Source of the DNA: Mariniblastus sp.
GTDB lineage: Bacteria; Planctomycetota; Planctomycetia; Pirellulales; Pirellulaceae
Length of the DNA stretch: 64,000 bases
Direction: 5' to 3'
Assembly (NCBI GenBank): GCA_022447605.1
Contig: JAKVBG010000001.1
Location: 1 to 64,000, forward strand
Of this stretch, positions 1 through 64,000 are shown one piece after another (position 1 is the first letter of the stretch; each line of letters begins with the position of its first letter). The notes below the pieces were generated by a model. The model made no database searches and was not told the DNA's origin. It saw only the letters and a program-made list of their open reading frames with translations. The position numbers were made by a program, and so were the translations under genes.

Positions 1-162
1 GATCGCCTTGTAAAGTTCCATACTGGCCCGCAGCTGTTCCGGGTTGAGACTCATGATCTGCACGATATTCCAGACCTGTCCGGAACGGGCAATCGCCGCG
101 TCAAATTCCTGTTTCAAGGGCCCGGTCGCTTGTTCTACCGGCACCTGTTCAATCCATGGCAT
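1..162 (-). CDS. AhpD-like / carboxymuconolactone decarboxylase-family protein, N-terminal 54 residues (runs off the left edge)
   Basis: The reading frame starts at an ATG at 162 (minus strand), preceded by AGGAG seven bases upstream, and stays open to the window edge, so only the N-terminus is visible. The start MPWIEQVPVEQATGPLK followed by a stretch on 'WNIVQIMSLNPEQLRASMELYKAI' resembles the peroxidase-related / AhpD-like alkylhydroperoxidase fold (carboxymuconolactone decarboxylase family), whose members open with a short 'W/F I ... A G ... L' lead and a helix ending in the 'P...L.A...LY..I' pattern. The catalytic CxxC would lie beyond the edge and cannot be checked. Family membership is inferred; a substrate cannot be named. 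Confidence 0.6.
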   Translation of the reverse strand, partial: MPWIEQVPVEQATGPLKQEFDAAIARSGQVWNIVQIMSLNPEQLRASMELYKAI

Positions 163-376
163 GTTCGATCTCCTGTCTTATGACCCGGGCCACTCAGGAC
201 TTCCAGGTACCACTTTTCCGTCAAACTGAAGAATGTAGGCAGGTTTTCTGCCGGGCGACCTGAACTTTTCAAGTCTTCCCCCTGGCCAACCGAATTTTAA
301 ATACGATACCCTTGGCCACCCTCATCCTAACAGCTAGCAATGGTCTGGTCGCCAGGCAACTGAAACGGATTCTCGC

Positions 377-1789
377 ATGACAAGCTGGATTTTTCTGTCG
401 TTGATCGGTTCGCTATTGCTCTTGGCAGGATGCGCTTGCGGTTTTCTCGTATCCAATCGCCGCGCTGCCAAGGCGAAAAATTGCAGAACTGCGGCGGAGA
501 ATACTCCGTCGCTATCTTTATTACCGCCTGGTCAGGATGGTGCGGAATGCTGCCAGCGCGAACGGAGCCAGCTGAACGACCAATTGAAGATGCTGCAGGA
601 ACTGTGTGACGAACTGTTGACCGATCGTGAACAATCCCTTCAGGAACGAGCTGAGTTGGAAGCCCAGATTCAACTCCATCGCGAGCTGGTGTTTGAACTG
701 GAGACGCTTTACCTGAATGAGCACCAGGCGCGGCTCGCATCGGTCGAACAGATTTCACCAACCCGGGAAAGCCAACACACGTTGCGATCCGGCGTCCACA
801 GCAGGGCATTGCTGATCGAGCTGGGCCGAGAGTTGAATGACCAGCAAAACCGACTTCCCGAATTGCGACAGGAGCTGGCAGAATGCCGTGATCAACTCCA
901 ACAGCAACAGCAACAGAATGCTTTGCTCAGTAGTTCGATTACCGAACTACAGGATACGGTTGCCGCCAGCCACGTCCAAATAGAAGAGGCTCGTGCAGAA
1001 GAGCGATCAAGAGCTGATCGCCTCGCAAAACAATTACAGGATACGGAAAACTCGCTACTGGACATGACGACTTGTGCAGAAAACCTCAGCACACGGTTGA
1101 ATTTGACCCAGGCCGAACTCGTTGAGGTCACACACCAGTTGGCAGAAAATCACGTGTCCCGGGAAGCAGACCACCTTGAACCGGCCGAACGGCAGGAAAA
1201 TACGGGCGTCCATAGCCCCGAGCAACTCGGCCTGGACCCGGCCGAAATAAAACAACGATTGCACATGCTCCTGCAGCAGAGAGACTCGGCACTGGATCGA
1301 GTCAACCACATGCGCAAGGAGATTGAGGCGCTCAAATCTCAGGCAACAGTCAGCGAAGAGACAATCGGAGATTTGAGGCGCGAACGAGATGCACTGCGGA
1401 AGCGGGAAGCAACGGCGACTTTGAAATTTCCGCGCCTGCTGGAAACACCCGCAGCCGGCAGGACAACCCCGCCCACGGCGGCAGGCCCCGAACTGAACCC
1501 GGTTCACTACGGTGGCACCACAGAAATCGACCCGGTACTCGGCCTGCTGTACACCACCCGTCCTGATTTGACAGACGACCTTCAACAGATTTCCGGCATT
1601 GCTGAAGTGCTGGAAACAAAACTCAATAAGCTTGGGGTCTATACCTACGAACAGATCTTCTCCTGGGACGGGCAGGCCATCGCAGAATTTTCGAAATTAC
1701 TCCGTTTCAAAGACCGGATGACCCGGGACAACTGGCAGGCACAGGCTCGTCAGCATTACCACGAAAAATACGTAGCCCGCGCGGCTTAG
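377..1789 (+). CDS. Membrane-anchored coiled-coil protein with C-terminal helix-hairpin-helix domain
   Basis: 470 residues. Residues 4-27 (WIFLSLIGSLLLLAGCACGF) form one hydrophobic membrane anchor. About residues 70-350 are rich in E, Q, L, R and A and are strongly coiled-coil-like, with Gln runs around residue 175. The last 75 residues (from DDLQQISGIAEVLETKLN) match the helix-hairpin-helix-like module found at the end of many planctomycete and proteobacterial proteins and beside NADH dehydrogenase subunit E, where the signature is 'L..I.GIG..LE..LN.LGI....QI..W' followed by 'F..R..RDNW..QA'. The architecture suggests a membrane-tethered structural or DNA/envelope organising protein, but no enzymatic motif is seen. 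A weak GC-rich hairpin near 1797-1811 follows the stop. The HhH call is solid; the cellular role is unknown. Confidence 0.75.
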   Translation: MTSWIFLSLIGSLLLLAGCACGFLVSNRRAAKAKNCRTAAENTPSLSLLPPGQDGAECCQRERSQLNDQLKMLQELCDELLTDREQSLQERAELEAQIQLHRELVFELETLYLNEHQARLASVEQISPTRESQHTLRSGVHSRALLIELGRELNDQQNRLPELRQELAECRDQLQQQQQQNALLSSSITELQDTVAASHVQIEEARAEERSRADRLAKQLQDTENSLLDMTTCAENLSTRLNLTQAELVEVTHQLAENHVSREADHLEPAERQENTGVHSPEQLGLDPAEIKQRLHMLLQQRDSALDRVNHMRKEIEALKSQATVSEETIGDLRRERDALRKREATATLKFPRLLETPAAGRTTPPTAAGPELNPVHYGGTTEIDPVLGLLYTTRPDLTDDLQQISGIAEVLETKLNKLGVYTYEQIFSWDGQAIAEFSKLLRFKDRMTRDNWQAQARQHYHEKYVARAA

Positions 1790-2136
1790 CCAACCGCTCC
1801 CGGAGACGGGAATTCCGTCACCCACCGAAGACGCTCAAGCAATCGATGCGGCCGGCTTAACGAGCAACCCGCCAGTTCCACTCTTCACCGGCTGGCAGTC
1901 ACCGAAAGGGCAGAGATTACCGCCATCGGCTCGCCATCCTTTTCCAGCCGTCAAACTTTATCTAACCGTTGCTTCCACGTCCAAAAAACGCTTTCTGTCC
2001 ACGAAAACCACCTGGAATTCATGGAACTCATCAAGCGGAAGTAATAATTCCCCAGCACCGGGCACTGGACGCCACTCGAAATTGACACCCCACGAAACAA
2101 CCTTTGAATATTGACCGTCCCGACCTGGAAACATCC
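1790..2136. other. Intergenic stretch without a recognisable gene
   Basis: About 350 bases upstream of the LysM-domain gene. No frame shows a coherent protein. A short stem TCCCG/CGGGA sits at about 1797-1811, right after the preceding stop, without a following T-run. The segment presumably carries the promoter of the downstream gene, but I could not assign -35/-10 elements. Confidence 0.4.
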
Positions 2137-3078
2137 ATGAACAAGTTCAAGTACATCACCCTTGGAATCCTGCTGGTTGGCACCACACTGCTGTTAAATC
2201 ATCTGCTGCAGTTGGACTGGCCGCTGCAGGAGGACCGCGGTTCCGAGATTGTGCAGAATGATACCCGCAACGCGTCGTTGATCGACGACCAACCGGAAGA
2301 CCTGATCGACGGGGGCCAGGCACCGTCATTACGGGATCGCATCCTGGGCAGGCGCGAGACGGAGATGGGCAATTCCGCTAATCCCGAAACCCCTTCCGAC
2401 CAGAACGGCGCATCACCCTTCCAATTGCCCAACGGATCACCCTCGCTGGCACAAGCACCCAAGGATCGATCACACAACGAAAGTCCTGCCGGACCAACCC
2501 CGGTCGACAAAGATACGATTGACGAAATCGTCGTACCCGATTTCTCCCACCTGGAGACGACGATCCTGGATACCGATGGGCAATCATTCGTAGCCCAAAC
2601 CGACCCTCCGCGGCTGATCAAAATACCCGATCCACCGGAGTTGGACCGGAATTGGGCCCGCGATAACGCCGAGACAGCAAGCCCGGCCAATGCGTTTGCC
2701 GACCGACTTCAGCTACCGCCCAGTCACAACATCACTCCACGACAACTGGCACCTTCTCGCGCGGGGAGCAACCCGCCGGGGCGCAACAATCGAACCCGTT
2801 CTTTCAGTCGAAAAACGGGGATTCCATTCGGCCTGAACCAGAAAGCCCACAGTGAACTGGCCGCAGTCCATCATCGCAGCGAGCAAGTCAAACCGGCGAC
2901 GACGAACTTCCTTGACCACAAAACAGAACCTGGCGATTCGTTACAGTCGCTTTCCGACCAGTACTACGGTCGGCCCGATTTCTATCTCGACATCTACCTC
3001 GCCAACCAGGACAAGTTGGTCAACCCGTCGACACTTCCGCCAGGCATGACCATCAAGATACCGATCTTCCAAGACTAA
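2137..3078 (+). CDS. Membrane-anchored protein with C-terminal LysM domain
   Basis: I chose the ATG at 2137 (protein starting MNKFKYITLGILLVGTTLLL); an in-frame ATG at 2104 would add 11 polar residues before the membrane segment, and neither start has a clear Shine-Dalgarno sequence. The first 25 residues are a membrane anchor or uncleaved signal. The middle 200 residues are Pro/Asp/Ser-rich and low in structure, resembling a periplasmic spacer. The last 50 residues (EPGDSLQSLSDQYYGRPDFY ... ILPPGMTIKIP-like) form one LysM motif, the peptidoglycan-binding module; the preserved pattern is 'GDSL..LS..YYG....Y..I..AN...L..P..L..G....IP'. It was probably a cell-wall-associated protein. No catalytic domain is visible. 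The gene converges on the hydrolase gene that follows. Confidence 0.75.
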   Translation: MNKFKYITLGILLVGTTLLLNHLLQLDWPLQEDRGSEIVQNDTRNASLIDDQPEDLIDGGQAPSLRDRILGRRETEMGNSANPETPSDQNGASPFQLPNGSPSLAQAPKDRSHNESPAGPTPVDKDTIDEIVVPDFSHLETTILDTDGQSFVAQTDPPRLIKIPDPPELDRNWARDNAETASPANAFADRLQLPPSHNITPRQLAPSRAGSNPPGRNNRTRSFSRKTGIPFGLNQKAHSELAAVHHRSEQVKPATTNFLDHKTEPGDSLQSLSDQYYGRPDFYLDIYLANQDKLVNPSTLPPGMTIKIPIFQD

Positions 3079-3115
3079 CCGATGGGGAACACCAGTGCGG
3101 GATTTTGATGGGAGA

Positions 3116-3144
3116 AACCGGTCTCATCCATTCTGATACCGGTT
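3116..3144. terminator. Inverted repeat between convergent genes
   Basis: AACCGGT at 3116-3122 pairs with ACCGGTT at 3138-3144 around a 15-base loop, between the stop of the LysM gene and the stop of the convergent hydrolase gene. There is no strong T-run on either strand, so a termination role is only plausible from position. Confidence 0.35.
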
Positions 3145-3146
3145 GA

Positions 3147-4115
3147 CTATTTGCGGCTGCGATCCTGCCAGCGAAAATCATCTTTGCGACCGGCGACCTT
3201 CTTCTCGATAAACAGCCCGATATCGGACGACATCCCGTCCCCCTGTTCTTTCAGCAGGTTTCGTCCCGTCAGGTTCGATTTGTATAAAATTTTGAACAGT
3301 GTTTGCTTTTTCCACCGTTGCTCAACCGGGAGTTTACTCGAGACTTTTTCCCGGCTGCCAGACAGAGTCGAGTAGATCGAATTACCTTCCCTCGAAGACG
3401 ACGAGTGACGCGATCCCCAGGTCAGGTAAATCGGCAGAGGCTCCGCATTCCTTCCACTGATCAGCGGGATCTTAAAAGCGGGTGTCATCGAGGCACTCTT
3501 AAATTTCCTTTCAGGAGAGATCATCACGATCGCTTTGACATCCTGTCCCTGTTTGATCCCTCCCAGCGGCTCCCAAGTCCAATCCCGCAACGCATAATCA
3601 ACCGCAAACGGCGACATCTTCCCCACCGCCCCAATCACCAACAAATCGATATTGAGGTCACCCAGGTTGTTCTTGGAAACCAGAAAGCGTTTACAAGTTT
3701 CAATGTCCTCGACAAAACCGAGAAAATCACTCTTCCGAAACTTGTCTCGCTTAATCGTCTCGTCACTGTTCTTGAGCGAAATGCTGTCACCATGACCCCG
3801 CATGTCGGGCACCAGCACGGAACATCCCCGCTCTCGGTGCAGGTAGGTTGCCAAACCATACAGATCTTGACGACTCCCGTTCCAATCATGCAGCAGGATC
3901 ACGGGTACCGAGTTCTTGCCAGGCTTGCCCGGGAACCACTCGGCCCGCAATTCGACACCATCCTTGGTCACCAGGAAAACGGTCTCCGGATCAGCAATTT
4001 CCGTCTTTTTGCTCTCCTGCCCGTTCAATTCGCCAGCCCCGCACAAGGCAGCGAGGATCAACAAGATAGACAGTTGGTACCTTTTTTCAGTTCGAATGAT
4101 CATGCGTACTTTCAT
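3147..4115 (-). CDS. Secreted alpha/beta-hydrolase-fold protein
   Basis: 322 residues. An N-terminal signal peptide (YQLSILLILAALCGAGELNG) implies export. The segment VPVILLHDWNGSRQDLYGLA ('HDW' oxyanion-hole strand) followed by SVLVPDMRGHGDS is the first half of the alpha/beta-hydrolase fold as found in dienelactone-hydrolase-like and acyl-peptidase-like proteins. The usual nucleophile elbow G-x-S-x-G is not evident; at the expected place there is 'LLVIGAVGKM', so the Ser may be replaced and catalytic activity is doubtful. The C-terminal part is basic and ends in KKVAGRKDDFRWQDRSRK. M1 and M5 are both possible starts. This pattern (secreted, degenerate hydrolase) recurs in planctomycetes as I recall; the substrate is unknown. 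Confidence 0.7.
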   Translation of the reverse strand: MKVRMIIRTEKRYQLSILLILAALCGAGELNGQESKKTEIADPETVFLVTKDGVELRAEWFPGKPGKNSVPVILLHDWNGSRQDLYGLATYLHRERGCSVLVPDMRGHGDSISLKNSDETIKRDKFRKSDFLGFVEDIETCKRFLVSKNNLGDLNIDLLVIGAVGKMSPFAVDYALRDWTWEPLGGIKQGQDVKAIVMISPERKFKSASMTPAFKIPLISGRNAEPLPIYLTWGSRHSSSSREGNSIYSTLSGSREKVSSKLPVEQRWKKQTLFKILYKSNLTGRNLLKEQGDGMSSDIGLFIEKKVAGRKDDFRWQDRSRK

Positions 4116-4454
4116 GGCTAGGATGTCGGACCGTTAAATCGTAGAACAGCGGGAAAAATGGGTCAAATTCAGTTTTGTTACAACCTGGCAATAACTCATT
4201 TTCTGGGGAACCGAATCGCCAAACAATCCGTCGAAATTAATTGAAAATTTGCACAAAAACACTGGAAAGCAGCTAAAAATTGGCTTTCCAAAACTGTCTG
4301 CGGATGATTTGGGTTGCCATTTCCCTTTTTTCGTCCGAAAATATAGATACTGCCTCGAGCAAATACCGCTCAACTGCTTCCATACTGCGGTAACGGACAT
4401 TGAAGTCTTCGACATCTGGCTTGATTTCGAGCCTGGGAAACAGGGACCCACAAA
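4116..4454. promoter_or_regulatory. Divergent intergenic region, AT-rich
   Basis: 339 bases between the outward-reading hydrolase (minus) and VWA (plus) genes, clearly more AT-rich than its surroundings, as expected for two divergent promoters. No gene is supported: the overlapping reading frames have no family resemblance. A CAGGGA about ten bases before the ATG at 4455 can serve as the ribosome binding site of the VWA gene. Confidence 0.4.
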
Positions 4455-6467
4455 ATGATCAAACGTTTGCGAAGGTGGTTGCAGGTTAAAACGGGCCGCG
4501 TAGAGACTCCGATCGATGGAGATGCTCCTTTCTGGGTCGTCAGTGTTGGCTTTCACCTGCTTCTACTTGTCCTGCTGGCCAAGTACATGATCGACCCCAA
4601 CGTGCCGGATCATCCCAAACTGGTCGTTGACACCAGTGAAGTGATCGACCTGCTCGAACTTCCACCCGAAGTCGCTTTCGACGACGAGACCATGGAAGAA
4701 TTAGGGGCCAAGGACGACGACGCCTTTGAGTTGGCTAACGCTGAAGCCCCGGAGGTCTCGATTGAAAACGAAGTTTCCGAGGATTTTGACGTTCCCGTGA
4801 TGGAAGACCTGGGTGAAATCGTCACCAAGAACGATGATTTTTTCACAGATACTGCAGAAGTCCTGACCGAGGTCTCCCAGACCGGCGCCGCCGGCTACAG
4901 CGTCAAGGGTGCATCCGGGGCGGTTGATCGAATCACCGAAGAGATCCTCCTTTCGCTTCAGGAGCGGAAAACGACCGTTGTCTGGATGTTTGACCAGTCA
5001 GCCAGCCTATTGCGACAACGGGAGGAGATTCAGGATCGGTTCGAGCGAATCTACCACGAACTGGGCGTCCTCAAGGCCTCAGGGGATAAGTCCTTTGCGA
5101 AACATGATGACCGACCTTTGCTGACACAGGTCTGGGCCTTTGGGCAGACAATCAACCCGATGCTGGAAGAAGAAACGGACGACCCGGAACTGATCAAGGC
5201 GTCGATCGGAAAAATCCCCCGCGACAATACCGGAGTCGAGAACGTCTTCTCAACGGTGCTGCAGGGTGTAGATTCCTATCGAAAATACCGTCGCATCAAC
5301 CGCGCCAGCGGTGACCGCGACCGGAATATCATGTTCATCGTTGTATCCGACGAAGCGGGTGACGACGCGGCGCGACTGGACGATGCCGTCGAGGCTTGTA
5401 GCAAGTATGAAATACCCGTGTATGTGATCGGTGTTCCCGCACCGTTTGGTCGTGACAAAACCTACGTGAAATGGGTTGACCCGGATCCAAAGTTTGACCA
5501 GTCACCACAATTTGCCGAGGTTTCTCAGGGCCCTGAATCACTGTTTTCCGAACGTCTGAAGCTGGAGTTCAATGGTGGTGATTTCGAAGATCTTGAGATG
5601 ATTGATTCCGGTTTTGGACCGTTCAGCCTGACACGACTCTGTTTTGAAACGGGGGGCATCTACTTTGCCGTCCACCCGAATCGTCGTGTGGGCAGGGTGC
5701 GACGAACGGAGACGGACGCGTACTCGGCCGATCTGAGGTACTTTTTCGACTCGAAAAACATGCGGAAGTACCGGCCCGATTACGTCTCCCGACAAGAGTA
5801 CATGAAGCGATTGAAGAAAAACGATTGCCGTTACGTCCTGGTACAGGCTGCGGAAGCTTCCGCGACAGGCCAGTTGCAGGCACCCCAATATCGATTCCCC
5901 AAGCTGAACGAAGCGACCTTTGTCAATGCCATCAGCCAGGCCCAACGGGCCGCGGCCGTACTCGAACCGAAGTACGAGCAACTGTATGCGATTCTAAAAG
6001 CGGGCGAACAGGATCGCGAAATGGAAGCTTCGCCACGATGGCAGGCCGGTTACGATCTCGCCTTTGGCCGGATCATGGCCAGCAAGGTCCGTGCTGAGTC
6101 TTATAACGCCATGCTGGCGTTGGCCAAGACCAAATTGAAATTTGAAGACGAGCAGAACAACACCTGGATTCTCGAACCGGCCGATACGATCAGCACCGGG
6201 AGCCAGGCAGCCAAGTTGGCTGAAAGAGCCAGGATTTATCTGGAGCGGGTCATCGACCAGCACCCCGACACACCCTGGGCGATGTTGGCCGCACGTGAAC
6301 TGGAAACGCCACTCGGTTGGCAGTGGACAGAAGCCTTCACTCCGCCGCCAACCCCACCCGGACCACGGGCCAACAATAACAACAACAATAACAATCCACC
6401 CAGGGCGAATCCCCGGCCGCAGGCCAACGCAATGCCCAAGGTGAAACGGCCACCCCCCAAGCTCTAG
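4455..6467 (+). CDS. Membrane-anchored von Willebrand factor A-domain protein with poly-Asn tail
   Basis: 670 residues. A single membrane segment lies near residues 27-45 (FWVVSVGFHLLLLVLLAKYM), followed by a highly acidic linker (about residues 50-160). A VWA-like domain starts around residue 172 with TTVVWMFDQSASLLRQR; the MIDAS motif is DQSAS, i.e. D-x-S-x-S as in VWA domains, and a later strand NIMFIVVSDEAGDDAARLDD carries the second conserved acidic site. The C-terminal third is helical with no recognised domain and ends in a Pro/Asn-rich tail with eight consecutive Asn. The MIDAS suggests metal-dependent protein binding in the periplasm. The gene stands alone and ends at a strong bidirectional terminator. 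The VWA call is confident; the role is unknown. Confidence 0.8.
   Translation: MIKRLRRWLQVKTGRVETPIDGDAPFWVVSVGFHLLLLVLLAKYMIDPNVPDHPKLVVDTSEVIDLLELPPEVAFDDETMEELGAKDDDAFELANAEAPEVSIENEVSEDFDVPVMEDLGEIVTKNDDFFTDTAEVLTEVSQTGAAGYSVKGASGAVDRITEEILLSLQERKTTVVWMFDQSASLLRQREEIQDRFERIYHELGVLKASGDKSFAKHDDRPLLTQVWAFGQTINPMLEEETDDPELIKASIGKIPRDNTGVENVFSTVLQGVDSYRKYRRINRASGDRDRNIMFIVVSDEAGDDAARLDDAVEACSKYEIPVYVIGVPAPFGRDKTYVKWVDPDPKFDQSPQFAEVSQGPESLFSERLKLEFNGGDFEDLEMIDSGFGPFSLTRLCFETGGIYFAVHPNRRVGRVRRTETDAYSADLRYFFDSKNMRKYRPDYVSRQEYMKRLKKNDCRYVLVQAAEASATGQLQAPQYRFPKLNEATFVNAISQAQRAAAVLEPKYEQLYAILKAGEQDREMEASPRWQAGYDLAFGRIMASKVRAESYNAMLALAKTKLKFEDEQNNTWILEPADTISTGSQAAKLAERARIYLERVIDQHPDTPWAMLAARELETPLGWQWTEAFTPPPTPPGPRANNNNNNNNPPRANPRPQANAMPKVKRPPPKL
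6372..6395 (+). repeat. Asn-codon microsatellite (8 x AAC/AAT)
   Basis: Eight consecutive Asn codons (mix of AAC and AAT) at residues 640-647 of the VWA protein, flanked by Pro-rich sequence. The triplet repeat can change length by slippage without shifting the frame. Confidence 0.9.
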
Positions 6468-6503
6468 CCAGCTGCTATGGGGGTGTTGCCTCGTGAATCC
6501 TAC

Positions 6504-6537
6504 AAAAAAAGTCGGTCCCTGACAGACCGACTTTTTT
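6504..6537. terminator. Bidirectional intrinsic terminator
   Basis: Perfect stem GTCGGTC (6511-6517) / GACCGAC (6525-6531) with a 7-base loop, bracketed by A7 on the left and T6 on the right so it can end transcription from both sides. It sits exactly between the convergent VWA gene and the lipoprotein gene. Confidence 0.9.
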
Positions 6538-6553
6538 CTGTTTCCACTCGTGA

Positions 6554-7210
6554 TTAGTGCATTAACGAGGCATCATCAGCGACCATTTCCAACCGGTCGT
6601 AGGCACAGAAACGCCTGGAAATGAACTCGGTCAACTTGGCCAGAAAGACCGCTTCAAATTTCCGGTCATTCGTTTGGATGGCAGGTCGGGGCTGCTCCGG
6701 AAACTGAAACTCATCAGGCCCGATCGAATAAGATACCTGGCCTTCGTTCTCGATATCAAAAACGGTAGCAGTCACTTCACAACGGCCCTGGTAAAGGGTC
6801 GAACCCTCCTTGATCGAATAATCGGCAATCTGGATTCCGACCACGACGTCCGCTTGAACGCCCTGGCCAATCGCGTAGAAGTCGGTTTCATCCCAGGTAT
6901 TCCTGTCGGCCCAATCTTCAATCGTCTTGGCGGGAATGATTTTGATACCTTTGACGCCATTCTGCAATTTCATACCAACCAACTTGCTGATGGTGTCGGT
7001 CAAGGTATCAGGACCGTAGGCCGATGCGTCGGAAATACAGACAACCGCTACGCGTTTCCCTTCCAGATCACTGTACTCGGCGGGAATTTTGTGCCCCTTC
7101 ATGACATAAAGCAACTGGGCCAATCCACCCATGCATCCGACGCTCGAGATCAGCGATACGATGGTCAAACCGCAAACAAAAAACTTCACCCAACTGCCGT
7201 TTCTTGACAT
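6554..7210 (-). CDS. Hypothetical lipoprotein
   Basis: 218 residues. The N-terminus MSRNGSWVKFFVCGLTIVSL continues to a lipobox-like LISSVGC with Cys26, so a lipoprotein signal peptide is likely. The mature part opens with a Rossmann-like strand (DLEGKRVAVVCISDASAYGP), then KGIKIIPAKTIEDW and ADVVVGIQIADYSI, reminiscent of periplasmic proteins of the CsgG/DUF799-like fold that assemble surface structures, but I cannot confirm that family. It ends at a bidirectional terminator shared with the VWA gene; no partner gene is adjacent. Function unknown. Confidence 0.7.
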   Translation of the reverse strand: MSRNGSWVKFFVCGLTIVSLISSVGCMGGLAQLLYVMKGHKIPAEYSDLEGKRVAVVCISDASAYGPDTLTDTISKLVGMKLQNGVKGIKIIPAKTIEDWADRNTWDETDFYAIGQGVQADVVVGIQIADYSIKEGSTLYQGRCEVTATVFDIENEGQVSYSIGPDEFQFPEQPRPAIQTNDRKFEAVFLAKLTEFISRRFCAYDRLEMVADDASLMH

Positions 7211-7476
7211 CTGATTTTTCCTTGTTTTGGCACCGTTATTCTACCGGTAGGGTTTCCACCCTTTCGCCACGAGGAAACTCGGCATCCTGCCGTCGGGAAG
7301 GCCCGAAAAACGTCTCGCAAGTGAACGCAAACCGGAGCGTGATGATTGAAAGCAAGTGGATCAATACTGGCTGTCAATCCGGGCCGGTCGATGGAAATCG
7401 CGGGAAGATTAGCGATTGGGCGTTACGCGTTCAAGACCAACTGGAGAGGTGATAGCAACGCGTTACCTGGCATTGC

Positions 7477-8286
7477 TCAATACTCTTCCAGGTAATGGTC
7501 GGCATCCTTTTCGCGGACAGAAAACCGCCTGATTCCCTGCGCCCGGCCCGTTTTGGGATCGATATCGACAATGGCACCATTCAAGCGGACATCGTTTTGG
7601 GCGACCAGGAACGGGAGCGGCTTGAAAGTAATCGTAGCTTCCATGACTTTATCGATCTGACGGCCCAAGATACTTTCGTGTGGCCCGGTCATCCCGACGT
7701 CCGATTGAAACGCCGTCCCCCCGGGAAGAACCTGTTCGTCGGCTGTCGCGACATGGGTGTGGGTACCCAGACAGGCAGAGACCCGACCATCCAGAAATCG
7801 ACCCATCAACTGCTTGTCACTCGTTGCCTCGGCATGAAAATCGCAGAATCGAATCTTCACGTCGGCCGGCAGCTCTTCCAGGATCCTGTCGGCAGCCTGG
7901 AACGGGCAATCAACCGGCCGCATGAATACCCGCCCCATCAAGCTGAATACGGCAACCTTACGACCGGTTTCCGATTTCACCACGACCCATGGCTTTCCAG
8001 GAGCCTGTTCCGGGTAATTGGCCGGTTTGACAATATTGGACTGGTTTTCCAGGATATCGATGATCTCTTTTTTCTTGTAGATATGGTCGCCGAGAGTGAT
8101 GCAATCCACCCCAGCCGCGACCAGCCGGCGGTAGATGCCCGGGTTGATCCCAGAACCTCCGTCAGCATTCTCAGCATTGACCACAGCCAACTCGATCGAC
8201 TCCTGGCGTCTGATGCCAGGCAGGACACCTGTCAGAAACTGAACACCAGGCTTTCCCACAACATCGCCGACAAAAAGGATCCTCAC
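7477..8286 (-). CDS. ymdB: YmdB-family metallophosphoesterase (2',3'-cyclic-nucleotide phosphodiesterase)
   Basis: I place the start at the GTG at 8286 (protein VRILFVGDVVGKPG), the family's canonical N-terminus; the longer frame to 8313 adds nine residues absent from homologues. Length 269 aa, normal for the family. Visible metal-site motifs: GDVVG near the start, VVNAENADGG, ITLGDH, DFHAEATSDK, GTHTHVATADE and DVGMTGP. The family hydrolyses 2',3'-cAMP in vitro and in Bacillus influences biofilm and motility; it is a di-iron enzyme. One oddity: the usual 'TLGNH' is 'TLGDH' here, replacing a metal-ligand Asn by Asp. It lies 39 bases downstream of rny on the same strand, the same order as the rny-ymdB pair of Bacillus, so co-transcription is likely. 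Confidence 0.9.
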   Translation of the reverse strand: MRILFVGDVVGKPGVQFLTGVLPGIRRQESIELAVVNAENADGGSGINPGIYRRLVAAGVDCITLGDHIYKKKEIIDILENQSNIVKPANYPEQAPGKPWVVVKSETGRKVAVFSLMGRVFMRPVDCPFQAADRILEELPADVKIRFCDFHAEATSDKQLMGRFLDGRVSACLGTHTHVATADEQVLPGGTAFQSDVGMTGPHESILGRQIDKVMEATITFKPLPFLVAQNDVRLNGAIVDIDPKTGRAQGIRRFSVREKDADHYLEEY

Positions 8287-8325
8287 GACACAACTTTCCA
8301 GTGCCCCAGGCACGTGATAGTAATC

Positions 8326-9876
8326 TTATTTTGCCAATTCGGTAAAACGTGACTCACGAATCACCGTTACTTTAACTTCTCCGGGATACGTCAACTGTTC
8401 CTCGTAGGCATTGGCGATGTCACGGCAGATTTTTGCCGCGCGACCGTCATCGGCCTCCTTGGAACTGACGATCACGCGAACCTCTCGGCCAGCCTGGACA
8501 GCAAAGGCCTGCGTTACCCCCTTCAACTCGAGGGCAATGCTTTCCAATTCCTCCATTCGCTTGATATATCGATCGAGGGATTCCCGCCTGGCACCCGGTC
8601 GCGAAGCACTACAGGCGTCGCCGGTAGCTACGACAACCGTGTAAGGATGTTCGACCACGATTTCATCATGGTGACCCAAGGCAGCGTGAACGACTTCCGG
8701 GCCTTCCCCGTGGCGCTTCAAAATTTCCGCGCCAATCTTGGGGTGGCCACCTTCCCTCTCATGATCGGCTGCCTTGCCAATGTCGTGCAACAAACCGGCC
8801 CGACGAGCCAGGTCTCCATCCAGGCCAACCAACTCGGCAACCATGCCGGAAAGAAAAGCAACCTCCACGCTGTGTCGCAAGACATTCTGACTGTAGCTGG
8901 TTCGAAAATGCAAACGGCCCAACATTTCAATCACGCGTTTATGCAGGCGCTTGACGTTCACCTCCTCGGCCGCTTCGAGACCTTTTTTGCGGATGAACTC
9001 CTTCATTTCCTTGCCGGTCTCAGCCACGACCTCTTCGATCCGTGTGGGGTGGATTCGACCATCATTAATCAGCTTATCCAACGCGATCCGGGCGATTTCC
9101 CGTCGTACCGGGTCGAAACCACTGACGATCACGACCCCGGGTGTGTCATCGATAATGACATCGACCCCTGTCTCTTTTTCAAAGGCCCGTATGTTGCGGC
9201 CCTCGCGGCCGATAATCCTGCCTTTCATGTCATCGTTCGGAATGTCAACGGTACTGGTTGTCGATTCGGCCGTCTGGCTCGCCGCAAAACGCTGCATCGT
9301 CATCAGCAGAATTTCGCGCGATTTGACCTCGGACATTTCCGTAATCATTCTTTCATGTTCCAGCAGGCGACTGCCAACCTCTTCTCCCAGTTCGTCTTCC
9401 AACAGTTTCAACAGGCGCGCCGTCGCATCTTCCTTGCTCAAGCCGGTGATCTGTTGTAATTGTTTCCGCTGTTTATCAAAAATCTCGTTCAGGTCATTCT
9501 CGCGCTGGGTCGCCTGATCCAATTTGATCTTCAGCCGGTTCTGGCTCGATTCAATGATACCACTCTGCTTCTCCAGATCCTGCGACAACTGGCTGGCCTG
9601 CGCTTCTCGCTTGTCAAGCAACCTCTCTTGCTCATTGAGTTTCTGTTGCTTCTGGTTGATTTCCTGTTCTGCCTGCGCTTTCCGGTTGAGAGTCTCTTCT
9701 TTGATCTGGAGTTCTGCTTCTTTACGATTCCCTTCAATTTCGCGCATCGCGTCGTCCATGACCGATTTCGCTTTGGACTTGGCATCCTTTCCAGCCAAGA
9801 ACAGATAGAAGAAAACCAGTCCGCCTCCCAGAATCAGCCCTCCGGCCGCACCGACAATTAGGCTCGTGCTTTCCAT
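8326..9876 (-). CDS. rny: Ribonuclease Y
   Basis: RNase Y is a membrane-anchored endoribonuclease that initiates mRNA decay. I use the ATG at 9876 ([20 protein letters not shown]), giving 516 residues, the usual length; the longer frame to 9981 adds 35 residues before the membrane anchor. Domain order: N-terminal TM helix; long charged coiled coil (about residues 30-190); KH domain ([20 protein letters not shown]); HD domain with [22 protein letters not shown] and GHHDE, the metal-binding residues of the phosphohydrolase site; C-terminal region ending ESRFTELAK. All hallmark motifs are intact. It is followed by ymdB on the same strand. Confidence 0.95.
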
Positions 9877-9977
9877 TTGGCTCGTTACCCCAATATTTGA
9901 GCCACCCGGCAAGGGGAGCGAGGACGGGGGAAAGACAGGAACTCGTAAAGAGTCAGCAAGCCGCTCGAGCAAGACGC

Positions 9978-10289
9978 TCAATCGACTCGATCACAGGCTT
10001 CATTTAATTCGCCCGCTTTCGCAGGGGGCCCTGATCGATCATGGTGCGGATGACTCCTGGATTCGAAGTTGATCCTGACCAGTCGCCAACCCGGGGAATA
10101 CGGTGGCCCGCAATCGACGAACCATGCCGAACCCCATCCCAAAAACGGCATCCATATGGCATACTCCACCAGGCGAGCCCTCGGGGAGACGCATCGATTG
10201 TTCGATTCTCTCCCCTTCGCGGGATACTTACGGAATTTGAAAGGCCAAATCCCCAGCACCATGCCCAATAGGTAAAATAAGATCGCCAT
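9978..10289 (-). CDS. Possible small membrane protein upstream of rny
   Basis: An open frame of 103 residues beginning [17 protein letters not shown], i.e. one hydrophobic N-terminal segment, with a second hydrophobic stretch ([16 protein letters not shown]). It lies in the 630-base gap between rny and tilS and reads in the direction of rny. No family is recognised, the C-terminal 40 residues look like random coding, and the ribosome binding site is poor. A TTGACA hexamer lies about 20 bases upstream of the ATG, but no good -10 follows. It may be a small real gene or merely the rny leader; I found no structured RNA I could name in the rest of the gap (10290-10509). Confidence 0.25.
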
Positions 10290-10509
10290 CGGTAAAGGAT
10301 ACCTGTCAAGGCTGAATTAAAATACGTGCCAACTTTTACTGTCGATTCACCTTAGCCATCGCACCCGGAGTTCACCGAATCGCAATGTTGCTTTGATATA
10401 AACCCGTTCACCCTGCCAAATCAGGCGAGAGAACTGTGATTCATCTTACCAGACCCTTCTGGAAACGCAATCTTGCACCCGTCACCTTTCGATCGACGTT
10501 GGTAACCCC

Positions 10510-11541
10510 ATGATCCCGCCCAACAATGAACCACCGAATTTCGTTAGCATTTGCCAGTCACTGACGGACCGGTGGTCTGCCGAGTCCTGGTTCCAGCAAC
10601 CTTTCATGGTCGCTGTTTCCGGTGGTGCGGACAGTGTCCTGCTATTGCGCGTCCTGGTTCAACTGAGAATGGCTGTCGAAAAAAGCCAGGAGTTAATCGT
10701 CGCCCATGTCGATCATGCAATCCGGGAATCGTCGGCCGACGACGCTGAATTTGTCAAGCGCCTGGCCGAACTGCATGGCCTTCGCTTCGTCAGTCAACGC
10801 CTTGACCTGGACGACTTGAACTCGCAATCCCCATCGGAAGATTTTCTGCGGCAAGCGCGGTACGAACAGCTCATGCAGATGGCCAATTCTTGTGGAGCGC
10901 GTTACCTGGCGACCGGGCACAACCTGGAGGACCAGGTCGAAACGGCCCTGTTTCGCATCTTCCGGGGTACCGCTTTTTCCGGTTTGCAGGGAATCCCGCC
11001 ATTGCGGGTGGACGGAGCGGTGAGTATCGTCCGTCCGTTGTTGCACGTTTCGCGCCAAACCATCCTGGCTGCGCTGGACGAAATCAATCAACCTTTTTGC
11101 ACGGATTCATCCAACCAGACATCGGACTACACCAGAAACTTCTTGAGGAATGAAATTTTACCTCCGCTCCGTCAAAGATTCCCGGCAGTGGATGGCGCGG
11201 TGATGAAACTGGTCGAACTGGCGACAGAATTCGAACAGTATCTTGATCGACAAGCCGAAACCTTTTCGAATGCGTTCATCGAGCATGACACACAAAGTCT
11301 GACACTCGACAAATCCATCTTGGAACAGGCCGATCCACTCGTGATCGCTCACTTGTTGACCCGCGCCTGGCAAGACCGTGACTGGCCCCGCCAGGATATG
11401 AACCGCGATTGGTGGCGGAAACTCTCTGACTTGACCCGGCAAAAAGATGAGCAGGTCGTACTCAACCTGCCTGGCAATATTCGGGTCGAATCCGACCGAC
11501 ACAAACTCCGTATCAGAATCCAGACGCCGCCGGGTAAGTAA
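10510..11541 (+). CDS. tilS: tRNA(Ile)-lysidine synthase
   Basis: TilS uses ATP and lysine to modify C34 of tRNA-Ile(CAU) to lysidine, changing decoding from AUG to AUA; it is essential in most bacteria. The P-loop motif SGGADS is present (FMVAVSGGADSVLLLRVL, residues about 33-50), followed by VAHVDHAIR, a conserved YLATGHNLEDQVETALFRI segment with the downstream FRG...GL.GI signature, and RNFLRNEILPPL, all typical of the PP-loop ATPase core. With 343 residues it is shorter than the ~430-residue E. coli enzyme: the C-terminal substrate-binding domains are reduced, as in several other phyla. Start ATG at 10510. Confidence 0.9.
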   Translation: MIPPNNEPPNFVSICQSLTDRWSAESWFQQPFMVAVSGGADSVLLLRVLVQLRMAVEKSQELIVAHVDHAIRESSADDAEFVKRLAELHGLRFVSQRLDLDDLNSQSPSEDFLRQARYEQLMQMANSCGARYLATGHNLEDQVETALFRIFRGTAFSGLQGIPPLRVDGAVSIVRPLLHVSRQTILAALDEINQPFCTDSSNQTSDYTRNFLRNEILPPLRQRFPAVDGAVMKLVELATEFEQYLDRQAETFSNAFIEHDTQSLTLDKSILEQADPLVIAHLLTRAWQDRDWPRQDMNRDWWRKLSDLTRQKDEQVVLNLPGNIRVESDRHKLRIRIQTPPGK

Positions 11542-11585
11542 CCGACTTGCAGGGTCAAGTAAACTGGGAGAAACCGAGCAAATTA

Positions 11586-11654
11586 CCGACGATAAGAGTC
11601 GGAAATGCCGGGGCAAATTGTTTACTTCACAGACAGAGTCATTTATACTCTGTC
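11586..11654 (+). promoter_or_regulatory. Two small hairpins in the tilS-MFS intergenic region
   Basis: CCGAC (11586-11590) pairs with GTCGG (11598-11602), and a perfect 8-bp inverted repeat GACAGAGT (11632-11639) / ACTCTGTC (11647-11654) encloses a 7-base AT-rich loop. Neither has a T-run, so they are not classic terminators; the second could be an operator palindrome or a leader hairpin for the transporter gene. A third inverted repeat GCATTGGT/ACCAATGC (11702-11709, 11752-11759) lies closer to the gene. Confidence 0.35.
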
Positions 11655-11799
11655 GACGGTAAGCCACCCCACAGTCGAGGGGCGTTTATCAGACGCTAAC
11701 TGCATTGGTAGCTGGCAGGAGATTGAACCCGCGATACGCCAACAACTTCGAACCAATGCCCACTCAATTCAATCACGCCCGGTGGAGGGGTGAAATTCC

Positions 11800-13455
11800 A
11801 TGAACGACCGAAATAACAAGATCGTCTTTTGGGGATGCTTCGTTGCACTGATCACGACGGCCTTTGCCTTTTTCAGCCGAATCTACCTCTGCAATGTCCG
11901 TTTCAATACTGATTTTGGACTCGATGCAACCCAGGTAGGCGAGTTAAGCGGCGCCGGCATTTGGCCGTTCGGTATTTCCATCATCCTGTTCAGCCTGATC
12001 ATCGACAAGATTGGCTACCGCGTCGCGATGATCTTTTCCTTCCTCTGCTACGCAGTCTACCTGGTCATGGCCTGCCTGGCCTATGCCGCAATCCAGGGGG
12101 TTGAGGGAGCCGCGCTGGAAGATGCTCAGTCCCGTGGTTATTTCTTTCTTTACTGGGGCAGTTTTATCCTGGCCCTCGGTAATGGAACGGTCGAGGCGTT
12201 CATCAACCCGGTTGTCGCCACGATGTATAACAAAGATAAGACGAAGTGGCTCAACATCCTGCATGCCGGCTGGCCCGGCGGTCTGGTCCTGGGCGGGATG
12301 CTGACCATTTTCCTGGCCGATACGGCGGCGACAGGTGACTGGCGAATCGTGCTAGGCATTGTGGCTATCCCGGCGCTGCTCTTCCTGGTCATGCTGATCG
12401 GGGTTCGATTCCCGGTACAGGAACGGGAAGAGGCGGGGGTCAGCTACCGCGAGATGCTGGCCGAGTTTGGCGCGTTTGGGGCGCTGATCGGGTTTGGCCT
12501 GATTTTCTGGCAACTCGGTGACGTCGTATTCAAGCCGCTTTTTGCCTACCTGGGCATGGATGAGGTGCTGATCGCTGGTTATGGTTTACCCGTCGTGGTT
12601 CCGATCCTGTTGACGGCCCTCGCCGTCCTTTTCTTCGCGGTTTACACCCGCAGTTTCGGGCGACCGATCATGGGTTTCCTGATCATTATCATGATGCCCT
12701 TGGCGATCACTGAAATTGGCACCGACGGCTGGATCAGTGGCTTGATGGAAAAACCGATGCAAGCCCTCGGCTACAATGCCGGCTGGGTCCTGGTCTACAC
12801 GTCACTGATCATGATGATCCTCCGGTTTTTTGCCGGGCCGATTGTCCACAACCTGTCTCCCATTGGCCTGTTGATTGTCAGTTCGCTGTTGGCCATGGCT
12901 GGCCTGTACACCCTCTCTCTGACCGGTGATGCGGGAATGTTGGCAATCTTTGCAGCCGCTACCCTTTACGCGTTCGGCAAGACGTTTTTCTGGCCGACCA
13001 TGCTGGGTGTCACGTCCGAGCAATGCCCCAAGGGGGGGAGTCTCTCGTTGAACGCCATTTCCGGCATTGGCATGATCGCCGTCGGTGTGATCGGTTTCCC
13101 GATGATCGGGATGTTCCAGGATATCAAGTCGAGTGCCGAGCTGGAAAAGAACGCACCGGCAACAGCCGCGATCGTTGTCCAGGAAAAAGAGACGTTTGGA
13201 TACCCGTACAAATCGATCGATCCGGATAAGACCGCCCAAGCCATGGAGACAGACGGTGACAAGGTCGGCGCGGAATTGGAAGCGGCCAGCAAGGCAGGGC
13301 AGTTCACCGCCCTCGGAACGATGGTCCTGTTCCCGACTTTCATGCTGGTCTGTTACCTGATCCTGTTCTTCTACTTCAAGAGCAAGGGAGGCTACAAGCC
13401 AGTGGAACTGGTGACCGACTCCGGATCGACTGACGACACTCCCTACCACGAATAG
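11800..13455 (+). CDS. Major facilitator superfamily transporter
   Basis: 551 residues with about twelve or more hydrophobic segments, starting MNDRNNKIVFWGCFVALITT. A strong ribosome binding site (GGAGGGG at 11784-11790) precedes the ATG at 11800. The pattern of helices separated by short loops, the GNGTVEAFINPVVATMY segment and LNILHAGWPGGLVLGGM are typical of a sugar/fucose-permease-like MFS subgroup that I recall as common in planctomycetes. A soluble insert lies between helices around residues 440-500 (SSAELEKNAPATAAIVVQEK), which is unusual for MFS. Substrate not predictable from sequence. The gene ends 45 bases before a strong intrinsic terminator, so it is probably monocistronic. Confidence 0.85.
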   Translation: MNDRNNKIVFWGCFVALITTAFAFFSRIYLCNVRFNTDFGLDATQVGELSGAGIWPFGISIILFSLIIDKIGYRVAMIFSFLCYAVYLVMACLAYAAIQGVEGAALEDAQSRGYFFLYWGSFILALGNGTVEAFINPVVATMYNKDKTKWLNILHAGWPGGLVLGGMLTIFLADTAATGDWRIVLGIVAIPALLFLVMLIGVRFPVQEREEAGVSYREMLAEFGAFGALIGFGLIFWQLGDVVFKPLFAYLGMDEVLIAGYGLPVVVPILLTALAVLFFAVYTRSFGRPIMGFLIIIMMPLAITEIGTDGWISGLMEKPMQALGYNAGWVLVYTSLIMMILRFFAGPIVHNLSPIGLLIVSSLLAMAGLYTLSLTGDAGMLAIFAAATLYAFGKTFFWPTMLGVTSEQCPKGGSLSLNAISGIGMIAVGVIGFPMIGMFQDIKSSAELEKNAPATAAIVVQEKETFGYPYKSIDPDKTAQAMETDGDKVGAELEAASKAGQFTALGTMVLFPTFMLVCYLILFFYFKSKGGYKPVELVTDSGSTDDTPYHE

Positions 13456-13500
13456 GCAACCCGGCTGTTTCAGCCGATGTGACCTAAAATGAAACCTGAG

Positions 13501-13536
13501 GGCGGCAAGCGGTGGCTTGCCGCCTTTTTCGTTTTT
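13501..13536 (+). terminator. Intrinsic terminator of the MFS gene
   Basis: Perfect 10-bp stem GGCGGCAAGC (13501-13510) / GCTTGCCGCC (13515-13524) with a GGTG loop, followed by T5-C-G-T5. Confidence 0.95.
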
Positions 13537-13893
13537 GTCTTGATGATTCTGGTAGCGAGCCGATCAAAACGGCCCCGCTTCCCAGTGTCTCCAGCCCAAC
13601 GGCGCAGTGTCCAATCGCCAGGTGGTGACCACACGACCAAACAGATGGGGCACCGTCCTGGCCGTAAAGCTAGCTGCTGGCAACCGCTGTGCGTGACCGC
13701 CGGCCAGCCACCGAAGCGCTCGTTTTCCCCACAGATTCTGGCCTCATTTTGCGATATGGCAACGTCCATCCGACTTTGAGACAAGCCGCCGAGAAGCGTT
13801 GCAGCCGGCTCGGCCTGGCAAACGGTTCCGTGTTGGTCCGCAGCCCGGAATCCGCTACTATTTCGCCGCTTCCACCCACCCCCTGGTCGACCG
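13537..13893. other. Intergenic stretch without a recognisable gene
   Basis: About 357 bases after the terminator and before the AsmA-like gene. Several open frames cross it on both strands but none has a domain, signal peptide or plausible ribosome binding site. It must hold the promoter of the downstream operon. Confidence 0.4.
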
Positions 13894-16800
13894 ATGTCGC
13901 TGTTTCGAAAACTTCCGGTACTGATATGCCTGGCCGCCTTGGCAGCCTTGGCCGGCTATCTCTACCTGCAGACCCAGGTCGACTCCGTCGTCACCCAAAA
14001 AATCTCGACTCTTCTCAACCAGCAACTGAATCGAATCGGCTTTCAGGCAACCCTGGATAACACGCAGTTCGTCGAGAAACAGGGGCTGCAGCTAACCGAC
14101 CTGCAGGTGGTCGACCCGGCCGACGGGGACTCCCCAATCCTCGAAGTCTACAAGGCATTTGTGCAGATGCCCGTCAGCTTGACCGAGCTGGTTACCTTGC
14201 ACCCGCAACCGCAAAGCCTGGAGCTAAAAAGGGCAAAACTGCGGCTCGTGCGTTACCCCGACGGTCGTTTCAATATCGAGCCCCTGATCCACCAGTTCCA
14301 GCAGATGACACCATCGGCCTCGATACTACCCGTCCGGCTCGTCGATTCCACCGTTGAATTCGAGGACCGGCTGAATGGTCAATCGTATACGCTGCAAAAA
14401 GTATCACTGAAGCTGGAACCGACGCAGATCAAATCACGCCGGGTTGCCAAGATCACTGTCTCATGCAGTGGTGAGTTCATCGATGATTTCCTGGGCACCT
14501 TCTATTTTGATCCGAGCAATGGAGAGTGGATTGCCGACTTGAACCGCGTACAAGTCGACGTCTCGCAAAAGCTGCTGGCCTGCCTGCCCGACTCGGCGAT
14601 GTCGGTTTTACCAATTCGGAATATCCAGGGGCAGCTTCAACTCGCTGGCCGCGTGTACGGAGAGGCTGAGCTACTCGAAAAAATGCCGACGTTCGACCTG
14701 CAAGGGACGATTCGCAACCTGAGTGTCAGCAGCGACCAACTGCCGGTCGGTATCCGTTCAGTCAACGCCCAATTCCAGGTCAACCAGCATGGGTTTTCCA
14801 TCGACCGGGCCACGGGAAATCTGGACGACGGCAGGTTCGAGTTAAGTTATCGGCAGACAGGCCTGCTGAATCGAAGTGGTTGGTCGGTGTCCGGCCATTG
14901 CAGGAATGTCAACTTCCGGCCAGAGATACTGAACCTGTTCCCGAAATTTGGCCCCAAATTCTGTCGCGAGTATTCCCCGGAAGGGCTGTTTGACCTGCAA
15001 TTTGAGCTTGATTCCAACGGTCACAAACAGGTGCATGCCGACCTGCTCCAAATGTCGTTTGATTATTGCCGTTTTCCTTACCGCTTAACCAACTGCCAGG
15101 GGCAATTTGATTGGCGCGGCGAGTCCTGCCAATTCAAGTTGACCTCGCGCAATGGCCAACAACAGGTCAACCTGACAGGGCACGTCCACAACCCGGGCCC
15201 CTTGGCCACTTACCGGTGTGACATTGCAACACTGACCGATTTCCCGATTGATGAAAAGCTGATGAAGGCTATCGACGCCTATCCTGGCATGTCACCCATC
15301 GTTCGCGCATTCAACGCCACCGGTCGAATTCGTTGCCAAGGCAGAATTGAAAAAACCGATCCCAACAATCCATTGGCTGACAAGACGTTCGATATCCAAC
15401 TCTCTGACGGCACCACCCGCCACAGCCATTTCAACTACCCGGTGAACGAGGTAGCAGGCACCATTCAGATGAGGAACTCGGACTTTTATTTCGAGAACAT
15501 TACAGGGCGCAGCCACACCGCGCGGGTCACGTGTGATGGAATCTGGAACCAGGCAGACGGGCTGAACCTGAGGTTCCTCTGCCAGGATGTCAAACTGGAC
15601 ACGCAATTGCGAGCGGCCCTGCCCGAGAATATCCAGCAGATTTGGGACGGGTTTCAGCCGACCGGAACGGTGGCGCTGACGCGGGTGGACCTGCTGCTGC
15701 CACCCCAGGCGACCGAGGTCGATGTACGGGTAGATGCCCAGTTGACGGCCGGCATCGATTCCGGCTCCCATCCTACAGTAAAAGTGGAACCGACCTGGTT
15801 TCCCTACGAGCTGAGCCAACTCAGCGGGAGAGTCCGGATTGGCCAAGGCCAGGTTCAATTGGAGAAAATTCGTGGAAAGCATGGTCGGGCCTGGCTGTCC
15901 ACCGATGGGAATGGTCAGTATGACGACCAGCGCTGGGCTGTCCGATTGCATAATATCCTGACGGGCGCTTTACCGGTTGATGAAGACCTGGTTTCCGCTT
16001 TACCAACAACTCTCGCCGAATCGATTCGCCAACTTGAGTACAAGGGTCTCGTCTCGGTCAGCGGCGAAACCACGCTATCCGGTCAACACAGCGGCTACGC
16101 GCAACCCGAGTTTGCCCAGGTTTCGTACCCGGCACCGGGCCCTGTCTTCGACCCCAATTTCAAGATGAGTTGGGATGTCCGGTTTGACATGGAACAGGCG
16201 GAAATCCTGCTCGGCTTACCAGTCAAAAACGTGTTTGGTCAGCTGTCGGTCCAAGGGCAGTACTTTCGAGAACAAACCGAGTGCAAGGGGGAAATTGCCC
16301 TCGATTCCCTGACGCTGTACGGGATTCAGATCACGAATGTCAACGGCCCGTTCTGGATTGACAACTACCGCGTCCTTTCCGGGGCCTACACCAGCCAAAT
16401 CAACCCGGATGACCAACAGCGGTCCCTGGTCGGAAATGTCTTCGGCGGACAAATCCGTTTTGACAGCCACCTACGGTATAGTGAAGACATGCCGTTTCGA
16501 ATCGACGCCACTTTGGCCAACAGTAAACTACAGGACGTTGCCGCCGAGGTTGCCCCCCAGTTCCAGGAGATGAGCGGCAAAGGTTTCGCCAGTTTTCAAA
16601 TGGTAGGCAACTGCATCGATTGGAATTCACTGCATGGACTGGGAACGGTTCAACTGCGGGATGCCGAGATTTACCAGCTGCCTGTAATCCTCTCACTGTT
16701 AAAGATACTGCGCGTCAAGGAAGTAACGACCAACGCGTTTGACACCAGCAATATCAATTTTCAGTTACAGGGTGATCGAATCAACCTGCAACGGATCGAA

Positions 16801-17097
16801 CTGATCGGTGACGCGATCAGCCTGATTGGCAATGGCAAACTGAGCATGAACCGGGAAATGGACTTGAACTTCTACTCGGTCGTCGGACGAAACGACTACA
16901 TCCCTCTGCTGTCGGAAATCGTGGAATTGGGAGCTCAACAGATCATGTGGATCAATATTCGTGGACCCCTGGACAATCCCCAGACCTACCAGAACTTTCT
17001 CCCTTATTTGAATGAATCGATCAAACAGTTATTCCAGGCCCCTGCCGCCAACAGTTTTCCTTCAACGCCAATCGAACCACGGGGCGGGGGGCAATAA
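13894..17097 (+). CDS. Large AsmA/TamB-like envelope protein
   Basis: 1067 residues. A signal anchor at residues 8-27 (PVLICLAALAALAGYLYLQ) is followed by the typical AsmA-like opening (QKISTLLNQQLNRIGFQATLDNTQF, then LQLTDLQVVD). The bulk is a long series of alternating beta-strand motifs ('LELKRAKLRLVRYPDGRFNIEPL', many 'GxxxLxGxV' turns) as in the bridge-like lipid transport/AsmA family. The C-terminal segment (INLQRIELIGDAISLIGNGK ... GRNDYIPLLSEIVELG...GPLDNPQTYQNFLP) matches the family's conserved C-terminal region, where 'I.G....G.G.....D..' precedes 'V.GTL..P'. In Gram-negative bacteria such proteins span the periplasm and support phospholipid traffic to the outer membrane. It is followed by small genes and dapF on the same strand, probably one transcription unit. 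Confidence 0.8.
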   Translation: MSLFRKLPVLICLAALAALAGYLYLQTQVDSVVTQKISTLLNQQLNRIGFQATLDNTQFVEKQGLQLTDLQVVDPADGDSPILEVYKAFVQMPVSLTELVTLHPQPQSLELKRAKLRLVRYPDGRFNIEPLIHQFQQMTPSASILPVRLVDSTVEFEDRLNGQSYTLQKVSLKLEPTQIKSRRVAKITVSCSGEFIDDFLGTFYFDPSNGEWIADLNRVQVDVSQKLLACLPDSAMSVLPIRNIQGQLQLAGRVYGEAELLEKMPTFDLQGTIRNLSVSSDQLPVGIRSVNAQFQVNQHGFSIDRATGNLDDGRFELSYRQTGLLNRSGWSVSGHCRNVNFRPEILNLFPKFGPKFCREYSPEGLFDLQFELDSNGHKQVHADLLQMSFDYCRFPYRLTNCQGQFDWRGESCQFKLTSRNGQQQVNLTGHVHNPGPLATYRCDIATLTDFPIDEKLMKAIDAYPGMSPIVRAFNATGRIRCQGRIEKTDPNNPLADKTFDIQLSDGTTRHSHFNYPVNEVAGTIQMRNSDFYFENITGRSHTARVTCDGIWNQADGLNLRFLCQDVKLDTQLRAALPENIQQIWDGFQPTGTVALTRVDLLLPPQATEVDVRVDAQLTAGIDSGSHPTVKVEPTWFPYELSQLSGRVRIGQGQVQLEKIRGKHGRAWLSTDGNGQYDDQRWAVRLHNILTGALPVDEDLVSALPTTLAESIRQLEYKGLVSVSGETTLSGQHSGYAQPEFAQVSYPAPGPVFDPNFKMSWDVRFDMEQAEILLGLPVKNVFGQLSVQGQYFREQTECKGEIALDSLTLYGIQITNVNGPFWIDNYRVLSGAYTSQINPDDQQRSLVGNVFGGQIRFDSHLRYSEDMPFRIDATLANSKLQDVAAEVAPQFQEMSGKGFASFQMVGNCIDWNSLHGLGTVQLRDAEIYQLPVILSLLKILRVKEVTTNAFDTSNINFQLQGDRINLQRIELIGDAISLIGNGKLSMNREMDLNFYSVVGRNDYIPLLSEIVELGAQQIMWINIRGPLDNPQTYQNFLPYLNESIKQLFQAPAANSFPSTPIEPRGGGQ

Positions 17098-17174
17098 TCA
17101 TGCAGGGTCGCTACAGGACGAAACCCGTACCGCCCTGGGGACCAATAACCCGGAATGAATGGGGGAGCAGATAA

Positions 17175-17429
17175 ATGGACCCTTCCGCATCACCCATCAC
17201 GGCCTCGATGGCGAGTCCACTCGTCTCTCAGGATGTGGCCGCCCATGTTCGCAACCGGCAGAACCAACTGCCCCAGCTAAAAGAGACCGGGAACCCGATC
17301 AGTGATACCCTGGAGGCCCAGGACCGGGAACCAGACGGCAACGCGGCCAGGAACAATGCACGGCAACCGGGCAAAGGCGAGGCCCAAGCAGGGCCGGCAA
17401 CCGGGGATCTACTGGACCTGACCGGTTAA
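17175..17429 (+). CDS. Small hypothetical protein, Asp/Gly-rich, ending LLDLTG
   Basis: 84 residues. Preceded by an excellent Shine-Dalgarno GGGGGAG at 17161-17167, seven bases before the ATG, which makes translation likely. Polar throughout with no membrane segment. The central '[14 protein letters not shown]' and the terminal 'GDLLDLTG' are, as I recall, signatures of a short protein family seen in planctomycete genomes (D-R-x-x-D-G motif and L-D-L-T/S-G end). Position between the AsmA-like gene and dapF, all on the plus strand, suggests co-transcription. Function unknown. Confidence 0.65.
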
Positions 17430-17484
17430 CGGCAAGCAACTGGCCACCCGGGACATCGCCTACCTCTCGAAGAGTACCGATAAA

Positions 17485-18330
17485 ATGAAATTCACGAAAA
17501 TGCACGGCGCAGGAAACGACTACGTTTACGTCAATTGTTTCCAAGAAAATCCACCCGACGACCCCGGTTCGCTAGCAGTTGCCGTCTCTGATCGCCATTA
17601 CGGGATCGGTTCGGATGGTCTGATTTTGATTATGCCCAGCGACCAGGCCGACGCCAAAATGAAGATGTACAATGCCGACGGAAGTGAATCCGAGATGTGC
17701 GGAAACGGCATTCGCTGTGTCGCTAAATACCTGGTCGACCATGACATCTGTGACAAACCCGCGTTACGGATTGAAACAGGGGCCGGGATCTTGGCATTGG
17801 ACGTGTTTCAACAAAACGGTAAAGTCCATCAGGTGCGTGTCGATATGGGGCCGCCCAAACTGGCTCCCCGTGAGATACCGATTCACTTACCTGGGGAGAC
17901 TGGCGAACAGGTCGTCGATATTCCCCTGGAACTGGATGAACTCCCCTTGACCGCAACGTGTGTTTCCATGGGCAACCCACATTGCATAATTTTTGTGGAA
18001 GCCCTGTCCGATGAACTGGTTTTGGGACTGGGCCCTCGAATCGAAAAGGATCCCCGCTTCCCATCACGGGTCAATGTCGAATTCGTCGAAATTTTATCAC
18101 GCTCCGAGGTACGTCAACGGACCTGGGAACGAGGTTCCGGGGAGACATTGGCATGCGGTACGGGCGCCAGCGCCGTCTGTGTGGCAGGTGTCATTTCAGG
18201 CAGAACCGAACGAAAACTGACCAACCATCTACGCGGTGGAACATTGCTCCTGGAATGGTCCCAGGAAACCAACCATGTTTTCATGACCGGGCCAGCAGCC
18301 GAAGTTTTCAGCGGCCAATGGCCAATTTAG
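17485..18330 (+). CDS. dapF: Diaminopimelate epimerase
   Basis: 281 residues, the family's length. DapF interconverts LL- and meso-diaminopimelate for lysine and peptidoglycan synthesis, without cofactor, using two cysteines. Both are present: Cys72 in [15 protein letters not shown] and Cys224 in [19 protein letters not shown]. Other signatures: [13 protein letters not shown] at the start, [19 protein letters not shown] and [17 protein letters not shown] lies upstream of the start ATG. Presence of dapF fits a cell with peptidoglycan. An acyltransferase gene follows 42 bases later. Confidence 0.95.
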
Positions 18331-18372
18331 AACATTAACGGAATACAGGTTTTTCAGGTAAAAGAATCAGGC

Positions 18373-19176
18373 GTGTCACAACAGGATCCCACCTTAGCGC
18401 AAAAGATGATCGGTAAGCTGACCGCACTTACGGTACCACCCGTGATGGCGCGCCTGGTCGATTTCCGACTTGCCTTCTACGATCCATCCACAGAACTAGG
18501 ACGCCCTATTTTCAATGAACACGTGATTTTCGTGTTCTGGCACGAGTATATTTCGATCGCCCTGGGCTGTTGGGGACACCTGCCGCTAAGCGTCCTGATC
18601 AGCCAGCATCGGGATGGCGAGTGGGTGTCCCAGGTGGCAGAGTCGATGGGGATGCAGGTGGTCCGAGGCAGCTCGACAAGGGGTGGATCCGGAGCCATTC
18701 GCCAGTTAAAGAAAAACTCCCTTTTTACCAGCCTGGCCATTACCCCTGATGGACCGACAGGCCCCCGTCGAGAGATGGCCATGGGCCCGATCTACCTGGC
18801 AAAGATGTTACAGATGCCAATTGTCCCCATCGGTATCGGGATGGAGAACCCCAAGCGTTTGAATACCTGGGATGAATTCGCGCTGCCTCGACCCTTTTCC
18901 CGGTGCCGGGCCATCTTCGGGCCGAAGATCCGGGTCGACCGAAGAGCGAGTCGACAGGATCTGGAATCGACCAGGAAAAAGAGCCAGGCCCTGCTCATCG
19001 ATCTGGGCAATTGCGCTGAAGAATGGTCCCAACAAGGTTACAGGATGCGCGGGGAGAAGCGTTTCGCCCGGGTCGGGCGCCGCCGGCGACTCGTATTTAC
19101 GCCCCCCCCCAAACCAGTGGCCCAGCCTTCGTCGCAGCCTGACTTGTCGATCGATCGAGTCCGCTCAGCCGCCTAG
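18373..19176 (+). CDS. DUF374-type lysophospholipid acyltransferase family protein
   Basis: 267 residues with a GTG start at 18373. The segment IFVFWHEYISIALGCW carries the 'W-H' of the DUF374/LpxL-like group (in place of the H-x4-D of PlsC), followed by PLSVLISQHRDGEWVSQVAE, then VRGSSTRGGSGAIRQLKK and the conserved AITPDGPTGPRREMAMGPIYLAKM block, which is diagnostic for DUF374 proteins. The family is thought to acylate lipid A-like or lysophospholipid substrates at the inner membrane. The C-terminal 50 residues are basic and Pro/Ser-rich and not conserved. It lies 42 bases after dapF on the same strand, followed by an 8-bp perfect hairpin. Confidence 0.85.
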   Translation: MSQQDPTLAQKMIGKLTALTVPPVMARLVDFRLAFYDPSTELGRPIFNEHVIFVFWHEYISIALGCWGHLPLSVLISQHRDGEWVSQVAESMGMQVVRGSSTRGGSGAIRQLKKNSLFTSLAITPDGPTGPRREMAMGPIYLAKMLQMPIVPIGIGMENPKRLNTWDEFALPRPFSRCRAIFGPKIRVDRRASRQDLESTRKKSQALLIDLGNCAEEWSQQGYRMRGEKRFARVGRRRRLVFTPPPKPVAQPSSQPDLSIDRVRSAA

Positions 19177-19178
19177 TC

Positions 19179-19202
19179 TTTCCCCGGCGTTTATCGGGGA
19201 AA
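19179..19202 (+). terminator. Hairpin directly after the acyltransferase stop
   Basis: Perfect 8-bp stem TTTCCCCG (19179-19186) / CGGGGAAA (19195-19202), starting three bases after the stop codon. No T-run follows, so it may be an RNA stabiliser or a factor-dependent stop rather than an intrinsic terminator. Confidence 0.4.
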
Positions 19203-19294
19203 CCGCACCGAGATCCTCACCATCGGATCGCGCCTGACCGCTTTGCTCCGGACCGGCCAAAGCCGACCCGTTAACTCGACAGGGCGTCCAATTT

Positions 19295-19522
19295 ATGGGA
19301 TTTTTTTCCAATATTAAGGAATTTATCAGGCCGACCAGAGTGCTCACTGTTTATAGTGGAGAGGTTGGCGAGTCACCTCAGGTTTCCCTGGGTGGCCCGC
19401 CGGAGGGATTTGTGCCGCTTGCAGCCTTAACTGCTAAAGAGCATCTGGTCGCCGCAACAAGTTTGAAAAACGCTGTTGCCTCTGCTTCTGCTAAGCGTGC
19501 GAATCCGTTTTTGAACCCTTAG
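19295..19522 (+). CDS. Small hypothetical protein upstream of the cystathionine synthase gene
   Basis: 75 residues (MGFFSNIKEFIRPTRVLTVY...KRANPFLNP). No transmembrane segment, no known motif; weak ribosome binding site (AGGGCG about nine bases upstream). It ends 15 bases before the next gene, which favours a real, translationally linked small gene. Composition is ordinary for the region, apart from a T-rich start. Function unknown; it could be a leader peptide for the methionine/cysteine gene, but no run of Met or Cys codons is present to support attenuation. Confidence 0.4.
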   Translation: MGFFSNIKEFIRPTRVLTVYSGEVGESPQVSLGGPPEGFVPLAALTAKEHLVAATSLKNAVASASAKRANPFLNP

Positions 19523-19537
19523 TTCGGAATACGGAAA

Positions 19538-20788
19538 ATGTTAATACGAGCCATCGACGCGATTAACCAAGACGAGCAACACGTTCCCGGAAGACCCAAG
19601 AGCCTCGAGCCCGGATTTTCTACCCTATCGGTGCATGCCGGTGAACAGCGCCAGAAACCGATCAACTCGATTACCGACCCGATCGTTTGCGCCTCAACTT
19701 ACACCTTTCAGGACACGCAGGCCGTTATTGACTATATCGAGCAGGACCAGGATCGGGGTGAGTACGGACGCTACGGCAACCCGGGCGAACAGGTTGTCGA
19801 ACGAAAACTGGCAGCGCTCGAGGGTGCCGAAGAGGCGATCCTCTATTCGAGCGGCATGGCGGCCATGGTCGGACTGCTGACGGCCAAACTGTCGGCCGGC
19901 GACGAGGTCATTTTCTTTGACGAGTGCTACCATCGCAGTCGTCAGTTTTGCACCCAGCATCTCTCGCGATTCGGAGTCGTCACGCGAACGGTAAAGACAG
20001 GCGATTACCGGGCGATGGAAGCGGCCATCAACAGCAACACCAAAATGCTGATTTCGGAATCACCCACCAACCCGCATTTGAGTATCGTGGACCTGGAGCA
20101 ATTTGCCGCGATCGGGAAACGACATCGAGTCGACACCCTGATCGATGCTACCTTGGCTACCCCATTCAATGTCCGACCGATTGAGTTTGGCGTCGACTTC
20201 GTGATGCACTCGGCAACCAAGTACTTTGGAGGCCACAATGATCTGCTGGCCGGCGTCGTGGCCGGAAGCAAGCAAAAATTGGCCGAGGTCCGCGACCTGC
20301 GCGGAATCCTGGGATCGGTCAATTCGGCTCATAACGTCTACCTGCTGGAACGGGGATTGAAGACGTTTGAGCTGAGGATGCAGCGGCACAACGAAAATGG
20401 CCAGCGTGTGGCGGAGTTCCTGGAAAATCACCCGGCCGTTTCCCGCGTTCTCTACCCGGGTCTCCGCTCCCACCGGGACCATCAGTTAGCCCAGCAAACG
20501 ATGAGAGGGTTTGGTGGGCTGATCACGTTTGAACTGGACCAAGCAGACTGGCGCCAGACAGCGCAAGTCGTCGACCGTGTCCAGGTTGCCCGTATCGCTC
20601 CGAGCTTGGGAGGCGTCGAGTCACTGATCGAACAACCGCTGGTGATGAGCTATTACCATTACCCGCCAGCCGAGCGAGCCAAGTTTGGAATCAGCGACAA
20701 CATGATCCGCCTGGCATGTGGCATTGAGAACAGCCAGGACCTGATTGATGATCTAGCCCAAGCCCTGGCACGGGTCGACCGGACCTGA
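19538..20788 (+). CDS. Cystathionine gamma-synthase-family PLP enzyme (trans-sulfuration)
   Basis: 416 residues of the Cys/Met-metabolism PLP-dependent family. Signatures: the N-terminal FSTLSVHAGEQ, the YGRYGNPGEQVVERKLAALE segment, SSGMAAM near the cofactor phosphate, and the Schiff-base Lys228 in HSATKYFGGHNDLLAG. The C-terminal block APSLGGVESLIEQP is conserved in the family; the Glu of 'GVE.L' is typical of cystathionine gamma-synthases and lyases. It would make cystathionine from an activated homoserine and cysteine, or catalyse a related elimination; sequence alone does not separate synthase, lyase and sulfhydrylase. I therefore give no symbol. The gene is 15 bases after a 75-residue frame and converges on a Cys-rich protein gene. 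Confidence 0.85.
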   Translation: MLIRAIDAINQDEQHVPGRPKSLEPGFSTLSVHAGEQRQKPINSITDPIVCASTYTFQDTQAVIDYIEQDQDRGEYGRYGNPGEQVVERKLAALEGAEEAILYSSGMAAMVGLLTAKLSAGDEVIFFDECYHRSRQFCTQHLSRFGVVTRTVKTGDYRAMEAAINSNTKMLISESPTNPHLSIVDLEQFAAIGKRHRVDTLIDATLATPFNVRPIEFGVDFVMHSATKYFGGHNDLLAGVVAGSKQKLAEVRDLRGILGSVNSAHNVYLLERGLKTFELRMQRHNENGQRVAEFLENHPAVSRVLYPGLRSHRDHQLAQQTMRGFGGLITFELDQADWRQTAQVVDRVQVARIAPSLGGVESLIEQPLVMSYYHYPPAERAKFGISDNMIRLACGIENSQDLIDDLAQALARVDRT

Positions 20789-20855
20789 TTGTCGACGTTG
20801 AACTCAGGTTGATTGGTAAACAGCGCGATACCAGGACAACCTTACGCGAGCCGGT

Positions 20856-21626
20856 TTAACGTCGCTGCACTGGGGCAGCATTCGCCTCTTGCGATCGGCT
20901 CCGTTGATTCGGGCGGACAGAGATCAAACCCTCCCTCGTGGCAAAACGTTCGCCAAAACTGGCAGGCGGTGCCGGAACCGCTCCCGCTGAAGACTGGCCA
21001 ACCTGGCCTCCGCTGCCGCTGGCCGGGCGGACCTGGCGATCAAGCTTGATCTTAGCGGAGGACTCCGTTTTCGGCTGAGGTGGCACGGGTGGCTGATGGG
21101 CTGCCGCTGGAACCGGCGAAGCCGGGTGCACCGGCGCGATTGTCCCGTCCGACGAGCAGCCGCTTTGACAATCACCACCATTGCTACATCCTGTTTGACA
21201 ACCTTGGCTGCAACTGGCCGCACATGGCCCCACACAATTGCAGGAAGTCGGCCCCATCGAGACAGAGCTGTTGCTACAGCCGGAACAGCCATCAATAATC
21301 CTCTGCTTGGCTGCCCTCCAGTCGCGATTCAGCTGGTACGGAGTGATCGGGCAGGGCGGAATCGGATCAATCGTCTGGTATTTCCAGTAAATATAGGGAG
21401 AGTACCGTTTCTGTTCCTCTTCTTCACAAGGGAAGAACAATCCTGTACGCCCCGCCTGCCAGTTCCAAATAACACTTCGCGTCTGGGGATCATCCGGCTG
21501 GAATTGGCGAAACGGGTTGAGGCAATAGTCCTGAATCGTCTTGACCAGTTGTTGAGCCTCGCATTCCGCGTTGCTACCTGAGAAAACCAGCAGAATCAGG
21601 CCGAAGAAAACCGCTCTTTTAAGCAT
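20856..21626 (-). CDS. Cys-rich secreted protein of unknown function
   Basis: 256 residues. Signal peptide at residues 1-24 (MLKRAVFFGLILLVFSGSNA). The mature N-terminal part (about residues 30-110) contains CLNPFRQF, SVIWNWQAG, FFPCEEEEQKRYSPYIYWKY and CPITPYQLNRDW. A cluster of about 14 Cys in pairs and 'C-S-x-x-C' arrangements occupies residues 112-160, then a Pro/Ala/Gln-rich tail. The Cys cluster suggests disulfide cross-linking in the cell envelope or metal binding, in line with the Cys-rich wall proteins known from planctomycetes. I recognise no named domain. A second secreted Cys-rich protein is encoded at 53268. Confidence 0.7.
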   Translation of the reverse strand: MLKRAVFFGLILLVFSGSNAECEAQQLVKTIQDYCLNPFRQFQPDDPQTRSVIWNWQAGRTGLFFPCEEEEQKRYSPYIYWKYQTIDPIPPCPITPYQLNRDWRAAKQRIIDGCSGCSNSSVSMGPTSCNCVGPCAASCSQGCQTGCSNGGDCQSGCSSDGTIAPVHPASPVPAAAHQPPVPPQPKTESSAKIKLDRQVRPASGSGGQVGQSSAGAVPAPPASFGERFATREGLISVRPNQRSRSQEANAAPVQRR

Positions 21627-21924
21627 GTCGAAGGTACCCCATGGAAGTTGCGTACGTTCCTGCTGATCGTCCCCGAAGAGTCCATTTATCCGATGTTTTT
21701 ATCCGATCCATTAAACTCCGGCTTAGTTGATTGGCTTGACTGGTTTACCCAGTCTCAAAGCGATTTCCGCACCGAAACGCGTTGCTCAACGGCTAGAAAA
21801 ATGTGCAAACTGCAGCTATCCAAGGGGAAATGAGTTCAATCCGGCTGCCGATGTCCCCATCCAAGGGGTGGAGAGTCGGGAACGGGCCACCACCATTGCA
21901 GCATCCAAGTATCCCCTGCCACTG

Positions 21925-22287
21925 CGGAAAATTGGTGCCGTTTCCTCTCTGAACACCGAACCGCCAGTCTGCGGCTTGGAATCGCTAGCAGGTGGTTATG
22001 AGATCATCTACGACCTGCCCAGTCGGGATTGGCCGACGGGCTGCGACGGACTGGAAACGGGCGGGCTGGCAACGGGCGAGCTGGACGTCGCCCTGCTCCC
22101 CGTGATGGAAGCGGTTTGCAACCCGCAATACACCATCATTTCCGATGGGACCCTCGCTTGCCGCGGACCTGTGCGGAGCGTCAAAGTGATCGGTCGCGTT
22201 GAACCAGAACGGATCGAACCGCACGCGCTCGACGACAGCTCACAAACGAGTATTGCCCTGATCAAAATCCTGCTGTTCGACGGATAA
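21925..22287 (+). pseudogene. mqnA: Truncated and scrambled remnant of mqnA (chorismate dehydratase, futalosine pathway)
   Basis: The frame RKIGAVSSLNTEPPVCGLES ... YEIIYDLPSR ... TGELDVALLPVMEAVCNPQYTI ... LACRGPVRSVKVIGRVEPERI ... ALDDSSQTSIALIKILLFDG matches the N-terminal half of MqnA, which normally reads 'IGAVSYLNTKPLV.GL', 'DLPSRLAD.L..GELDVALIP' and 'ACRGPVRSV', 'LD..SRTS.ALA..LL'. About 120 of the usual ~280 residues remain; the homology stops dead at the stop codon, and neither of the other two forward frames continues it over the next 110 bases. Decay signs: SYLNTKPL has become SSLNTEPP, and after DLPSR there is a 27-base excess made of a 2-base insertion plus tandem 10- and 15-base duplications. 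MqnA dehydrates chorismate to 3-[(1-carboxyvinyl)oxy]benzoate. A longer frame opens upstream at 21727, but its first 66 codons have no MqnA similarity. Confidence 0.75.
22034..22080 (+). repeat. Tandem duplications inside the mqnA remnant
   Basis: CGACGGGCTG (22034-22043) is repeated as CGACGGACTG (22044-22053), and the 15-mer at 22051-22065 (CTGGAAACGGGCGGG) is repeated at 22066-22080 (CTGGCAACGGGCGAG, two mismatches). These sit exactly where MqnA normally has the short LAD.L..GEL segment and account for its lengthening. Confidence 0.85.
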
Positions 22288-22355
22288 GAGTCTCCGCTAT
22301 CAAACATCAGCTGAGGAATGCTTCAATGGCAGCTGTCTATTTTGGTTTTTTAAGG

Positions 22356-22378
22356 TGGCCATTAAAAACGCATGGCCA
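22356..22378. repeat. Inverted repeat downstream of menE
   Basis: TGGCCAT (22356-22362) and ATGGCCA (22372-22378) form a 7-bp stem around an A-rich loop in the 117 bases between the mqnA remnant and menE. It could end the men transcript (minus strand) but no T-run follows on that strand. Confidence 0.4.
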
Positions 22379-22404
22379 ATGCTGCAAAGAAGGACTTGTT
22401 GTGT

Positions 22405-23742
22405 TTAGCCCGAAATAAGCCGTTGCAAGTGGATTCGATCAGGTTTGATCTGTGTGTCGGTGCCCGAAGGCCAAGGATGGATTTCAAAAGGCACTTCATA
22501 ATTTGGGAGCAACTGCATTATTTTTTCTTTCCAGTCCATTGGCAATGTACCATCAACGAAAGCGACAGGGCGCGCACCGAATTCTTTGTCTGGCGATGGA
22601 ACGACAATGACCTGCTCAACATTGAACAAGGTGGTCATCGCTCGCTCAATATTTTCCGGATGGATGTTCTCGCCTCCTGAGATGAACATGTTGTCTATCC
22701 GACCGCTCACGACAAGTTCTGAATTTCCATTGAGAGCTCCGATATCGTTTGTTTGAAACCAGCCATCTTGGTTGACCAAGGATTGGATTTCACCTTTCTG
22801 CAAGTAGCCAAGGGCCAGTGTTTCACCCCGAACAAGGATTTCACCTGTTGAAGAGATCTGGAGCTGTCTGTTTTCGAGTAGTTTACCGCTTGCTTTGGGA
22901 GTCCCATCTGCTGCCGAAGTTGTTACTTGTGATGCCATTTCACTTAGTCCATACGTTGTTCTTACATCAACACCCCGATTTCTCGCCGTCTCTACCAGTT
23001 TTGGATCAATCGAGCTTCCACCGAGAAGAACGGTGCGAAGATATTGAGAAGGAAACGTTTTTTCAGCAAGCAACCGGCGCAGCTGGGTTGTCACCACAGA
23101 GAGATGTGTGACTTTCAGTTTTTCCAGCGCATGGGCGTTAAGTTCCTGGTCGACAGGCAAGCCGACAACGGTCGCACCGGCTGTCGCGCAGCGAATGAGG
23201 ATCGACAATCCGCTTATATGATAGAGTGGCAATGACCACAGCCACCGATCGCCCGATTCCAGGGGGATGATCTCAGCGGCTCCCGTCGCACTGGCAATAT
23301 GTGCCGACATCGCGTGCACAATTGCTTTAGGCTGTCCGGTACTTCCGGAGCTGAAAATGAGAGTGGCCGGCTGCTGCGGATCGCCATCTGTTTTGGAATT
23401 AACAAATGTGCGCTGCACCTTGTCCTTGCTGTTGAGCATCGATTTCAGCGACTTTGCATTAATCTGTTCCGCCATCTCGCAGCGTTTGCTGTTGGAAATG
23501 CGAGAACTGATGGGGCAAGTGACGCACCCTCGTTGCTGCAAGGTCCAGAAATTTAAAAAAGAGTCAAAATCATTCTCAGGAGACCAAGCGATATAGTCCC
23601 CAACATCGATATTTGCGAGTTGCATGATGGCAGATTCGGCGAGTGCTGCTTGAAGCGAGCCGTATTGAATTTGGATTTTGCCGTCGTCATACGCCAGCTG
23701 ATTCCTGTGGTGATTGATTGAAGATTCAATAGGCGAAATCAT
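22405..23742 (-). CDS. menE: o-Succinylbenzoate--CoA ligase (MenE)
   Basis: 445 residues, ANL-superfamily adenylating enzyme. It activates o-succinylbenzoate to OSB-CoA before ring closure by MenB. Motifs: P-loop TLIFSSGSTGQPKAIVH (core A3), LPLYHISGL, LLGGSSIDPKLVE, TTYGLSEMAS (A5), WFQTNDIG (A7) and SGRIDNMFISGGENIHPENIE (A8 hinge). The usual catalytic A10 Lys is probably the Lys in TQIKPDRIHL near the end. MenE-type short length and the GGSSID segment favour MenE over other acyl-CoA ligases, and the context settles it. The start ATG overlaps the menC stop by four bases (ATGA at 23739-23742), implying translational coupling. It is the last gene of the operon. Confidence 0.92.
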   Translation of the reverse strand: MISPIESSINHHRNQLAYDDGKIQIQYGSLQAALAESAIMQLANIDVGDYIAWSPENDFDSFLNFWTLQQRGCVTCPISSRISNSKRCEMAEQINAKSLKSMLNSKDKVQRTFVNSKTDGDPQQPATLIFSSGSTGQPKAIVHAMSAHIASATGAAEIIPLESGDRWLWSLPLYHISGLSILIRCATAGATVVGLPVDQELNAHALEKLKVTHLSVVTTQLRRLLAEKTFPSQYLRTVLLGGSSIDPKLVETARNRGVDVRTTYGLSEMASQVTTSAADGTPKASGKLLENRQLQISSTGEILVRGETLALGYLQKGEIQSLVNQDGWFQTNDIGALNGNSELVVSGRIDNMFISGGENIHPENIERAMTTLFNVEQVIVVPSPDKEFGARPVAFVDGTLPMDWKEKIMQLLPNYEVPFEIHPWPSGTDTQIKPDRIHLQRLISG

Positions 23743-24662
23743 AATACGATCTCCTCTAATTCAATCGTATTTACATCGACTTGTCGTGGAGTGGTGAGCA
23801 GGCCATCTTGTTTTTGCAGCGACTCCGGAAAAACGTCATTGGCCAACCAGTCGAGCGTGTCCAGGCCTGCTGGTATGTCAGGCGAAAATTCGGCGGCCAA
23901 TTGCATGATGCGCCTGATCCCTACGCCTGATTCAAATGCAGCACTGAAGACAATCGGCTTGCCTGACAGGGCGAGTTTCGCTACGGCTTGTCGTCCCCCC
24001 AGAAGAGTTGGCTTGCAAACCAAGGCGGCTGCGTTGGGCCAGGGGTCAAGACAGTCAGTCTGAACAAGTGATTCATCAAGTGCATAGCTGACGCCTGTCA
24101 GGTGAAAGAGTTCTTCCATGCGGAGAGGATCTCGCAAGGGCTCTTCGATATACTCAAAATCGAGATCGCCAAGAGATTCAATGAAGAATACTGCCTCTTC
24201 AAAATCCCATGATTGATTTGCATCTAAACGGAGTTGGATATTGCCAGGGAGAGCTTGACGCACCTCCTTTACCAGCTTGACATCCGATTCGAGTGAATCT
24301 TGCCCCACCTTCATTTTGACAGCTTTGCATTTTGAAAGCTGGCAATCGATTGTTCTTTCGGCGATCTCTTCCGAATCGCCCAGTAGCAGAAAGTTATAGG
24401 GAACGGAAATGGGTGCCGCAAAAGGTTCGTTCAAGGCTGACAAGGCAAACATGAGTGACGCGGGTGGCTTTTGTTTGCCGCGAAGTTTGCCGCGAAGACT
24501 GGCAACAACGTCGTCAACCGTTTCCAGGCTGAACCCGGGCAGGGGCGATGCCTCTGCCCATTGTCCATTGCGTTCCAGCAGCACACCTTGTCGGTCTGCA
24601 TAAATCCGACCTTTTAAAAGGATCGGATTCTTGAAGGGGATTTGAAATCGAAAGGCTCTCAT
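23739..24662 (-). CDS. menC: o-Succinylbenzoate synthase (MenC)
   Basis: Enolase-superfamily enzyme that dehydrates SHCHC to o-succinylbenzoate. I place the start at the ATG at 24662 (MRAFRFQIPFKN), which overlaps the menA stop as ATGA (24659-24662); an upstream in-frame ATG at 24731 would add 23 residues lying inside menA and is not needed. About 307 residues, the usual length. Active-site motifs of the barrel domain are visible: KAVKMKVG (K-x-K), LRLDANQSW (Asp), EYIEEPL (Glu), YALDESL (Asp) and LVCKPTLLGG (Lys), in the order expected for the MLE/OSBS subgroup. Followed immediately by menE with a four-base overlap. Confidence 0.92.
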   Translation of the reverse strand: MRAFRFQIPFKNPILLKGRIYADRQGVLLERNGQWAEASPLPGFSLETVDDVVASLRGKLRGKQKPPASLMFALSALNEPFAAPISVPYNFLLLGDSEEIAERTIDCQLSKCKAVKMKVGQDSLESDVKLVKEVRQALPGNIQLRLDANQSWDFEEAVFFIESLGDLDFEYIEEPLRDPLRMEELFHLTGVSYALDESLVQTDCLDPWPNAAALVCKPTLLGGRQAVAKLALSGKPIVFSAAFESGVGIRRIMQLAAEFSPDIPAGLDTLDWLANDVFPESLQKQDGLLTTPRQVDVNTIELEEIVL

Positions 24663-25525
24663 CCAAGCCCCAATCCGAAACAAAACAGTATTGTGAAAAG
24701 CAATAGAATCCCAGCCGTCATTCCCAAGCATGGGCGGAGCTCGGCTCCACTGGAACGCCAGACTTTTCTAATCAACAGCAGTCCGGGAATGATAATCAAA
24801 GAGGCAATCGCTGGGGGCCAGGAATTTTGGTTGATGGCAAAGATTACAGGAACAATCGCAGCACCCAGCATGCATGCCGCATATTGATAACGACTGAATG
24901 TTGCTCCGAAGCGGACGGCCAGCGTTCGTTTGCCAGCGATTTGATCTTCATCAATATCACGCAAATTGTTCACAACCAGTAATCCAGTAGATATTAACCC
25001 GGGGCCAAGGCCCGCAAGGATGGTTGTTTCGTCAAACTGAAGAGATTGAATGTATTGCGTCCCCGCAACAGCGACAGGTCCGAAAAAGATGAGGACAAAG
25101 GGATCTGCGATTCCCAGATAGGCTAATGAGAAACGCCCAGCTGTGTAGGCAATCCCCAGAAGGATGCTTAATGCACCTAACAGCAGAAACGGCCATCCGG
25201 CACGGAGGTACAGGAGCCACGCAGAGCCACCAGCAATTGCAAAAGCAATGATGGTTGCGACCAGCATTGCTCGCGGTGAAATGAGTCCTGACTGAACGGC
25301 TCGCGCCGGACCTTTGCGAGATTCGGTGTCTGCTCCTTGGTGAAAATCACAGTAGTCGTTGCAGAAATTGGTTCCGACTTGGATTGAGACTGCACATAGC
25401 AATGTTGCCAGCAATGCCAGCAGATAAAACTCACCATCGACCAGTGCCATCTGTGTTCCGATTGCCACTGGAGAGAGAGCCGCCAAGAGTGTTTTAGGCC
25501 GTGCAGCAAGGAGCCAATGTTTCAT
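24659..25525 (-). CDS. menA: 1,4-dihydroxy-2-naphthoate polyprenyltransferase (MenA)
   Basis: 288 residues, UbiA-superfamily integral membrane prenyltransferase with about eight to nine hydrophobic segments. It attaches the isoprenoid chain to DHNA at the inner membrane. The first Asp-rich motif is in TNFCNDYCDFHQGADTE and the second in VVNNLRDIDEDQIAGKRTLA, the MenA versions of the N/D-x-x-D sites for the Mg-diphosphate; the latter block is specific for MenA. The N-terminus MKHWLLAARPKTLLAALSPV is also typical ('W..A.RP.TL.A...PV'). It ends in a four-base overlap with menC. Confidence 0.93.
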   Translation of the reverse strand: MKHWLLAARPKTLLAALSPVAIGTQMALVDGEFYLLALLATLLCAVSIQVGTNFCNDYCDFHQGADTESRKGPARAVQSGLISPRAMLVATIIAFAIAGGSAWLLYLRAGWPFLLLGALSILLGIAYTAGRFSLAYLGIADPFVLIFFGPVAVAGTQYIQSLQFDETTILAGLGPGLISTGLLVVNNLRDIDEDQIAGKRTLAVRFGATFSRYQYAACMLGAAIVPVIFAINQNSWPPAIASLIIIPGLLLIRKVWRSSGAELRPCLGMTAGILLLFTILFCFGLGLG

Positions 25526-25583
25526 GATCGAATGTTTGATTCTTCAAGTCATTGATACTGTGTTGGCAATTGCCCCGCACCGG

Positions 25584-26489
25584 CTAAAAGTGGTAGGGAT
25601 AGCCGGACCAATTCGGCTTCCGCTTCGCTAAAAAAGCATCTCGTCCCTCCTGGGCTTCTTCGGTGCCATAGGCAAGGCGAGTCGCTTCCCCCGCAAATAA
25701 CTGCTGGCCAACGAGTCCGTCATCGGCAAGATTGAAAGCGTACTTGACCATTCTCTGAGCGGTCGGGCTTTTGGCACAGATCTCATCAGCCCATTGCAGA
25801 GATGCCGTTTCAAGTTGTTCATGCGGCACCACCAAATTGACGGCACCCTGATCTTTTGCCTCTTGAGCAGAATACGTTTTCCCCAGGAAAAATATTTCAC
25901 GGGCAACTTTTTGACCAACCTGTTTAGCCAGATAGGCCGATCCAAATCCGCCGTCAAAACTGGCGACGTCCGTATCGGTCTGTTTGAACTTGGCATGTTC
26001 CCTCGAGGCTATTGTGAGATCACAAATCACATGCAGACTGTGGCCACCTCCAACGGCCCAACCAGGCACGGCACAGATAACGACCTTTGGCATCATGCGG
26101 ATGAGTCGTTGGCATTCGAGAATATGCAGTCGACCCGCACGAGGTGCTGTCGTGGCTTGATTTTCGTTTTGCTCGTATTCGTACCCCGCCTTGCCTCTCA
26201 CCTTTTGGTCGCCACCGGAACAAAAAGCCCATCCTCCATCTTTGGGCGAAGGCCCATTGCCAGTGAGAATAACGGCTCCTATATCACTTGACTGGCGAGC
26301 GTGATCCAATGCGGCGTAAAGTTCATCGACGGTATGTGGGCGAAAAGCATTTCGAACTTCGGGGCGATTAAACGCGATGCGAACCGCGTTGACCTCTTTG
26401 GCTCGGTGGTACGTAATATCTGTGAAACGGAATTGCTCAAATTCATTCCACAGGTTTGGATCAAAAATATCAGAGACTGACGCTGGCAT
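25584..26489 (-). CDS. menB: 1,4-dihydroxy-2-naphthoyl-CoA synthase (MenB), Asp-containing type
   Basis: 301 residues, crotonase fold. It closes the second ring of the naphthoquinone from OSB-CoA. Signatures: FCSGGDQKVRGKAGYE (oxyanion-hole and CoA site), PGWAVGGGHSLHVICDLTIAS, FKQTDTDVASFDGGFGSAYL, and the C-terminal AQEGRDAFLAKRKPNWSGYPYHF. The 'QTD' where E. coli has 'QTG' supplies the carboxylate side chain of the type II enzymes, which need no bicarbonate; E. coli is type I. The overall wording of these blocks closely matches my memory of Mycobacterium MenB, including the unusual central YEYEQNE...RAGRLHILE region. The gap to menH is about 100 bases, the largest in the operon. Confidence 0.95.
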   Translation of the reverse strand: MPASVSDIFDPNLWNEFEQFRFTDITYHRAKEVNAVRIAFNRPEVRNAFRPHTVDELYAALDHARQSSDIGAVILTGNGPSPKDGGWAFCSGGDQKVRGKAGYEYEQNENQATTAPRAGRLHILECQRLIRMMPKVVICAVPGWAVGGGHSLHVICDLTIASREHAKFKQTDTDVASFDGGFGSAYLAKQVGQKVAREIFFLGKTYSAQEAKDQGAVNLVVPHEQLETASLQWADEICAKSPTAQRMVKYAFNLADDGLVGQQLFAGEATRLAYGTEEAQEGRDAFLAKRKPNWSGYPYHF

Positions 26490-26593
26490 CGGAATGCTTA
26501 CTTAATGAACGAGATGAAAAAAATTGCAAACCAGGGTGCAACAATTTTGAAATTGGATGATTTAGGATAACCTTCAGGTATCGATCGCACCAT

Positions 26594-27310
26594 CTATCTT
26601 AGACAAGATAAGTATTCGCGAATTGAATCGGTAAGTTTTCCGGGCTGCTCGCGGTGAACGACGTGTCCACATTCGGTAAAGATCTTAACTCGCGATAGCG
26701 GGGACTGGCTTCTTTTGATACAGCGAACCGCAATTTTGGCGTACTTTTCATCGGCTTCTCCGGCAACCGCCAAAACGGGAATGTTTAGATTTTCTATTTC
26801 TGGCCAATAATTCGGTTGCTTTGCGATTGAATTGACGCGCATTACTTTTGGCCAAGCCTCGGAGCAGTAGGTTGATTTTCGAATGATCTCATCCGATCGT
26901 ACGGCAATTGGTGTATGAGAGAATACGTCTTGTTCGTACCAGTCCCGCAAAAAGGAAGCCTTGCTCTCCGATTCAATTCTTTGCGCCCATTTCTGATCCG
27001 CTTGCCATCGTTGTTTGCGATGAGAATCAGATTCCAGGCCGGGATTACCCGAGATAAGAACCAGTCCGATTGATTGGCTGTTTGCCAACAAGGATGTTCC
27101 CAGGGCAAGTCGAGCACCCATGGAGTACCCGATCAGGACTGAATTTTGCGGAACCGCATCAGCCAAAATATGGATGTTGTCTTGCCAACTGTCTGCCGTT
27201 GGAATTTCCAAACCAATCGAATCATAACCGGAGAGTTCGCTCCGCAATTTGTCAAAGTCACAAGCGAGCCCCATGAATCCGGGCATGAAAATTAGAGTTG
27301 GACGCTGCAC
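26594..27310 (-). CDS. menH: SHCHC synthase (MenH), alpha/beta hydrolase
   Basis: 238 residues. It eliminates pyruvate from SEPHCHC to give SHCHC. The start is a GTG at 27310, inside the end of menD (19-base overlap), preferred because the first core strand RPTLIFMPGFMG directly follows; the next ATG (27286) would cut it. The nucleophile elbow is GYSMGAR with Ser63; NIPVLAVAGEADEKY holds the acid Asp region and FTECGHVVHREQP the catalytic His. 'GFMG' matches the oxyanion strand of MenH. Family-level identification as MenH rather than another hydrolase rests on the position between menD and menB. Confidence 0.88.
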   Translation of the reverse strand: MQRPTLIFMPGFMGLACDFDKLRSELSGYDSIGLEIPTADSWQDNIHILADAVPQNSVLIGYSMGARLALGTSLLANSQSIGLVLISGNPGLESDSHRKQRWQADQKWAQRIESESKASFLRDWYEQDVFSHTPIAVRSDEIIRKSTYCSEAWPKVMRVNSIAKQPNYWPEIENLNIPVLAVAGEADEKYAKIAVRCIKRSQSPLSRVKIFTECGHVVHREQPGKLTDSIREYLSCLR

Positions 27311-29043
27311 TTGGAAATCTCTTCTCTGATTTTTTGTCGGACTTCGAGATTCTGTTGACGATGGGTCACTAATTCAAGCATGACAGACTGATTGCTTGAG
27401 AGTGCTTCGGCGTAATTTTTTGAAAGGTCATCCATTGTTTCGATGCAGCGGTAATCGATACCAAACATTTCGGCCGCGCTGTTGAATTGATATGTGTGGG
27501 GTGTTGCGAAATATTCTTCGAAATGGGCAGACTCCCGCACCGGCAATAAATCGAAGATATGTCCGCCTCGATTATTGACAACCAAAATGATCATGGGCCA
27601 ATCGGACTTCGCTGCCAGGGATAGAGAATTAAGGTCGTGCAATGCTGAAAGATCTCCGAGCAGAACAGTTGTCGGCTGTCTGAGGCCGGCACAGTAGCCG
27701 GCGGCTGTCGCTATCAGTCCGTCAATGCCACTGGCGCCGCGGTTAGCCATAACCGAGCGAGGATCATTTGAAGTTCGGGCGCTGAACCAGTCCATGTCTC
27801 TGATGACCATGCTGTTTCCAATGAATAGTCCGTTGGATTTAGGACAGTTCTTACTCAAGAAATAGGCAATGGCCGGTTCGCTAAAACGTGTCGCCTGGTC
27901 CAAGTGGTGCTTGAGAATTTCGTCTCGGTTGTTGGCCGCTTTTTGCCATTTGCATGAAAATTCAGCTGTTGTTGATGGCCCAGAGATCTTGTCTGTCAGA
28001 TCTGAAAGAGGACTCACAAAACGTCGCAGATCAAGATGCTCTGGGTTAACCACCAAATCTTGTGGTGTGATATGGAAGTACTGCGTGTTTGAATCTCGCA
28101 GGCTGCTCGTCCATGGGTGCCACGATTTGGAGACGATTCGTCCTCCCAGATGCAAAATGGTGTCGGGAGCCGGAAGTGAAAATTCGGTCGGCAATTCGAA
28201 GGATGATTGGGTGAGGCCACTGGTGATGTCCGCAAGCAGAGGAGCTTGTAATTTTTGTGCCAGCTGCTGAGCTTCTTCGGCTTCTTCCGGATTGCATCGC
28301 CCCAAAGCGATGACCGTGTTGCCAGTCAATTCAATGCAAGTCTCATTTTTCGATTCGTCTCCGGGTGCGATGTCGAGCTGGCTTGCATCCGCAGCAGAAT
28401 GCTTTATGTGATCGTCGTGATCGATCGAAAACGGTTCGCGAAACATCCAGTTGAAATGAACAGGCCCTTTCCCAGCTGCCTCGAGTCCGGTCGTTAATTC
28501 TGTTAAAAGATACTGCAAGCCGTGCGGATCATCTTCGGTTTGTTGATCTTCTGGAACGGGCATGTGGCGGAATAGCTCGGGATATTCACCAAAGATGTTT
28601 TGCTGTTGAATTGTTTGGTTTGCTCCAACACCAAGCAGCTCCGGTGGGCGATCCGCCGTATATAACAGCAGCGGAGTTTTTTCCATTGCCGCTTCGATGA
28701 CGGCCGGGTACGCATTGGCAACGGCAGTCCCCGAGGTGCAGACAAAAACACCGGGCCGCCCGGTCGCTTTGCCAAATCCCAGGGCAGCAAAGGCGAGCCC
28801 TCGCTCGTCATAATGTCGGATGACGTGGGCGTCCGCATGTCTTGCGATGGCGAGCGTCAGTGGAGTGCATCGCGAACCTGGGGCAACGAAAAAATGATCG
28901 ATGCCATTTTGAATGCAACATTCAGTTATGAAATTGGCCCAGATTTCGTCAATCACTTTGCCGACTTTACCTTGATCGTGCTTTAGGATTTCAGTCCCGA
29001 TGTTTCCTGGAATCCCAACATAGCAGGACCTTCGCGACCGCAC
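27292..29043 (-). CDS. menD: SEPHCHC synthase (MenD), thiamine-diphosphate enzyme
   Basis: MenD is a ThDP- and Mg-dependent enzyme joining isochorismate and 2-oxoglutarate. Diagnostic motifs: APGSRCTPLTLAIA (MenD's PGSR.TPL), HYDERGLAFAALGFGKATGR with the ThDP-activating Glu, CTSGTAVANAYPAVIEA, LTADRPPELLGVGANQTIQQ, NSMVIRDMDWF and NRGASGIDGLIATAAGY...LGDLSALHDLNSL, which binds ThDP. The frame reaches a GTG at 29043 (583 aa), but the N-terminal 29 residues have no counterpart in MenD; an in-frame GTG at 28956 fits the family better. The stop overlaps the menH start by 19 bases. Confidence 0.93.
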   Translation of the reverse strand: MRSRRSCYVGIPGNIGTEILKHDQGKVGKVIDEIWANFITECCIQNGIDHFFVAPGSRCTPLTLAIARHADAHVIRHYDERGLAFAALGFGKATGRPGVFVCTSGTAVANAYPAVIEAAMEKTPLLLYTADRPPELLGVGANQTIQQQNIFGEYPELFRHMPVPEDQQTEDDPHGLQYLLTELTTGLEAAGKGPVHFNWMFREPFSIDHDDHIKHSAADASQLDIAPGDESKNETCIELTGNTVIALGRCNPEEAEEAQQLAQKLQAPLLADITSGLTQSSFELPTEFSLPAPDTILHLGGRIVSKSWHPWTSSLRDSNTQYFHITPQDLVVNPEHLDLRRFVSPLSDLTDKISGPSTTAEFSCKWQKAANNRDEILKHHLDQATRFSEPAIAYFLSKNCPKSNGLFIGNSMVIRDMDWFSARTSNDPRSVMANRGASGIDGLIATAAGYCAGLRQPTTVLLGDLSALHDLNSLSLAAKSDWPMIILVVNNRGGHIFDLLPVRESAHFEEYFATPHTYQFNSAAEMFGIDYRCIETMDDLSKNYAEALSSNQSVMLELVTHRQQNLEVRQKIREEISKCSVQL

Positions 29044-29066
29044 ATCACTCTAAGTCTACTTGAGGA

Positions 29067-30422
29067 CTATGATTGTCCAAGCACGTTGATAAAGTCCTGA
29101 ATCTTGTTGTCCACTTCTTGCCATTCCTGAGCCGGTTCAGAGCCTCGCACGATTCCGGCTCCAGAAAAGAGACTCATTTCGTCATTGTTTACCAGCCCAG
29201 AACGAATCGCTACGGCGAAATGAATACTGTCGCTGCCGATCCAGCCGAGCGGGCCAGCGTACCAGCCACGGCTAAATGGCTCGAGACGGGCAATTTCAGG
29301 TAACGCATTGTCTGTTGGGTAACCGCCCACGGCAGGTGTGGGGTGCAGTCGTTTGAGAAGCATCCCATCATCGACATCTGGTTTTAATGTGCCTTCCACA
29401 TTCGATTTGAGATGCTGTTTCTGTGCCAAGCGCAGGATCGATGCCTGAGAATCAACGCTTAAATGATCGACAAATTTATGCAGTTTCTGCCGAATGCTTT
29501 TTCGCACGATGTCGTGTTCTCGCTGATCTTTGTCGCTTGTCAACAATTCGATAGCAAGTTTTTCGTCTGCCGATGGGTTCTCGCCTCTCATTCGTGTTCC
29601 CGCGATAACTTCACTTTCGAGGCGAACTCCCTGACGGTAAAAAAGCCGTTCTGGCGTGGCACCCACAAAGGCGCTACCCTTTTCAAAATTGAAACAGAAA
29701 ACGTAGCAATCATGCGTAGCCGTTTGAAGTGCGGAGGCTAAGTGGATCGGGTTGAGAGCGTCTTCGAATTTGAGAACGGTCTTTCGAGAAAGAACAATCT
29801 TTTCCAATACTTCACTTCGAATGAGTGAAAGGGCTTCGTCAATTCGAGATTGCCACCCATCAAACGCAGGTGCGTAACTTGTCGATTTGACGGCAGGGAA
29901 ATCTGAATCAAAGGGAATAGGCTGAAATGACATTTGTTGCACATCGAGTTTCGCCTGCTCGATATCGGCCGCACTGGTAACGGTTAATGTCAGTGTGTCT
30001 TTTGACAAAATGATTCGAGGCAGAATAAATCTTCCGGCACCGAATCCATCCCAGTTGGCTGCAGAGGCATTAAAGGAAAACCCGCCGTAGAACTTGAGAT
30101 GCGGCTTGTCTTTCAAGATGGCACGGCACTGTGCAACGGAACATGAGAAGTCACTTTCATTTTTCAGATGGATGTCGACTGCAATGCCGAGCCCAACGGT
30201 CGCGCTGGAAGAATTGCGATCAACCCAGGCGACTTTTGCCAATGGTTGGTTAGCATTAAGCAATTCCCACACGCACAAGTCGGGATTTGGAACGCTAACT
30301 GAAACCGGGAAATCAGCATCGGTCGATGTCGCGACTAGCGATTCAAGTTTCTCCAGAATCGTAGAGACGAGGCCCGACCCTTGATCTGAGCGGACATCAA
30401 ATTTCATATCGTTCTTATTCAT
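29067..30422 (-). CDS. menF: Isochorismate synthase (MenF)
   Basis: 451 residues of the chorismate-utilising family. It converts chorismate to isochorismate, the entry step of the classical pathway. The C-terminal catalytic domain shows VLEKIVLSRKTVLKF (the conserved 'KVVLSR'), GSAFVGATPERLF, SEVIAGTRMRGENPSADEK, EHDIVRKSIRQKL, VEGTLKPDVDDGMLLKRLHPTPAVGGYP and GWYAGPLGWIGSDSIHFAVAIRS, all typical of MenF/EntC. The first 200 residues are the usual poorly conserved lid. M1 and M6 both could start. It is the first gene of the operon, with menD beginning 24 bases after its stop. Confidence 0.93.
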   Translation of the reverse strand: MNKNDMKFDVRSDQGSGLVSTILEKLESLVATSTDADFPVSVSVPNPDLCVWELLNANQPLAKVAWVDRNSSSATVGLGIAVDIHLKNESDFSCSVAQCRAILKDKPHLKFYGGFSFNASAANWDGFGAGRFILPRIILSKDTLTLTVTSAADIEQAKLDVQQMSFQPIPFDSDFPAVKSTSYAPAFDGWQSRIDEALSLIRSEVLEKIVLSRKTVLKFEDALNPIHLASALQTATHDCYVFCFNFEKGSAFVGATPERLFYRQGVRLESEVIAGTRMRGENPSADEKLAIELLTSDKDQREHDIVRKSIRQKLHKFVDHLSVDSQASILRLAQKQHLKSNVEGTLKPDVDDGMLLKRLHPTPAVGGYPTDNALPEIARLEPFSRGWYAGPLGWIGSDSIHFAVAIRSGLVNNDEMSLFSGAGIVRGSEPAQEWQEVDNKIQDFINVLGQS

Positions 30423-30872
30423 TTGACGTCAAAATCTGGATTCGATTTTGTAGATTTAAAGTCAGGAACTTAACGCCACAAAAAGGGATTGGCAACATTA
30501 AAAGAGGGCTCACACGAGATCTTATCCATTTTCCCTTTGATTTTCGGACCCTCCAAGCTGACCGAACTTAAAGTCTCCTGATAACAGATGAAAACGCTGG
30601 AACACCGCTTTCATCGGTGCCTATGCTTGCCCCGTCTATCGTTTATACACAGCATATTCATCAGCCAAACGGAGAGACTGAGATCCGTGATTTGGAATCT
30701 TTTTGGTGAGCGAAGTCTTCCCCCTTTTGATTTTCAGCGCGCGTACGTCCGACGTGTTGTGCTTCGGCATATTTACGGTCGTCACCACTGACCTTCATCG
30801 AGCAAAACGCTGGACCGCTCCCAACGGGGCGGCCAATTTTTCGCTTAAAAAGAGAGGCACTTAACCGAGAGG
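30423..30872. promoter_or_regulatory. Upstream region of the men operon
   Basis: 450 bases without a supported gene. A possible minus-strand promoter is TTGCCA (30490-30495) with TAAGTT (30467-30472) 17 bases away, about 45 bases upstream of the menF start; the -10 is a poor match. The 67-residue frame at 30588-30791 resembles nothing, in particular not the missing C-terminal half of MqnA. The right boundary of the AT-rich men segment lies somewhere in this interval. Confidence 0.35.
30815..30841 (+). terminator. Intrinsic-terminator-like hairpin, plus-strand orientation
   Basis: CCGCTCC (30815-30821) pairs with GGGGCGG (30826-30832, one G-T pair) around a 4-base loop, followed within five bases by T5 on the plus strand. 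No intact plus-strand gene ends here; it may be left over from the gene that occupied the site before the men operon, or serve as the end of the minus-strand FHA gene. Confidence 0.55.
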
Positions 30873-32096
30873 TTAAAAGCCTGGATCCAGGTTGTTGAAT
30901 TTGCCAATTTTCAACAGTTCCTTGAGCAGCTCGGCGGGGGTGGCAAACCGGTCTTCCGGCTCCTTGGCCAGCAGTTTCATGACAACATCCTGGAACAGAT
31001 CATCGACGGCCAGCTGGAATGACTTGGGAGACTTGGGGAGCTCGGTCCGCACATTGGCGACCAGCTCGGTTAAACCATCACCACTGATGGGCGGCGTGCC
31101 GGTCAACAGGGCATAACAGGTTGCGCCCAATCCATACATATCCGAACGCGTATCGACCGTCGCATCGGAACGTGTCCGCTCGGGTGCCAGGTACGGGATA
31201 TCACCGATGATCTGCCCGGGCTGGGTCACCTGTTGTGCCAGAGTTCCCTCGAGCGCCTTGGCCAGCATCAAGTCTCCCAACAGGCAAGCTTCGTCGCTCT
31301 TGCGACGGATAATGTTCATGGGTGTCACATTTCGATGGATGATCTTGCAATCATAGGCATCGTTCAGCGCCTGCCCGATATCTACCGCTACGCGCCACAC
31401 TTTTCGCCAATCCAGCATACCCTCGATACCGATTCTCTCAATTTCCTCGGCCAGGTTTTCGCCCTCGATAAGCTCCATCGCGGCCCAACAGAAATCCCCC
31501 GTCTTGCCGGCGTTGTAGAGACGGATAATCCGCTCAGAGCGGACCGGAAGCATCGTCTTCATGGCGCGGACAAACCGCTGACGTTGTTCATCGTTCGAAG
31601 TATAGGATGGGGAGAGGACCTTGATCGCCGCCTGGCGACCCTTTTCCGTATCGGAACCCCGAAACACCATGCCGGAATTCCCGGAACCAATAATCTCCTC
31701 CAGCATGTAGGGCCCCATCTGGGAACCGACCAACTGAGGTAGCGAATGACTCGAAGCGGGAATCTCGGGCAATCCCTGGATCACCTCGGTAATCGCCTCT
31801 TCGTGCGGATCGGCGACGCGGAGTTCTGTGTCCCCAATCCTCACCAGGCAACCTTTCTGGATATTCAACTCTTCGACCGCCTGGCCGTCGACAAATGTGC
31901 CACTGCTACTCCCTTTGTCGACCAGGGTGATCTGGTCTGGCTGAACGCGCACCTCACAATGGACCCGCGAAACAGAGGGGTCATTAATCCGGGTATCACT
32001 CTGTTCGCCACGACCAATGACAAGTGCCTGGTTTTCATCAATGTCAAAGAATCGCCCCTTGGCAGGGCCCGAGACAACATTCAACCTGACTTTCAT
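30873..32096 (-). CDS. FHA-domain protein fused to a probable pseudokinase
   Basis: 407 residues. Residues 1-95 form a forkhead-associated domain (ALVIGRGEQSDTRINDPSVSRVHC with the phospho-Thr-binding R, S and H, then DKGSSSGTFVDG). From about residue 127 there is a Ser/Thr kinase fold: EEIIGSGNSGMVFRG loop, AAIKVL with Lys159, but the catalytic loop is HRNVTPMNII (Asn256 where catalytic Asp stands in HRD), and DFG is Asp275-Leu-Met. The helix-C Glu also seems absent (FVRAMKTM). C-lobe features (YLAPERTRSD, SDMYGLGATCYALLTGTPP) remain. So it probably binds but does not phosphorylate. It faces the intact kinase at 32464 across a divergent promoter region, suggesting a signalling pair. Confidence 0.85.
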   Translation of the reverse strand: MKVRLNVVSGPAKGRFFDIDENQALVIGRGEQSDTRINDPSVSRVHCEVRVQPDQITLVDKGSSSGTFVDGQAVEELNIQKGCLVRIGDTELRVADPHEEAITEVIQGLPEIPASSHSLPQLVGSQMGPYMLEEIIGSGNSGMVFRGSDTEKGRQAAIKVLSPSYTSNDEQRQRFVRAMKTMLPVRSERIIRLYNAGKTGDFCWAAMELIEGENLAEEIERIGIEGMLDWRKVWRVAVDIGQALNDAYDCKIIHRNVTPMNIIRRKSDEACLLGDLMLAKALEGTLAQQVTQPGQIIGDIPYLAPERTRSDATVDTRSDMYGLGATCYALLTGTPPISGDGLTELVANVRTELPKSPKSFQLAVDDLFQDVVMKLLAKEPEDRFATPAELLKELLKIGKFNNLDPGF

Positions 32097-32463
32097 GAAT
32101 TATCCTCTGTTGCGGTTCCGCTGATTGAACAACTGGTTTGATTGAACCTGCGTGACAATCATGATAAGCCTCTGGCGTGGCAATGGTAACCGCCGGTTTC
32201 GGATTTCCCTCCAGAATATGGAGTGAAATCAGGGGAGCAATCCGCCACCGGGTGAATGAAAATAGAAAGTCGTTGTTTTCTTCCATTTCACCCCTTCGGA
32301 AATACACGTTGCCCCGCGTGACGGTGTGAGCTTTACCGGCAACTTGTTCTTCGACCTGCATCGACCATGAATCAGCCAAGCGTTAGAATGGATATCTCGG
32401 CCAAACCAACCGGGTGGTTGCCGGAAAGGTGCGTGACCGTTTGAACCGGTATGAGCTCGTACG
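32097..32463. promoter_or_regulatory. Divergent promoter region between two kinase-family genes
   Basis: 367 bases between the outward-reading FHA-pseudokinase and Ser/Thr kinase genes. No gene is supported on either strand. I could not identify convincing -35/-10 pairs. Confidence 0.4.
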
Positions 32464-35280
32464 ATGAAGATCCGTTGTGAACATTGTGATCTCGACTTAC
32501 AGTACGAATCCGTTGCGCCACGATTTTGCCAGAATTGCGGCCGACCGTTAAACACCATGGCCCAACTGCCGGGCCCCCTCAACAATCCACTCGAAATGCC
32601 GACGTATGTGGAGACGGTGGCTGCAATCGCCCCGCTCGATCCAGAGGATTTCGACAATCACCCCGACATCGGATCCCGGATCGACGAGTACCGCCTTGAC
32701 CGACCGATTGGTTCTGGTGGAATGGGGGTAGTCTGGAAAGCGACCGAGGAAGGAACAGGTCGAGTCGTTGCCTTGAAACGCCTGAACCACCAGATGCTTT
32801 CGGATGAAGCTTCTGTCAAAAGGTTCCTTCGCGAAGCCAAGCTGGCAGCTCAAATCTCCCATCCCCGAGTGACGTTCATCTACGGTGCCGGCGAAGTCAA
32901 TGGGCAACCCTACATCGTGATGGAGTTGATGCCAGGCGACACTCTGGCTGACCTGGTGGATGAAAAGGGGCCCCTGGCAGTCCGACAATCAGTGGACAAC
33001 ACCCTCAATGTCATTGACGGATTGGTGGCCGCCCACCGTATGGGCGTCGTGCACCGAGACGTCAAACCCTCCAATTGTTTCCTGGATGCCGACCAGACGG
33101 TCAAGATCGGCGATTTCGGTTTGTCCAAGTCACTGGGAAGTGGTGATGCCAATCTGACCCAGACGGGGACTTTCATGGGCACGCCCAGCTATTCAGCACC
33201 GGAACAGGTGCGCGGTGAAGAAGTCGATGCCAGGACCGACATTTACGCTATTGGGGCAACGCTCTATTGCCTGCTGACGGGGCAATCACCTTTTGTCGGC
33301 GACGCGATGAGTGTGACCGCGCAAATCGTCTCCGATACGCCGCCCCCTCCACGACAGCTCAGGCCCGAAATCCCTCACGACCTGGATGAGACCATCATGC
33401 GCTGCCTGGAAAAAGACCCTGCCAGGCGGTTCGACAACCTGGAGCAGTTGAAAACGGCCTTGATCCCCTTTGCCTCACACGGGACTTCGTTGGCCAACTT
33501 CGGTCGGCGCCTGGCAGCTTTCATGACGGATTACCTGGTAGTCATTCTCGTCCCGTTGCTCCTGTTTGGCCTGGTGGGAGCGTACATTGTGTCCCAGCAG
33601 GAAATTGGCAACCCGTCTTTTACGGCCACCACCTTGCCCCGTTTTCTGGCCCTGTTTGCCGTGGTCAAGTGGTTGATGCTGGTCCTCTATTTCGCCATCT
33701 TGGAAGGTCGAACCGGTCGGACCATCGGGAAACGGCTGATGGGATTGACCGTGGTGAATGGCCAAGGTCAGCGCCCTGGACTCTGGCGCGCCCTGTTGCG
33801 ATCGTTTGCCGTTCCCGGATGTTTCGGGATCACGTTGGCCTGGCTGCTCTACGACGCACTGGCGACCCCGATCAGTGTCAACCTGGCAGACTGGCTCGTC
33901 AGTGAAGGGCAATTGCTGCTCGTCTTTCTGATCCCGACCACGATCTGTGTTTCCACAATGCGCGACGGCAACCACCTGCGGGGGCTTCACGGTTTCCTGA
34001 GTGGTACCCGGGTCGTTCGAATCTCCGAAAACCCGCATGCCAGGATTTACATACCGGTCGTACAACCACAAGCCAACACGATCGAAATGCAGGAATTTGG
34101 ACCTTACCGCACGCATGACCTGCTCGAAAAATCGGAAGGCCTGTCGATCTTCCTGGGACACGATGAACCGCTGGACCGTTACGTTTGGATCATCACCGGT
34201 CCGAACAACCAGATACCCAAACCGAGCCGACTCCGACTGGCGCGGTCCACCCGGCCACGATGGCTGGCCGGGGGAGAAAAGGAGGGACAACGCTGGGATG
34301 CCTACGAAGCGGTCCGAGGCGCCCCGATCCAGATTCTGACCGGAGCCAAGTACCGCCTTGGCTGGCAACAGTACCGGGACGTTCTGTGGGAGCTGGCGCA
34401 CGAACTGCGCAGCGCCATCGAAGATGGCACGTTACCCGACGAGTTGTCTCTCGCCCAGATTTGGCTGGACGATGGATGCCATACCAAGTTAATCGATCGC
34501 CCGCTGGTCAGTATCGTGATCGACGATAATGAGTACGCCCACAACACGTCACAACAATCCAAGGATGACAGTTTTCGGGCCGTCAGCCTGCTGCAGGAAC
34601 TGGCGGACCTGTTGATGCGAACCAAAGTGTTCCCGATTTCAGCTCAACAATTCCTGATTCAACTATGTTCCAGCCTGAGAGACGAAGACACGTTGGACTG
34701 GGCAATCAAAGAACTGGAAAACCTGGGGAAAAAAATGGGGGATATTGGCTGGGACAGCCGGATAGGAGTCCTGGCAGTCACGGTCGGCTTTGAGGGACTG
34801 CTCTACGCCATGCTGACGCTGGCCATCTTCATGATCGTCCTGTTCTGGCTCCCGATCTCGATATCCTGGAGTTTTGCAGCCGCGTTATTTGCCAGTATGC
34901 TCCTACCCTTTGCCTTGAATTTCTGGTTGCTTGGGCCCGTTTTCCGATTCATGGATATCGATATTTGCACCCGCCAAGGGAGGCGGGCCAGCCGGCTCTT
35001 ATCGGCAACCCGCAATTCCTTGGCATGGCTTCCGCTCATTCTCGCCTGTGGCTGTTTCGTAGCGATTTCGGGCGCCCTGATTGCCGATGTCCGCGAAATC
35101 CAACCCGCCGAAGGGACCTTTGCCAATGAATTACTGGAGAACCGGGTGATGTTCTACGGCCTGTGCAGCACCTTGATGGTCGCCCTGGCGACCGGAATCG
35201 GCGGGGCCATCTACTCCGTTTTGAAGCCGAGCCGGGGAATCCAGGACTGGATTTTCAAGACCCTGCTACTACCCCACTGA
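32464..35280 (+). CDS. Membrane Ser/Thr protein kinase with zinc ribbon and RDD domains
   Basis: 938 residues. A zinc ribbon at the start (CEHC...CQNC: Cys5, Cys8, Cys22, Cys25). Kinase domain about residues 74-340: glycine loop IGSGGMGVVWKA, Lys105 (VVALKRL), catalytic loop VVHRDVKPSN with Asp199, DFG with Asp217 and APEQVRGEEVDARTDIYAIG; all catalytic residues are present. Then an RDD membrane domain (RRLAAFMTDYLVVILVPLLL; GRTIGKRLMGLTVVNGQG), then a soluble degenerate kinase-like segment (about residues 545-760) lacking catalytic motifs, and a second set of four membrane segments (ISWSFAAALFASMLLPFALN). The zinc ribbon plus kinase plus RDD layout is a planctomycete-type architecture. It probably senses an envelope signal; targets unknown. 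Confidence 0.88.
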   Translation: MKIRCEHCDLDLQYESVAPRFCQNCGRPLNTMAQLPGPLNNPLEMPTYVETVAAIAPLDPEDFDNHPDIGSRIDEYRLDRPIGSGGMGVVWKATEEGTGRVVALKRLNHQMLSDEASVKRFLREAKLAAQISHPRVTFIYGAGEVNGQPYIVMELMPGDTLADLVDEKGPLAVRQSVDNTLNVIDGLVAAHRMGVVHRDVKPSNCFLDADQTVKIGDFGLSKSLGSGDANLTQTGTFMGTPSYSAPEQVRGEEVDARTDIYAIGATLYCLLTGQSPFVGDAMSVTAQIVSDTPPPPRQLRPEIPHDLDETIMRCLEKDPARRFDNLEQLKTALIPFASHGTSLANFGRRLAAFMTDYLVVILVPLLLFGLVGAYIVSQQEIGNPSFTATTLPRFLALFAVVKWLMLVLYFAILEGRTGRTIGKRLMGLTVVNGQGQRPGLWRALLRSFAVPGCFGITLAWLLYDALATPISVNLADWLVSEGQLLLVFLIPTTICVSTMRDGNHLRGLHGFLSGTRVVRISENPHARIYIPVVQPQANTIEMQEFGPYRTHDLLEKSEGLSIFLGHDEPLDRYVWIITGPNNQIPKPSRLRLARSTRPRWLAGGEKEGQRWDAYEAVRGAPIQILTGAKYRLGWQQYRDVLWELAHELRSAIEDGTLPDELSLAQIWLDDGCHTKLIDRPLVSIVIDDNEYAHNTSQQSKDDSFRAVSLLQELADLLMRTKVFPISAQQFLIQLCSSLRDEDTLDWAIKELENLGKKMGDIGWDSRIGVLAVTVGFEGLLYAMLTLAIFMIVLFWLPISISWSFAAALFASMLLPFALNFWLLGPVFRFMDIDICTRQGRRASRLLSATRNSLAWLPLILACGCFVAISGALIADVREIQPAEGTFANELLENRVMFYGLCSTLMVALATGIGGAIYSVLKPSRGIQDWIFKTLLLPH

Positions 35281-35430
35281 GCGACCACCTGATGGGGCAG
35301 GTTGAGGGAAAAGGCAACCCGCAGGACCAAACCCCGAGGCGAAAAGAATTCGTTTCTGGCGGTTCATCCCCGAAGTGCAACCGTACCGTCAACGGCACCG
35401 AGTTGGCCCAACCCCAGGGCCGAACTCCGC

Positions 35431-35889
35431 CTACTCGTCCCCAGCCCGAAACCAGGGGGTCAGGACCGGCGTGTAGCGACAGATATCACTCGCATCAAAG
35501 TAGAGGTCGATTTCGCGGGCGGCCGCTTCGGCACCATCCGAGGCGTGGACCAGGTTCATCTGCCGGCTACTGCTGAAATCACCCCGAATCGTCCCCGGGT
35601 CAGCCGCCAAACCACTGGTCTTACCAAGCATTTCACGAACCACGCGAACCGCATCCAGACCTTCCAAAACCATGGCCACCACTGGGGCTCCCGTGATGAA
35701 CTCCTCCAGCCCGGGATAGAATGGCTTGTCGACATGCTCGGCATAGTGCTGTTTGGCCAGTTCCGGTGTCACCTGAATCAGCTTCATCGCCACGATCGTC
35801 AGGGCTTTATCTTCAAAACGGCTGATAATACGCCCGATTAGTCGGCGCTGGACGCAATCCGGTTTGAGCAATATGAGAGTATTTTCCAT
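35431..35889 (-). CDS. ndk: Nucleoside diphosphate kinase
   Basis: 152 residues. It balances NTP pools by phospho-transfer through a histidine. Motifs: TLILLKPDCVQRRLIGRI at the start, EHVDKPFYPGLEEFI, GLDAVRVVREMLGKT, TIRGDFSSSRQMNLVHASDG with the phosphorylated His115, and the C-terminal WF. Complete and ordinary. It is convergent with the kinase gene on its left. Confidence 0.95.
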   Translation of the reverse strand: MENTLILLKPDCVQRRLIGRIISRFEDKALTIVAMKLIQVTPELAKQHYAEHVDKPFYPGLEEFITGAPVVAMVLEGLDAVRVVREMLGKTSGLAADPGTIRGDFSSSRQMNLVHASDGAEAAAREIDLYFDASDICRYTPVLTPWFRAGDE

Positions 35890-36235
35890 CGGTTCTCTGT
35901 CCTCTGCTGGGGCCTGGGGGGTGCTGGATGCCGCTCAAAAAAAAACCGGCATTGGGGCAGCATAACATCTATTTCCCCCTTTCTAGAAGATCGGATTTTT
36001 GACAAACTAAACGGACTTGCAAGTGCAAATCCTTGCTTTTCCAACACATTTCGGCAGTATCTGGACAGAACATGGATGGATTGCGATTGGGCCAACTGGA
36101 CCGGCCCGTGCCAACCCAAAATCGTTTCGAAATCAGCTTCGTTGCCGAGTCCGCAACTGCCGCTCCAATTACAATAAACGTCTGAAATTTCGGTACTGTT
36201 CCGCTAACCATCATCCACTGACTGACGAGAATTCC
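35890..36235. other. Divergent intergenic region between ndk and korA
   Basis: 346 bases containing the promoters of both genes. An A9 run flanked by GCCG/CGGC (ATGCCG ... CGGCAT around 35928-35955) forms a loose stem. A long frame from 36017 runs through into korA, but the first 73 codons carry no domain and the family start is at 36236. Confidence 0.4.
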
Positions 36236-38092
36236 ATGATCAGTACCACGGATCAATTCCCTCCCACAAGCAAGCCATCCGAATCGGTAAACGGCGTCAC
36301 GGTCCGACTGGCCGGCGACTCGGGTGACGGGATGCAGCTTCTCGGTTCCCAGTTGACCAACACGTCGGCACTGTCGGGCAATGACGTGGCCACCTTCCCG
36401 GATTTTCCTGCCGAAATCCGGGCACCGCGGGGAACACGGGCTGGCGTCAGTGGATTCCAGGTGCAATTTTCTGCCGAGGAGATTTTCACTCCTGGTGACG
36501 GACTCGACGCATTGATTGCCATGAACCCGGCAGCCCTGGTCACCAACATTGAAGACTTGAAGCCAGGTGGGATTCTGATCGTCAATTCAGACAGCTTCGC
36601 CGAGAAGGACCTGAAACTGGCCAAGCTGGACACGAACCCCTTGGACAGTGACAAGCTCGAGTCGTATCGATTGATCCAGGTGCCGATGAGCAAATTGACG
36701 CGCACGGCAGTCGAGGAAACCAAGATCTCTACCAAGCTGGCAGATCGCTGCAAAAATTTCTTTGCCATGGGTCTCGTCTTCTGGCTGTACGGCCGAGACG
36801 TGGAACCGACTCTCCGATTTATCGAGGCAAAATTTCGTGGCAAAGAGGACGTTTCCAATGCCAACCGACTCGCCTTGAAGGCGGGCTGGAATTACGGTGA
36901 AACCACCGAGGATTTTGCGTCGACCTACCAGGTACCCGCCGCCCAACTGGAGCCGGGAACCTATCGAAACATCATGGGAAATCAGGCCCTCGCCCTGGGA
37001 TTGGTAGCCGCTTCCAAGCTGAGTGACAAGAAACTGTTCCTCGGATCGTACCCGATCACCCCGGCCAGTGATGTACTGCATGAATTGAGCAAGTTCAAAC
37101 GGTTCGGTGTGCGAACTTTCCAGGCCGAGGACGAAATCGCCGCCGTCTGCTCAGCCATCGGAGCTGCCTTTGGCGGGAGTATGGCCGTCACCACCAGCAG
37201 TGGTCCCGGGATCGCCTTGAAAGGTGAGGGAATCGGGCTGGGGTTAATCCTGGAACTCCCGTTCATCGTGATTGACATCCAGAGGGGAGGACCGAGTACG
37301 GGTCTTCCCACCAAGACGGAGCAGTCCGACCTCTTGATGGTCATGCATGGTCGCAACGGCGAATCCCCACTGCCGATCATTTCCGCCAGCAGTCCGGCCG
37401 ACTGTTTCGCCGTCGCGATCGAAGCGTGGCGAATCGCAACAAAGTTCATGACCCCGGTCATCATTCTTTCGGACGGCTACATTGCCAACGGAGCCGAGCC
37501 TTGGAAAATGCCTGCGGTTGAAGAACTCCCGTCGATTGAAATCGGCCACCCGGTGGCTGACGGGACACCCTTTGAGCCTTACCGTCGCAATGATGACCTG
37601 GCCAGGCCCTGGGCCGTTCCCGGCACCCCCGGATTGATGCACCGGGTCGGTGGATTGGAGAAAGAGGATGGGAGCGGGAATGTAAGTTACGATCCACAGA
37701 ATCACCAACACATGGTGAAGACACGTGCGCAAAAAGTTCAAAACGTCGCCAATGTCATTGATGACCTGGAAGTGGACGGGGCCGAGAGCGGCTTACTGGT
37801 CCTGAGCTGGGGAGGCACCCTTGGCGCTTGCCGAACCGCGGCCAGGATGTGTGCCCAGCAGGGGAAATCGGTTGGACACGCCCACCTCAGGTGGCTTAAC
37901 CCGTTCCCTAAAAATCTGGGTGAGATCCTCGACCGTTATGACCAAGTACTGATCCCGGAACTCAACACGGGACAACTCCGCTTGTTGATCAAGAGTGAGT
38001 TCTCCGTGAACGTCGAGGGATTCAACAAGGTTCAGGGAAAACCGTTTGCCGTCAGTGAAGTCACCGAGAAAATCAATTCCATGCTAACGTGA
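36236..38092 (+). CDS. korA: 2-oxoacid:ferredoxin oxidoreductase, alpha subunit with fused gamma domain (KorA-like)
   Basis: I start at the ATG at 36236 (MISTTDQFPP...), giving 618 residues, the usual length of the fused gamma-alpha subunit. The gamma domain (about residues 20-200) contains VRLAGDSGDGMQLLGSQLTN and the FPAEIRAPRGTRAGVSGFQV motif. The alpha domain follows with NQALALGLVAAS, FLGSYPITPASDVLHELSKF, FQAEDEIAAVCSAIGAAFGG, TTSSGPGIALKGEGIGL and the RGGPSTGLPTKTEQSDL core. With KorB it oxidatively decarboxylates a 2-oxoacid, most likely 2-oxoglutarate, to acyl-CoA, reducing ferredoxin. The 2-oxoglutarate assignment rests on the two-subunit architecture; other substrates are possible. 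korB follows 46 bases later. Confidence 0.9.
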   Translation: MISTTDQFPPTSKPSESVNGVTVRLAGDSGDGMQLLGSQLTNTSALSGNDVATFPDFPAEIRAPRGTRAGVSGFQVQFSAEEIFTPGDGLDALIAMNPAALVTNIEDLKPGGILIVNSDSFAEKDLKLAKLDTNPLDSDKLESYRLIQVPMSKLTRTAVEETKISTKLADRCKNFFAMGLVFWLYGRDVEPTLRFIEAKFRGKEDVSNANRLALKAGWNYGETTEDFASTYQVPAAQLEPGTYRNIMGNQALALGLVAASKLSDKKLFLGSYPITPASDVLHELSKFKRFGVRTFQAEDEIAAVCSAIGAAFGGSMAVTTSSGPGIALKGEGIGLGLILELPFIVIDIQRGGPSTGLPTKTEQSDLLMVMHGRNGESPLPIISASSPADCFAVAIEAWRIATKFMTPVIILSDGYIANGAEPWKMPAVEELPSIEIGHPVADGTPFEPYRRNDDLARPWAVPGTPGLMHRVGGLEKEDGSGNVSYDPQNHQHMVKTRAQKVQNVANVIDDLEVDGAESGLLVLSWGGTLGACRTAARMCAQQGKSVGHAHLRWLNPFPKNLGEILDRYDQVLIPELNTGQLRLLIKSEFSVNVEGFNKVQGKPFAVSEVTEKINSMLT

Positions 38093-38138
38093 TCGAAACA
38101 CTGCGAAATGCAGTCGCTCGGCTCCAACCGGAAAAACT

Positions 38139-39149
38139 ATGAGTACTGAACTTCCCGTATTGAAACCTGCCGATTTTGCTTCCGACCAGGATGTCCGATG
38201 GTGTCCGGGGTGTGGTGACTATTCGATCCTGGCGCAAATGAAAAAGGTGCTTCCCGAATTAAGCATCCCCCTGGAAGAGACCGTGTTTATCTCCGGGATC
38301 GGCTGTTCCAGTCGATTTCCGTATTACATGAATACTTATGGGATGCACAGCATTCACGGCCGAGCCCCGGCTTTTGCCACCGGTCTGAAATCAACCCGTC
38401 CCGAACTGAGTGTCTGGGTGATTACGGGTGACGGTGACGCGTTGAGCATTGGTGGAAATCACCTGATGCACGCCATCCGGCGTAATATCGATATCAATAT
38501 CGTCCTGTTCAATAACAGCATTTACGGACTGACCAAGGGGCAGTACTCACCCACATCGAAAGTGGGCCATGTCACCAAGAGCACTCCGCTCGGTTCGATC
38601 GACCACCCACTCAACCCGATCTCGGTCGCCCTGGCTGCCGAGGCGACCTTTGTGGCCCGCTCCATCGACGTCAACGCCAAACATCTGATAAAAACACTGA
38701 CCCGCGCTGCCCAGCACAAAGGGACGTCATTCGTAGAGGTCTATCAAAACTGTAACGTGTTCAATGATGGTGCCTGGGACTACATGAAAGACAAGGCAAC
38801 CAAAGCCGATAATGTGCTGGAGCTGGAAAATGGCAAGCCCATGGTCTTTGGTAACGGTGAAAAGGGAATTCGTCTCAATGGCTTCACACCGGAAATCGTC
38901 GCCCTGAAAGATGTCCCGGTTGACGATTTACTGTTTCACGATGAGTCCTGCCCCGACCCGCAACTCGCCTTTTTGCTGAGTCGCTTGAAACACCCCCACT
39001 TTCCCGAACCGATCGGCGTTTTCCGTTCGGTCGAGCGCCCCACCTACGATGATGAAATCAACCGTCAGGTCGCTAACGCCACGGAAAATCAGGGGGAAGG
39101 CCAACTGAGTGACCTGTTGTCGTCGGGTGATACCTGGACCGTTGAGTGA
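38139..39149 (+). CDS. korB: 2-oxoacid:ferredoxin oxidoreductase, beta subunit (KorB-like)
   Basis: 336 residues, binds thiamine diphosphate. Motifs: DVRWCPGCGDYSILAQMKKV at the start, FISGIGCSSRFPYYMNTYGM (a second Cys-containing block), HGRAPAFATGLK, the ThDP motif VITGDGDALSIGGNHLMHAI...NIVLFNN, and YGLTKGQYSPTS. The WCPGCG segment is typical of two-subunit 2-oxoglutarate:ferredoxin oxidoreductases. The gene pair korA-korB on the same strand, 46 bases apart, indicates one operon. Downstream the glycosyltransferase gene begins nine bases after the stop. Confidence 0.92.
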   Translation: MSTELPVLKPADFASDQDVRWCPGCGDYSILAQMKKVLPELSIPLEETVFISGIGCSSRFPYYMNTYGMHSIHGRAPAFATGLKSTRPELSVWVITGDGDALSIGGNHLMHAIRRNIDINIVLFNNSIYGLTKGQYSPTSKVGHVTKSTPLGSIDHPLNPISVALAAEATFVARSIDVNAKHLIKTLTRAAQHKGTSFVEVYQNCNVFNDGAWDYMKDKATKADNVLELENGKPMVFGNGEKGIRLNGFTPEIVALKDVPVDDLLFHDESCPDPQLAFLLSRLKHPHFPEPIGVFRSVERPTYDDEINRQVANATENQGEGQLSDLLSSGDTWTVE

Positions 39150-39158
39150 CCCGTTTCC

Positions 39159-40277
39159 ATGTCCCGACGAGTCCTGTTGCTCGGTGAATACGGCTGGCGT
39201 AACGGCGGTGAAAACTCGTTCTTGGCGATTGCCCCGTCCTTGATCCAGCAGGGATTCGAGTTTGTGGCCGCGGTACCCGCCGGTACCGAATTTTCCACTG
39301 CGTTGGCAGAGCTTGGCTGTGACCTGGTCGACCTGCAACTATTCCATCGGGACCAGCGCAAATCCCAGGAGCAGATCCGCATCGATCTGGACCAGCTGGT
39401 TCGATCCGTTCAACCCGATCTGGTCCATTGCAACAGCCTGTCGACCAGCCGCTTGGCCGGCCCCGTCACACGCGCAGCCAACGTTCCATCGGTCGGCTAC
39501 CTGCGAGATATCCTGCGGCTCAGCGCCAAAGCGATCCAGGACATTTCCGAGATGGACCAGCTGGTAGCCGTTTCCCGGGCCACCCGTGACTACCATGTCG
39601 CTGCCGGCATCCCGGCAGGAAAGGTTGAGGTGATCTACAACGGCGTGGATCTCGAGCAGTTCGCCCCGCGATCTGGGACCGGCAGCTTGCAGGCTGAACG
39701 GGGCATCCCCACAGGCGACAGAATCATCCTCTGCGTCGGCCAGATTGGCATCCGCAAAGGGACCGAGATCGTACTGGACAGCTTTTCGAGATTGGCCGCA
39801 AAAGATCCGTCCCTGCAGCTCTTTCTGGCAGGGGATCGCCATTCCAAAAAACAGGAAGCGATCGAATACGAAAAACAATTGAAGGCCACCTCCGCCTCTT
39901 CGTCCTGCTCATCCCGAATCCACTGGCTCGGACGGATTGATGGGATACCGAACTTGATGAACGAAGCAGTCTTGTTGTTGCATGCCGCACACCAGGAGCC
40001 ACTAGGGCGCGTGTTGCTGGAAGCGGCCGCCAGCGGACTCCCATTTGTCGCTACCCGTGTTGGGGGCACACCGGAAATCGTTGAAGGCACCGGGATCGAG
40101 TTGGTCCCCGCGGGCGACACGGCCGAAATGTGCCGGGTCGCACAACGAATCCTGGAATGTCCCGGTGAAGAGCGCCGAACCGCAAGAGAGTTGCGGGACC
40201 AGGCAGTTCATCGATTCTCGCTGAGGCAATGCGCAGAAAAAATCGGGAATCTGTACCGGCAACAGCTGGGCACTTGA
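39159..40277 (+). CDS. GT4-family glycosyltransferase
   Basis: 372 residues, GT-B fold. The N-lobe begins RRVLLLGEYGWRNGGENSFL (a glycine-rich donor/acceptor loop), and the C-lobe shows VEVIYNGVDLEQFAPRSG, the IILCVGQIGIRKGTEIVLDSF strand, and the E-x7-E signature HAAHQEPLGRVLLEAAASGL followed by PFVATRVGGTPEIV and GIELVPAGDTAEM. These are the hallmarks of the retaining GT4 family. Likely role: adding a sugar to an envelope or extracellular glycan; donor and acceptor are not predictable. It starts nine bases after the korB stop, but a functional link is not evident. Confidence 0.9.
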   Translation: MSRRVLLLGEYGWRNGGENSFLAIAPSLIQQGFEFVAAVPAGTEFSTALAELGCDLVDLQLFHRDQRKSQEQIRIDLDQLVRSVQPDLVHCNSLSTSRLAGPVTRAANVPSVGYLRDILRLSAKAIQDISEMDQLVAVSRATRDYHVAAGIPAGKVEVIYNGVDLEQFAPRSGTGSLQAERGIPTGDRIILCVGQIGIRKGTEIVLDSFSRLAAKDPSLQLFLAGDRHSKKQEAIEYEKQLKATSASSSCSSRIHWLGRIDGIPNLMNEAVLLLHAAHQEPLGRVLLEAAASGLPFVATRVGGTPEIVEGTGIELVPAGDTAEMCRVAQRILECPGEERRTARELRDQAVHRFSLRQCAEKIGNLYRQQLGT

Positions 40278-40278
40278 G

Positions 40279-40310
40279 GCGAACCGGCCCCTCGGTTCCG
40301 CTTCGATTTT
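40279..40310 (+). terminator. Weak terminator-like hairpin after the glycosyltransferase gene
   Basis: GCGAACCG (40279-40286) pairs with CGGTT and CGC (40293-40301) with one bulged base, followed by TTCGATTTT. Position just after the stop fits termination; the T-run is short. Confidence 0.4.
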
Positions 40311-40408
40311 GGGGAATCACCGAGCTGACAGGTTGATTGGTACCCCAGTGCGTGAAACAATAAGAAAAGAAGATTTCCGGATCGCCTGTCTATCCTTCGA
40401 ACCTGCCG

Positions 40409-42949
40409 ATGTCCCCAATCAACAAGGACGATTTCCTGGCTGCATTGCAAAAGAGCAATGTTCTCACCCCGGAAGCACTACAGGCCTGGCTCGAAAAGAA
40501 CCCAACAACCGATGGACAGCAAACGGCCCTGGAATTGTCCAAGGCAGGCCTGATCACCCGCTGGCAGGCCAAGTACCTTCTGTCGGGCCGACATGTGCTC
40601 AAGATTGGCAACTATGTACTGCTGGAACGGATCAGCCAGGACGAACTGGGGGATCTGTTCATCGCCAATCATGCGAATCTTGACCGGAAAGTCCAGATTC
40701 AGTTTCTCTCGACCGACCTGAAGACCGGCACGCCGCCATGCAATCAGTTCCTGCAACGCGTCGGGAAGGCATCCGAGCTGGACCATAAAAATCTGGTTCA
40801 CCTTTACGATGTGGACCAGGAGAAGGGAAGGTATTACCTCGTCACCGAGTTTTTCGCCGGGCAATCCCTGGACAAAATTGCCAGCCAACTCGATTCGGCG
40901 ACGTTGGCGCAGGTCATGCTCCAGGTAATCGAGGCCCTCGAATTCATCCATCAAAACGAAATGGTTCACGGCGGGGTTTCAGCCAACGACATAATGATCT
41001 CTGCCGACAACGAAGTAAAACTGGGCGGGATTGCCCTGGCCCCCTTGCGTGCGGGGAATCTTGATTCACCCGCATCCGATTTCGAACAATTGGGCCAGGT
41101 GGCTAGCGATGCTTTTCGCCAATTACCGATGACCGAACAGACAGGCCGCCTCGAGTCTCTGATTGCAAATATTGGTTCCGATTTCTCCAGCCCGGAAGAG
41201 ATTCGTCAGGGGTTGATGGCTTATCTAAACCATGCCTCCCAGGTGAAGACGGTCGATGAAATTCCGGAGGGAATCTCGCTCGAAACTTCGCCACAGCACG
41301 ATCGATCAAGTGGCCTGCAGGTCGCCCCTGCTTCCGGCGCTCACCCCGCACAAGCGGCCAACCGGCCAAGTCCGCAGGGGAGCAACAAACCTTTCCTGAT
41401 CCTGGGGGCAGCCGTTCTGGCGGGGCTGGCGATTTTGGGGGCGACGATCTTCATTGCCATGAGCCTGAGCAGCAGCAGTGAAACGCCAGTCGCCAAGGCA
41501 AATGTCGATAAACCTGGCACCAGTCGACGAGCGATCAAAGAGCGAGACACCGACAACGAGTTACGGGCAGGAGTCCTCGAGCAAAACGTGGACTCGCCGT
41601 TTGTCGAAAAAGAGGAGACCATTCCGACGCAAGCACCTAGCCAACCGCCTGCGCCCCAAACTCCCGCTCAAGCCCCCCCGACCGATCAGCCGCCGGCCAA
41701 AGAGACACCTGCCAAACCACCTGCCAAACCTCCCGCCGATCAGCCACCACCAACCGATGAGCCAGCTGCCGATCAGCCGCCGGCCAAGGAGACACCTACC
41801 AAACCTCCCGCCGACCAGCCACCTGCCAAGCCTCCCGCTGACTCGACGCCAGACAAACCGCCAGCCACCCCCCCCAACATGAAGCCGGCCGGCGGCAACG
41901 CAGCGAACTCTGCCAACCAGAAAAAACCGGCCCCGTTTGCCAATTTGCCACGTCATTTCAATCTACCCATCAATACCGATGGGCAAGCTGTCTCATTGGG
42001 AAAAATCAAACCGAACCCGAAGTACCTGCTCGGTGTCAAGCTGATTTCCGGCCCAGAGATTTCGAAGACCAAGCTGTTCTTTGAGCTGAAATCGAACCAT
42101 ACAGAAGATACACGTCAATGGGACATCCTGTACAAAACTCGTGAAACGGAACCTGGCGTGCCGGTCGCGAAGTTTGTCTACCAGGGAAATGACTTCCGTT
42201 TTCAGTGGCAACCGGCCGCCAGTGAGGACAAAAACGTCAATTACCTGCGAAACTGCGTGGTGAAATTTGAGATCGGCTCCAACCGGGACGAACGCGTTTT
42301 GCGTCGACCTTTCCGGATCAGCAAGTTCAAGTTTGCAAAGGACGATCCACAAGTGAAAGTGGACCCGGACGACCCGGACATTGCCTGGTTACCCGACCCG
42401 AAATACATCACGACCGAACTGGAACAGATGGATGTCAAAAAGTATGGGAAGAACTTTTTTGAAAACGCGCTAATCACAAAAAAGACACCGGTCCGGATCG
42501 CTTTCAGCGACATCGATTACGAACAGATGAGCTCCATCCTGCTGACTGCCGATATCCGTACCAAAATCAAATTATCAGCGACCCTGCAGCTGCATCCCAT
42601 ACCGGGACAGAAGCCAAAATTGGCCAAACCGGCGCTGTTTCAATCGACGGGGGCTGCCTTGCAGCGAAATGCCAATAACCTCAAACAACAACATCGGCAA
42701 TTCAGCGGAACCCCCATCGCCAACTTGAGAAAGCTGCCCATCTACAAATCGCTTACCGATCCTATGAAAAGACAAATCGCCGCTCAATTAAAACAAGAGG
42801 CAGATCTTGCCTCGGAAAAGAGCCTCAAATTCGGCGAGCAGAAAACAAACTCGATCGACAAATTCTATGACAAAGTCATCCCCATCACGATTTCTTACCA
42901 GTTGGGGAGTCGGGTCATTCCTCTGGCAACGACGAAACCCGGCCAATAG
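40409..42949 (+). CDS. Kinase-fold membrane protein lacking catalytic residues, with Pro-rich stalk
   Basis: 846 residues. Residues 1-55 are a small helical domain often found before planctomycete kinases (NVLTPEALQAWLEKNP...ALELSKAGLITRWQAKYLL). A kinase-like domain follows (IGNYVLLERISQDELGDLFI to about residue 285) but every key position is altered: VAIK Lys is Gln (KVQIQFL), the catalytic loop is HGGVSAND (His187-Gly-Gly instead of HRD), and DFG is GGI. One membrane helix (LILGAAVLAGLAILGATIFI) follows, then a stalk of Pro/Ala/Lys repeats (about residues 408-500), and a 330-residue C-terminal domain of unknown fold outside. It looks like a pseudokinase adaptor linking cytoplasm to periplasm. 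Unique arrangement; function unknown. Confidence 0.8.
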   Translation: MSPINKDDFLAALQKSNVLTPEALQAWLEKNPTTDGQQTALELSKAGLITRWQAKYLLSGRHVLKIGNYVLLERISQDELGDLFIANHANLDRKVQIQFLSTDLKTGTPPCNQFLQRVGKASELDHKNLVHLYDVDQEKGRYYLVTEFFAGQSLDKIASQLDSATLAQVMLQVIEALEFIHQNEMVHGGVSANDIMISADNEVKLGGIALAPLRAGNLDSPASDFEQLGQVASDAFRQLPMTEQTGRLESLIANIGSDFSSPEEIRQGLMAYLNHASQVKTVDEIPEGISLETSPQHDRSSGLQVAPASGAHPAQAANRPSPQGSNKPFLILGAAVLAGLAILGATIFIAMSLSSSSETPVAKANVDKPGTSRRAIKERDTDNELRAGVLEQNVDSPFVEKEETIPTQAPSQPPAPQTPAQAPPTDQPPAKETPAKPPAKPPADQPPPTDEPAADQPPAKETPTKPPADQPPAKPPADSTPDKPPATPPNMKPAGGNAANSANQKKPAPFANLPRHFNLPINTDGQAVSLGKIKPNPKYLLGVKLISGPEISKTKLFFELKSNHTEDTRQWDILYKTRETEPGVPVAKFVYQGNDFRFQWQPAASEDKNVNYLRNCVVKFEIGSNRDERVLRRPFRISKFKFAKDDPQVKVDPDDPDIAWLPDPKYITTELEQMDVKKYGKNFFENALITKKTPVRIAFSDIDYEQMSSILLTADIRTKIKLSATLQLHPIPGQKPKLAKPALFQSTGAALQRNANNLKQQHRQFSGTPIANLRKLPIYKSLTDPMKRQIAAQLKQEADLASEKSLKFGEQKTNSIDKFYDKVIPITISYQLGSRVIPLATTKPGQ
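41636..41870 (+). repeat. Minisatellite coding for Pro-rich repeats
   Basis: Imperfect tandem units coding for variants of DQPPAKETP(A/T)KPPA. The units QPPAKETPAKPP and QPPAKETPTKPP recur with nearly identical DNA (GATCAGCCGCCGGCCAA(A/G)GAGACACCT), so the stalk length can change by recombination. Confidence 0.85.
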
Positions 42950-43003
42950 ACTATCATGGATGAGTCGTCTTTCCCCGTTTCCCAGTTCTCTGTCGATTGA
43001 ACC

Positions 43004-44020
43004 ATGCCCAAAGTTGCCATCCTTGGAGCCACGGGCTACACCGCCCGGGAATTGATCCTGTTGTTGCTGGGGCACCCTCAGGCAGAGATCGTCTCGGTAA
43101 CATCGCGACAGTCGTCTGCCGGAAAAATTGCTGACAGCCACCCGCAACTGCGGGGCCGACTCGACCTTGAGCTCAGCCATTTCGACCTCGAGCAACTGCT
43201 CAATCTGGGGGTCGACACCGTCTTTTCCTGCCTGCCTCACGCTGCCTCGGCCGAGGTGATTCGGCCGATCGTGGAGCAGGGGATCCGGGTGATCGACTTC
43301 AGTGCCGATTACCGATTGGATAACGTGGACACGTTTGAGCAATGGTACGGAGTGACGCACCCCGATCCAGGACAGGTAGGCTCCGTCCCCTACGGCCTCC
43401 CCGAGCTGTTCCGTGACGACATACAAGGGGCACCACTCGTTGCCAACCCGGGCTGTTTTCCCACATCCGTGCTACTCCCCATCGGACCCTTGCTGAAACA
43501 TCGTTTGATTGCGGACTCCCCGCTGATCATCGACTCGAAAACGGGCGTCTCCGGTGGGGGTCGTTCCCCCAAGCCGGGATTTCATTTCGTGGAATGCAAT
43601 GAATCAATCCGCGCCTACGGGATAGGCAGTCACCGCCATGCACCCGAGATCAATCAGTTACTGCATCGCTACAGCAGCGTCCATGCCGACGTTGTCTTCA
43701 CCCCCCACCTGGCCCCGATGGACCGTGGCATTTTGTCAACCATCTATTGCCAGCCCCAAGCTGGGAGTTCACGGCAAACGGTTCTCGACTGTCTCTCCGA
43801 TTTTTACCGGGACGAGCCGTTTGTCCGTATCGTCGACACGCCACCGGCTACCAAGCAGGTCACGCAAACCAACTTTTGTGATATTGCTGTCAGTGAATCA
43901 GCCGGATTCATTGTCGTGACCAGCGTTATTGATAACCTGATCAAGGGGGCTTCCGGTTTGGCGGTCCAAAATTTCAACTTGATGTGCGGCTTCGAGGAAA
44001 CGACGGCGTTGGTGTCATGA
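43004..44020 (+). CDS. argC: N-acetyl-gamma-glutamyl-phosphate reductase
   Basis: 338 residues. It reduces N-acetylglutamyl phosphate to the semialdehyde in arginine synthesis, using NADPH. Motifs: VAILGATGYTARELILLLLG (nucleotide-binding, with the ArgC-specific GATGYT.RE), FSCLPHAASAEV, DFSADYRLDNVDTFEQWYG, catalytic Cys151 in NPGCFPTSVLL, and SKTGVSGGGRSPK. The catalytic His region is GIGSHRHAPEINQ. All typical, normal length. argJ begins inside its stop codon (ATGA). Confidence 0.95.
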   Translation: MPKVAILGATGYTARELILLLLGHPQAEIVSVTSRQSSAGKIADSHPQLRGRLDLELSHFDLEQLLNLGVDTVFSCLPHAASAEVIRPIVEQGIRVIDFSADYRLDNVDTFEQWYGVTHPDPGQVGSVPYGLPELFRDDIQGAPLVANPGCFPTSVLLPIGPLLKHRLIADSPLIIDSKTGVSGGGRSPKPGFHFVECNESIRAYGIGSHRHAPEINQLLHRYSSVHADVVFTPHLAPMDRGILSTIYCQPQAGSSRQTVLDCLSDFYRDEPFVRIVDTPPATKQVTQTNFCDIAVSESAGFIVVTSVIDNLIKGASGLAVQNFNLMCGFEETTALVS

Positions 44021-45225
44021 ATCCCCAAACAACGGACTCGACCGAAATCCGTTTGCCAACCGGCTTCCGCTTTGCCGGGGTGCATAGTGGCATCAAGGAA
44101 ACGGCCAAAGACCTGGCCATCATTGCCTGTGACGCACCCTCCACGGCGGCAGGGGTCTACACGCAAAACCTGGTGCGCGCCGCCAGCATTGACTGGAATC
44201 GGCAGATCACACCGAGTTCGATCGCAGCCGGGATCGTTATCAATTCCGGCAATGCCAATGCCTGTACCGGAGGGCAGGGCCATCGGGACAACCAGCAGAT
44301 GGCAGCCACCGCCGCCGAGGCACTCGGCTGTGAAGCCGACCAGGTCCTGGTGCTTTCCACCGGGGTGATCGGCCAATCCCTGCCCATGGACTGTGTCGAC
44401 CCGGGAATAAGACAGGCCGCCTCAAGTGCGGGAAACAAAACGACCGACTTCCTGGATGCCGCGGACGCGATCATGACCACCGACCGTTTTCGCAAAACGT
44501 GCTTTCGCGCCTTCTCTTGCGGCGATTCCAGCGGGGTGATCACTGGCATGGCCAAAGGGGCCGGCATGATCGGGCCGAACATGGCCACCATGTTGTCCAT
44601 TCTTGTAACCGACTGTTACCTGTCACCGCAGGACGCCGACCATCTACTACGCAAGGCCGTGAACGTCTCCTTCAATTGCATCAGTGTCGAAGGTCATACC
44701 AGCACCAACGACGCAGTCCTGCTTCTGTCCAGCAGCCAGGGAACGCCGCTGCGGGAAGCGGGACAGGTAGCGGCGTTTGAGGCCGCACTGACGGAAACCT
44801 GTGTCGACCTGGCCAGGCAGATCCCGGCCGACGGGGAAGGGGCCAGCCACGTGATTGAAATTCGCATTGACGGTGCGAAAACCGATACGGATGCCGACCG
44901 GATCGCCCGAACCATCGCCCAGAGTGCATTGGTCAAAACGGCCTTTACCGGGGCCGATCCGAATTGGGGAAGGATCGTCTCCGCGGCTGGTTACTCCGGG
45001 GTCGAATTTGACCTGGCGGAAACGGCATTGACCCTCAACGGCCACACCGTGTTCGAGTCGGGTCAGCCGGCCCCTTTCGATCCAGCTGCGGTCAGTCAGG
45101 ACCTGCGGCAAAACCGCGATGCCCAGGTCGTGCTTTCCGTAGGGCAGGGCCCCGGCCGAGCGACCCATTGGACCAGCGACTTGACGGTCGACTACGTTCG
45201 CTTGAACTCCGAGTACACAACCTGA
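44017..45225 (+). CDS. argJ: Glutamate N-acetyltransferase / N-acetylornithine transferase
   Basis: I start at the ATG at 44017, which overlaps the argC stop by four bases (402 aa); the frame opens further upstream but only inside argC. ArgJ recycles the acetyl group from N-acetylornithine to glutamate, giving the cyclic arginine pathway. The self-processing site is KGAGMIGPNMATMLS with nucleophile Thr191, cleaved between Ala and Thr. Other motifs: NSGNANACTGGQGHRDN, GVIGQSLPMD, DSSGVITGMAKGAG, SFNCISVEGHTSTND and GADPNWGRIVSAAGYSGV. Whether it is mono- or bifunctional (also using acetyl-CoA) cannot be told from sequence alone. argC-argJ form one transcription unit ended by a strong terminator. 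Confidence 0.95.
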   Translation: MNPQTTDSTEIRLPTGFRFAGVHSGIKETAKDLAIIACDAPSTAAGVYTQNLVRAASIDWNRQITPSSIAAGIVINSGNANACTGGQGHRDNQQMAATAAEALGCEADQVLVLSTGVIGQSLPMDCVDPGIRQAASSAGNKTTDFLDAADAIMTTDRFRKTCFRAFSCGDSSGVITGMAKGAGMIGPNMATMLSILVTDCYLSPQDADHLLRKAVNVSFNCISVEGHTSTNDAVLLLSSSQGTPLREAGQVAAFEAALTETCVDLARQIPADGEGASHVIEIRIDGAKTDTDADRIARTIAQSALVKTAFTGADPNWGRIVSAAGYSGVEFDLAETALTLNGHTVFESGQPAPFDPAAVSQDLRQNRDAQVVLSVGQGPGRATHWTSDLTVDYVRLNSEYTT

Positions 45226-45430
45226 CCGGGCCCAGGGCCGGCAGAACCCCCGCCGCCAACCCTGATAACCGACACAGACCATACAACTTCCCGTCCAGCC
45301 AACCTCTCTGGCCCAATTGTTGGACAAATCTGGCTGAAAAGGGCACCCGACTCCAAGCTTCAAATTATGGTTAAATTACAGAGGTTCACAGCCCTCTGTT
45401 GGCCTTCTATGGCTTTCTCACCCCCGTGTT

Positions 45431-45465
45431 GCGGGGCTGGCATCTCAGTCAGCCCCGCTTTTTTT
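45431..45465 (+). terminator. Intrinsic terminator of argC-argJ
   Basis: 9-bp stem GCGGGGCTG (45431-45439) / CAGCCCCGC (45450-45458), followed by T7. It lies about 205 bases after the argJ stop and breaks the long open frame that starts at 45399. The rest of 45226-45818 shows no gene. Confidence 0.92.
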
Positions 45466-45818
45466 GCGCCATGCTGAACCCGGGCACACAGGGGATCGAC
45501 CCGAGTTATCCATGGTTTTCAGGCTGCCCGCCACCGCCTGCCTCCGAGCCGTGGACTCACCCCACCCAACCAAGGGCAGTCGTCTGCCGACCGACTGGCT
45601 CCAAGACTGGACCAAACGCCTCGCTCCTGCTGGCGACCGGACCGGCAAGCCAGAACCGGTTCCGGGAATCGGAACCGCCGTTATCATCAAAAAATCTCGC
45701 TTCTGGCCGTTTGGACCACTTCTTGATTGCTGTTATATTTGTCGGGACAGTCATCTCCTTTGGACGATTATCGGAAACCCACAAGCCACCTACACCAGAC
45801 AGTTTGGAGTCTACGCCA

Positions 45819-46124
45819 ATGGCCGACGATCCAGTGAACCAAGATCCCGACGACAGCAGTCTCGATGATTCAGCTGAAAGCCTGTTCGCGCCGGCCGAGC
45901 AAACCGAGAAGGAGCCGATAGGCGAACCGCTGGTAGAAGAGACCGAGCAGGTCGTCGAAGAATTTGACGAAGCCGATTTTGATCATGACTTTGATGATGA
46001 CTTTGAAGAAGAGATCAAAGGGGAATACGATCTGGAAGACGATCAGTACGGGAAGGAGTTCAACCAGGAATTTGGACACCTCAACCCAAGTGAAGAAGGA
46101 GACGAAGACTCGTCTGGCTCGTAA
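45819..46124 (+). CDS. Small, very acidic protein
   Basis: 101 residues starting MADDPVNQDPDDSSLDDSAE; a GGAG lies about nine bases before this ATG (45819). A longer frame from 45399 crosses a strong terminator and is rejected. More than a third of residues are Asp or Glu, with a core of DEADFDHDFDDDFEEEIKGE, and there are no Cys and few hydrophobics, so it is likely unfolded or a metal/basic-protein-binding tail. Similar acidic 'DFDDDFEEE' proteins precede ileS or similar genes in planctomycetes as far as I recall, but I cannot verify this. Function unknown. Confidence 0.65.
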   Translation: MADDPVNQDPDDSSLDDSAESLFAPAEQTEKEPIGEPLVEETEQVVEEFDEADFDHDFDDDFEEEIKGEYDLEDDQYGKEFNQEFGHLNPSEEGDEDSSGS

Positions 46125-46138
46125 CTCAACTCCCTGCC

Positions 46139-46170
46139 CGGGTCGTCTTGCCCGGGTCGTCTTGCCAGGG
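46139..46170 (+). repeat. Short tandem repeat upstream of ileS
   Basis: The 15-mer CCCGGGTCGTCTTGC occurs twice in succession (about 46138-46167). No coding role; part of the 280-base spacer between the acidic protein gene and ileS, where I see no gene, T-box or tRNA. Confidence 0.7.
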
Positions 46171-46407
46171 GGCGAACTGCATTACTCGCACACAGGTTCT
46201 CGACCTGCACCTTTGGCCGACGGGGAAATGGCAGTCGCGCAGGTTAAAAGCTCTTCCGGCTCCATCCCAAGCCGCTCAGTCATTTACAGCATTGGGTCAA
46301 TCGAAGATATTAGTACCAGACGCCGTGAGGTTGACTTGCCCGGAAGCCCGTATCCCGAGCCCGACAAAGCCTCCTGTTGTAAGCCGATTTGCTGAGAAGG
46401 ATCCCCG

Positions 46408-49400
46408 ATGTTTCATCCGGTTGAAACGAATGTCAATTTCCCCGAGCAGGAAGAACGCATTCTCAACTTCTGGCGGGAAAACAATACGTACGATCGGGCG
46501 TTGAGCCGTCGTGAAGGAGGGCCCAAGTACGTCTTTTACGAAGGTCCACCGACGGCCAATGGAAAACCGCATCCAGGCCACTGCCTGACCCGTGCGATCA
46601 AGGACCTGTTCCCCCGCTATCGCACAATGCGCGGGTACTACTGCGAGCGCAAAGCGGGTTGGGATACACACGGATTGCCAGTCGAAGTCGAAGTCTGCAA
46701 AGAGCTGGGAATTCACTCCAAAGAAGAGATTGAGGCGTACGGGATCGAGCCGTTTATCCAGAAATGCCAGCAGAGTGTTTGGCGGTACATGCAGCAATGG
46801 GAACAATTGACGGAGCGACTCGGGTTTTGGGTCAAGCTGGACGATGCTTATGTCACCTATCACCAGAGTTACGTCGAGTCGGTCTGGTGGTCTTTGAAAG
46901 ATCTGTTTGACCGGGACTTGTTGTACCAGGGACACAAGATCATCTGGTGGTGGGCCCAGGGCGGGACCGCACTGAGTAGCGGTGAAGTGGGACAGGGCTA
47001 CAAAACCGTATTTGACCCCAGCGTCTATGTCCTGTTCCCTCTGCTGGACCAGGAGAATACCAGCCTGCTGGTGTGGACCACGACGCCCTGGACATTGCCC
47101 AGCAACCAGTTTGCCGCCGTCAATCGGGAACTCGATTACGCCACGGTATACGATCCGGAACTGGGCCAGAACATCGTCTTGGCCCGCGATCTGGTTGAGA
47201 CGATTTCCGATAAAGTCAAACGGGAACTGGAAATCAAGTCGGTCTGCAAGGGAACCGAGCTTGTCGGCCAGCGTTACCAACCACCCTTCGACTACTACTA
47301 TCGGGAAGCGGGGGAGCAACAGGGGGCACTCAAAGAAGGCGGAACCGAGCACGTGGCCTGGCGAATCACAGCGGCCGATTTTGTCACGACCGACAGCGGT
47401 TCAGGAGCTGTTCACGAGGCGCCCGCCTTTGGCGAAGTGGACTACGAACTCTTGATGACCGAGCAAGCCCGATTCGAACCGGGGCAGGGGCCTGAGTTGA
47501 TTTGCGCGGTAGGACCCAATGGCCAATTCACCGAAGAGGTAGCTGATTTCGCCGGGATGTGGGTCAAGGATGCCGACAAGCCGATCATGCGTCGACTGAA
47601 AGAGGAGGGCAAGCTTTACCTGCAGGAACAGTACCAACACGAGTATCCTTTTTGTTGGCGCGCCGATGAAGATCCACTGATCCAGTATCCCAGGCGGAGC
47701 TGGTTCATTCGCACCACGAATTTTCGTGATGCCATGCTGGCCAACAACCAGCAGGTCAATTGGTTACCCGCCCACATCCGTGATGGCCGCTTCGGCAACT
47801 TCCTGGAAAGCAATGTGGACTGGGCCCTGTCACGGGAAAGGTACTGGGGCACTCCCTTGCCAATCTGGGTCTGCAGCGAGACAGGCAAGATGGAAGCGGT
47901 TGCCAGCTACGAAGAACTGCTGGCCAAATCGGGGGTCACGGGGACCGAGGTCTGGGACCAAGCCAAGGAAGCCCAACCCGATTTGCCCGACGACCTGCGC
48001 GTCCACAAACCGTACATCGACCATGTCACCTACGAATCGCCGTACGCAGAGGGTGCCCGCATGAAACGGGTCGCCGAGGTAATCGACTGCTGGTATGACA
48101 GCGGGGCGATGCCGTTTGCCCAGTGGGGTTACCCGCACCAGAATGCGGACCACTTCCGCCGCCAGTTCCCAGCCGATTTCATCTCCGAGGCACTCGACCA
48201 GACGCGGGGCTGGTTTTACAGCCTGCTGGCCATCAGCACCATGATGTTCTCGGAGGACTCAGACGAGGAACCGGTCGAATTCCCCCATCCCTTCCGCAAT
48301 TGCATTGTCCTCGGGCTGATGCTGGGGGAAGACGGCCAGAAAATGTCGAAGAGCAAACGGAACTACCGGGAGCCGAGAGAGATCTTTGATCGGTATGGTG
48401 CCGACGCGCTGCGCTGGTATTTTTTCGCCAACCAACCCCCTTGGACCGCCATCCGTTACCGCGAACAATCGATCAAGGAGAGCATTCCTGAATTTATCCT
48501 CAGGCTGTGGAATGTTTACAGTTTCTTCGTGCTGTACGCCAACATCGACCAGTTTGGCCCTGCCGAGGGGCTGGATGCCGACCAGTTGCAAACCAGCACC
48601 CTCGAGCAGAATCCCGGTTATCGACCGGTTGACCAGCGGGGCGAGCTGGATCGCTGGATCATCAGTGAACTGCATAGCACCGTTCAGGACGTAACGACCG
48701 CCATGGACGCCTATGACAACTTTGGTGCGGCCGATCGAATCACGACGTTTGTGGATGCCATGAGCAATTGGTACGTCCGTCGCAGCCGCGATCGTTTCTG
48801 GGCAGCCGACAAGCAGGATCCCCATAAGCAGGACGCCTACTGGACCTTGTTTGAATGCCTGGCGACCACGTCCAAAATGGTTGCGCCCTTCGTCCCCTTT
48901 GTCTCTGAGGCGATCTGGCAGAACCTGATCAGCCCGTTCACAACCGCCTCCATTGAGAGTGTCCACTTGTGTGATTATCCCACGGCTGATGAAGCGTGGA
49001 TCGACCGGGACCTCTCCCGTCGCATGAAAACCTTGCGGGAAATTGCATCGTTGGGACGATCGGCCAGGATGGACGCCAAGCTCAAGGTCCGGCAACCGCT
49101 GGCGGGTGTCACCGTGGTGCTGAGTGATGCGGCCGACCAGGCATGGCTCGAGGAACACGGAGCCATCCTGCAGACCGAGTTGAATGTCAAATCGGTCCGC
49201 TACACCTCCGACGCCGGGGATTACGTCAGCTACCAGGTGATCCCCAACTTCAAGCGACTCGGTCCGCGGGTCGGCAAATTGATGCCGGCCGTCAAGAAAG
49301 CGTTGGGCCAGGCCGATGGAGGTGCCATGCTGGCCGATCTGGAAACCAATGGAAAAGTCAGCTTGCAGGTCGAAGATGAAACGATTGAACTCGACAGTGA

Positions 49401-49779
49401 TGACATCCAGGTTCGGCTGCAGGCCAAGGAGGGATGGGCAGCTGCCCAGGGGCAGAGTTCGGTAGTCGTCCTTTCCACGGAACTGACGGACGAGTTGATT
49501 CGGGAAGGGATGGCCCGGGACGTGGTACGCCTGGTCCAGGATCGCCGAAAAGAACTCGATTTACAGTTTACCGATCGCATCCGATTGTGGCTCGAGACAG
49601 AAAACGAAGAACTCCATCAAGCGATTTCCGAAAATGTCGAGTACATTGCGGCCGAAACTTTGGCCACGGAAGTCAAGCTGGAAGCCCCACCGGCGGAACT
49701 GGCTGACAGGGTGGAAAGAACCGTTGCCGACAGCGTGTTGCACATCACACTGCAAGTCGTCCAAACGGCAAGTACCTAG
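46408..49779 (+). CDS. ileS: Isoleucyl-tRNA synthetase, eukaryotic-like (type 2)
   Basis: 1123 residues. Charges tRNA-Ile with isoleucine. The HIGH motif appears as PHPGHC in [20 protein letters not shown], and KMSKS as [14 protein letters not shown]. The block [37 protein letters not shown], the editing (CP1) domain with [15 protein letters not shown], and the extra C-terminal length are those of the eukaryote/archaea-like IleRS clade, also called type 2 or ileS2, which in bacteria is often mupirocin-insensitive; the usual bacterial type 1 is about 930 aa. Complete. It is the probable housekeeping copy. purN follows 25 bases later on the same strand. Confidence 0.95.
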
Positions 49780-49804
49780 ACCTTAAAACGGGAGCAACCA
49801 CCAA

Positions 49805-50428
49805 ATGGCAGGCGGGTTTTCGATCGCGGTTTTAATCTCGGGCGGCGGGACCACCCTGCAGAACCTGATTGAACTGCGTCGCCAGGGGGACCTGACGGTC
49901 GAGATCGGCCAGGTCATCTCCAGCAGCGAACAGGCCAAGGGAAACCGGTTTGCCAACGACGCCAATATCCCGCTGCTGGTTTTGCCACGCCAGCAGTTCC
50001 CTGCACCGGAGCAATTGAGTGAGAGACTCTTTGAGGCTTGCCGGCAAGCAGGGGCCGACTTGGTGGTCGCGGCCGGCTTCCTGCGGCGACTGGTCATTCC
50101 TGCGGACTTTGAGAACCGGGTCATCAACATTCACCCCAGCCTGATCCCCGCTTTTTGCGGCAAAGGCTTTTACGGTATGCGGGTTCACGAGTCGGTGATT
50201 GAGTACGGCTGCAAGTTGTCCGGCTGCACGGTCCACTTCGTCGATAACGAATATGATCACGGACCGATTATTGCCCAACAAACGGTCGACGTAGCCCCCG
50301 ATGACTCTGCCCAATCACTGCAACAACGGGTCTTTGCCGAAGAATGCAAGATCTACCCGACCGTCATCGAACAAATTGCCGCAGGCCGGGTTGAGGTCAA
50401 TGGCCGCACGGTTCACATCCGGGAATGA
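49805..50428 (+). CDS. purN: Phosphoribosylglycinamide formyltransferase
   Basis: 207 residues. It transfers a formyl group from 10-formyl-THF to GAR in purine synthesis. Motifs: IAVLISGGGTTLQNLIEL (phosphate-binding loop), VVAAGFLRRLVIP, NIHPSLIPAFCGKGFYGMRVHESVIE with catalytic Asn, His and the loop, and TVHFVDNEYDHGPIIAQQTV with the catalytic Asp in the EYDHGP. Normal length. The aldolase gene starts five bases after the stop. Confidence 0.93.
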   Translation: MAGGFSIAVLISGGGTTLQNLIELRRQGDLTVEIGQVISSSEQAKGNRFANDANIPLLVLPRQQFPAPEQLSERLFEACRQAGADLVVAAGFLRRLVIPADFENRVINIHPSLIPAFCGKGFYGMRVHESVIEYGCKLSGCTVHFVDNEYDHGPIIAQQTVDVAPDDSAQSLQQRVFAEECKIYPTVIEQIAAGRVEVNGRTVHIRE

Positions 50429-50432
50429 TGGT

Positions 50433-51290
50433 ATGAATGAAACCAACGTCGATCAGTTGAAGCAACAGATCTGTGATATCGGACAACGGGTCTACCAGAA
50501 AGGGTTTGCTGCGGCCAACGAGGGAAATATCTCGGCCCGGGCCAGTGATGACCGGGTCCTCTGTACACCGACGCTGACCTGCAAAGGTTTCATGACGCCC
50601 GATGATATCTGCACCGTCGATATGGACGGCAACCAGGTTTCCGGTAATCGGAAGGCGACCAGCGAAGTCCTCTTGCACCTGAATATTTATCGGCGTCGAC
50701 CCGACATATCGGCCGTCGTTCACTGCCATCCGCCTCACGCCACCGCCTTTGCCGTGGCGCGGGAGCCGGTTCCCGTCGGCGTTTTGCCGGAACCGGATAT
50801 CTTCCTGGGCGAAGTACCGACCGCTCCTTACAAAACCCCCGGAAACCAGGATTTTGCCGATACGATCCTCCCGTTTGTCGAATCGACCGAGACGATCCTG
50901 CTGGCCAATCACGGAACGGTCACCTACGCCGACAGCATTGAAAAAGCTTACTGGTTAACCGAAATCCTGGACGCTTACTGTCGTATCCTGATCCTCTCCC
51001 GGCAGATTGGCCGTGTGCAGTATGTATCCATGGAGCAGGGGCAGGAACTTCTGGAACTGCGGCGGCAGTGGGGCTTTGCCGATGCCCGTAACTCCGAAGC
51101 GTTTGCCGATCGGCAAGATGAGATCTGCAATCATGTGCAGTTCCGTGAGACCTGGCCAGAATCCGGCTTGCGCAAACACGGTTTCCCGGTATTTAACCAA
51201 TCCGATCAGCTCCCAGACCAGGAAGCCTTGATCGAGCGCATCGCCCAACGGGTAGCGGAAAAAATGGGGACGTCACAACGTTCTCCCTAA
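50433..51290 (+). CDS. Class II aldolase/adducin-family protein
   Basis: I start at the ATG at 50433 (MNETNVDQLKQQI), just after the purN stop; the frame extends to 50301 inside purN. 285 residues. Motifs: GFAAANEGNISARASDDRVLCTPT (substrate-phosphate loop G-N-x-S/G), TSEVLLHLNIYRRRPDISAVVHCHPPHATAF (catalytic Glu-like and Zn ligands His-x-His), and LLANHGTVTYAD (third Zn His). The family includes L-fuculose-1-phosphate aldolase, L-ribulose-5-phosphate epimerase and related decarboxylases. Specificity is uncertain; aldol cleavage of a sugar phosphate is the likeliest role. The extra C-terminal 60 residues are not family-typical. Confidence 0.85.
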   Translation: MNETNVDQLKQQICDIGQRVYQKGFAAANEGNISARASDDRVLCTPTLTCKGFMTPDDICTVDMDGNQVSGNRKATSEVLLHLNIYRRRPDISAVVHCHPPHATAFAVAREPVPVGVLPEPDIFLGEVPTAPYKTPGNQDFADTILPFVESTETILLANHGTVTYADSIEKAYWLTEILDAYCRILILSRQIGRVQYVSMEQGQELLELRRQWGFADARNSEAFADRQDEICNHVQFRETWPESGLRKHGFPVFNQSDQLPDQEALIERIAQRVAEKMGTSQRSP

Positions 51291-51397
51291 TCCCTGCTGA
51301 CTCCTCATTTTCGCTTCCGCTTGGCGGAAATGGATTCTGTGCAAGCTGCTGTACAAAAAGTGCTTGCATCAACTCGCTTAAAAAAGGCCGGGGGGCG

Positions 51398-51465
51398 TTC
51401 ACGTTCTCTTCACAAACGGGCCGGTTTCTTAACAAAACGCTCATTCCCGTGAAGCGATCTTAACA
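51398..51465 (+). promoter_or_regulatory. Possible Pho box upstream of the porin gene
   Basis: Direct repeats TTCACG (51398), TTCACA (51409), TTAACA (51429) and TTAACA (51460) lie at offsets 0, 11, 31 and 62, i.e. close to whole helical turns. TT(A/C/T)ACA repeats spaced by about 11 are the binding pattern of PhoP of Bacillus, and the spacing is that of PhoB too. The next gene is a phosphate-selective-type porin. The region 51291-51612 has no gene. Confidence 0.4.
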
Positions 51466-51612
51466 AAACCTTCTCGCTTTCATTCTTTCCACTCAAGTTC
51501 ATGAGAATTCGTTAACCTGCACCCGTTTTATCTAACCGATACCAACGGGACGATCCGATAAATCAGAAAACCGAACTTATCCATTTCAACCCGTTGTTAA
51601 CGGTCGGACACT

Positions 51613-53211
51613 ATGACGCTAAAGCAGACTCTCAAATTTGCCTCTACTTACTGCCTAACCGCACTCCTGCTGCTAGCGGCATCGGCGGCGAACACGAACG
51701 GTCAAGAGAGTGCGGAAATCACTCACCCGACCAGCGTTAACACGTCTCTGATCACGCCAGGAGACACGTCCGAGGCGAGTATCCTCAAGGAATTCGAGTC
51801 CTTGAAGATGAGGATCGCCGAACTGGAACAGGAACGGGAAGCGGCACCGGCCGGGATCGATCCGGACCTGCGCAGCCGACTGGAGAACCTGGAGTCTTCC
51901 TCCGAGAGGGCCAGCGATCTTCTCAGCGGCCTGAAGACCAGCTTTGATGGTGTGGTCCATCACGGTCACAAATCACCCAAGCTGAACTTCTTCGGCCGCA
52001 TCCACCTCGACTACTGGGGGTTTCCCCAGGTCGCCGAGCAAATCGCGAATAATGTTGAAAATCCTCCGAACGGTCCCGTCCAAGAACGATGGAACTTTCG
52101 TCGGGTCCGAATCGGTATCAAGGGTGATTTGAATGACAACATGCTCTACAAGTACGAGACCGAATTCGCCAAAGGCTCTGAAAAAACGGAGTACCGGGAT
52201 TTGTACATCGGCTTCAAAAATGTGCCCGTCTTCCAGACCGTTCTGATCGGTAACCAAAAACGGCCGTACGGGCTCGATCACCTGAACAGTAGCCGCTACA
52301 ACATCTTTATCGAACGTCCATTTATCATTGAGGCATTCAACCAGGACGCCCGCCGTCTCGGGATTCAAAGTTACGGTATCAGCGAAGATTTGCGGTACAA
52401 CTGGCGATTCGGATTCTTCTCACAACGGTACACTCAGAATTCAGAGGGCTGGAAAGGGACTTATTTCCCTGGTGAAATTGCCGGTCGCTGGGCCACGACG
52501 TTCTGGTGGGATGAAACGACCAATGGACGTGGCTACGGTCACTTTGCCGTTTCGGGCTCGCTAGGCGATGCCAGGAACGCCGCCAAAGATGGTATCAAAC
52601 TTTACCGGACTCGCCCCGAAGCCCGCTCGGACGCGCGTTGGTTGGATACGGATGTGATTAAAGATTTCGACCCAGAATGGTCATCCCTTTTTGGCTTGGA
52701 ATACGTCCTCAACATCGGCGCCTTTCAGTTTTGTGGGGAGTATCTGCACAGCAATGTCTCGCGAGGCCAGGCAAGAGACCTGCAGTTTGATGGGGGCTAC
52801 TTTTACGTCGCCTACATGCTGACCGGAGAGCATATGCCTTGGGACCGAAAAACGGGCTGCCTGGCCCGTATCAAACCGTTCGAGAATTTCTTCATCGTTC
52901 GAGATTGCGATGGCTGCGTAAGACGGGGAAAGGGTGCCTGGCAAATTGCCGCACGGTATTCCAAGGCCGATTTGACCGATCAGGATGGTGCGTTCGCCGA
53001 AAACATCTACGGTGGCAATGGCCATTCACTCACGCTCGACGTCAACTGGTACTGGAACCCGTATGCCCGCATGCAGTTCAACTGGCTGGTCGGCGCCATC
53101 AAGGATCGCAGAAACCCAGCTAATCCCCTCCCACCCACCTCACCAGACTACGTAGGTCCTGGCAACGGTGATTACGACATTATTGGTGCCCGCTGGATGG
53201 TCGATTTCTAG
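51613..53211 (+). CDS. Phosphate-selective porin O/P-family outer-membrane protein
   Basis: 532 residues. Signal peptide at residues about 10-30 (FASTYCLTALLLLAASAANT). Then a coiled-coil stretch (EFESLKMRIAELEQEREAAP), which planctomycete porins use to anchor to the wall, followed by the OprO/OprP-like barrel from about residue 118 (KLNFFGRIHLDYWGFPQVAE, NFRRVRIGIKGDLNDNMLYK, LYIGFKNVP, LIGNQKRPYGLDHLNSSRYN). The C-terminal strand ends GARWMVDF, with the terminal aromatic residue typical of outer-membrane beta-barrels. The family passes anions such as phosphate or polyphosphate, but not all members do. A long AT-rich upstream region carries a possible Pho box. Confidence 0.88.
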   Translation: MTLKQTLKFASTYCLTALLLLAASAANTNGQESAEITHPTSVNTSLITPGDTSEASILKEFESLKMRIAELEQEREAAPAGIDPDLRSRLENLESSSERASDLLSGLKTSFDGVVHHGHKSPKLNFFGRIHLDYWGFPQVAEQIANNVENPPNGPVQERWNFRRVRIGIKGDLNDNMLYKYETEFAKGSEKTEYRDLYIGFKNVPVFQTVLIGNQKRPYGLDHLNSSRYNIFIERPFIIEAFNQDARRLGIQSYGISEDLRYNWRFGFFSQRYTQNSEGWKGTYFPGEIAGRWATTFWWDETTNGRGYGHFAVSGSLGDARNAAKDGIKLYRTRPEARSDARWLDTDVIKDFDPEWSSLFGLEYVLNIGAFQFCGEYLHSNVSRGQARDLQFDGGYFYVAYMLTGEHMPWDRKTGCLARIKPFENFFIVRDCDGCVRRGKGAWQIAARYSKADLTDQDGAFAENIYGGNGHSLTLDVNWYWNPYARMQFNWLVGAIKDRRNPANPLPPTSPDYVGPGNGDYDIIGARWMVDF

Positions 53212-53267
53212 ACCGCCTCACCCGCCAATTCACCCAGAAACCGCAACCCAAAACTGAAGTGAACGTT

Positions 53268-53972
53268 ATGAACCTGAGACATTCCATCCTGGCCGCCCTG
53301 TTGGCCCTGACGCTCGGATTTTCAGCTCCTTTGCTGGCCCAGCAGCCAGCCGCCAACCCGGCGGCCTGCGACACCGCCTGTGATGCGGGCAACTGCGACA
53401 GTAATGCGGGCAGTTGTGACAGCGCAGGCTGCACCACATGTGCCCCGCTGCGGCCTTTTATTCAGTGTGGCAAATGCAATGGGACCTGTTACCTGAAAGT
53501 CGAAAAAACGACCAAAGAGAAGAGCTGTTTCAAGGTCGAAACGAAACAGATCTGCATCCCCAAGGTCCGTTTTCCCTGGCAACCGAAGGTCGATTGTGAC
53601 AGCTGCGACAGCGCAGGCAATTGCGCGACACGTTGTGGCCGGGTCAAAACGATCCTGGTCCTGAAAAAACACAAGTACGAATGCCCCGACTGCAAGTACA
53701 CGTGGGAAGTCGCCAGTTCGGGAGCTTGTGACGATGCAAATTGCGACGGCGGTTCAACCGGGAAGAGTGATGCGACGGCCGTCGTTCCGCCTCCGGCCCA
53801 ACCATCTGAACGCGGCAAGGCTCCCGCGGTCATCCCGGCCCAACCCGCTATCGTCACACAGCGGGCGACACCGGTTGGCGCCACCAAGCCGATCATTGTC
53901 TCAGCCGAACAATGGCGCAACCAGACGGACCGCAACCCGGCCCAGGCGACGACCAACGGCAGCAACCAGTAG
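53268..53972 (+). CDS. Cys-rich secreted protein with CxxC motifs
   Basis: I start at the ATG at 53268; an in-frame GTG at 53259 would add three residues. 234 residues with a signal peptide (LRHSILAALLALTLGFSAPLLAQ). The mature part has many Cys: ACDTACDAGNCDSNAGSCDSAGCTTC, CGKCNGTCYLK, DCDSCDSAGNCATRCG and YECPDCKYTWEV. The last two resemble paired zinc-ribbon CxxC knuckles, so metal binding or disulfide cross-linking are both possible. The rest is Pro/Ala-rich. It lies 56 bases after the porin and ends before a strong terminator, so porin and this protein may be co-expressed. A different Cys-rich protein is at 20856. Function unknown. Confidence 0.75.
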   Translation: MNLRHSILAALLALTLGFSAPLLAQQPAANPAACDTACDAGNCDSNAGSCDSAGCTTCAPLRPFIQCGKCNGTCYLKVEKTTKEKSCFKVETKQICIPKVRFPWQPKVDCDSCDSAGNCATRCGRVKTILVLKKHKYECPDCKYTWEVASSGACDDANCDGGSTGKSDATAVVPPPAQPSERGKAPAVIPAQPAIVTQRATPVGATKPIIVSAEQWRNQTDRNPAQATTNGSNQ

Positions 53973-54035
53973 TCGCCATACGGCGGGGCTGACCCGGTTG
54001 ATCCCCGGGATAACGACGCGAATCAATCCACAAAA

Positions 54036-54072
54036 AAAGCCTGCCCTCATACCAGGGCAGGCTTTGTTTTTT
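54036..54072. terminator. Bidirectional intrinsic terminator
   Basis: Perfect 12-bp stem AAAGCCTGCCCT (54036-54047) / AGGGCAGGCTTT (54054-54065), 6-base loop, A-run before and T-run after, between the convergent Cys-rich gene and the metalloprotease gene. Confidence 0.95.
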
Positions 54073-54090
54073 CTAGGCTGAAAGTCCGTT

Positions 54091-56775
54091 TTAGACAGGT
54101 ACAACCAGCGACCCGTACCGGCTGGAACCGGAATCGACAGCAAACTGCTGAAGCTGCTCGGTGCACTGGGTGTAAACGCTGTTCAGGTCGACAACCGTTC
54201 CGCCAATGCGAAGTGTCTCGACTCGCCAAGCGCCCCATTTCTGGTTTTCGATTGTCAGGGAGCCCTGCGATCGTCCTTCATCCATCGTGTATTCAATCAC
54301 CAGGTCGCGATCGGCTGCACGGAACGAGAGGTCTTCGGTGAAATCGTCGAAACCGGGGAAATCGTTGAACTGAACCGTATCCCAGCCGGCCAGCTGATTC
54401 TCCGAGACCCAGTCATCACCACTGGCAACCCCAACAAAGAACGTATCATTGTCAGCACCACCGGTCAGAATATCCCTGCCACCAAAGCCATGGATTTCAT
54501 CGGCCCCGGCACCACCGTCAATCACGTTTCTACCTTCATTGCCAAACATGATGTCTGAGTTGGAACTGCCGATGCCATTCTCCATTTGCACACCCATCGC
54601 CAAAGCAATGTTGTTGACGGCGAATCCGATCGTACTGATACGACCTTCACGCAGGTCAACTACGGCACTCCCAGCAGATCCTTCGGCCGAAAGGGTGTCG
54701 TTCCCGCCGGCGTCCCAAATCGTCCAAGCGGCACTCTGAGAACCCCAAGTGTTGGCAATGCTGTAAACATCATCGCCCGTAGCCGTCTCCTCATTGACAC
54801 CGTACAACTGCTGCAAACTGTAAATGTCGTACAAGGCATGGGTGGATGGGCTGATCATGTCTGGGCGTCCTGTATAGGACATGACCGTATAAACATCGTT
54901 GTCGGTCGCCGGGGGCAAGATCGGATTGCCATCAAACGGGTGCTTCAAACCGAGTGCGTGACCTAACTCATGCAAGAAAACCGAGTATGCACCGGTACCA
55001 TACGACCAATCATTATACTGCAGCTGACCAATGAGTTCGCCCTGATCGTTTATCGACAAGAGGTTGAACCACATGTCGCCACCCGTCTCCTGATCGCTCG
55101 GGTAAAACGCGTAGGCGGCCGTATCGGAAGCCAAGGTGTAATTACCCATCCGGATGATTCCACCACGCCAACCTGTTTTTTCCTGGATACCACTATCGGC
55201 AACTTCCTGGAAATTAAGGTTGCAATAACTTTCAACGGCCGCAAACGCCCGTCGAGCAGCATTTCGCTGCGTGTTGTTGAATGTGAACATCCAGTTGTCG
55301 GCGGTCGCGTCACCCGATTGGTAACCTGGAAACTGGTGCATGAAGCTGTATGTCACCAGGTTTGGTTCCGGCAAGATGGTCCAGTTGTAATCCATCCATG
55401 TCGTTCCAGAAAGCAATGCCGTGTCATATTCTGAGTGGGTAGAAACGGTAACTCGAGTCCAATCACTCCAGAACACGCCGTTGAATGCCCGGGCATACAA
55501 CTCGTCATCTTCCCGCGCCTCAAAGGGGCCGGAGACGAATTTCAGATTATTGAACTGCGAGGTACTGAATTCGTAAATCTCGCCGACGTCGAGTCGACTG
55601 CCGAAGTAGGAGAGATACCCTGAGATATCGGCTTCACCGCCGCTATCAGTCACGTCCATAATCTCGTATTTCACGAGCGACGGGCCAAGATCCTGTTGTT
55701 CGTACAAGTCGGGAACGTCGATCACTTGAAGTTGTCTGGTGTAAACGTAGGGATCGTCACTGATCTCCGGCTTGAAGACAGTAGAGAGAACGATCTGCTC
55801 GATTGGGCTCCAGTATCTACCATCGTATACACGAACGGCAAACTTCTCGTTCATCTCTCGCTCGGCGCCCATGTACTCGAGATTGGCAATATCGGAGTAG
55901 CTGAGCTCATGCCATTGTTTGGCCGCCAACTGTTCCCCGTTCAACAGGAGATGTCCACTATGATCATGGGCACTGGTGTCCCAGAAACGGACCGCCTTGA
56001 TCGAGTTTCCGTCGGCATCAAAAAATGACAAGTATTGATCCATGGAGATAAGTTCCCGGGTGGGAACGATATCCGCATTGAATTCCATCGTCGGAGCATT
56101 GCGGTTCCTGACCGTGGTCGCATTGGCAATGCTAACGGAACTCCAAGCCGATCCGTCGTAAGCAAACACGCGGATTTTTTCAGATGATTGTCCACCGAAA
56201 CCATGGTAATGAAGATTTCCGAATTGGGCAGCGCTCACATAATGAAACGATCCCTGTGCCAAAGTCGTGTCACCCAGTTTAAAGTAACTGTTGTCGACCC
56301 TGTCGTCCTTGATGTAGTAACGGAGGATCGGATATCCATCCGGGTCGAAAGCAGATACGAACGTGCTGGCCGCAACCACTTCGTTGGCCAGAACCGAAAA
56401 ATCGGTAGCGCTGGCCACGGGAGAGGTGATCTGTTGACGGGTCGTGTACAAAACGGCTGTCGCGTTGAGACCGCTCCAAGCTGTACCGTCCCAAGCCTGA
56501 ACCCTGAATTCTTCATTGGCAATCAGTGTACCGCCAAAATAGACCATGTCGGCCAGGTCAACCGCATCGATCTCGGTCATCGAACCATTGGTAAGTGACT
56601 GTCCATTCAGACTGAAATAGCCCGAATTGACGTCCGCAGAAAAATCCTCGAACCGGTACTTCAAAATCGGATCGTCATCTGCATCCGAAACCGTGAACAG
56701 GTCGGTAGCTGCAATCGAAGCATTGATCAAGACGGTCTGGTCCGTCACAGTGACTTTGGGAGCCTGGTTTGGCAT
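54091..56775 (-). CDS. Serralysin-like M10 metalloprotease with RTX repeats and four N-terminal repeat domains
   Basis: 894 residues, no signal peptide, as expected of type I secretion. The N-terminal half consists of four repeats of about 105 residues, each with 'SDADGDPI.KY...D', a 'G.F.LNG..L..G....I.A.DLA.M.Y.G....DE.FRVQA.DG..WS' core and a T/S-rich link. Then a metzincin catalytic domain: zinc site HELGHALGLKH (residues 602-612), followed by a Met-turn in YTVMSYTGRP. The C-terminal RTX part has nonapeptide-like GxxGxDxxx repeats (NVIDGGAGADEIHGFGGRDI, LTGGADNDTFF) that bind calcium. The family secretes extracellular proteases. No ABC exporter or HlyD is nearby, so the secretion machinery must be elsewhere. 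Confidence 0.9.
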   Translation of the reverse strand: MPNQAPKVTVTDQTVLINASIAATDLFTVSDADDDPILKYRFEDFSADVNSGYFSLNGQSLTNGSMTEIDAVDLADMVYFGGTLIANEEFRVQAWDGTAWSGLNATAVLYTTRQQITSPVASATDFSVLANEVVAASTFVSAFDPDGYPILRYYIKDDRVDNSYFKLGDTTLAQGSFHYVSAAQFGNLHYHGFGGQSSEKIRVFAYDGSAWSSVSIANATTVRNRNAPTMEFNADIVPTRELISMDQYLSFFDADGNSIKAVRFWDTSAHDHSGHLLLNGEQLAAKQWHELSYSDIANLEYMGAEREMNEKFAVRVYDGRYWSPIEQIVLSTVFKPEISDDPYVYTRQLQVIDVPDLYEQQDLGPSLVKYEIMDVTDSGGEADISGYLSYFGSRLDVGEIYEFSTSQFNNLKFVSGPFEAREDDELYARAFNGVFWSDWTRVTVSTHSEYDTALLSGTTWMDYNWTILPEPNLVTYSFMHQFPGYQSGDATADNWMFTFNNTQRNAARRAFAAVESYCNLNFQEVADSGIQEKTGWRGGIIRMGNYTLASDTAAYAFYPSDQETGGDMWFNLLSINDQGELIGQLQYNDWSYGTGAYSVFLHELGHALGLKHPFDGNPILPPATDNDVYTVMSYTGRPDMISPSTHALYDIYSLQQLYGVNEETATGDDVYSIANTWGSQSAAWTIWDAGGNDTLSAEGSAGSAVVDLREGRISTIGFAVNNIALAMGVQMENGIGSSNSDIMFGNEGRNVIDGGAGADEIHGFGGRDILTGGADNDTFFVGVASGDDWVSENQLAGWDTVQFNDFPGFDDFTEDLSFRAADRDLVIEYTMDEGRSQGSLTIENQKWGAWRVETLRIGGTVVDLNSVYTQCTEQLQQFAVDSGSSRYGSLVVPV

Positions 56776-57378
56776 TTTTTGAACCCTGAAAAAAGAAATC
56801 GATTATGGGGGGATCTATTCCGTTCCTGACGAGAGCGAAGTCAGCCAGATAGCGACTCTTCATCTTCTCTCTCGAAGACCCGATTCATTCTAATTCAACA
56901 CCTTTTTACCGCAAACATTTAAACTCGCCTCGAAAAGGAAATCAGACCAATAACGTGGCTGTTCCCCCCATTATGGTTGTATTAATTAATTCAAATCAGA
57001 CGATTGTAGCCGTCCCTGGCCATCTCAACGGGAAACGGAAGGCAGGCAGCAAATGCCTTAATTAACCGCAAATAAACGGGCATACAAGGCTGGAAGGTGC
57101 CATTCCTCAGGTCGACCGAACCGTCCGATAAGTAAACCGATTCACAAAACCAGATGCGGGGAGCAATGGCTAATTGAATTGTGCCGAATGGAGTTATTGA
57201 TCGGAAAAATTTGATTTTCACCCCGCTTCGCATCGTGGCTCGGGACAAGTAGCCATCCATCCGTTTTCCGAACGCCGATCCGCCCCTCAGGTTCCATCCA
57301 GCTAAATCCGGTCTGGTCACCCGTTCCAACTGCTAGTGCCCATGGCCAACCGAAGCCGCTTGGGCATGGTTTTCCAGC
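56776..57378. other. Intergenic stretch without a convincing gene
   Basis: 603 bases, AT-rich in its first half (GTATTAATTAATTC about 56978), upstream of the metalloprotease gene. A 112-codon frame at 56991-57329 on the minus strand has no signal, motif or good ribosome binding site, and I do not accept it. CAGGG about 12 bases before the protease ATG can serve as its Shine-Dalgarno sequence. Confidence 0.4.
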
Positions 57379-58515
57379 CTAACAGCGACGATCACCGATC
57401 TGCAGGAAACGGAAGCTGGGATCATTCTCCCCCTGAAGCAAGCGAACCAGTTGTTGCCCGACCACGGGAAGAAATTTGAAACCATGACCAGACATGCCCG
57501 CCGCCAGGACGATATTGTCGAAACGGGGATGCCGATCGATCACAAAATGGCCATCCGGACTCATCGTGTACATGCAGGCGCTCTGGTGGACCAGGCGTCG
57601 CTTGGTGAAATGAAAATGCTCGTCCAGGAACTGCTCACATCGCGTTTGGTCATGCGGGTCAACCTGGCGATCCAGGCTGGACGGATCGAGCACGGCCTGT
57701 CCCCCCGAGTGCTCGGCCAATTTCATCCCCAGGCGATCGAGTTCGGGGAACCCGTAGAAGCACCCGTCTGCGGTCTCAAACAGGAAACAGGGGAAACCAT
57801 TCTCGTATTTGATATCGACCCGGTCGATCTGAAACCACTGCTGCTGTTTGCGAATCACATCAAAATGGAAATCACAGTCCGCCAGAACCTGTTGGGTCCA
57901 GGGACCGGCCGTCACCATCAGACGCTCGGTTTGCAGCTTTCCCCGGGTCGTCTCAACCGAGATCAATCCTTGCCGGTCGACGCTGAAGGAGAGAACCTCC
58001 GTGTTGGCTTGAATCGTGGCTCCGGCCAGCCGGGCCAACTTCAACAGTGTGGTAACACACGTTTCCACCCGGAGGAAACCGGCCGACGCTTCAAAAACAC
58101 CGATATGATCCGGGTTCGGTTGAAGGGCCGGGTACTTGGCCACCAACTCTTCCGGCGTGAAAACATCAACGGGGAGATCGTGTTTCCGGGCGCTCCCTAA
58201 AACGCCCTGGACCACCTCTCCCTCGGGCGGCCCCACCTGGAGCAACCCTGTTTTTTGCACCAGCCATTCGCCCGATTCCCGCTGTAATTCTGTCCAGGCA
58301 TCCCAGCTTCGCTGGGCCAGGGGGACATAGTCGGGGTGTTCAAAATAGGCGGTCCGGATGATACGCGTCTGGCCATGCGAGCTCCCCCGATCATGAACCA
58401 CCCCGAACTGTTCGATCCCCAGGGTGTTCCAGCCCTGCCTGGCAGCCGCGCACAGGGATGCACTGCCCAGTCCCCCCAGGCCGAGTACAATGCAATCGTA
58501 AACCACGGCATTCAT
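57379..58515 (-). CDS. FAD-dependent oxidoreductase, sarcosine oxidase/N-methyltryptophan oxidase family
   Basis: I start at the ATG at 58515 (MNAVVYDCIVLGLGGLGSAS), since this is where the FAD-binding fold begins; the frame continues to 58569. 378 residues. GLGGLGSAS is the dinucleotide motif and GIEQFGVVHDRGSSHGQTRIIRTAYFEHPDYVPL the family-typical segment of monomeric sarcosine oxidase (MSOX/SolA). The covalent-flavin Cys is conserved in SACMYTMSPDGHFVIDRHP, as is the final AGMSGHGFKFLPVVGQ block. It probably oxidises an N-methyl amino acid, releasing formaldehyde and hydrogen peroxide. Substrate uncertain. Confidence 0.88.
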   Translation of the reverse strand: MNAVVYDCIVLGLGGLGSASLCAAARQGWNTLGIEQFGVVHDRGSSHGQTRIIRTAYFEHPDYVPLAQRSWDAWTELQRESGEWLVQKTGLLQVGPPEGEVVQGVLGSARKHDLPVDVFTPEELVAKYPALQPNPDHIGVFEASAGFLRVETCVTTLLKLARLAGATIQANTEVLSFSVDRQGLISVETTRGKLQTERLMVTAGPWTQQVLADCDFHFDVIRKQQQWFQIDRVDIKYENGFPCFLFETADGCFYGFPELDRLGMKLAEHSGGQAVLDPSSLDRQVDPHDQTRCEQFLDEHFHFTKRRLVHQSACMYTMSPDGHFVIDRHPRFDNIVLAAGMSGHGFKFLPVVGQQLVRLLQGENDPSFRFLQIGDRRC

Positions 58516-58667
58516 CCTCTGGTCAAACGTGTTTTGGTGAAAACGAATCCTGGTTGGCAGGAATTTCACGAATGGCGGGCGAATCTAGCACCGGAAACCG
58601 TTCCCCCGGATTCATCGGTCCGGGGACGGGTGGCGGGCCCCGTTACAAACTTCGCATCCCGCGCCCA

Positions 58668-59642
58668 CTAATAATTGGGCGTCGGCGGTCGGTACTGGTC
58701 AATGTCAATCGTCTTGAACCAATCGATCGTCCGCGTGAGACCTTCCCGCAAGTCAATCGTCGGCTCCCAGTCCAGGTGTTCCCGGGCAAGTGAAATATCC
58801 GGTTGTCGCCTGGTCGGGTCGTCGGCCGGCAAAGGTTGATAGACCAGTTTCGATGGGCTGCCGGTGACCTCGATAATCATCTCGGCCAGCTGTTTCACCG
58901 TGTACTCACCCGGGTTGCCAATATTGATCGGGCCAGTGACCTCGTCCGGCGCGTTCATCAGCCGGATAAATCCCTCGACCAAATCGTCCCGGTAACAGAA
59001 AGAACGGGTTTGCAAGCCATCTCCAAAGATCGTGATATCATCGCCGGCCAGCGCCTGGCGAATGAAATTGCTGACCACGCGACCATCAAAGGGGTGCATC
59101 CGGGGACCGAACGTGTTGAAGATACGGCAAATCCGGATCTTCATTTTATGCATCCGGTAATAATCCATGAACAACGTCTCGGCGGCCCGCTTCCCCTCGT
59201 CATAACAGGCGCGAACACCGATCGGATTGACTGATCCTCGGTAGGATTCAACCTGGGGATGGACCTCCGGGTCACCGTAAACCTCGCTGGTCGAAGCCTG
59301 AAAGACCTTGGCATTGCACCGTTTGGCCATGCCGAGCAGATTGATGACGCCGATGACCGACGTCTTCATTGTCTTGACCGGGTTGTACTGGTAGTGACCG
59401 GGTGCCGCAGGACACGCCAGGTTATAGATCTCGTCGACCTCCAGCCACAGGGGATGGACGATGTCGTGACGAATCAACTCGAAATTGGGATGCCCCAGCA
59501 AGTGGGCCACATTTGATTTCTGGCTGGTAAAGAAATTATCGACGCAAATCACATCGTGACCATCCTCTACCAACCGCTCACAAAGGTGGGAACCCAGGAA
59601 CCCAGCTCCACCGGTAACGACAACTCTCTTGACTTGTGACAC
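58668..59642 (-). CDS. UDP-glucuronate decarboxylase (UDP-xylose synthase) / NAD-dependent epimerase
   Basis: I place the start at the GTG at 59642 ([20 protein letters not shown]), preceded by AAAAGG; 324 residues is the usual length, whereas the frame extends to 59834 with 64 residues unlike the family. The Rossmann motif is [11 protein letters not shown], the short-chain dehydrogenase catalytic pair YDEGKR (Tyr-x3-Lys), and the block [38 protein letters not shown] is diagnostic of UDP-glucuronate decarboxylases. Typical C-term: [20 protein letters not shown]. It makes UDP-xylose from UDP-glucuronate for surface polysaccharides. The gene is next to but independent of the oxidase gene. Confidence 0.92.
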
Positions 59643-60029
59643 GAAGCTACCTTTTCCAACCAGAGCCCACACCCGGTCGACTCTCGACTCGATTTTTCCA
59701 GAACCAACCCATAATCTGACATTCGCCGCACGAATTGACAATAGTGGTGACTGGCCAGTTTCCGGTTGTCGTAGCGGCCCATCCCCGACCGGAATCCTGC
59801 CAACATATGGATACCGCAGCGAGGATGCCCGCAATCTACGTGAAAAACAGGCTGAACAGGATCGATACCCACTCCATTAAGCGTGGCGATTTCGAGTTCG
59901 TCTCGAATCCTGATTGATCTTGACCCCCGAAACGGGCAGATATTAAATTGACCTTGATTCAGCCGCACCGACGGTTGAAGGACCCTGGTTCGGTCCAATG
60001 CAGGAAGCCTTTACGAACGGAGTCGCACG

Positions 60030-61130
60030 ATGAAAGCCCTGACCCCTCTCTCCCTGACCCTCGGCCTGGTTCTGTTATTGGTTCCTGCGCAGTCCCTACA
60101 AGGCCAATTGGGCCCCGCCAAAGAGGACCGGATCATCGCCGAGGCGAGCGCTGTCTTTACGGAAATCATGGAGATCCCCGCCAAAAGGATCCCCCGCAGG
60201 ATGTTGCAGGATGCCGCCGGCGTGGCCATTATCCCGAACGTGATCAAGGGTGGCTTCGTGATTGGCGCCCGTTTCGGAACAGGGGTGATCCTGATTCGCG
60301 ATCCCAAGGGTGGCTGGCACGCGCCTGTTTTCATTAAATTGACCGGGGGGAATATTGGCTGGCAGGCCGGGGTTCAGTCCACCGATGTGATCCTCGTATT
60401 CAAGACCCCGCAGAGTGTTCAAGGCCTTTTGTCGGGCAAACTGACGCTCGGCGCGGATGCCTCCGTCGCTGCCGGTCCCATCGGCCGGCAAGCGTCCGCA
60501 GCGACCGACGGTCAGTTGTCAGCCGAAATTTTCTCGTATTCCCGCAGCCGTGGACTCTTCCTGGGAGTTTCACTCGATGGTTCGGTCATCCAGGTCGACA
60601 CGATGGCCAATGCCGAGTACTACCGCTCGCCCACACCCGGAGCACCGGTAGTGGTTCCCGAAGCGGCCAAGCAACTCGTGCAACAAGTCGTTCCCTACAC
60701 GGAAACGGCTGTCGCCCAAGCCCCGGCACAAACGGTTCCTGCAGTTCCCGCGGTCCCTGCCTCGACCCAGCTCGCGCCGGTTAACCCGGTTCTGGCTCAG
60801 CAATACGCCAAGCCGGAAACGGACCACGTGCGCGACGAGCTGGCGAAATTTGCCCCTGAGCTGTACGAAATTCTCGACCCGAGCTGGCAGAGCTATCTGG
60901 CTTTGCCAGCCGGCGTTTTCCAGGCCTCCGGGCACCCTTCACTGGCTGCTTTGAAAACGAGCCTGGCGCGGTTCGATACCGTCCGCACGGATCCCAAGTA
61001 CGCCGCCTTGGCAAAACAGCCAAAATTCCAGTCGACCTACGGTCTGCTCAAGCACTACATCGCGGAATTGTCGGACAACAGTGCCACGATGAATTTGCCG
61101 CTGCCGCCAGCCACGCCGCCCAGTCAATAA
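60030..61130 (+). CDS. Secreted SYLF-domain (Ysc84-like, DUF500) lipid-binding protein
   Basis: 366 residues. Signal peptide (LSLTLGLVLLLVPAQSLQGQ). The SYLF domain spans about residues 35-200: IPAKRIPRRMLQDAAGVAIIPNVIKGGFVIGARFGTGVILIRD, NIGWQAGVQSTDVILVFKT, LTLGADASVAAGPIGRQASA and EIFSYSRSRGLFLGVSLDGS, all closely matching the family. SYLF proteins bind phosphoinositides in eukaryotes; bacterial members are secreted and their role is unknown. The last 165 residues are Ala/Pro/Val-rich with no recognised domain. Convergent with the lactonase-like gene. Confidence 0.9.
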   Translation: MKALTPLSLTLGLVLLLVPAQSLQGQLGPAKEDRIIAEASAVFTEIMEIPAKRIPRRMLQDAAGVAIIPNVIKGGFVIGARFGTGVILIRDPKGGWHAPVFIKLTGGNIGWQAGVQSTDVILVFKTPQSVQGLLSGKLTLGADASVAAGPIGRQASAATDGQLSAEIFSYSRSRGLFLGVSLDGSVIQVDTMANAEYYRSPTPGAPVVVPEAAKQLVQQVVPYTETAVAQAPAQTVPAVPAVPASTQLAPVNPVLAQQYAKPETDHVRDELAKFAPELYEILDPSWQSYLALPAGVFQASGHPSLAALKTSLARFDTVRTDPKYAALAKQPKFQSTYGLLKHYIAELSDNSATMNLPLPPATPPSQ

Positions 61131-61182
61131 GCTGAGCCAAGGCGCTTGCAACCCTGAGCGACCTTGAGCGAGAGATCCACCG

Positions 61183-62385
61183 TTATTCCGGCTCAAACAG
61201 GACGCAGATCGGGGCAGTCGCGTTAACCAACTGCCGCGCATAGATCAACTCTCCCGATTCCTGGTCAATCTCGAACAGGGCCAGCGTGTTGGAATGTTGA
61301 CCGGCGGCGATCAGCCATTTCCCGGAAGGGTCAATATTGAAATTCCTGGGCCAGGCTCCCCGCACCGACTCCCTTTCAACCAGCTTGACCTTTCCTGTTT
61401 GGCGGTCAAACGAAAACACAGAAATGGAATCGTGACCACGATTCGAGGTGTAGATGAAACGCCCACTCGGATGGACCCGCACCTCGGCCGCCGAGTTGAG
61501 ATGTTTATCCTTCAGGCGTTCAGGCAGCGTTTCGACCAGCTGGCTCTGCTCGAACCTACCGGTAGCCGGTTCATATTGAAAAACAGCCAGGGTCAGCGTC
61601 AGTTCATTCAGGACAAACGCGTATTGCCCATCTGGATGGAATTTCATATGCCTGGGGCCCGAACCGGGTGGCAAATCAACCCTCGAATGCAACTTGACCT
61701 CGCCGCTCTCCGTCTCCAATTCGTAAACGACGACCTGATCCATTCCCAGATCGGGAACTGCCAGGAAGCGATTGTCGGGACTCGTTCCCACCCAGTGCGG
61801 GTGGGCCGTAGCCTGGCGTTTCTCGTGAACCCCCGATCCCTGGCCATGCTCAACTGTCTGCACACGTTGCAGAAGGTTGCCCGTCCCATCCAGCCGGTAG
61901 GTCGTGACCGATCCCCCACCATACTGCGCCGACATCAGGACACTTCCCGTCTGATCCACAGCAATACAGGCGGCGCCACCGTCACCGGTCGACAAGGTTC
62001 CCAGCGGTGTCAGAACTCCCGTTCCGGTTGCCGCTTCGCCCACTTCCCGATCGAGTGAGAACGCAGTGACTCCGCCACCCTTCTCACGGCTGGTGGCATA
62101 GAGCACATTCCCATCCGGATGGAGGGCCAGAAATCCGGCGCCCTTCGTTGGACTGACGAGCTCGGGCTGGCTGAGGGTTCCCTTCTCCGTATCGAGTGTC
62201 AAATGATAAATACCCGCCCGACTACTCCCGACCCAGACATCAATGGTCTGCGCCCGGCTGACCCAGGGCGTGAAGAGAATGAGCAGGAGCGAGGCGTTCC
62301 AACAAACGGATCGCACCGCGCAGCCCCCAGATAAACCTCGGCCAAAAGCGCGCCAGTCAGTATGTTTTTTCATCGTTCCACCCAA
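61183..62385 (-). CDS. Secreted 6-phosphogluconolactonase-family (YbhE-type) beta-propeller
   Basis: 400 residues. The N-terminus has a Lys/Arg-rich start and a hydrophobic segment (SVCWNASLLLILFTPWVSRAQ) that indicates export, unlike the cytoplasmic E. coli Pgl. The rest is a seven-bladed propeller with family motifs: IDVWVGSSRAGIYHLTLD, SPTKGAGFLALHPDGNVLYA, GSGPRHMKFHPDGQYAFVLNELTLTLAVF and SAAEVRVHPSGRFIYTSNRGHDSISVF. Because it is exported, it may act on an extracellular lactone rather than 6-phosphogluconolactone. M1 and M5 both are possible starts. Substrate not assignable. Confidence 0.88.
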   Translation of the reverse strand: MGGTMKKHTDWRAFGRGLSGGCAVRSVCWNASLLLILFTPWVSRAQTIDVWVGSSRAGIYHLTLDTEKGTLSQPELVSPTKGAGFLALHPDGNVLYATSREKGGGVTAFSLDREVGEAATGTGVLTPLGTLSTGDGGAACIAVDQTGSVLMSAQYGGGSVTTYRLDGTGNLLQRVQTVEHGQGSGVHEKRQATAHPHWVGTSPDNRFLAVPDLGMDQVVVYELETESGEVKLHSRVDLPPGSGPRHMKFHPDGQYAFVLNELTLTLAVFQYEPATGRFEQSQLVETLPERLKDKHLNSAAEVRVHPSGRFIYTSNRGHDSISVFSFDRQTGKVKLVERESVRGAWPRNFNIDPSGKWLIAAGQHSNTLALFEIDQESGELIYARQLVNATAPICVLFEPE

Positions 62386-62604
62386 GGACCGTTCTGTTTT
62401 CCAGCGTCCACCTTAGAATGAACGTGGGAGACTTACCAGCAGCCAACCCGGTTTCCGTTGGTCGATCTCCCGAGGCAAACTTTGGTCTCGACAAGGACGA
62501 TCGGCCTAAGCCGTTGGTCGATCCGGGAAAAAAATCGTAAGATGCAAGTCGATCGCCGGTTTGGAAAACGGACACGATTTCAGGAACGTCGTTGGCTAGA
62601 CAAG

Positions 62605-64000
62605 ATGAAGAGAACCCTGTTCACCCTTTTACTGTTAGGCGTATGGCTGCTGGCCAACGGATTCGTCGCCGGCCAGTCAACCGATCCTCTCCCTACACCG
62701 GGACAACTCGTTCAATGGCTCGACTCGCCAGACTTCCACAAGCGCCAAACTGCTACGGCCGGCCTGATTGCCCAACAGTCGAAAGCAGTCGAACCGGTCC
62801 TCGGTCAGTATCTTGACCATCCCGACAACCTGGAAATCCGAACTCGCTGCTATCGAATCCTGATGCGGTTGATCGAATCTGAGCCCTTTGCAAACGTGGA
62901 ACCGCCGGATCGTTACGGTCTGAGCCGAAGATTACTGGCCCTCGATCCCAGGAGGTTTCCCGAACTGGAAAATCAGCTATTCAAACTACAAAGCTTGTCG
63001 GTCAACCCGACAGCCCTAACGCCCGATGCCGACGTTACCTCGGCGCTTCAAACCGCTGGGATCCGGGTCGAAGAATCCGGAAACCGAACCGTCGTCTATC
63101 TCGAAGACTCCTGGGATCGCCCACCCGATCAATTGCAGTCGGTTCGTTCCATTAGCGGGCCTGTCACATTTGTCTTCGGATTTTGCTACAAGTACGAATA
63201 CCTCAAACAGCTCCTGGGCGCCAACGTTCAGGAATTCAGGTTTCATTCCAACCAGCACTCCCCGGCAGGTCGAGCTGGAATTGGGACGTACCCGACATTC
63301 GATCAGCGCGACACGCAACTGTTGAGCCGGTTTGGACAACTCCGTTCACTGGATATCGCCTACGTCCGTGTCGATCCGGATGCGCTGCGTCACCTGGCCG
63401 CCCTGCGACAACTGGAACGACTCAGCCTGGGAGGCTCCTTCCAGGACGGGAACCTGAAGTTCCTCCCCCAGTTGAAGGATTTGGTCCACCTTGATATTCG
63501 GGCTGCCAAGCAAACCGAAGGTGTTTTTCTCGAGCATGTCGCACGGCTCAAAAAATTAACTTCGCTCAATATTGAAACGGCCAGAGTGGGTGACGAGCAT
63601 CTGCCAGCCCTCGCTCAATTGCCCAACCTCAAGACTCTCTACGCGCCCCGAACGCTCGGTGATGAAGGGGCGAAACATGTGGCAAAAATTGACTCGCTGG
63701 AGGTTCTCGTTCTGCCGGAATCGGACGTCACGAAAAAAGGACTTGCCTCGCTGAGCCAGCTCGAAAATCTTTATCACCTGACGATCAACATGAAACGACT
63801 GGATGAAGAGGCGTTGCCCGCGATCGCCGCAATGAAAGGTCTGACCAGCCTGCGAATGACCAACAGCCAGCTTTCCGGTGAAAACCTGGTCACCTTGGGC
63901 CGATTGCAAAAACTAAAGTTCCTATACGTCGAATCCAAGCAGATCACGGCATCCGGTCTGTTGAGTCTAAGCGAGCATTTCCCATCACTGGAAACCCTGG
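62605..64000 (+). CDS. Secreted leucine-rich-repeat protein, 3' end beyond the window
   Basis: The frame starts at the ATG at 62605 (MKRTLFTLLLLGVWLLANGF) and is open through the last base of the window, so 465 codons are visible and the end is missing. Signal peptide at residues 1-22. A helical region (about residues 28-120) follows, starting with PGQLVQWLDSPDFHKRQTA, resembling HEAT-like or wind-up repeats before LRR arrays. From about residue 230 leucine-rich repeats appear with the L..L..L.L....V pattern (LRSLDIAYVRVDPDALRHLA, LERLSLGGSFQDGNLKFLPQ, LKTLYAPRTLGDEGAKHVAK). The family is abundant in planctomycetes; the partner is unknown. Confidence 0.85.
   Translation, partial: MKRTLFTLLLLGVWLLANGFVAGQSTDPLPTPGQLVQWLDSPDFHKRQTATAGLIAQQSKAVEPVLGQYLDHPDNLEIRTRCYRILMRLIESEPFANVEPPDRYGLSRRLLALDPRRFPELENQLFKLQSLSVNPTALTPDADVTSALQTAGIRVEESGNRTVVYLEDSWDRPPDQLQSVRSISGPVTFVFGFCYKYEYLKQLLGANVQEFRFHSNQHSPAGRAGIGTYPTFDQRDTQLLSRFGQLRSLDIAYVRVDPDALRHLAALRQLERLSLGGSFQDGNLKFLPQLKDLVHLDIRAAKQTEGVFLEHVARLKKLTSLNIETARVGDEHLPALAQLPNLKTLYAPRTLGDEGAKHVAKIDSLEVLVLPESDVTKKGLASLSQLENLYHLTINMKRLDEEALPAIAAMKGLTSLRMTNSQLSGENLVTLGRLQKLKFLYVESKQITASGLLSLSEHFPSLETL

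Follow-up and report, generated by a model that had tools for sequence, protein, structure and literature searches.

Probable in-situ switch from the futalosine to the classical menaquinone route in a Mariniblastus-type planctomycete

Introduction

In xenologous (in-situ) gene displacement, foreign genes come to lie at the chromosomal site of the function that they replace. Menaquinone (vitamin K2) can be made by two routes: the classical Men route, which makes the naphthoate precursor from chorismate, and the futalosine (mqn) route, which is ended by loss of mqnC. These routes are largely exclusive, with both present in 20 of 13,096 genomes (PMC13386864). Scattered route switches on trees have been read as transfer of one route and loss of the other, based on presence and absence on trees of Actinomycetota and the former Deltaproteobacteria in the published cases (PMC13386864, PMC3914697), and the reasons for switching are described as remaining to be investigated (PMC13386864).

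Here, we describe a locus from Mariniblastus sp. where, with a probability of roughly 0.88, the futalosine route has been replaced in situ by the classical route. The case resembles the switches described in those sources in involving two largely exclusive routes to one quinone, with transfer and loss, and differs from them in being resolved to the base, within one Planctomycetota genus and with fossils of the old genes. Given that pathway switching is already documented at the level of trees (PMC13386864), it is the locus-level case with fossils that is new relative to that account. As in xenologous displacement, foreign genes occupy the site of the replaced function, but here the incoming genes have no homology to those that they replace.

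The window (the whole 64,000-nucleotide stretch analysed) belongs to a 4.99 Mb assembly (G000; ~94% complete, 203 contigs, 4.2% contamination). Its nearest genome by korA is G026, a pairing with moderate support in the tree (86/76). Genes of the men operon were named with NCBIfam models at their own cut-offs, and MqnA/MqnD with Pfam PF02621 (VitK2_biosynth; cut-off 26 bits). A genus MqnA profile of 265 positions was built from 12 intact MqnA, 47 invariant columns were defined on 15 intact MqnA, and the distribution of the pathways was surveyed in 60 genomes with MenD, PF02621, MqnC and MqnE models.

The men operon

Beside a relic of mqnA, the minus strand carries a seven-gene menF-D-H-B-A-C-E operon:

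22405 to 23742, minus: menE, o-succinylbenzoate-CoA ligase (TIGR01923, 334.7 bits, cut-off 330.15)
23739 to 24731, minus: menC, o-succinylbenzoate synthase (TIGR01927, 141.5 bits, cut-off 130.55)
24659 to 25525, minus: menA, DHNA polyprenyltransferase (NF004751, 275 bits, cut-off 264)
25584 to 26489, minus: menB, DHNA-CoA synthase, long form (NF006186, 559.2 bits, cut-off 378)
26594 to 27310, minus: menH, SHCHC synthase (TIGR03695, 171.3 bits, below its cut-off of 208.55)
27292 to 29043, minus: menD, SEPHCHC synthase (TIGR00173, 370.5 bits, cut-off 244.2)
29067 to 30422, minus: menF, isochorismate synthase (TIGR00543, 331.6 bits, cut-off 224.75)

All seven reading frames are open and six genes (menE, menC, menA, menB, menD and menF) score above their cut-offs, with MenH as a best match below its own, so that the genes of a classical Men pathway are present and intact, as a first, sequence-only reading of this DNA had stated. 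Their overall dN/dS is 0.13. The true start of menC probably lies further in than that of its ORF, since the latter overlaps menA.

Junctions with the ancestral locus

In G026, the gene order is metB, hypothetical, mqnA, mqnC and FHA kinase, and an intact mqnA-mqnC pair lies exactly between the points where the two genomes part and rejoin:

19538 to 20788, plus: metB-like gene (named by eye) in the left neighbour region of mqnA; 87% identical and in the same order in G026
20856 to 21626, minus: conserved hypothetical gene preceding mqnA (locus comparison)
22275 to 22276, no strand: left junction; 22275 is still collinear with G026 mqnA, 22276 starts the new DNA
22276 to 22394, no strand: junction DNA with the relic ORF's stop codon at 22285-22287 (blastn)
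22395 to 30611, no strand: block homologous to the G005 men operon (80% over 8237 columns)
30612 to 30872, no strand: junction DNA beyond the G005-homologous block
30873 to 32096, minus: FHA/protein-kinase gene (PF00069, PF00498); 85% identical in G026, where it follows mqnC

Collinearity ends at 22275 and restarts at 30873, at the 3′ end of the FHA/kinase gene, such that 8.6 kb in the window takes the place of 1.68 kb in G026. G026, in which no MenD above cut-off is found, is a relative of the kind that the first reading proposed to compare, with an intact mqnA at the same position. Among genus loci with intact mqnA, the conserved hypothetical gene is present in all 12 (and in none of three from other genera), and the metB-like gene in 8 of the 12 fetched.

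The G005-homologous block is the only match of 22001-31200 in locus L071. Among the loci compared, 22276-22404 has no blastn match outside itself better than E 2.7, and the matches of 30423-30872 other than this block are at E 0.25 or worse; shuffles and profiles give no clear trace of MqnA or MqnC in either piece. No long flanking repeat occurs in 21500-31200, where repeats are only short or imperfect two-copy pairs. The window contains no tRNA gene, and neither this nor the repeats point to a transfer mechanism. Promoter- and terminator-like sites show no excess over shuffles.

The mqnA relic

What remains of mqnA is contained in a mechanical plus-strand ORF (21727-22287), the first ~63 codons of which are not mqnA:

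21916 to 22275, plus: mqnA relic, N-terminal ~120 codons, open frame, no ATG at the ancestral start
22034 to 22085, plus: short tandem copies forming an in-frame insertion in the relic (repeat search, MqnA alignment)

The similarity to MqnA reported for 21925-22287 holds: PF02621 matches residues 69-183 of the ORF (profile positions 3-111 of 252, E 4e-9, 36.8 bits) and the genus profile scores 129 bits over positions 2-108 of 265, with no NCBIfam match to the ORF at E 0.1. The gene had also been described as cut off mid-protein. This truncation is real, but it is not a simple stop mutation: homology ends at 22275, where the junction with new DNA cuts the gene, and the last codons and stop (22285-22287) fall in unrelated DNA.

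Alignment with intact MqnA bears out the change of SYLNTKP to SSLNTEP, and the tandem duplications are likewise present, with copies at 22034-22053 and 22047-22085 that add 9 columns in frame to the alignment with seven intact MqnA. In total, 12 of the 47 invariant columns are altered, against 0-4 per intact gene in a leave-one-out comparison, although for three of the 12, next to the insertion, the outcome hinges on how the sequences are aligned. With five outgroups, 16-19 changes are found only in the relic, versus 2-4 in G026. As the start codon is lost and these invariant residues are changed while the frame is free of internal stops, the loss of mqnA looks recent.

Futalosine genes elsewhere in the genome

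The window genome lacks the intact mqnA, mqnC, mqnD and mqnE of a futalosine pathway. Its assembly contains no PF02621 match besides the relic, no MqnC match, and only a weak match to the MqnE model (E 3.5e-4) that does not represent a real MqnE; mqnB is gone from its ancestral locus, where it was sought. This agrees with the earlier proposal that the old route has been lost. Both the mqnBD and the mqnE loci are emptied, on two other contigs that are otherwise syntenic. At the old mqnBD site, a 30-residue tail of MqnD is left, scoring 17.5 bits against a background best of 2.6 (~54 kb). A 14-residue MqnB-like stretch is marginal (reached by one of 200 shuffles; 3.7 bits, below the best background score of 6.1). 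A 16-residue MqnE-like tail narrowly exceeds the best of 200 shuffles (47 against 45) but scores -0.5 bits on a profile of 11 MqnE, and we therefore leave it out of the fossils.

Distribution, composition and trees

MenD is found above cut-off in six of the 60 genomes; five of these have no MqnA/MqnD match, and the sixth is the window genome with its relic. PF02621 matches also occur in 53 other genomes, all of them without MenD above cut-off. Among all 54 with such a match, MqnC above cut-off is missing from the window genome and from G013, G023, G030, G046 and G047, which we assume to be due to contig ends in the latter five.

The men genes have a mean GC3 of 0.49, compared with 0.67 for 18 other genes in the window, without overlap of the ranges; in G005 and G020, GC3 of men and core agree. 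At four-fold degenerate sites, identity between the window genome and G005 is 0.553 in men (1081 sites) and 0.299 in core genes (1672 sites), and the core value of the closer pair with G026 (0.420) also falls below the men value. Among the 15 pairs of the six men-bearing genomes compared, this excess is limited to the pair with G005, the other 14 having men identities of 0.24-0.39. Based on GC3 and four-fold identity, a horizontal origin of the operon is strongly supported by these sequence comparisons, in line with the transfer originally proposed, which the trees support as well.

In a MenD+MenF tree of 23 of 80 loci plus 12 Pirellulaceae, whose bootstrap had not settled, the window groups with G005 (100/100) and the 12 Pirellulaceae form one clade (100/100); the tree does not name a donor outside the family. 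The men operon of G201, from another genus, falls among those of Mariniblastus, which therefore make no separate clade. In the korA tree, the window genome, G005, G020, G015 and G012 stand apart, some adjoining futalosine sisters.

None of seven other men-bearing genomes with men flanks compared (G005, G020, G012, G015, G201, G031 and G110) shares the window genome's site, and a relative with men at this site and no mqnA is thus not among them. In G020, G015, G031 and G110 (two genera), men directly follows a menG/ubiE gene (menG by TIGR01934, above cut-off). The gene order of G020, G031 and G110 is that of the window, and in G015 a contig end interrupts the operon inside menB; the window copy, in contrast, lies in the mqnA-mqnC slot and the G005 copy at a third site. 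The permease flanking the latter has just 48-50% matches in the window genome and G026, so an empty site at this position is not demonstrable there.

Alternative explanations

Both pathways may have been present in the ancestor of the window genome, G026 and G005, followed by loss of men in G026 and of mqn in the other two, with men later relocated inside the genome to the defunct mqn locus and no transfer between species. The close relationship of the window genome and G005, with their sister men operons, suits this history, as do the operons behind menG/ubiE in two genera, which could mark an old inherited site. We consider it unlikely, because vertical descent predicts equal silent divergence, whereas men is far more similar than the core between the window genome and G005, and more similar than even the core shared with G026. 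Slow evolution of men at four-fold sites is contradicted by the other 14 pairs, GC3 of men is unlike that of the host, and no PF02621-bearing genome of the survey other than this one has MenD above cut-off. Vertical inheritance of men since the ancestor of the window genome and G005 is accordingly disfavoured by four-fold sites and GC3.

The same deviating composition, along with the number of contigs and the contamination, could instead point to a foreign men contig joined into this one during assembly. Such a chimera is very improbable, since the gene order is conserved across both joins, between which the 3′ end of mqnA and the whole of mqnC are missing; the mqnA stump is degenerate; and two further, otherwise syntenic contigs have lost mqnE and mqnBD, one of them keeping the MqnD fossil. 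Least credible is a retained, functional short MqnA: the frame is open, with no internal stop, but the ancestral ATG is absent, there is a tandem insertion, just a portion of the domain remains and 12 of the 47 invariant positions are changed, and we reject this reading.

Proposed history

Replacement in situ brings together the closely related G026, which still has the old pathway at this locus, incoming genes whose history in GC3, four-fold identity and trees is unlike that of the host, and old-pathway fossils in the form of the mqnA part and the MqnD tail. Starting from an ancestor with the gene order kept in G026, the mqnA-mqnC slot would have received a men operon (menF-D-H-B-A-C-E) whose source was related to the G005 lineage, and would have lost mqnC and the 3′ end of mqnA, in one event or two. 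The loss of mqnC would have ended the futalosine route, with the predicted Men route supplying the naphthoate precursor. The now useless mqnA stump, mqnBD and mqnE would then have decayed or been deleted, in an order that we infer, leaving the N-terminal part of mqnA and the MqnD tail as fossils. The locus fits an insertion that itself broke mqnA, as well as a men operon that made mqn dispensable.

More tentatively, and with somewhat less than even odds, the men operon may act as a self-sufficient travelling cassette in Pirellulaceae that displaced the futalosine route several separate times in one genus; here, it would have landed inside the locus that it made obsolete, where one and the same recombination may have deleted the old route and brought in the new one.

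The locus offers a gene-level snapshot of the replacement of a menaquinone pathway beside its half-erased old genes, and suggests that the pathway to a respiratory quinone can be exchanged at the very site of its genes. Three near relatives represent three states: G026 with the old route, the window genome with the switch and fresh fossils, and G005 with the switch and an old locus that is nearly cleared. Together with junctions resolved to the base, these states allow tests, within one genus, of which event came first, how long the two routes overlapped and why the switch took place. In G005, where mqn is lost as well and men lies elsewhere, the emptied loci hold two weak traces: an MqnC tail (reached by one of 200 shuffles; 5.9 bits against a background best of 4.1) and a piece of MqnE (reached by none of 200 shuffles; 6.5 bits against a background best of 4.7).

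Probable replacement of mqnA and mqnC by a men operon

The window (own genome, G000) carries a remnant of the futalosine (mqn) route beside the genes of the classical (men) route to menaquinone:

21727-22287, plus strand: open reading frame with the N-terminal part of MqnA (the relic)
22405-30422, minus strand: menE, menC, menA, menB, menH, menD and menF, left to right, assigned with NCBIfam models

The relic matches PF02621 (E 4e-9, profile positions 3-111 of 252) and scores 129 bits against a profile built from 12 intact MqnA of the genus, bearing out the earlier claim of a cut-off N-terminal mqnA. The men genes run from right to left, so menF is transcribed first. Six of the seven pass their NCBIfam cut-offs and MenH is a clear best match, yet below its own, in agreement with the seven-gene minus-strand operon of the sequence-only reading. 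Per-gene dN/dS of 0.07-0.17 indicates purifying selection on the men genes.

Window genes were compared by tblastn with 20 fetched loci, and then with 11 more (two overlapping earlier ones). In the window's order, the nearest genome by korA (G026) reads AsmA, dapF, DUF374, metB, hypothetical, mqnA, mqnC, FHA kinase, kinase, ndk, korA, korB; metB, dapF, korA and similar neighbour names were assigned by eye, without a family search. In plus-strand blastn, the two are collinear over window positions 17002-22275 (68%) and 30873-40000 (76%), the outer ends being limited by the compared span of 17001 to 40000, with no match at E 1e-3 between 22275 and 30873. Between these junctions, G026 has 1679 bases (the mqnA 3′ part and all of mqnC) versus 8597 in the window, and this intact mqnA, at the same site in a relative with no MenD over cut-off, fits the replacement that had been proposed.

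G005, a close relative, keeps the same neighbours, but mqnA, mqnC and men are all absent at the locus, where ~830-870 bases remain; its men operon lies on a separate contig (L071). In the former mqnA-mqnC place of G005, a 193-aa open reading frame (L108:7010-7591) has weak P-loop matches (PF01202 at 25.5 bits, cut-off 22.1; PF13238 below cut-off).

Decay of the futalosine genes

Judging from its sequence, the mqnA stump is decaying. Within its span, 12 of 47 columns invariant among 15 intact MqnA (12 of the genus, three of other genera) are altered, three of them adjoining an insertion and thus alignment-dependent; leaving out each intact MqnA in turn gave 0-4. The relic has no ATG at the ancestral start position, carries an in-frame insertion of nine columns, and shows 16-19 private changes versus 2-4 for G026 (five outgroups). 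Its non-synonymous change exceeds that of G026 by 0.06-0.11 per site (three outgroups). A rough comparison with half the G000-G026 core dS (1.56; four genes, close to saturation) suggests a recent release of mqnA from constraint, in about the last tenth of the branch.

A fossil also remains at one of the other mqn loci. Contigs C149 and C171 of G000 are syntenic with the mqnBD and mqnE neighbourhoods of G026, and the mqnBD genes are absent from the syntenic stretch of C149. At the old mqnBD site (L151:8838-8927), a 30-residue remnant of MqnD (274-303, 70% match) scores 94 versus a shuffle best of 52, and 17.5 bits by profile versus a background best of 2.6. A 16-residue tail at the mqnE locus is only suggestive of an MqnE remnant. 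The emptied loci of G005 retain weak similarity to the tail of MqnC and to a piece of MqnE; since these leftovers differ from those of G000, they point to separate futalosine losses, if they are real remnants. Beside the lost mqnBD, the fetched G000 stretch (L151, C149) also lacks a 466-aa gene of G026, which has a 48% relative in G005.

Distribution of the two routes

The G000 assembly has 4,991,973 bases in 203 contigs (94.1% complete, 4.2% contaminated). Its sole PF02621 match is the relic, so neither an intact mqnA nor mqnD is seen; MqnC has no match anywhere in it, and the MqnE model one weak match (E 3.5e-4). The sequence-only reading supposed that the old route was lost, and its premise that organisms normally keep one route fits our set of 60 genomes (own and 59 relatives), none of which shows both. 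MenD is over cut-off in six, five of them from the genus (G000, G005, G012, G015, G020) and one, G031, from a different genus. MqnC is over cut-off in 48 and MqnE in 52, none of them MenD genomes, which show at most weak matches to MqnE (G000, G005 and G031, E 1e-4 to 5e-4) or MqnC (G020, 9e-5). PF02621 is matched in 54, the relic counted, and absent from G005, G012, G014, G015, G020 and G031. Family-wide, MenD reaches E 1e-60 in 12 of 241 genomes; mqn genes were scored within the 60, outside which six further MenD genomes lie.

G014 (same genus; loci L112, L113; ~91% complete) shows neither route: PF02621, MqnC and MqnE are all unmatched, and MenD is not over cut-off. Because mqn genes occupy three loci and men one, it most likely has a men operon that an assembly gap hides; it may instead have lost menaquinone synthesis.

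Such exclusivity is known: both routes occur in 20 of 13,096 genomes in a survey whose available text also describes multiple switches in two lineages and some genomes with neither route, but contains no locus-level case and mentions Planctomycetota once, as a tree label (PMC13386864). Excerpts of other work give a table row of five Planctomycetes, read here as all having mqn genes (PMC3914697), and Pseudomonadota without the futalosine pathway, five of its genes occurring in one Magnetococcia genome (PMC11707229). Our literature search, at title and opening-abstract level, found no description of such a locus. One paper, on Bacteroidetes taxonomy (PMC6767994), contains the words Mariniblastus and menaquinone.

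Origin of the men operon

The acquisition of men, earlier only inferred, gains support from composition and divergence. The seven men genes have GC3 values of 0.47-0.52, versus 0.57-0.73 for 18 other window genes; men and core values agree in G005 (0.53 vs 0.52) and G020 (0.61 vs 0.63). At four-fold sites, the men genes of G000 and G005 have an identity of 0.553 (7 genes, 1081 sites), versus 0.299 for their core genes (10 genes, 1672 sites); core identity is 0.420 for G000-G026 and 0.309 for G026-G005. Among the 15 pairs of six men-bearing genomes, this excess occurs in G000-G005 only, the other 14 (0.24-0.39) lying in the core-gene range; G015 pairs are based on four men genes, as a contig end cuts its operon. 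The G005-homologous block spans 22395-30611, ending 10 bases beyond menE on one side and 189 bases upstream of menF on the other; what is shared is therefore the operon together with its upstream region. A relative of G005 with low GC3 is the probable donor, rather than G005 itself (men dS 0.80).

The core GC3 of the window (0.67, 18 genes) is well above that of G026 (0.56) and G005 (0.52), suggesting a composition shift in the G000 lineage.

The comparisons show the state kept in G026, the present state of the window, the foreign character of men and the fossils. On the best reading, a men operon entered the mqnAC locus by recombination, the mqnA 3′ part and mqnC were lost, and the remaining futalosine genes, turned useless, were deleted. 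This may have taken one step or two; the order of events and the selective reason are inferences. No tRNA genes lie within the 64-kb window, and no long repeats flanking the insert were found.

Window MenB (25584-26489) is a long form that matches haloarchaeal MenB at 66-71% and MenB of four other Pirellulaceae operons (G123, G110, G031, G126) at only 48-55%; in contrast, MenD and MenF of these operons and the window fall in one clade. By this mismatch, menB may have been swapped within the operon.

Trees and men sites

The korA tree (28 rows: the 27 of 28 genus genomes with a match, plus G031) groups G005, G000 and G026 (100/100), with G000 and G026 together (86/76). The other men genomes are scattered: G020 next to G010, an MqnC-bearing genome (100/100), G015 with G025 and G014 (95/97), and G012 separate on a long branch. 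The MenD and MenF tree that the sequence-only reading had pointed to (35 rows, bootstrap unsettled) has one clade of 12 Pirellulaceae operons (100/100), in which the window and G005 are sisters (100/100). The operon of G201, from another genus (C209, L125), is nested in the Mariniblastus operons (99/95), a placement that suggests men transfer between genera.

In G020, G015, G031 and G110, men directly follows menG/ubiE (TIGR01934 over cut-off in all four), a position that may be the older men site; in G012, menG (PF01209) lies on the same contig as men, a few genes apart.
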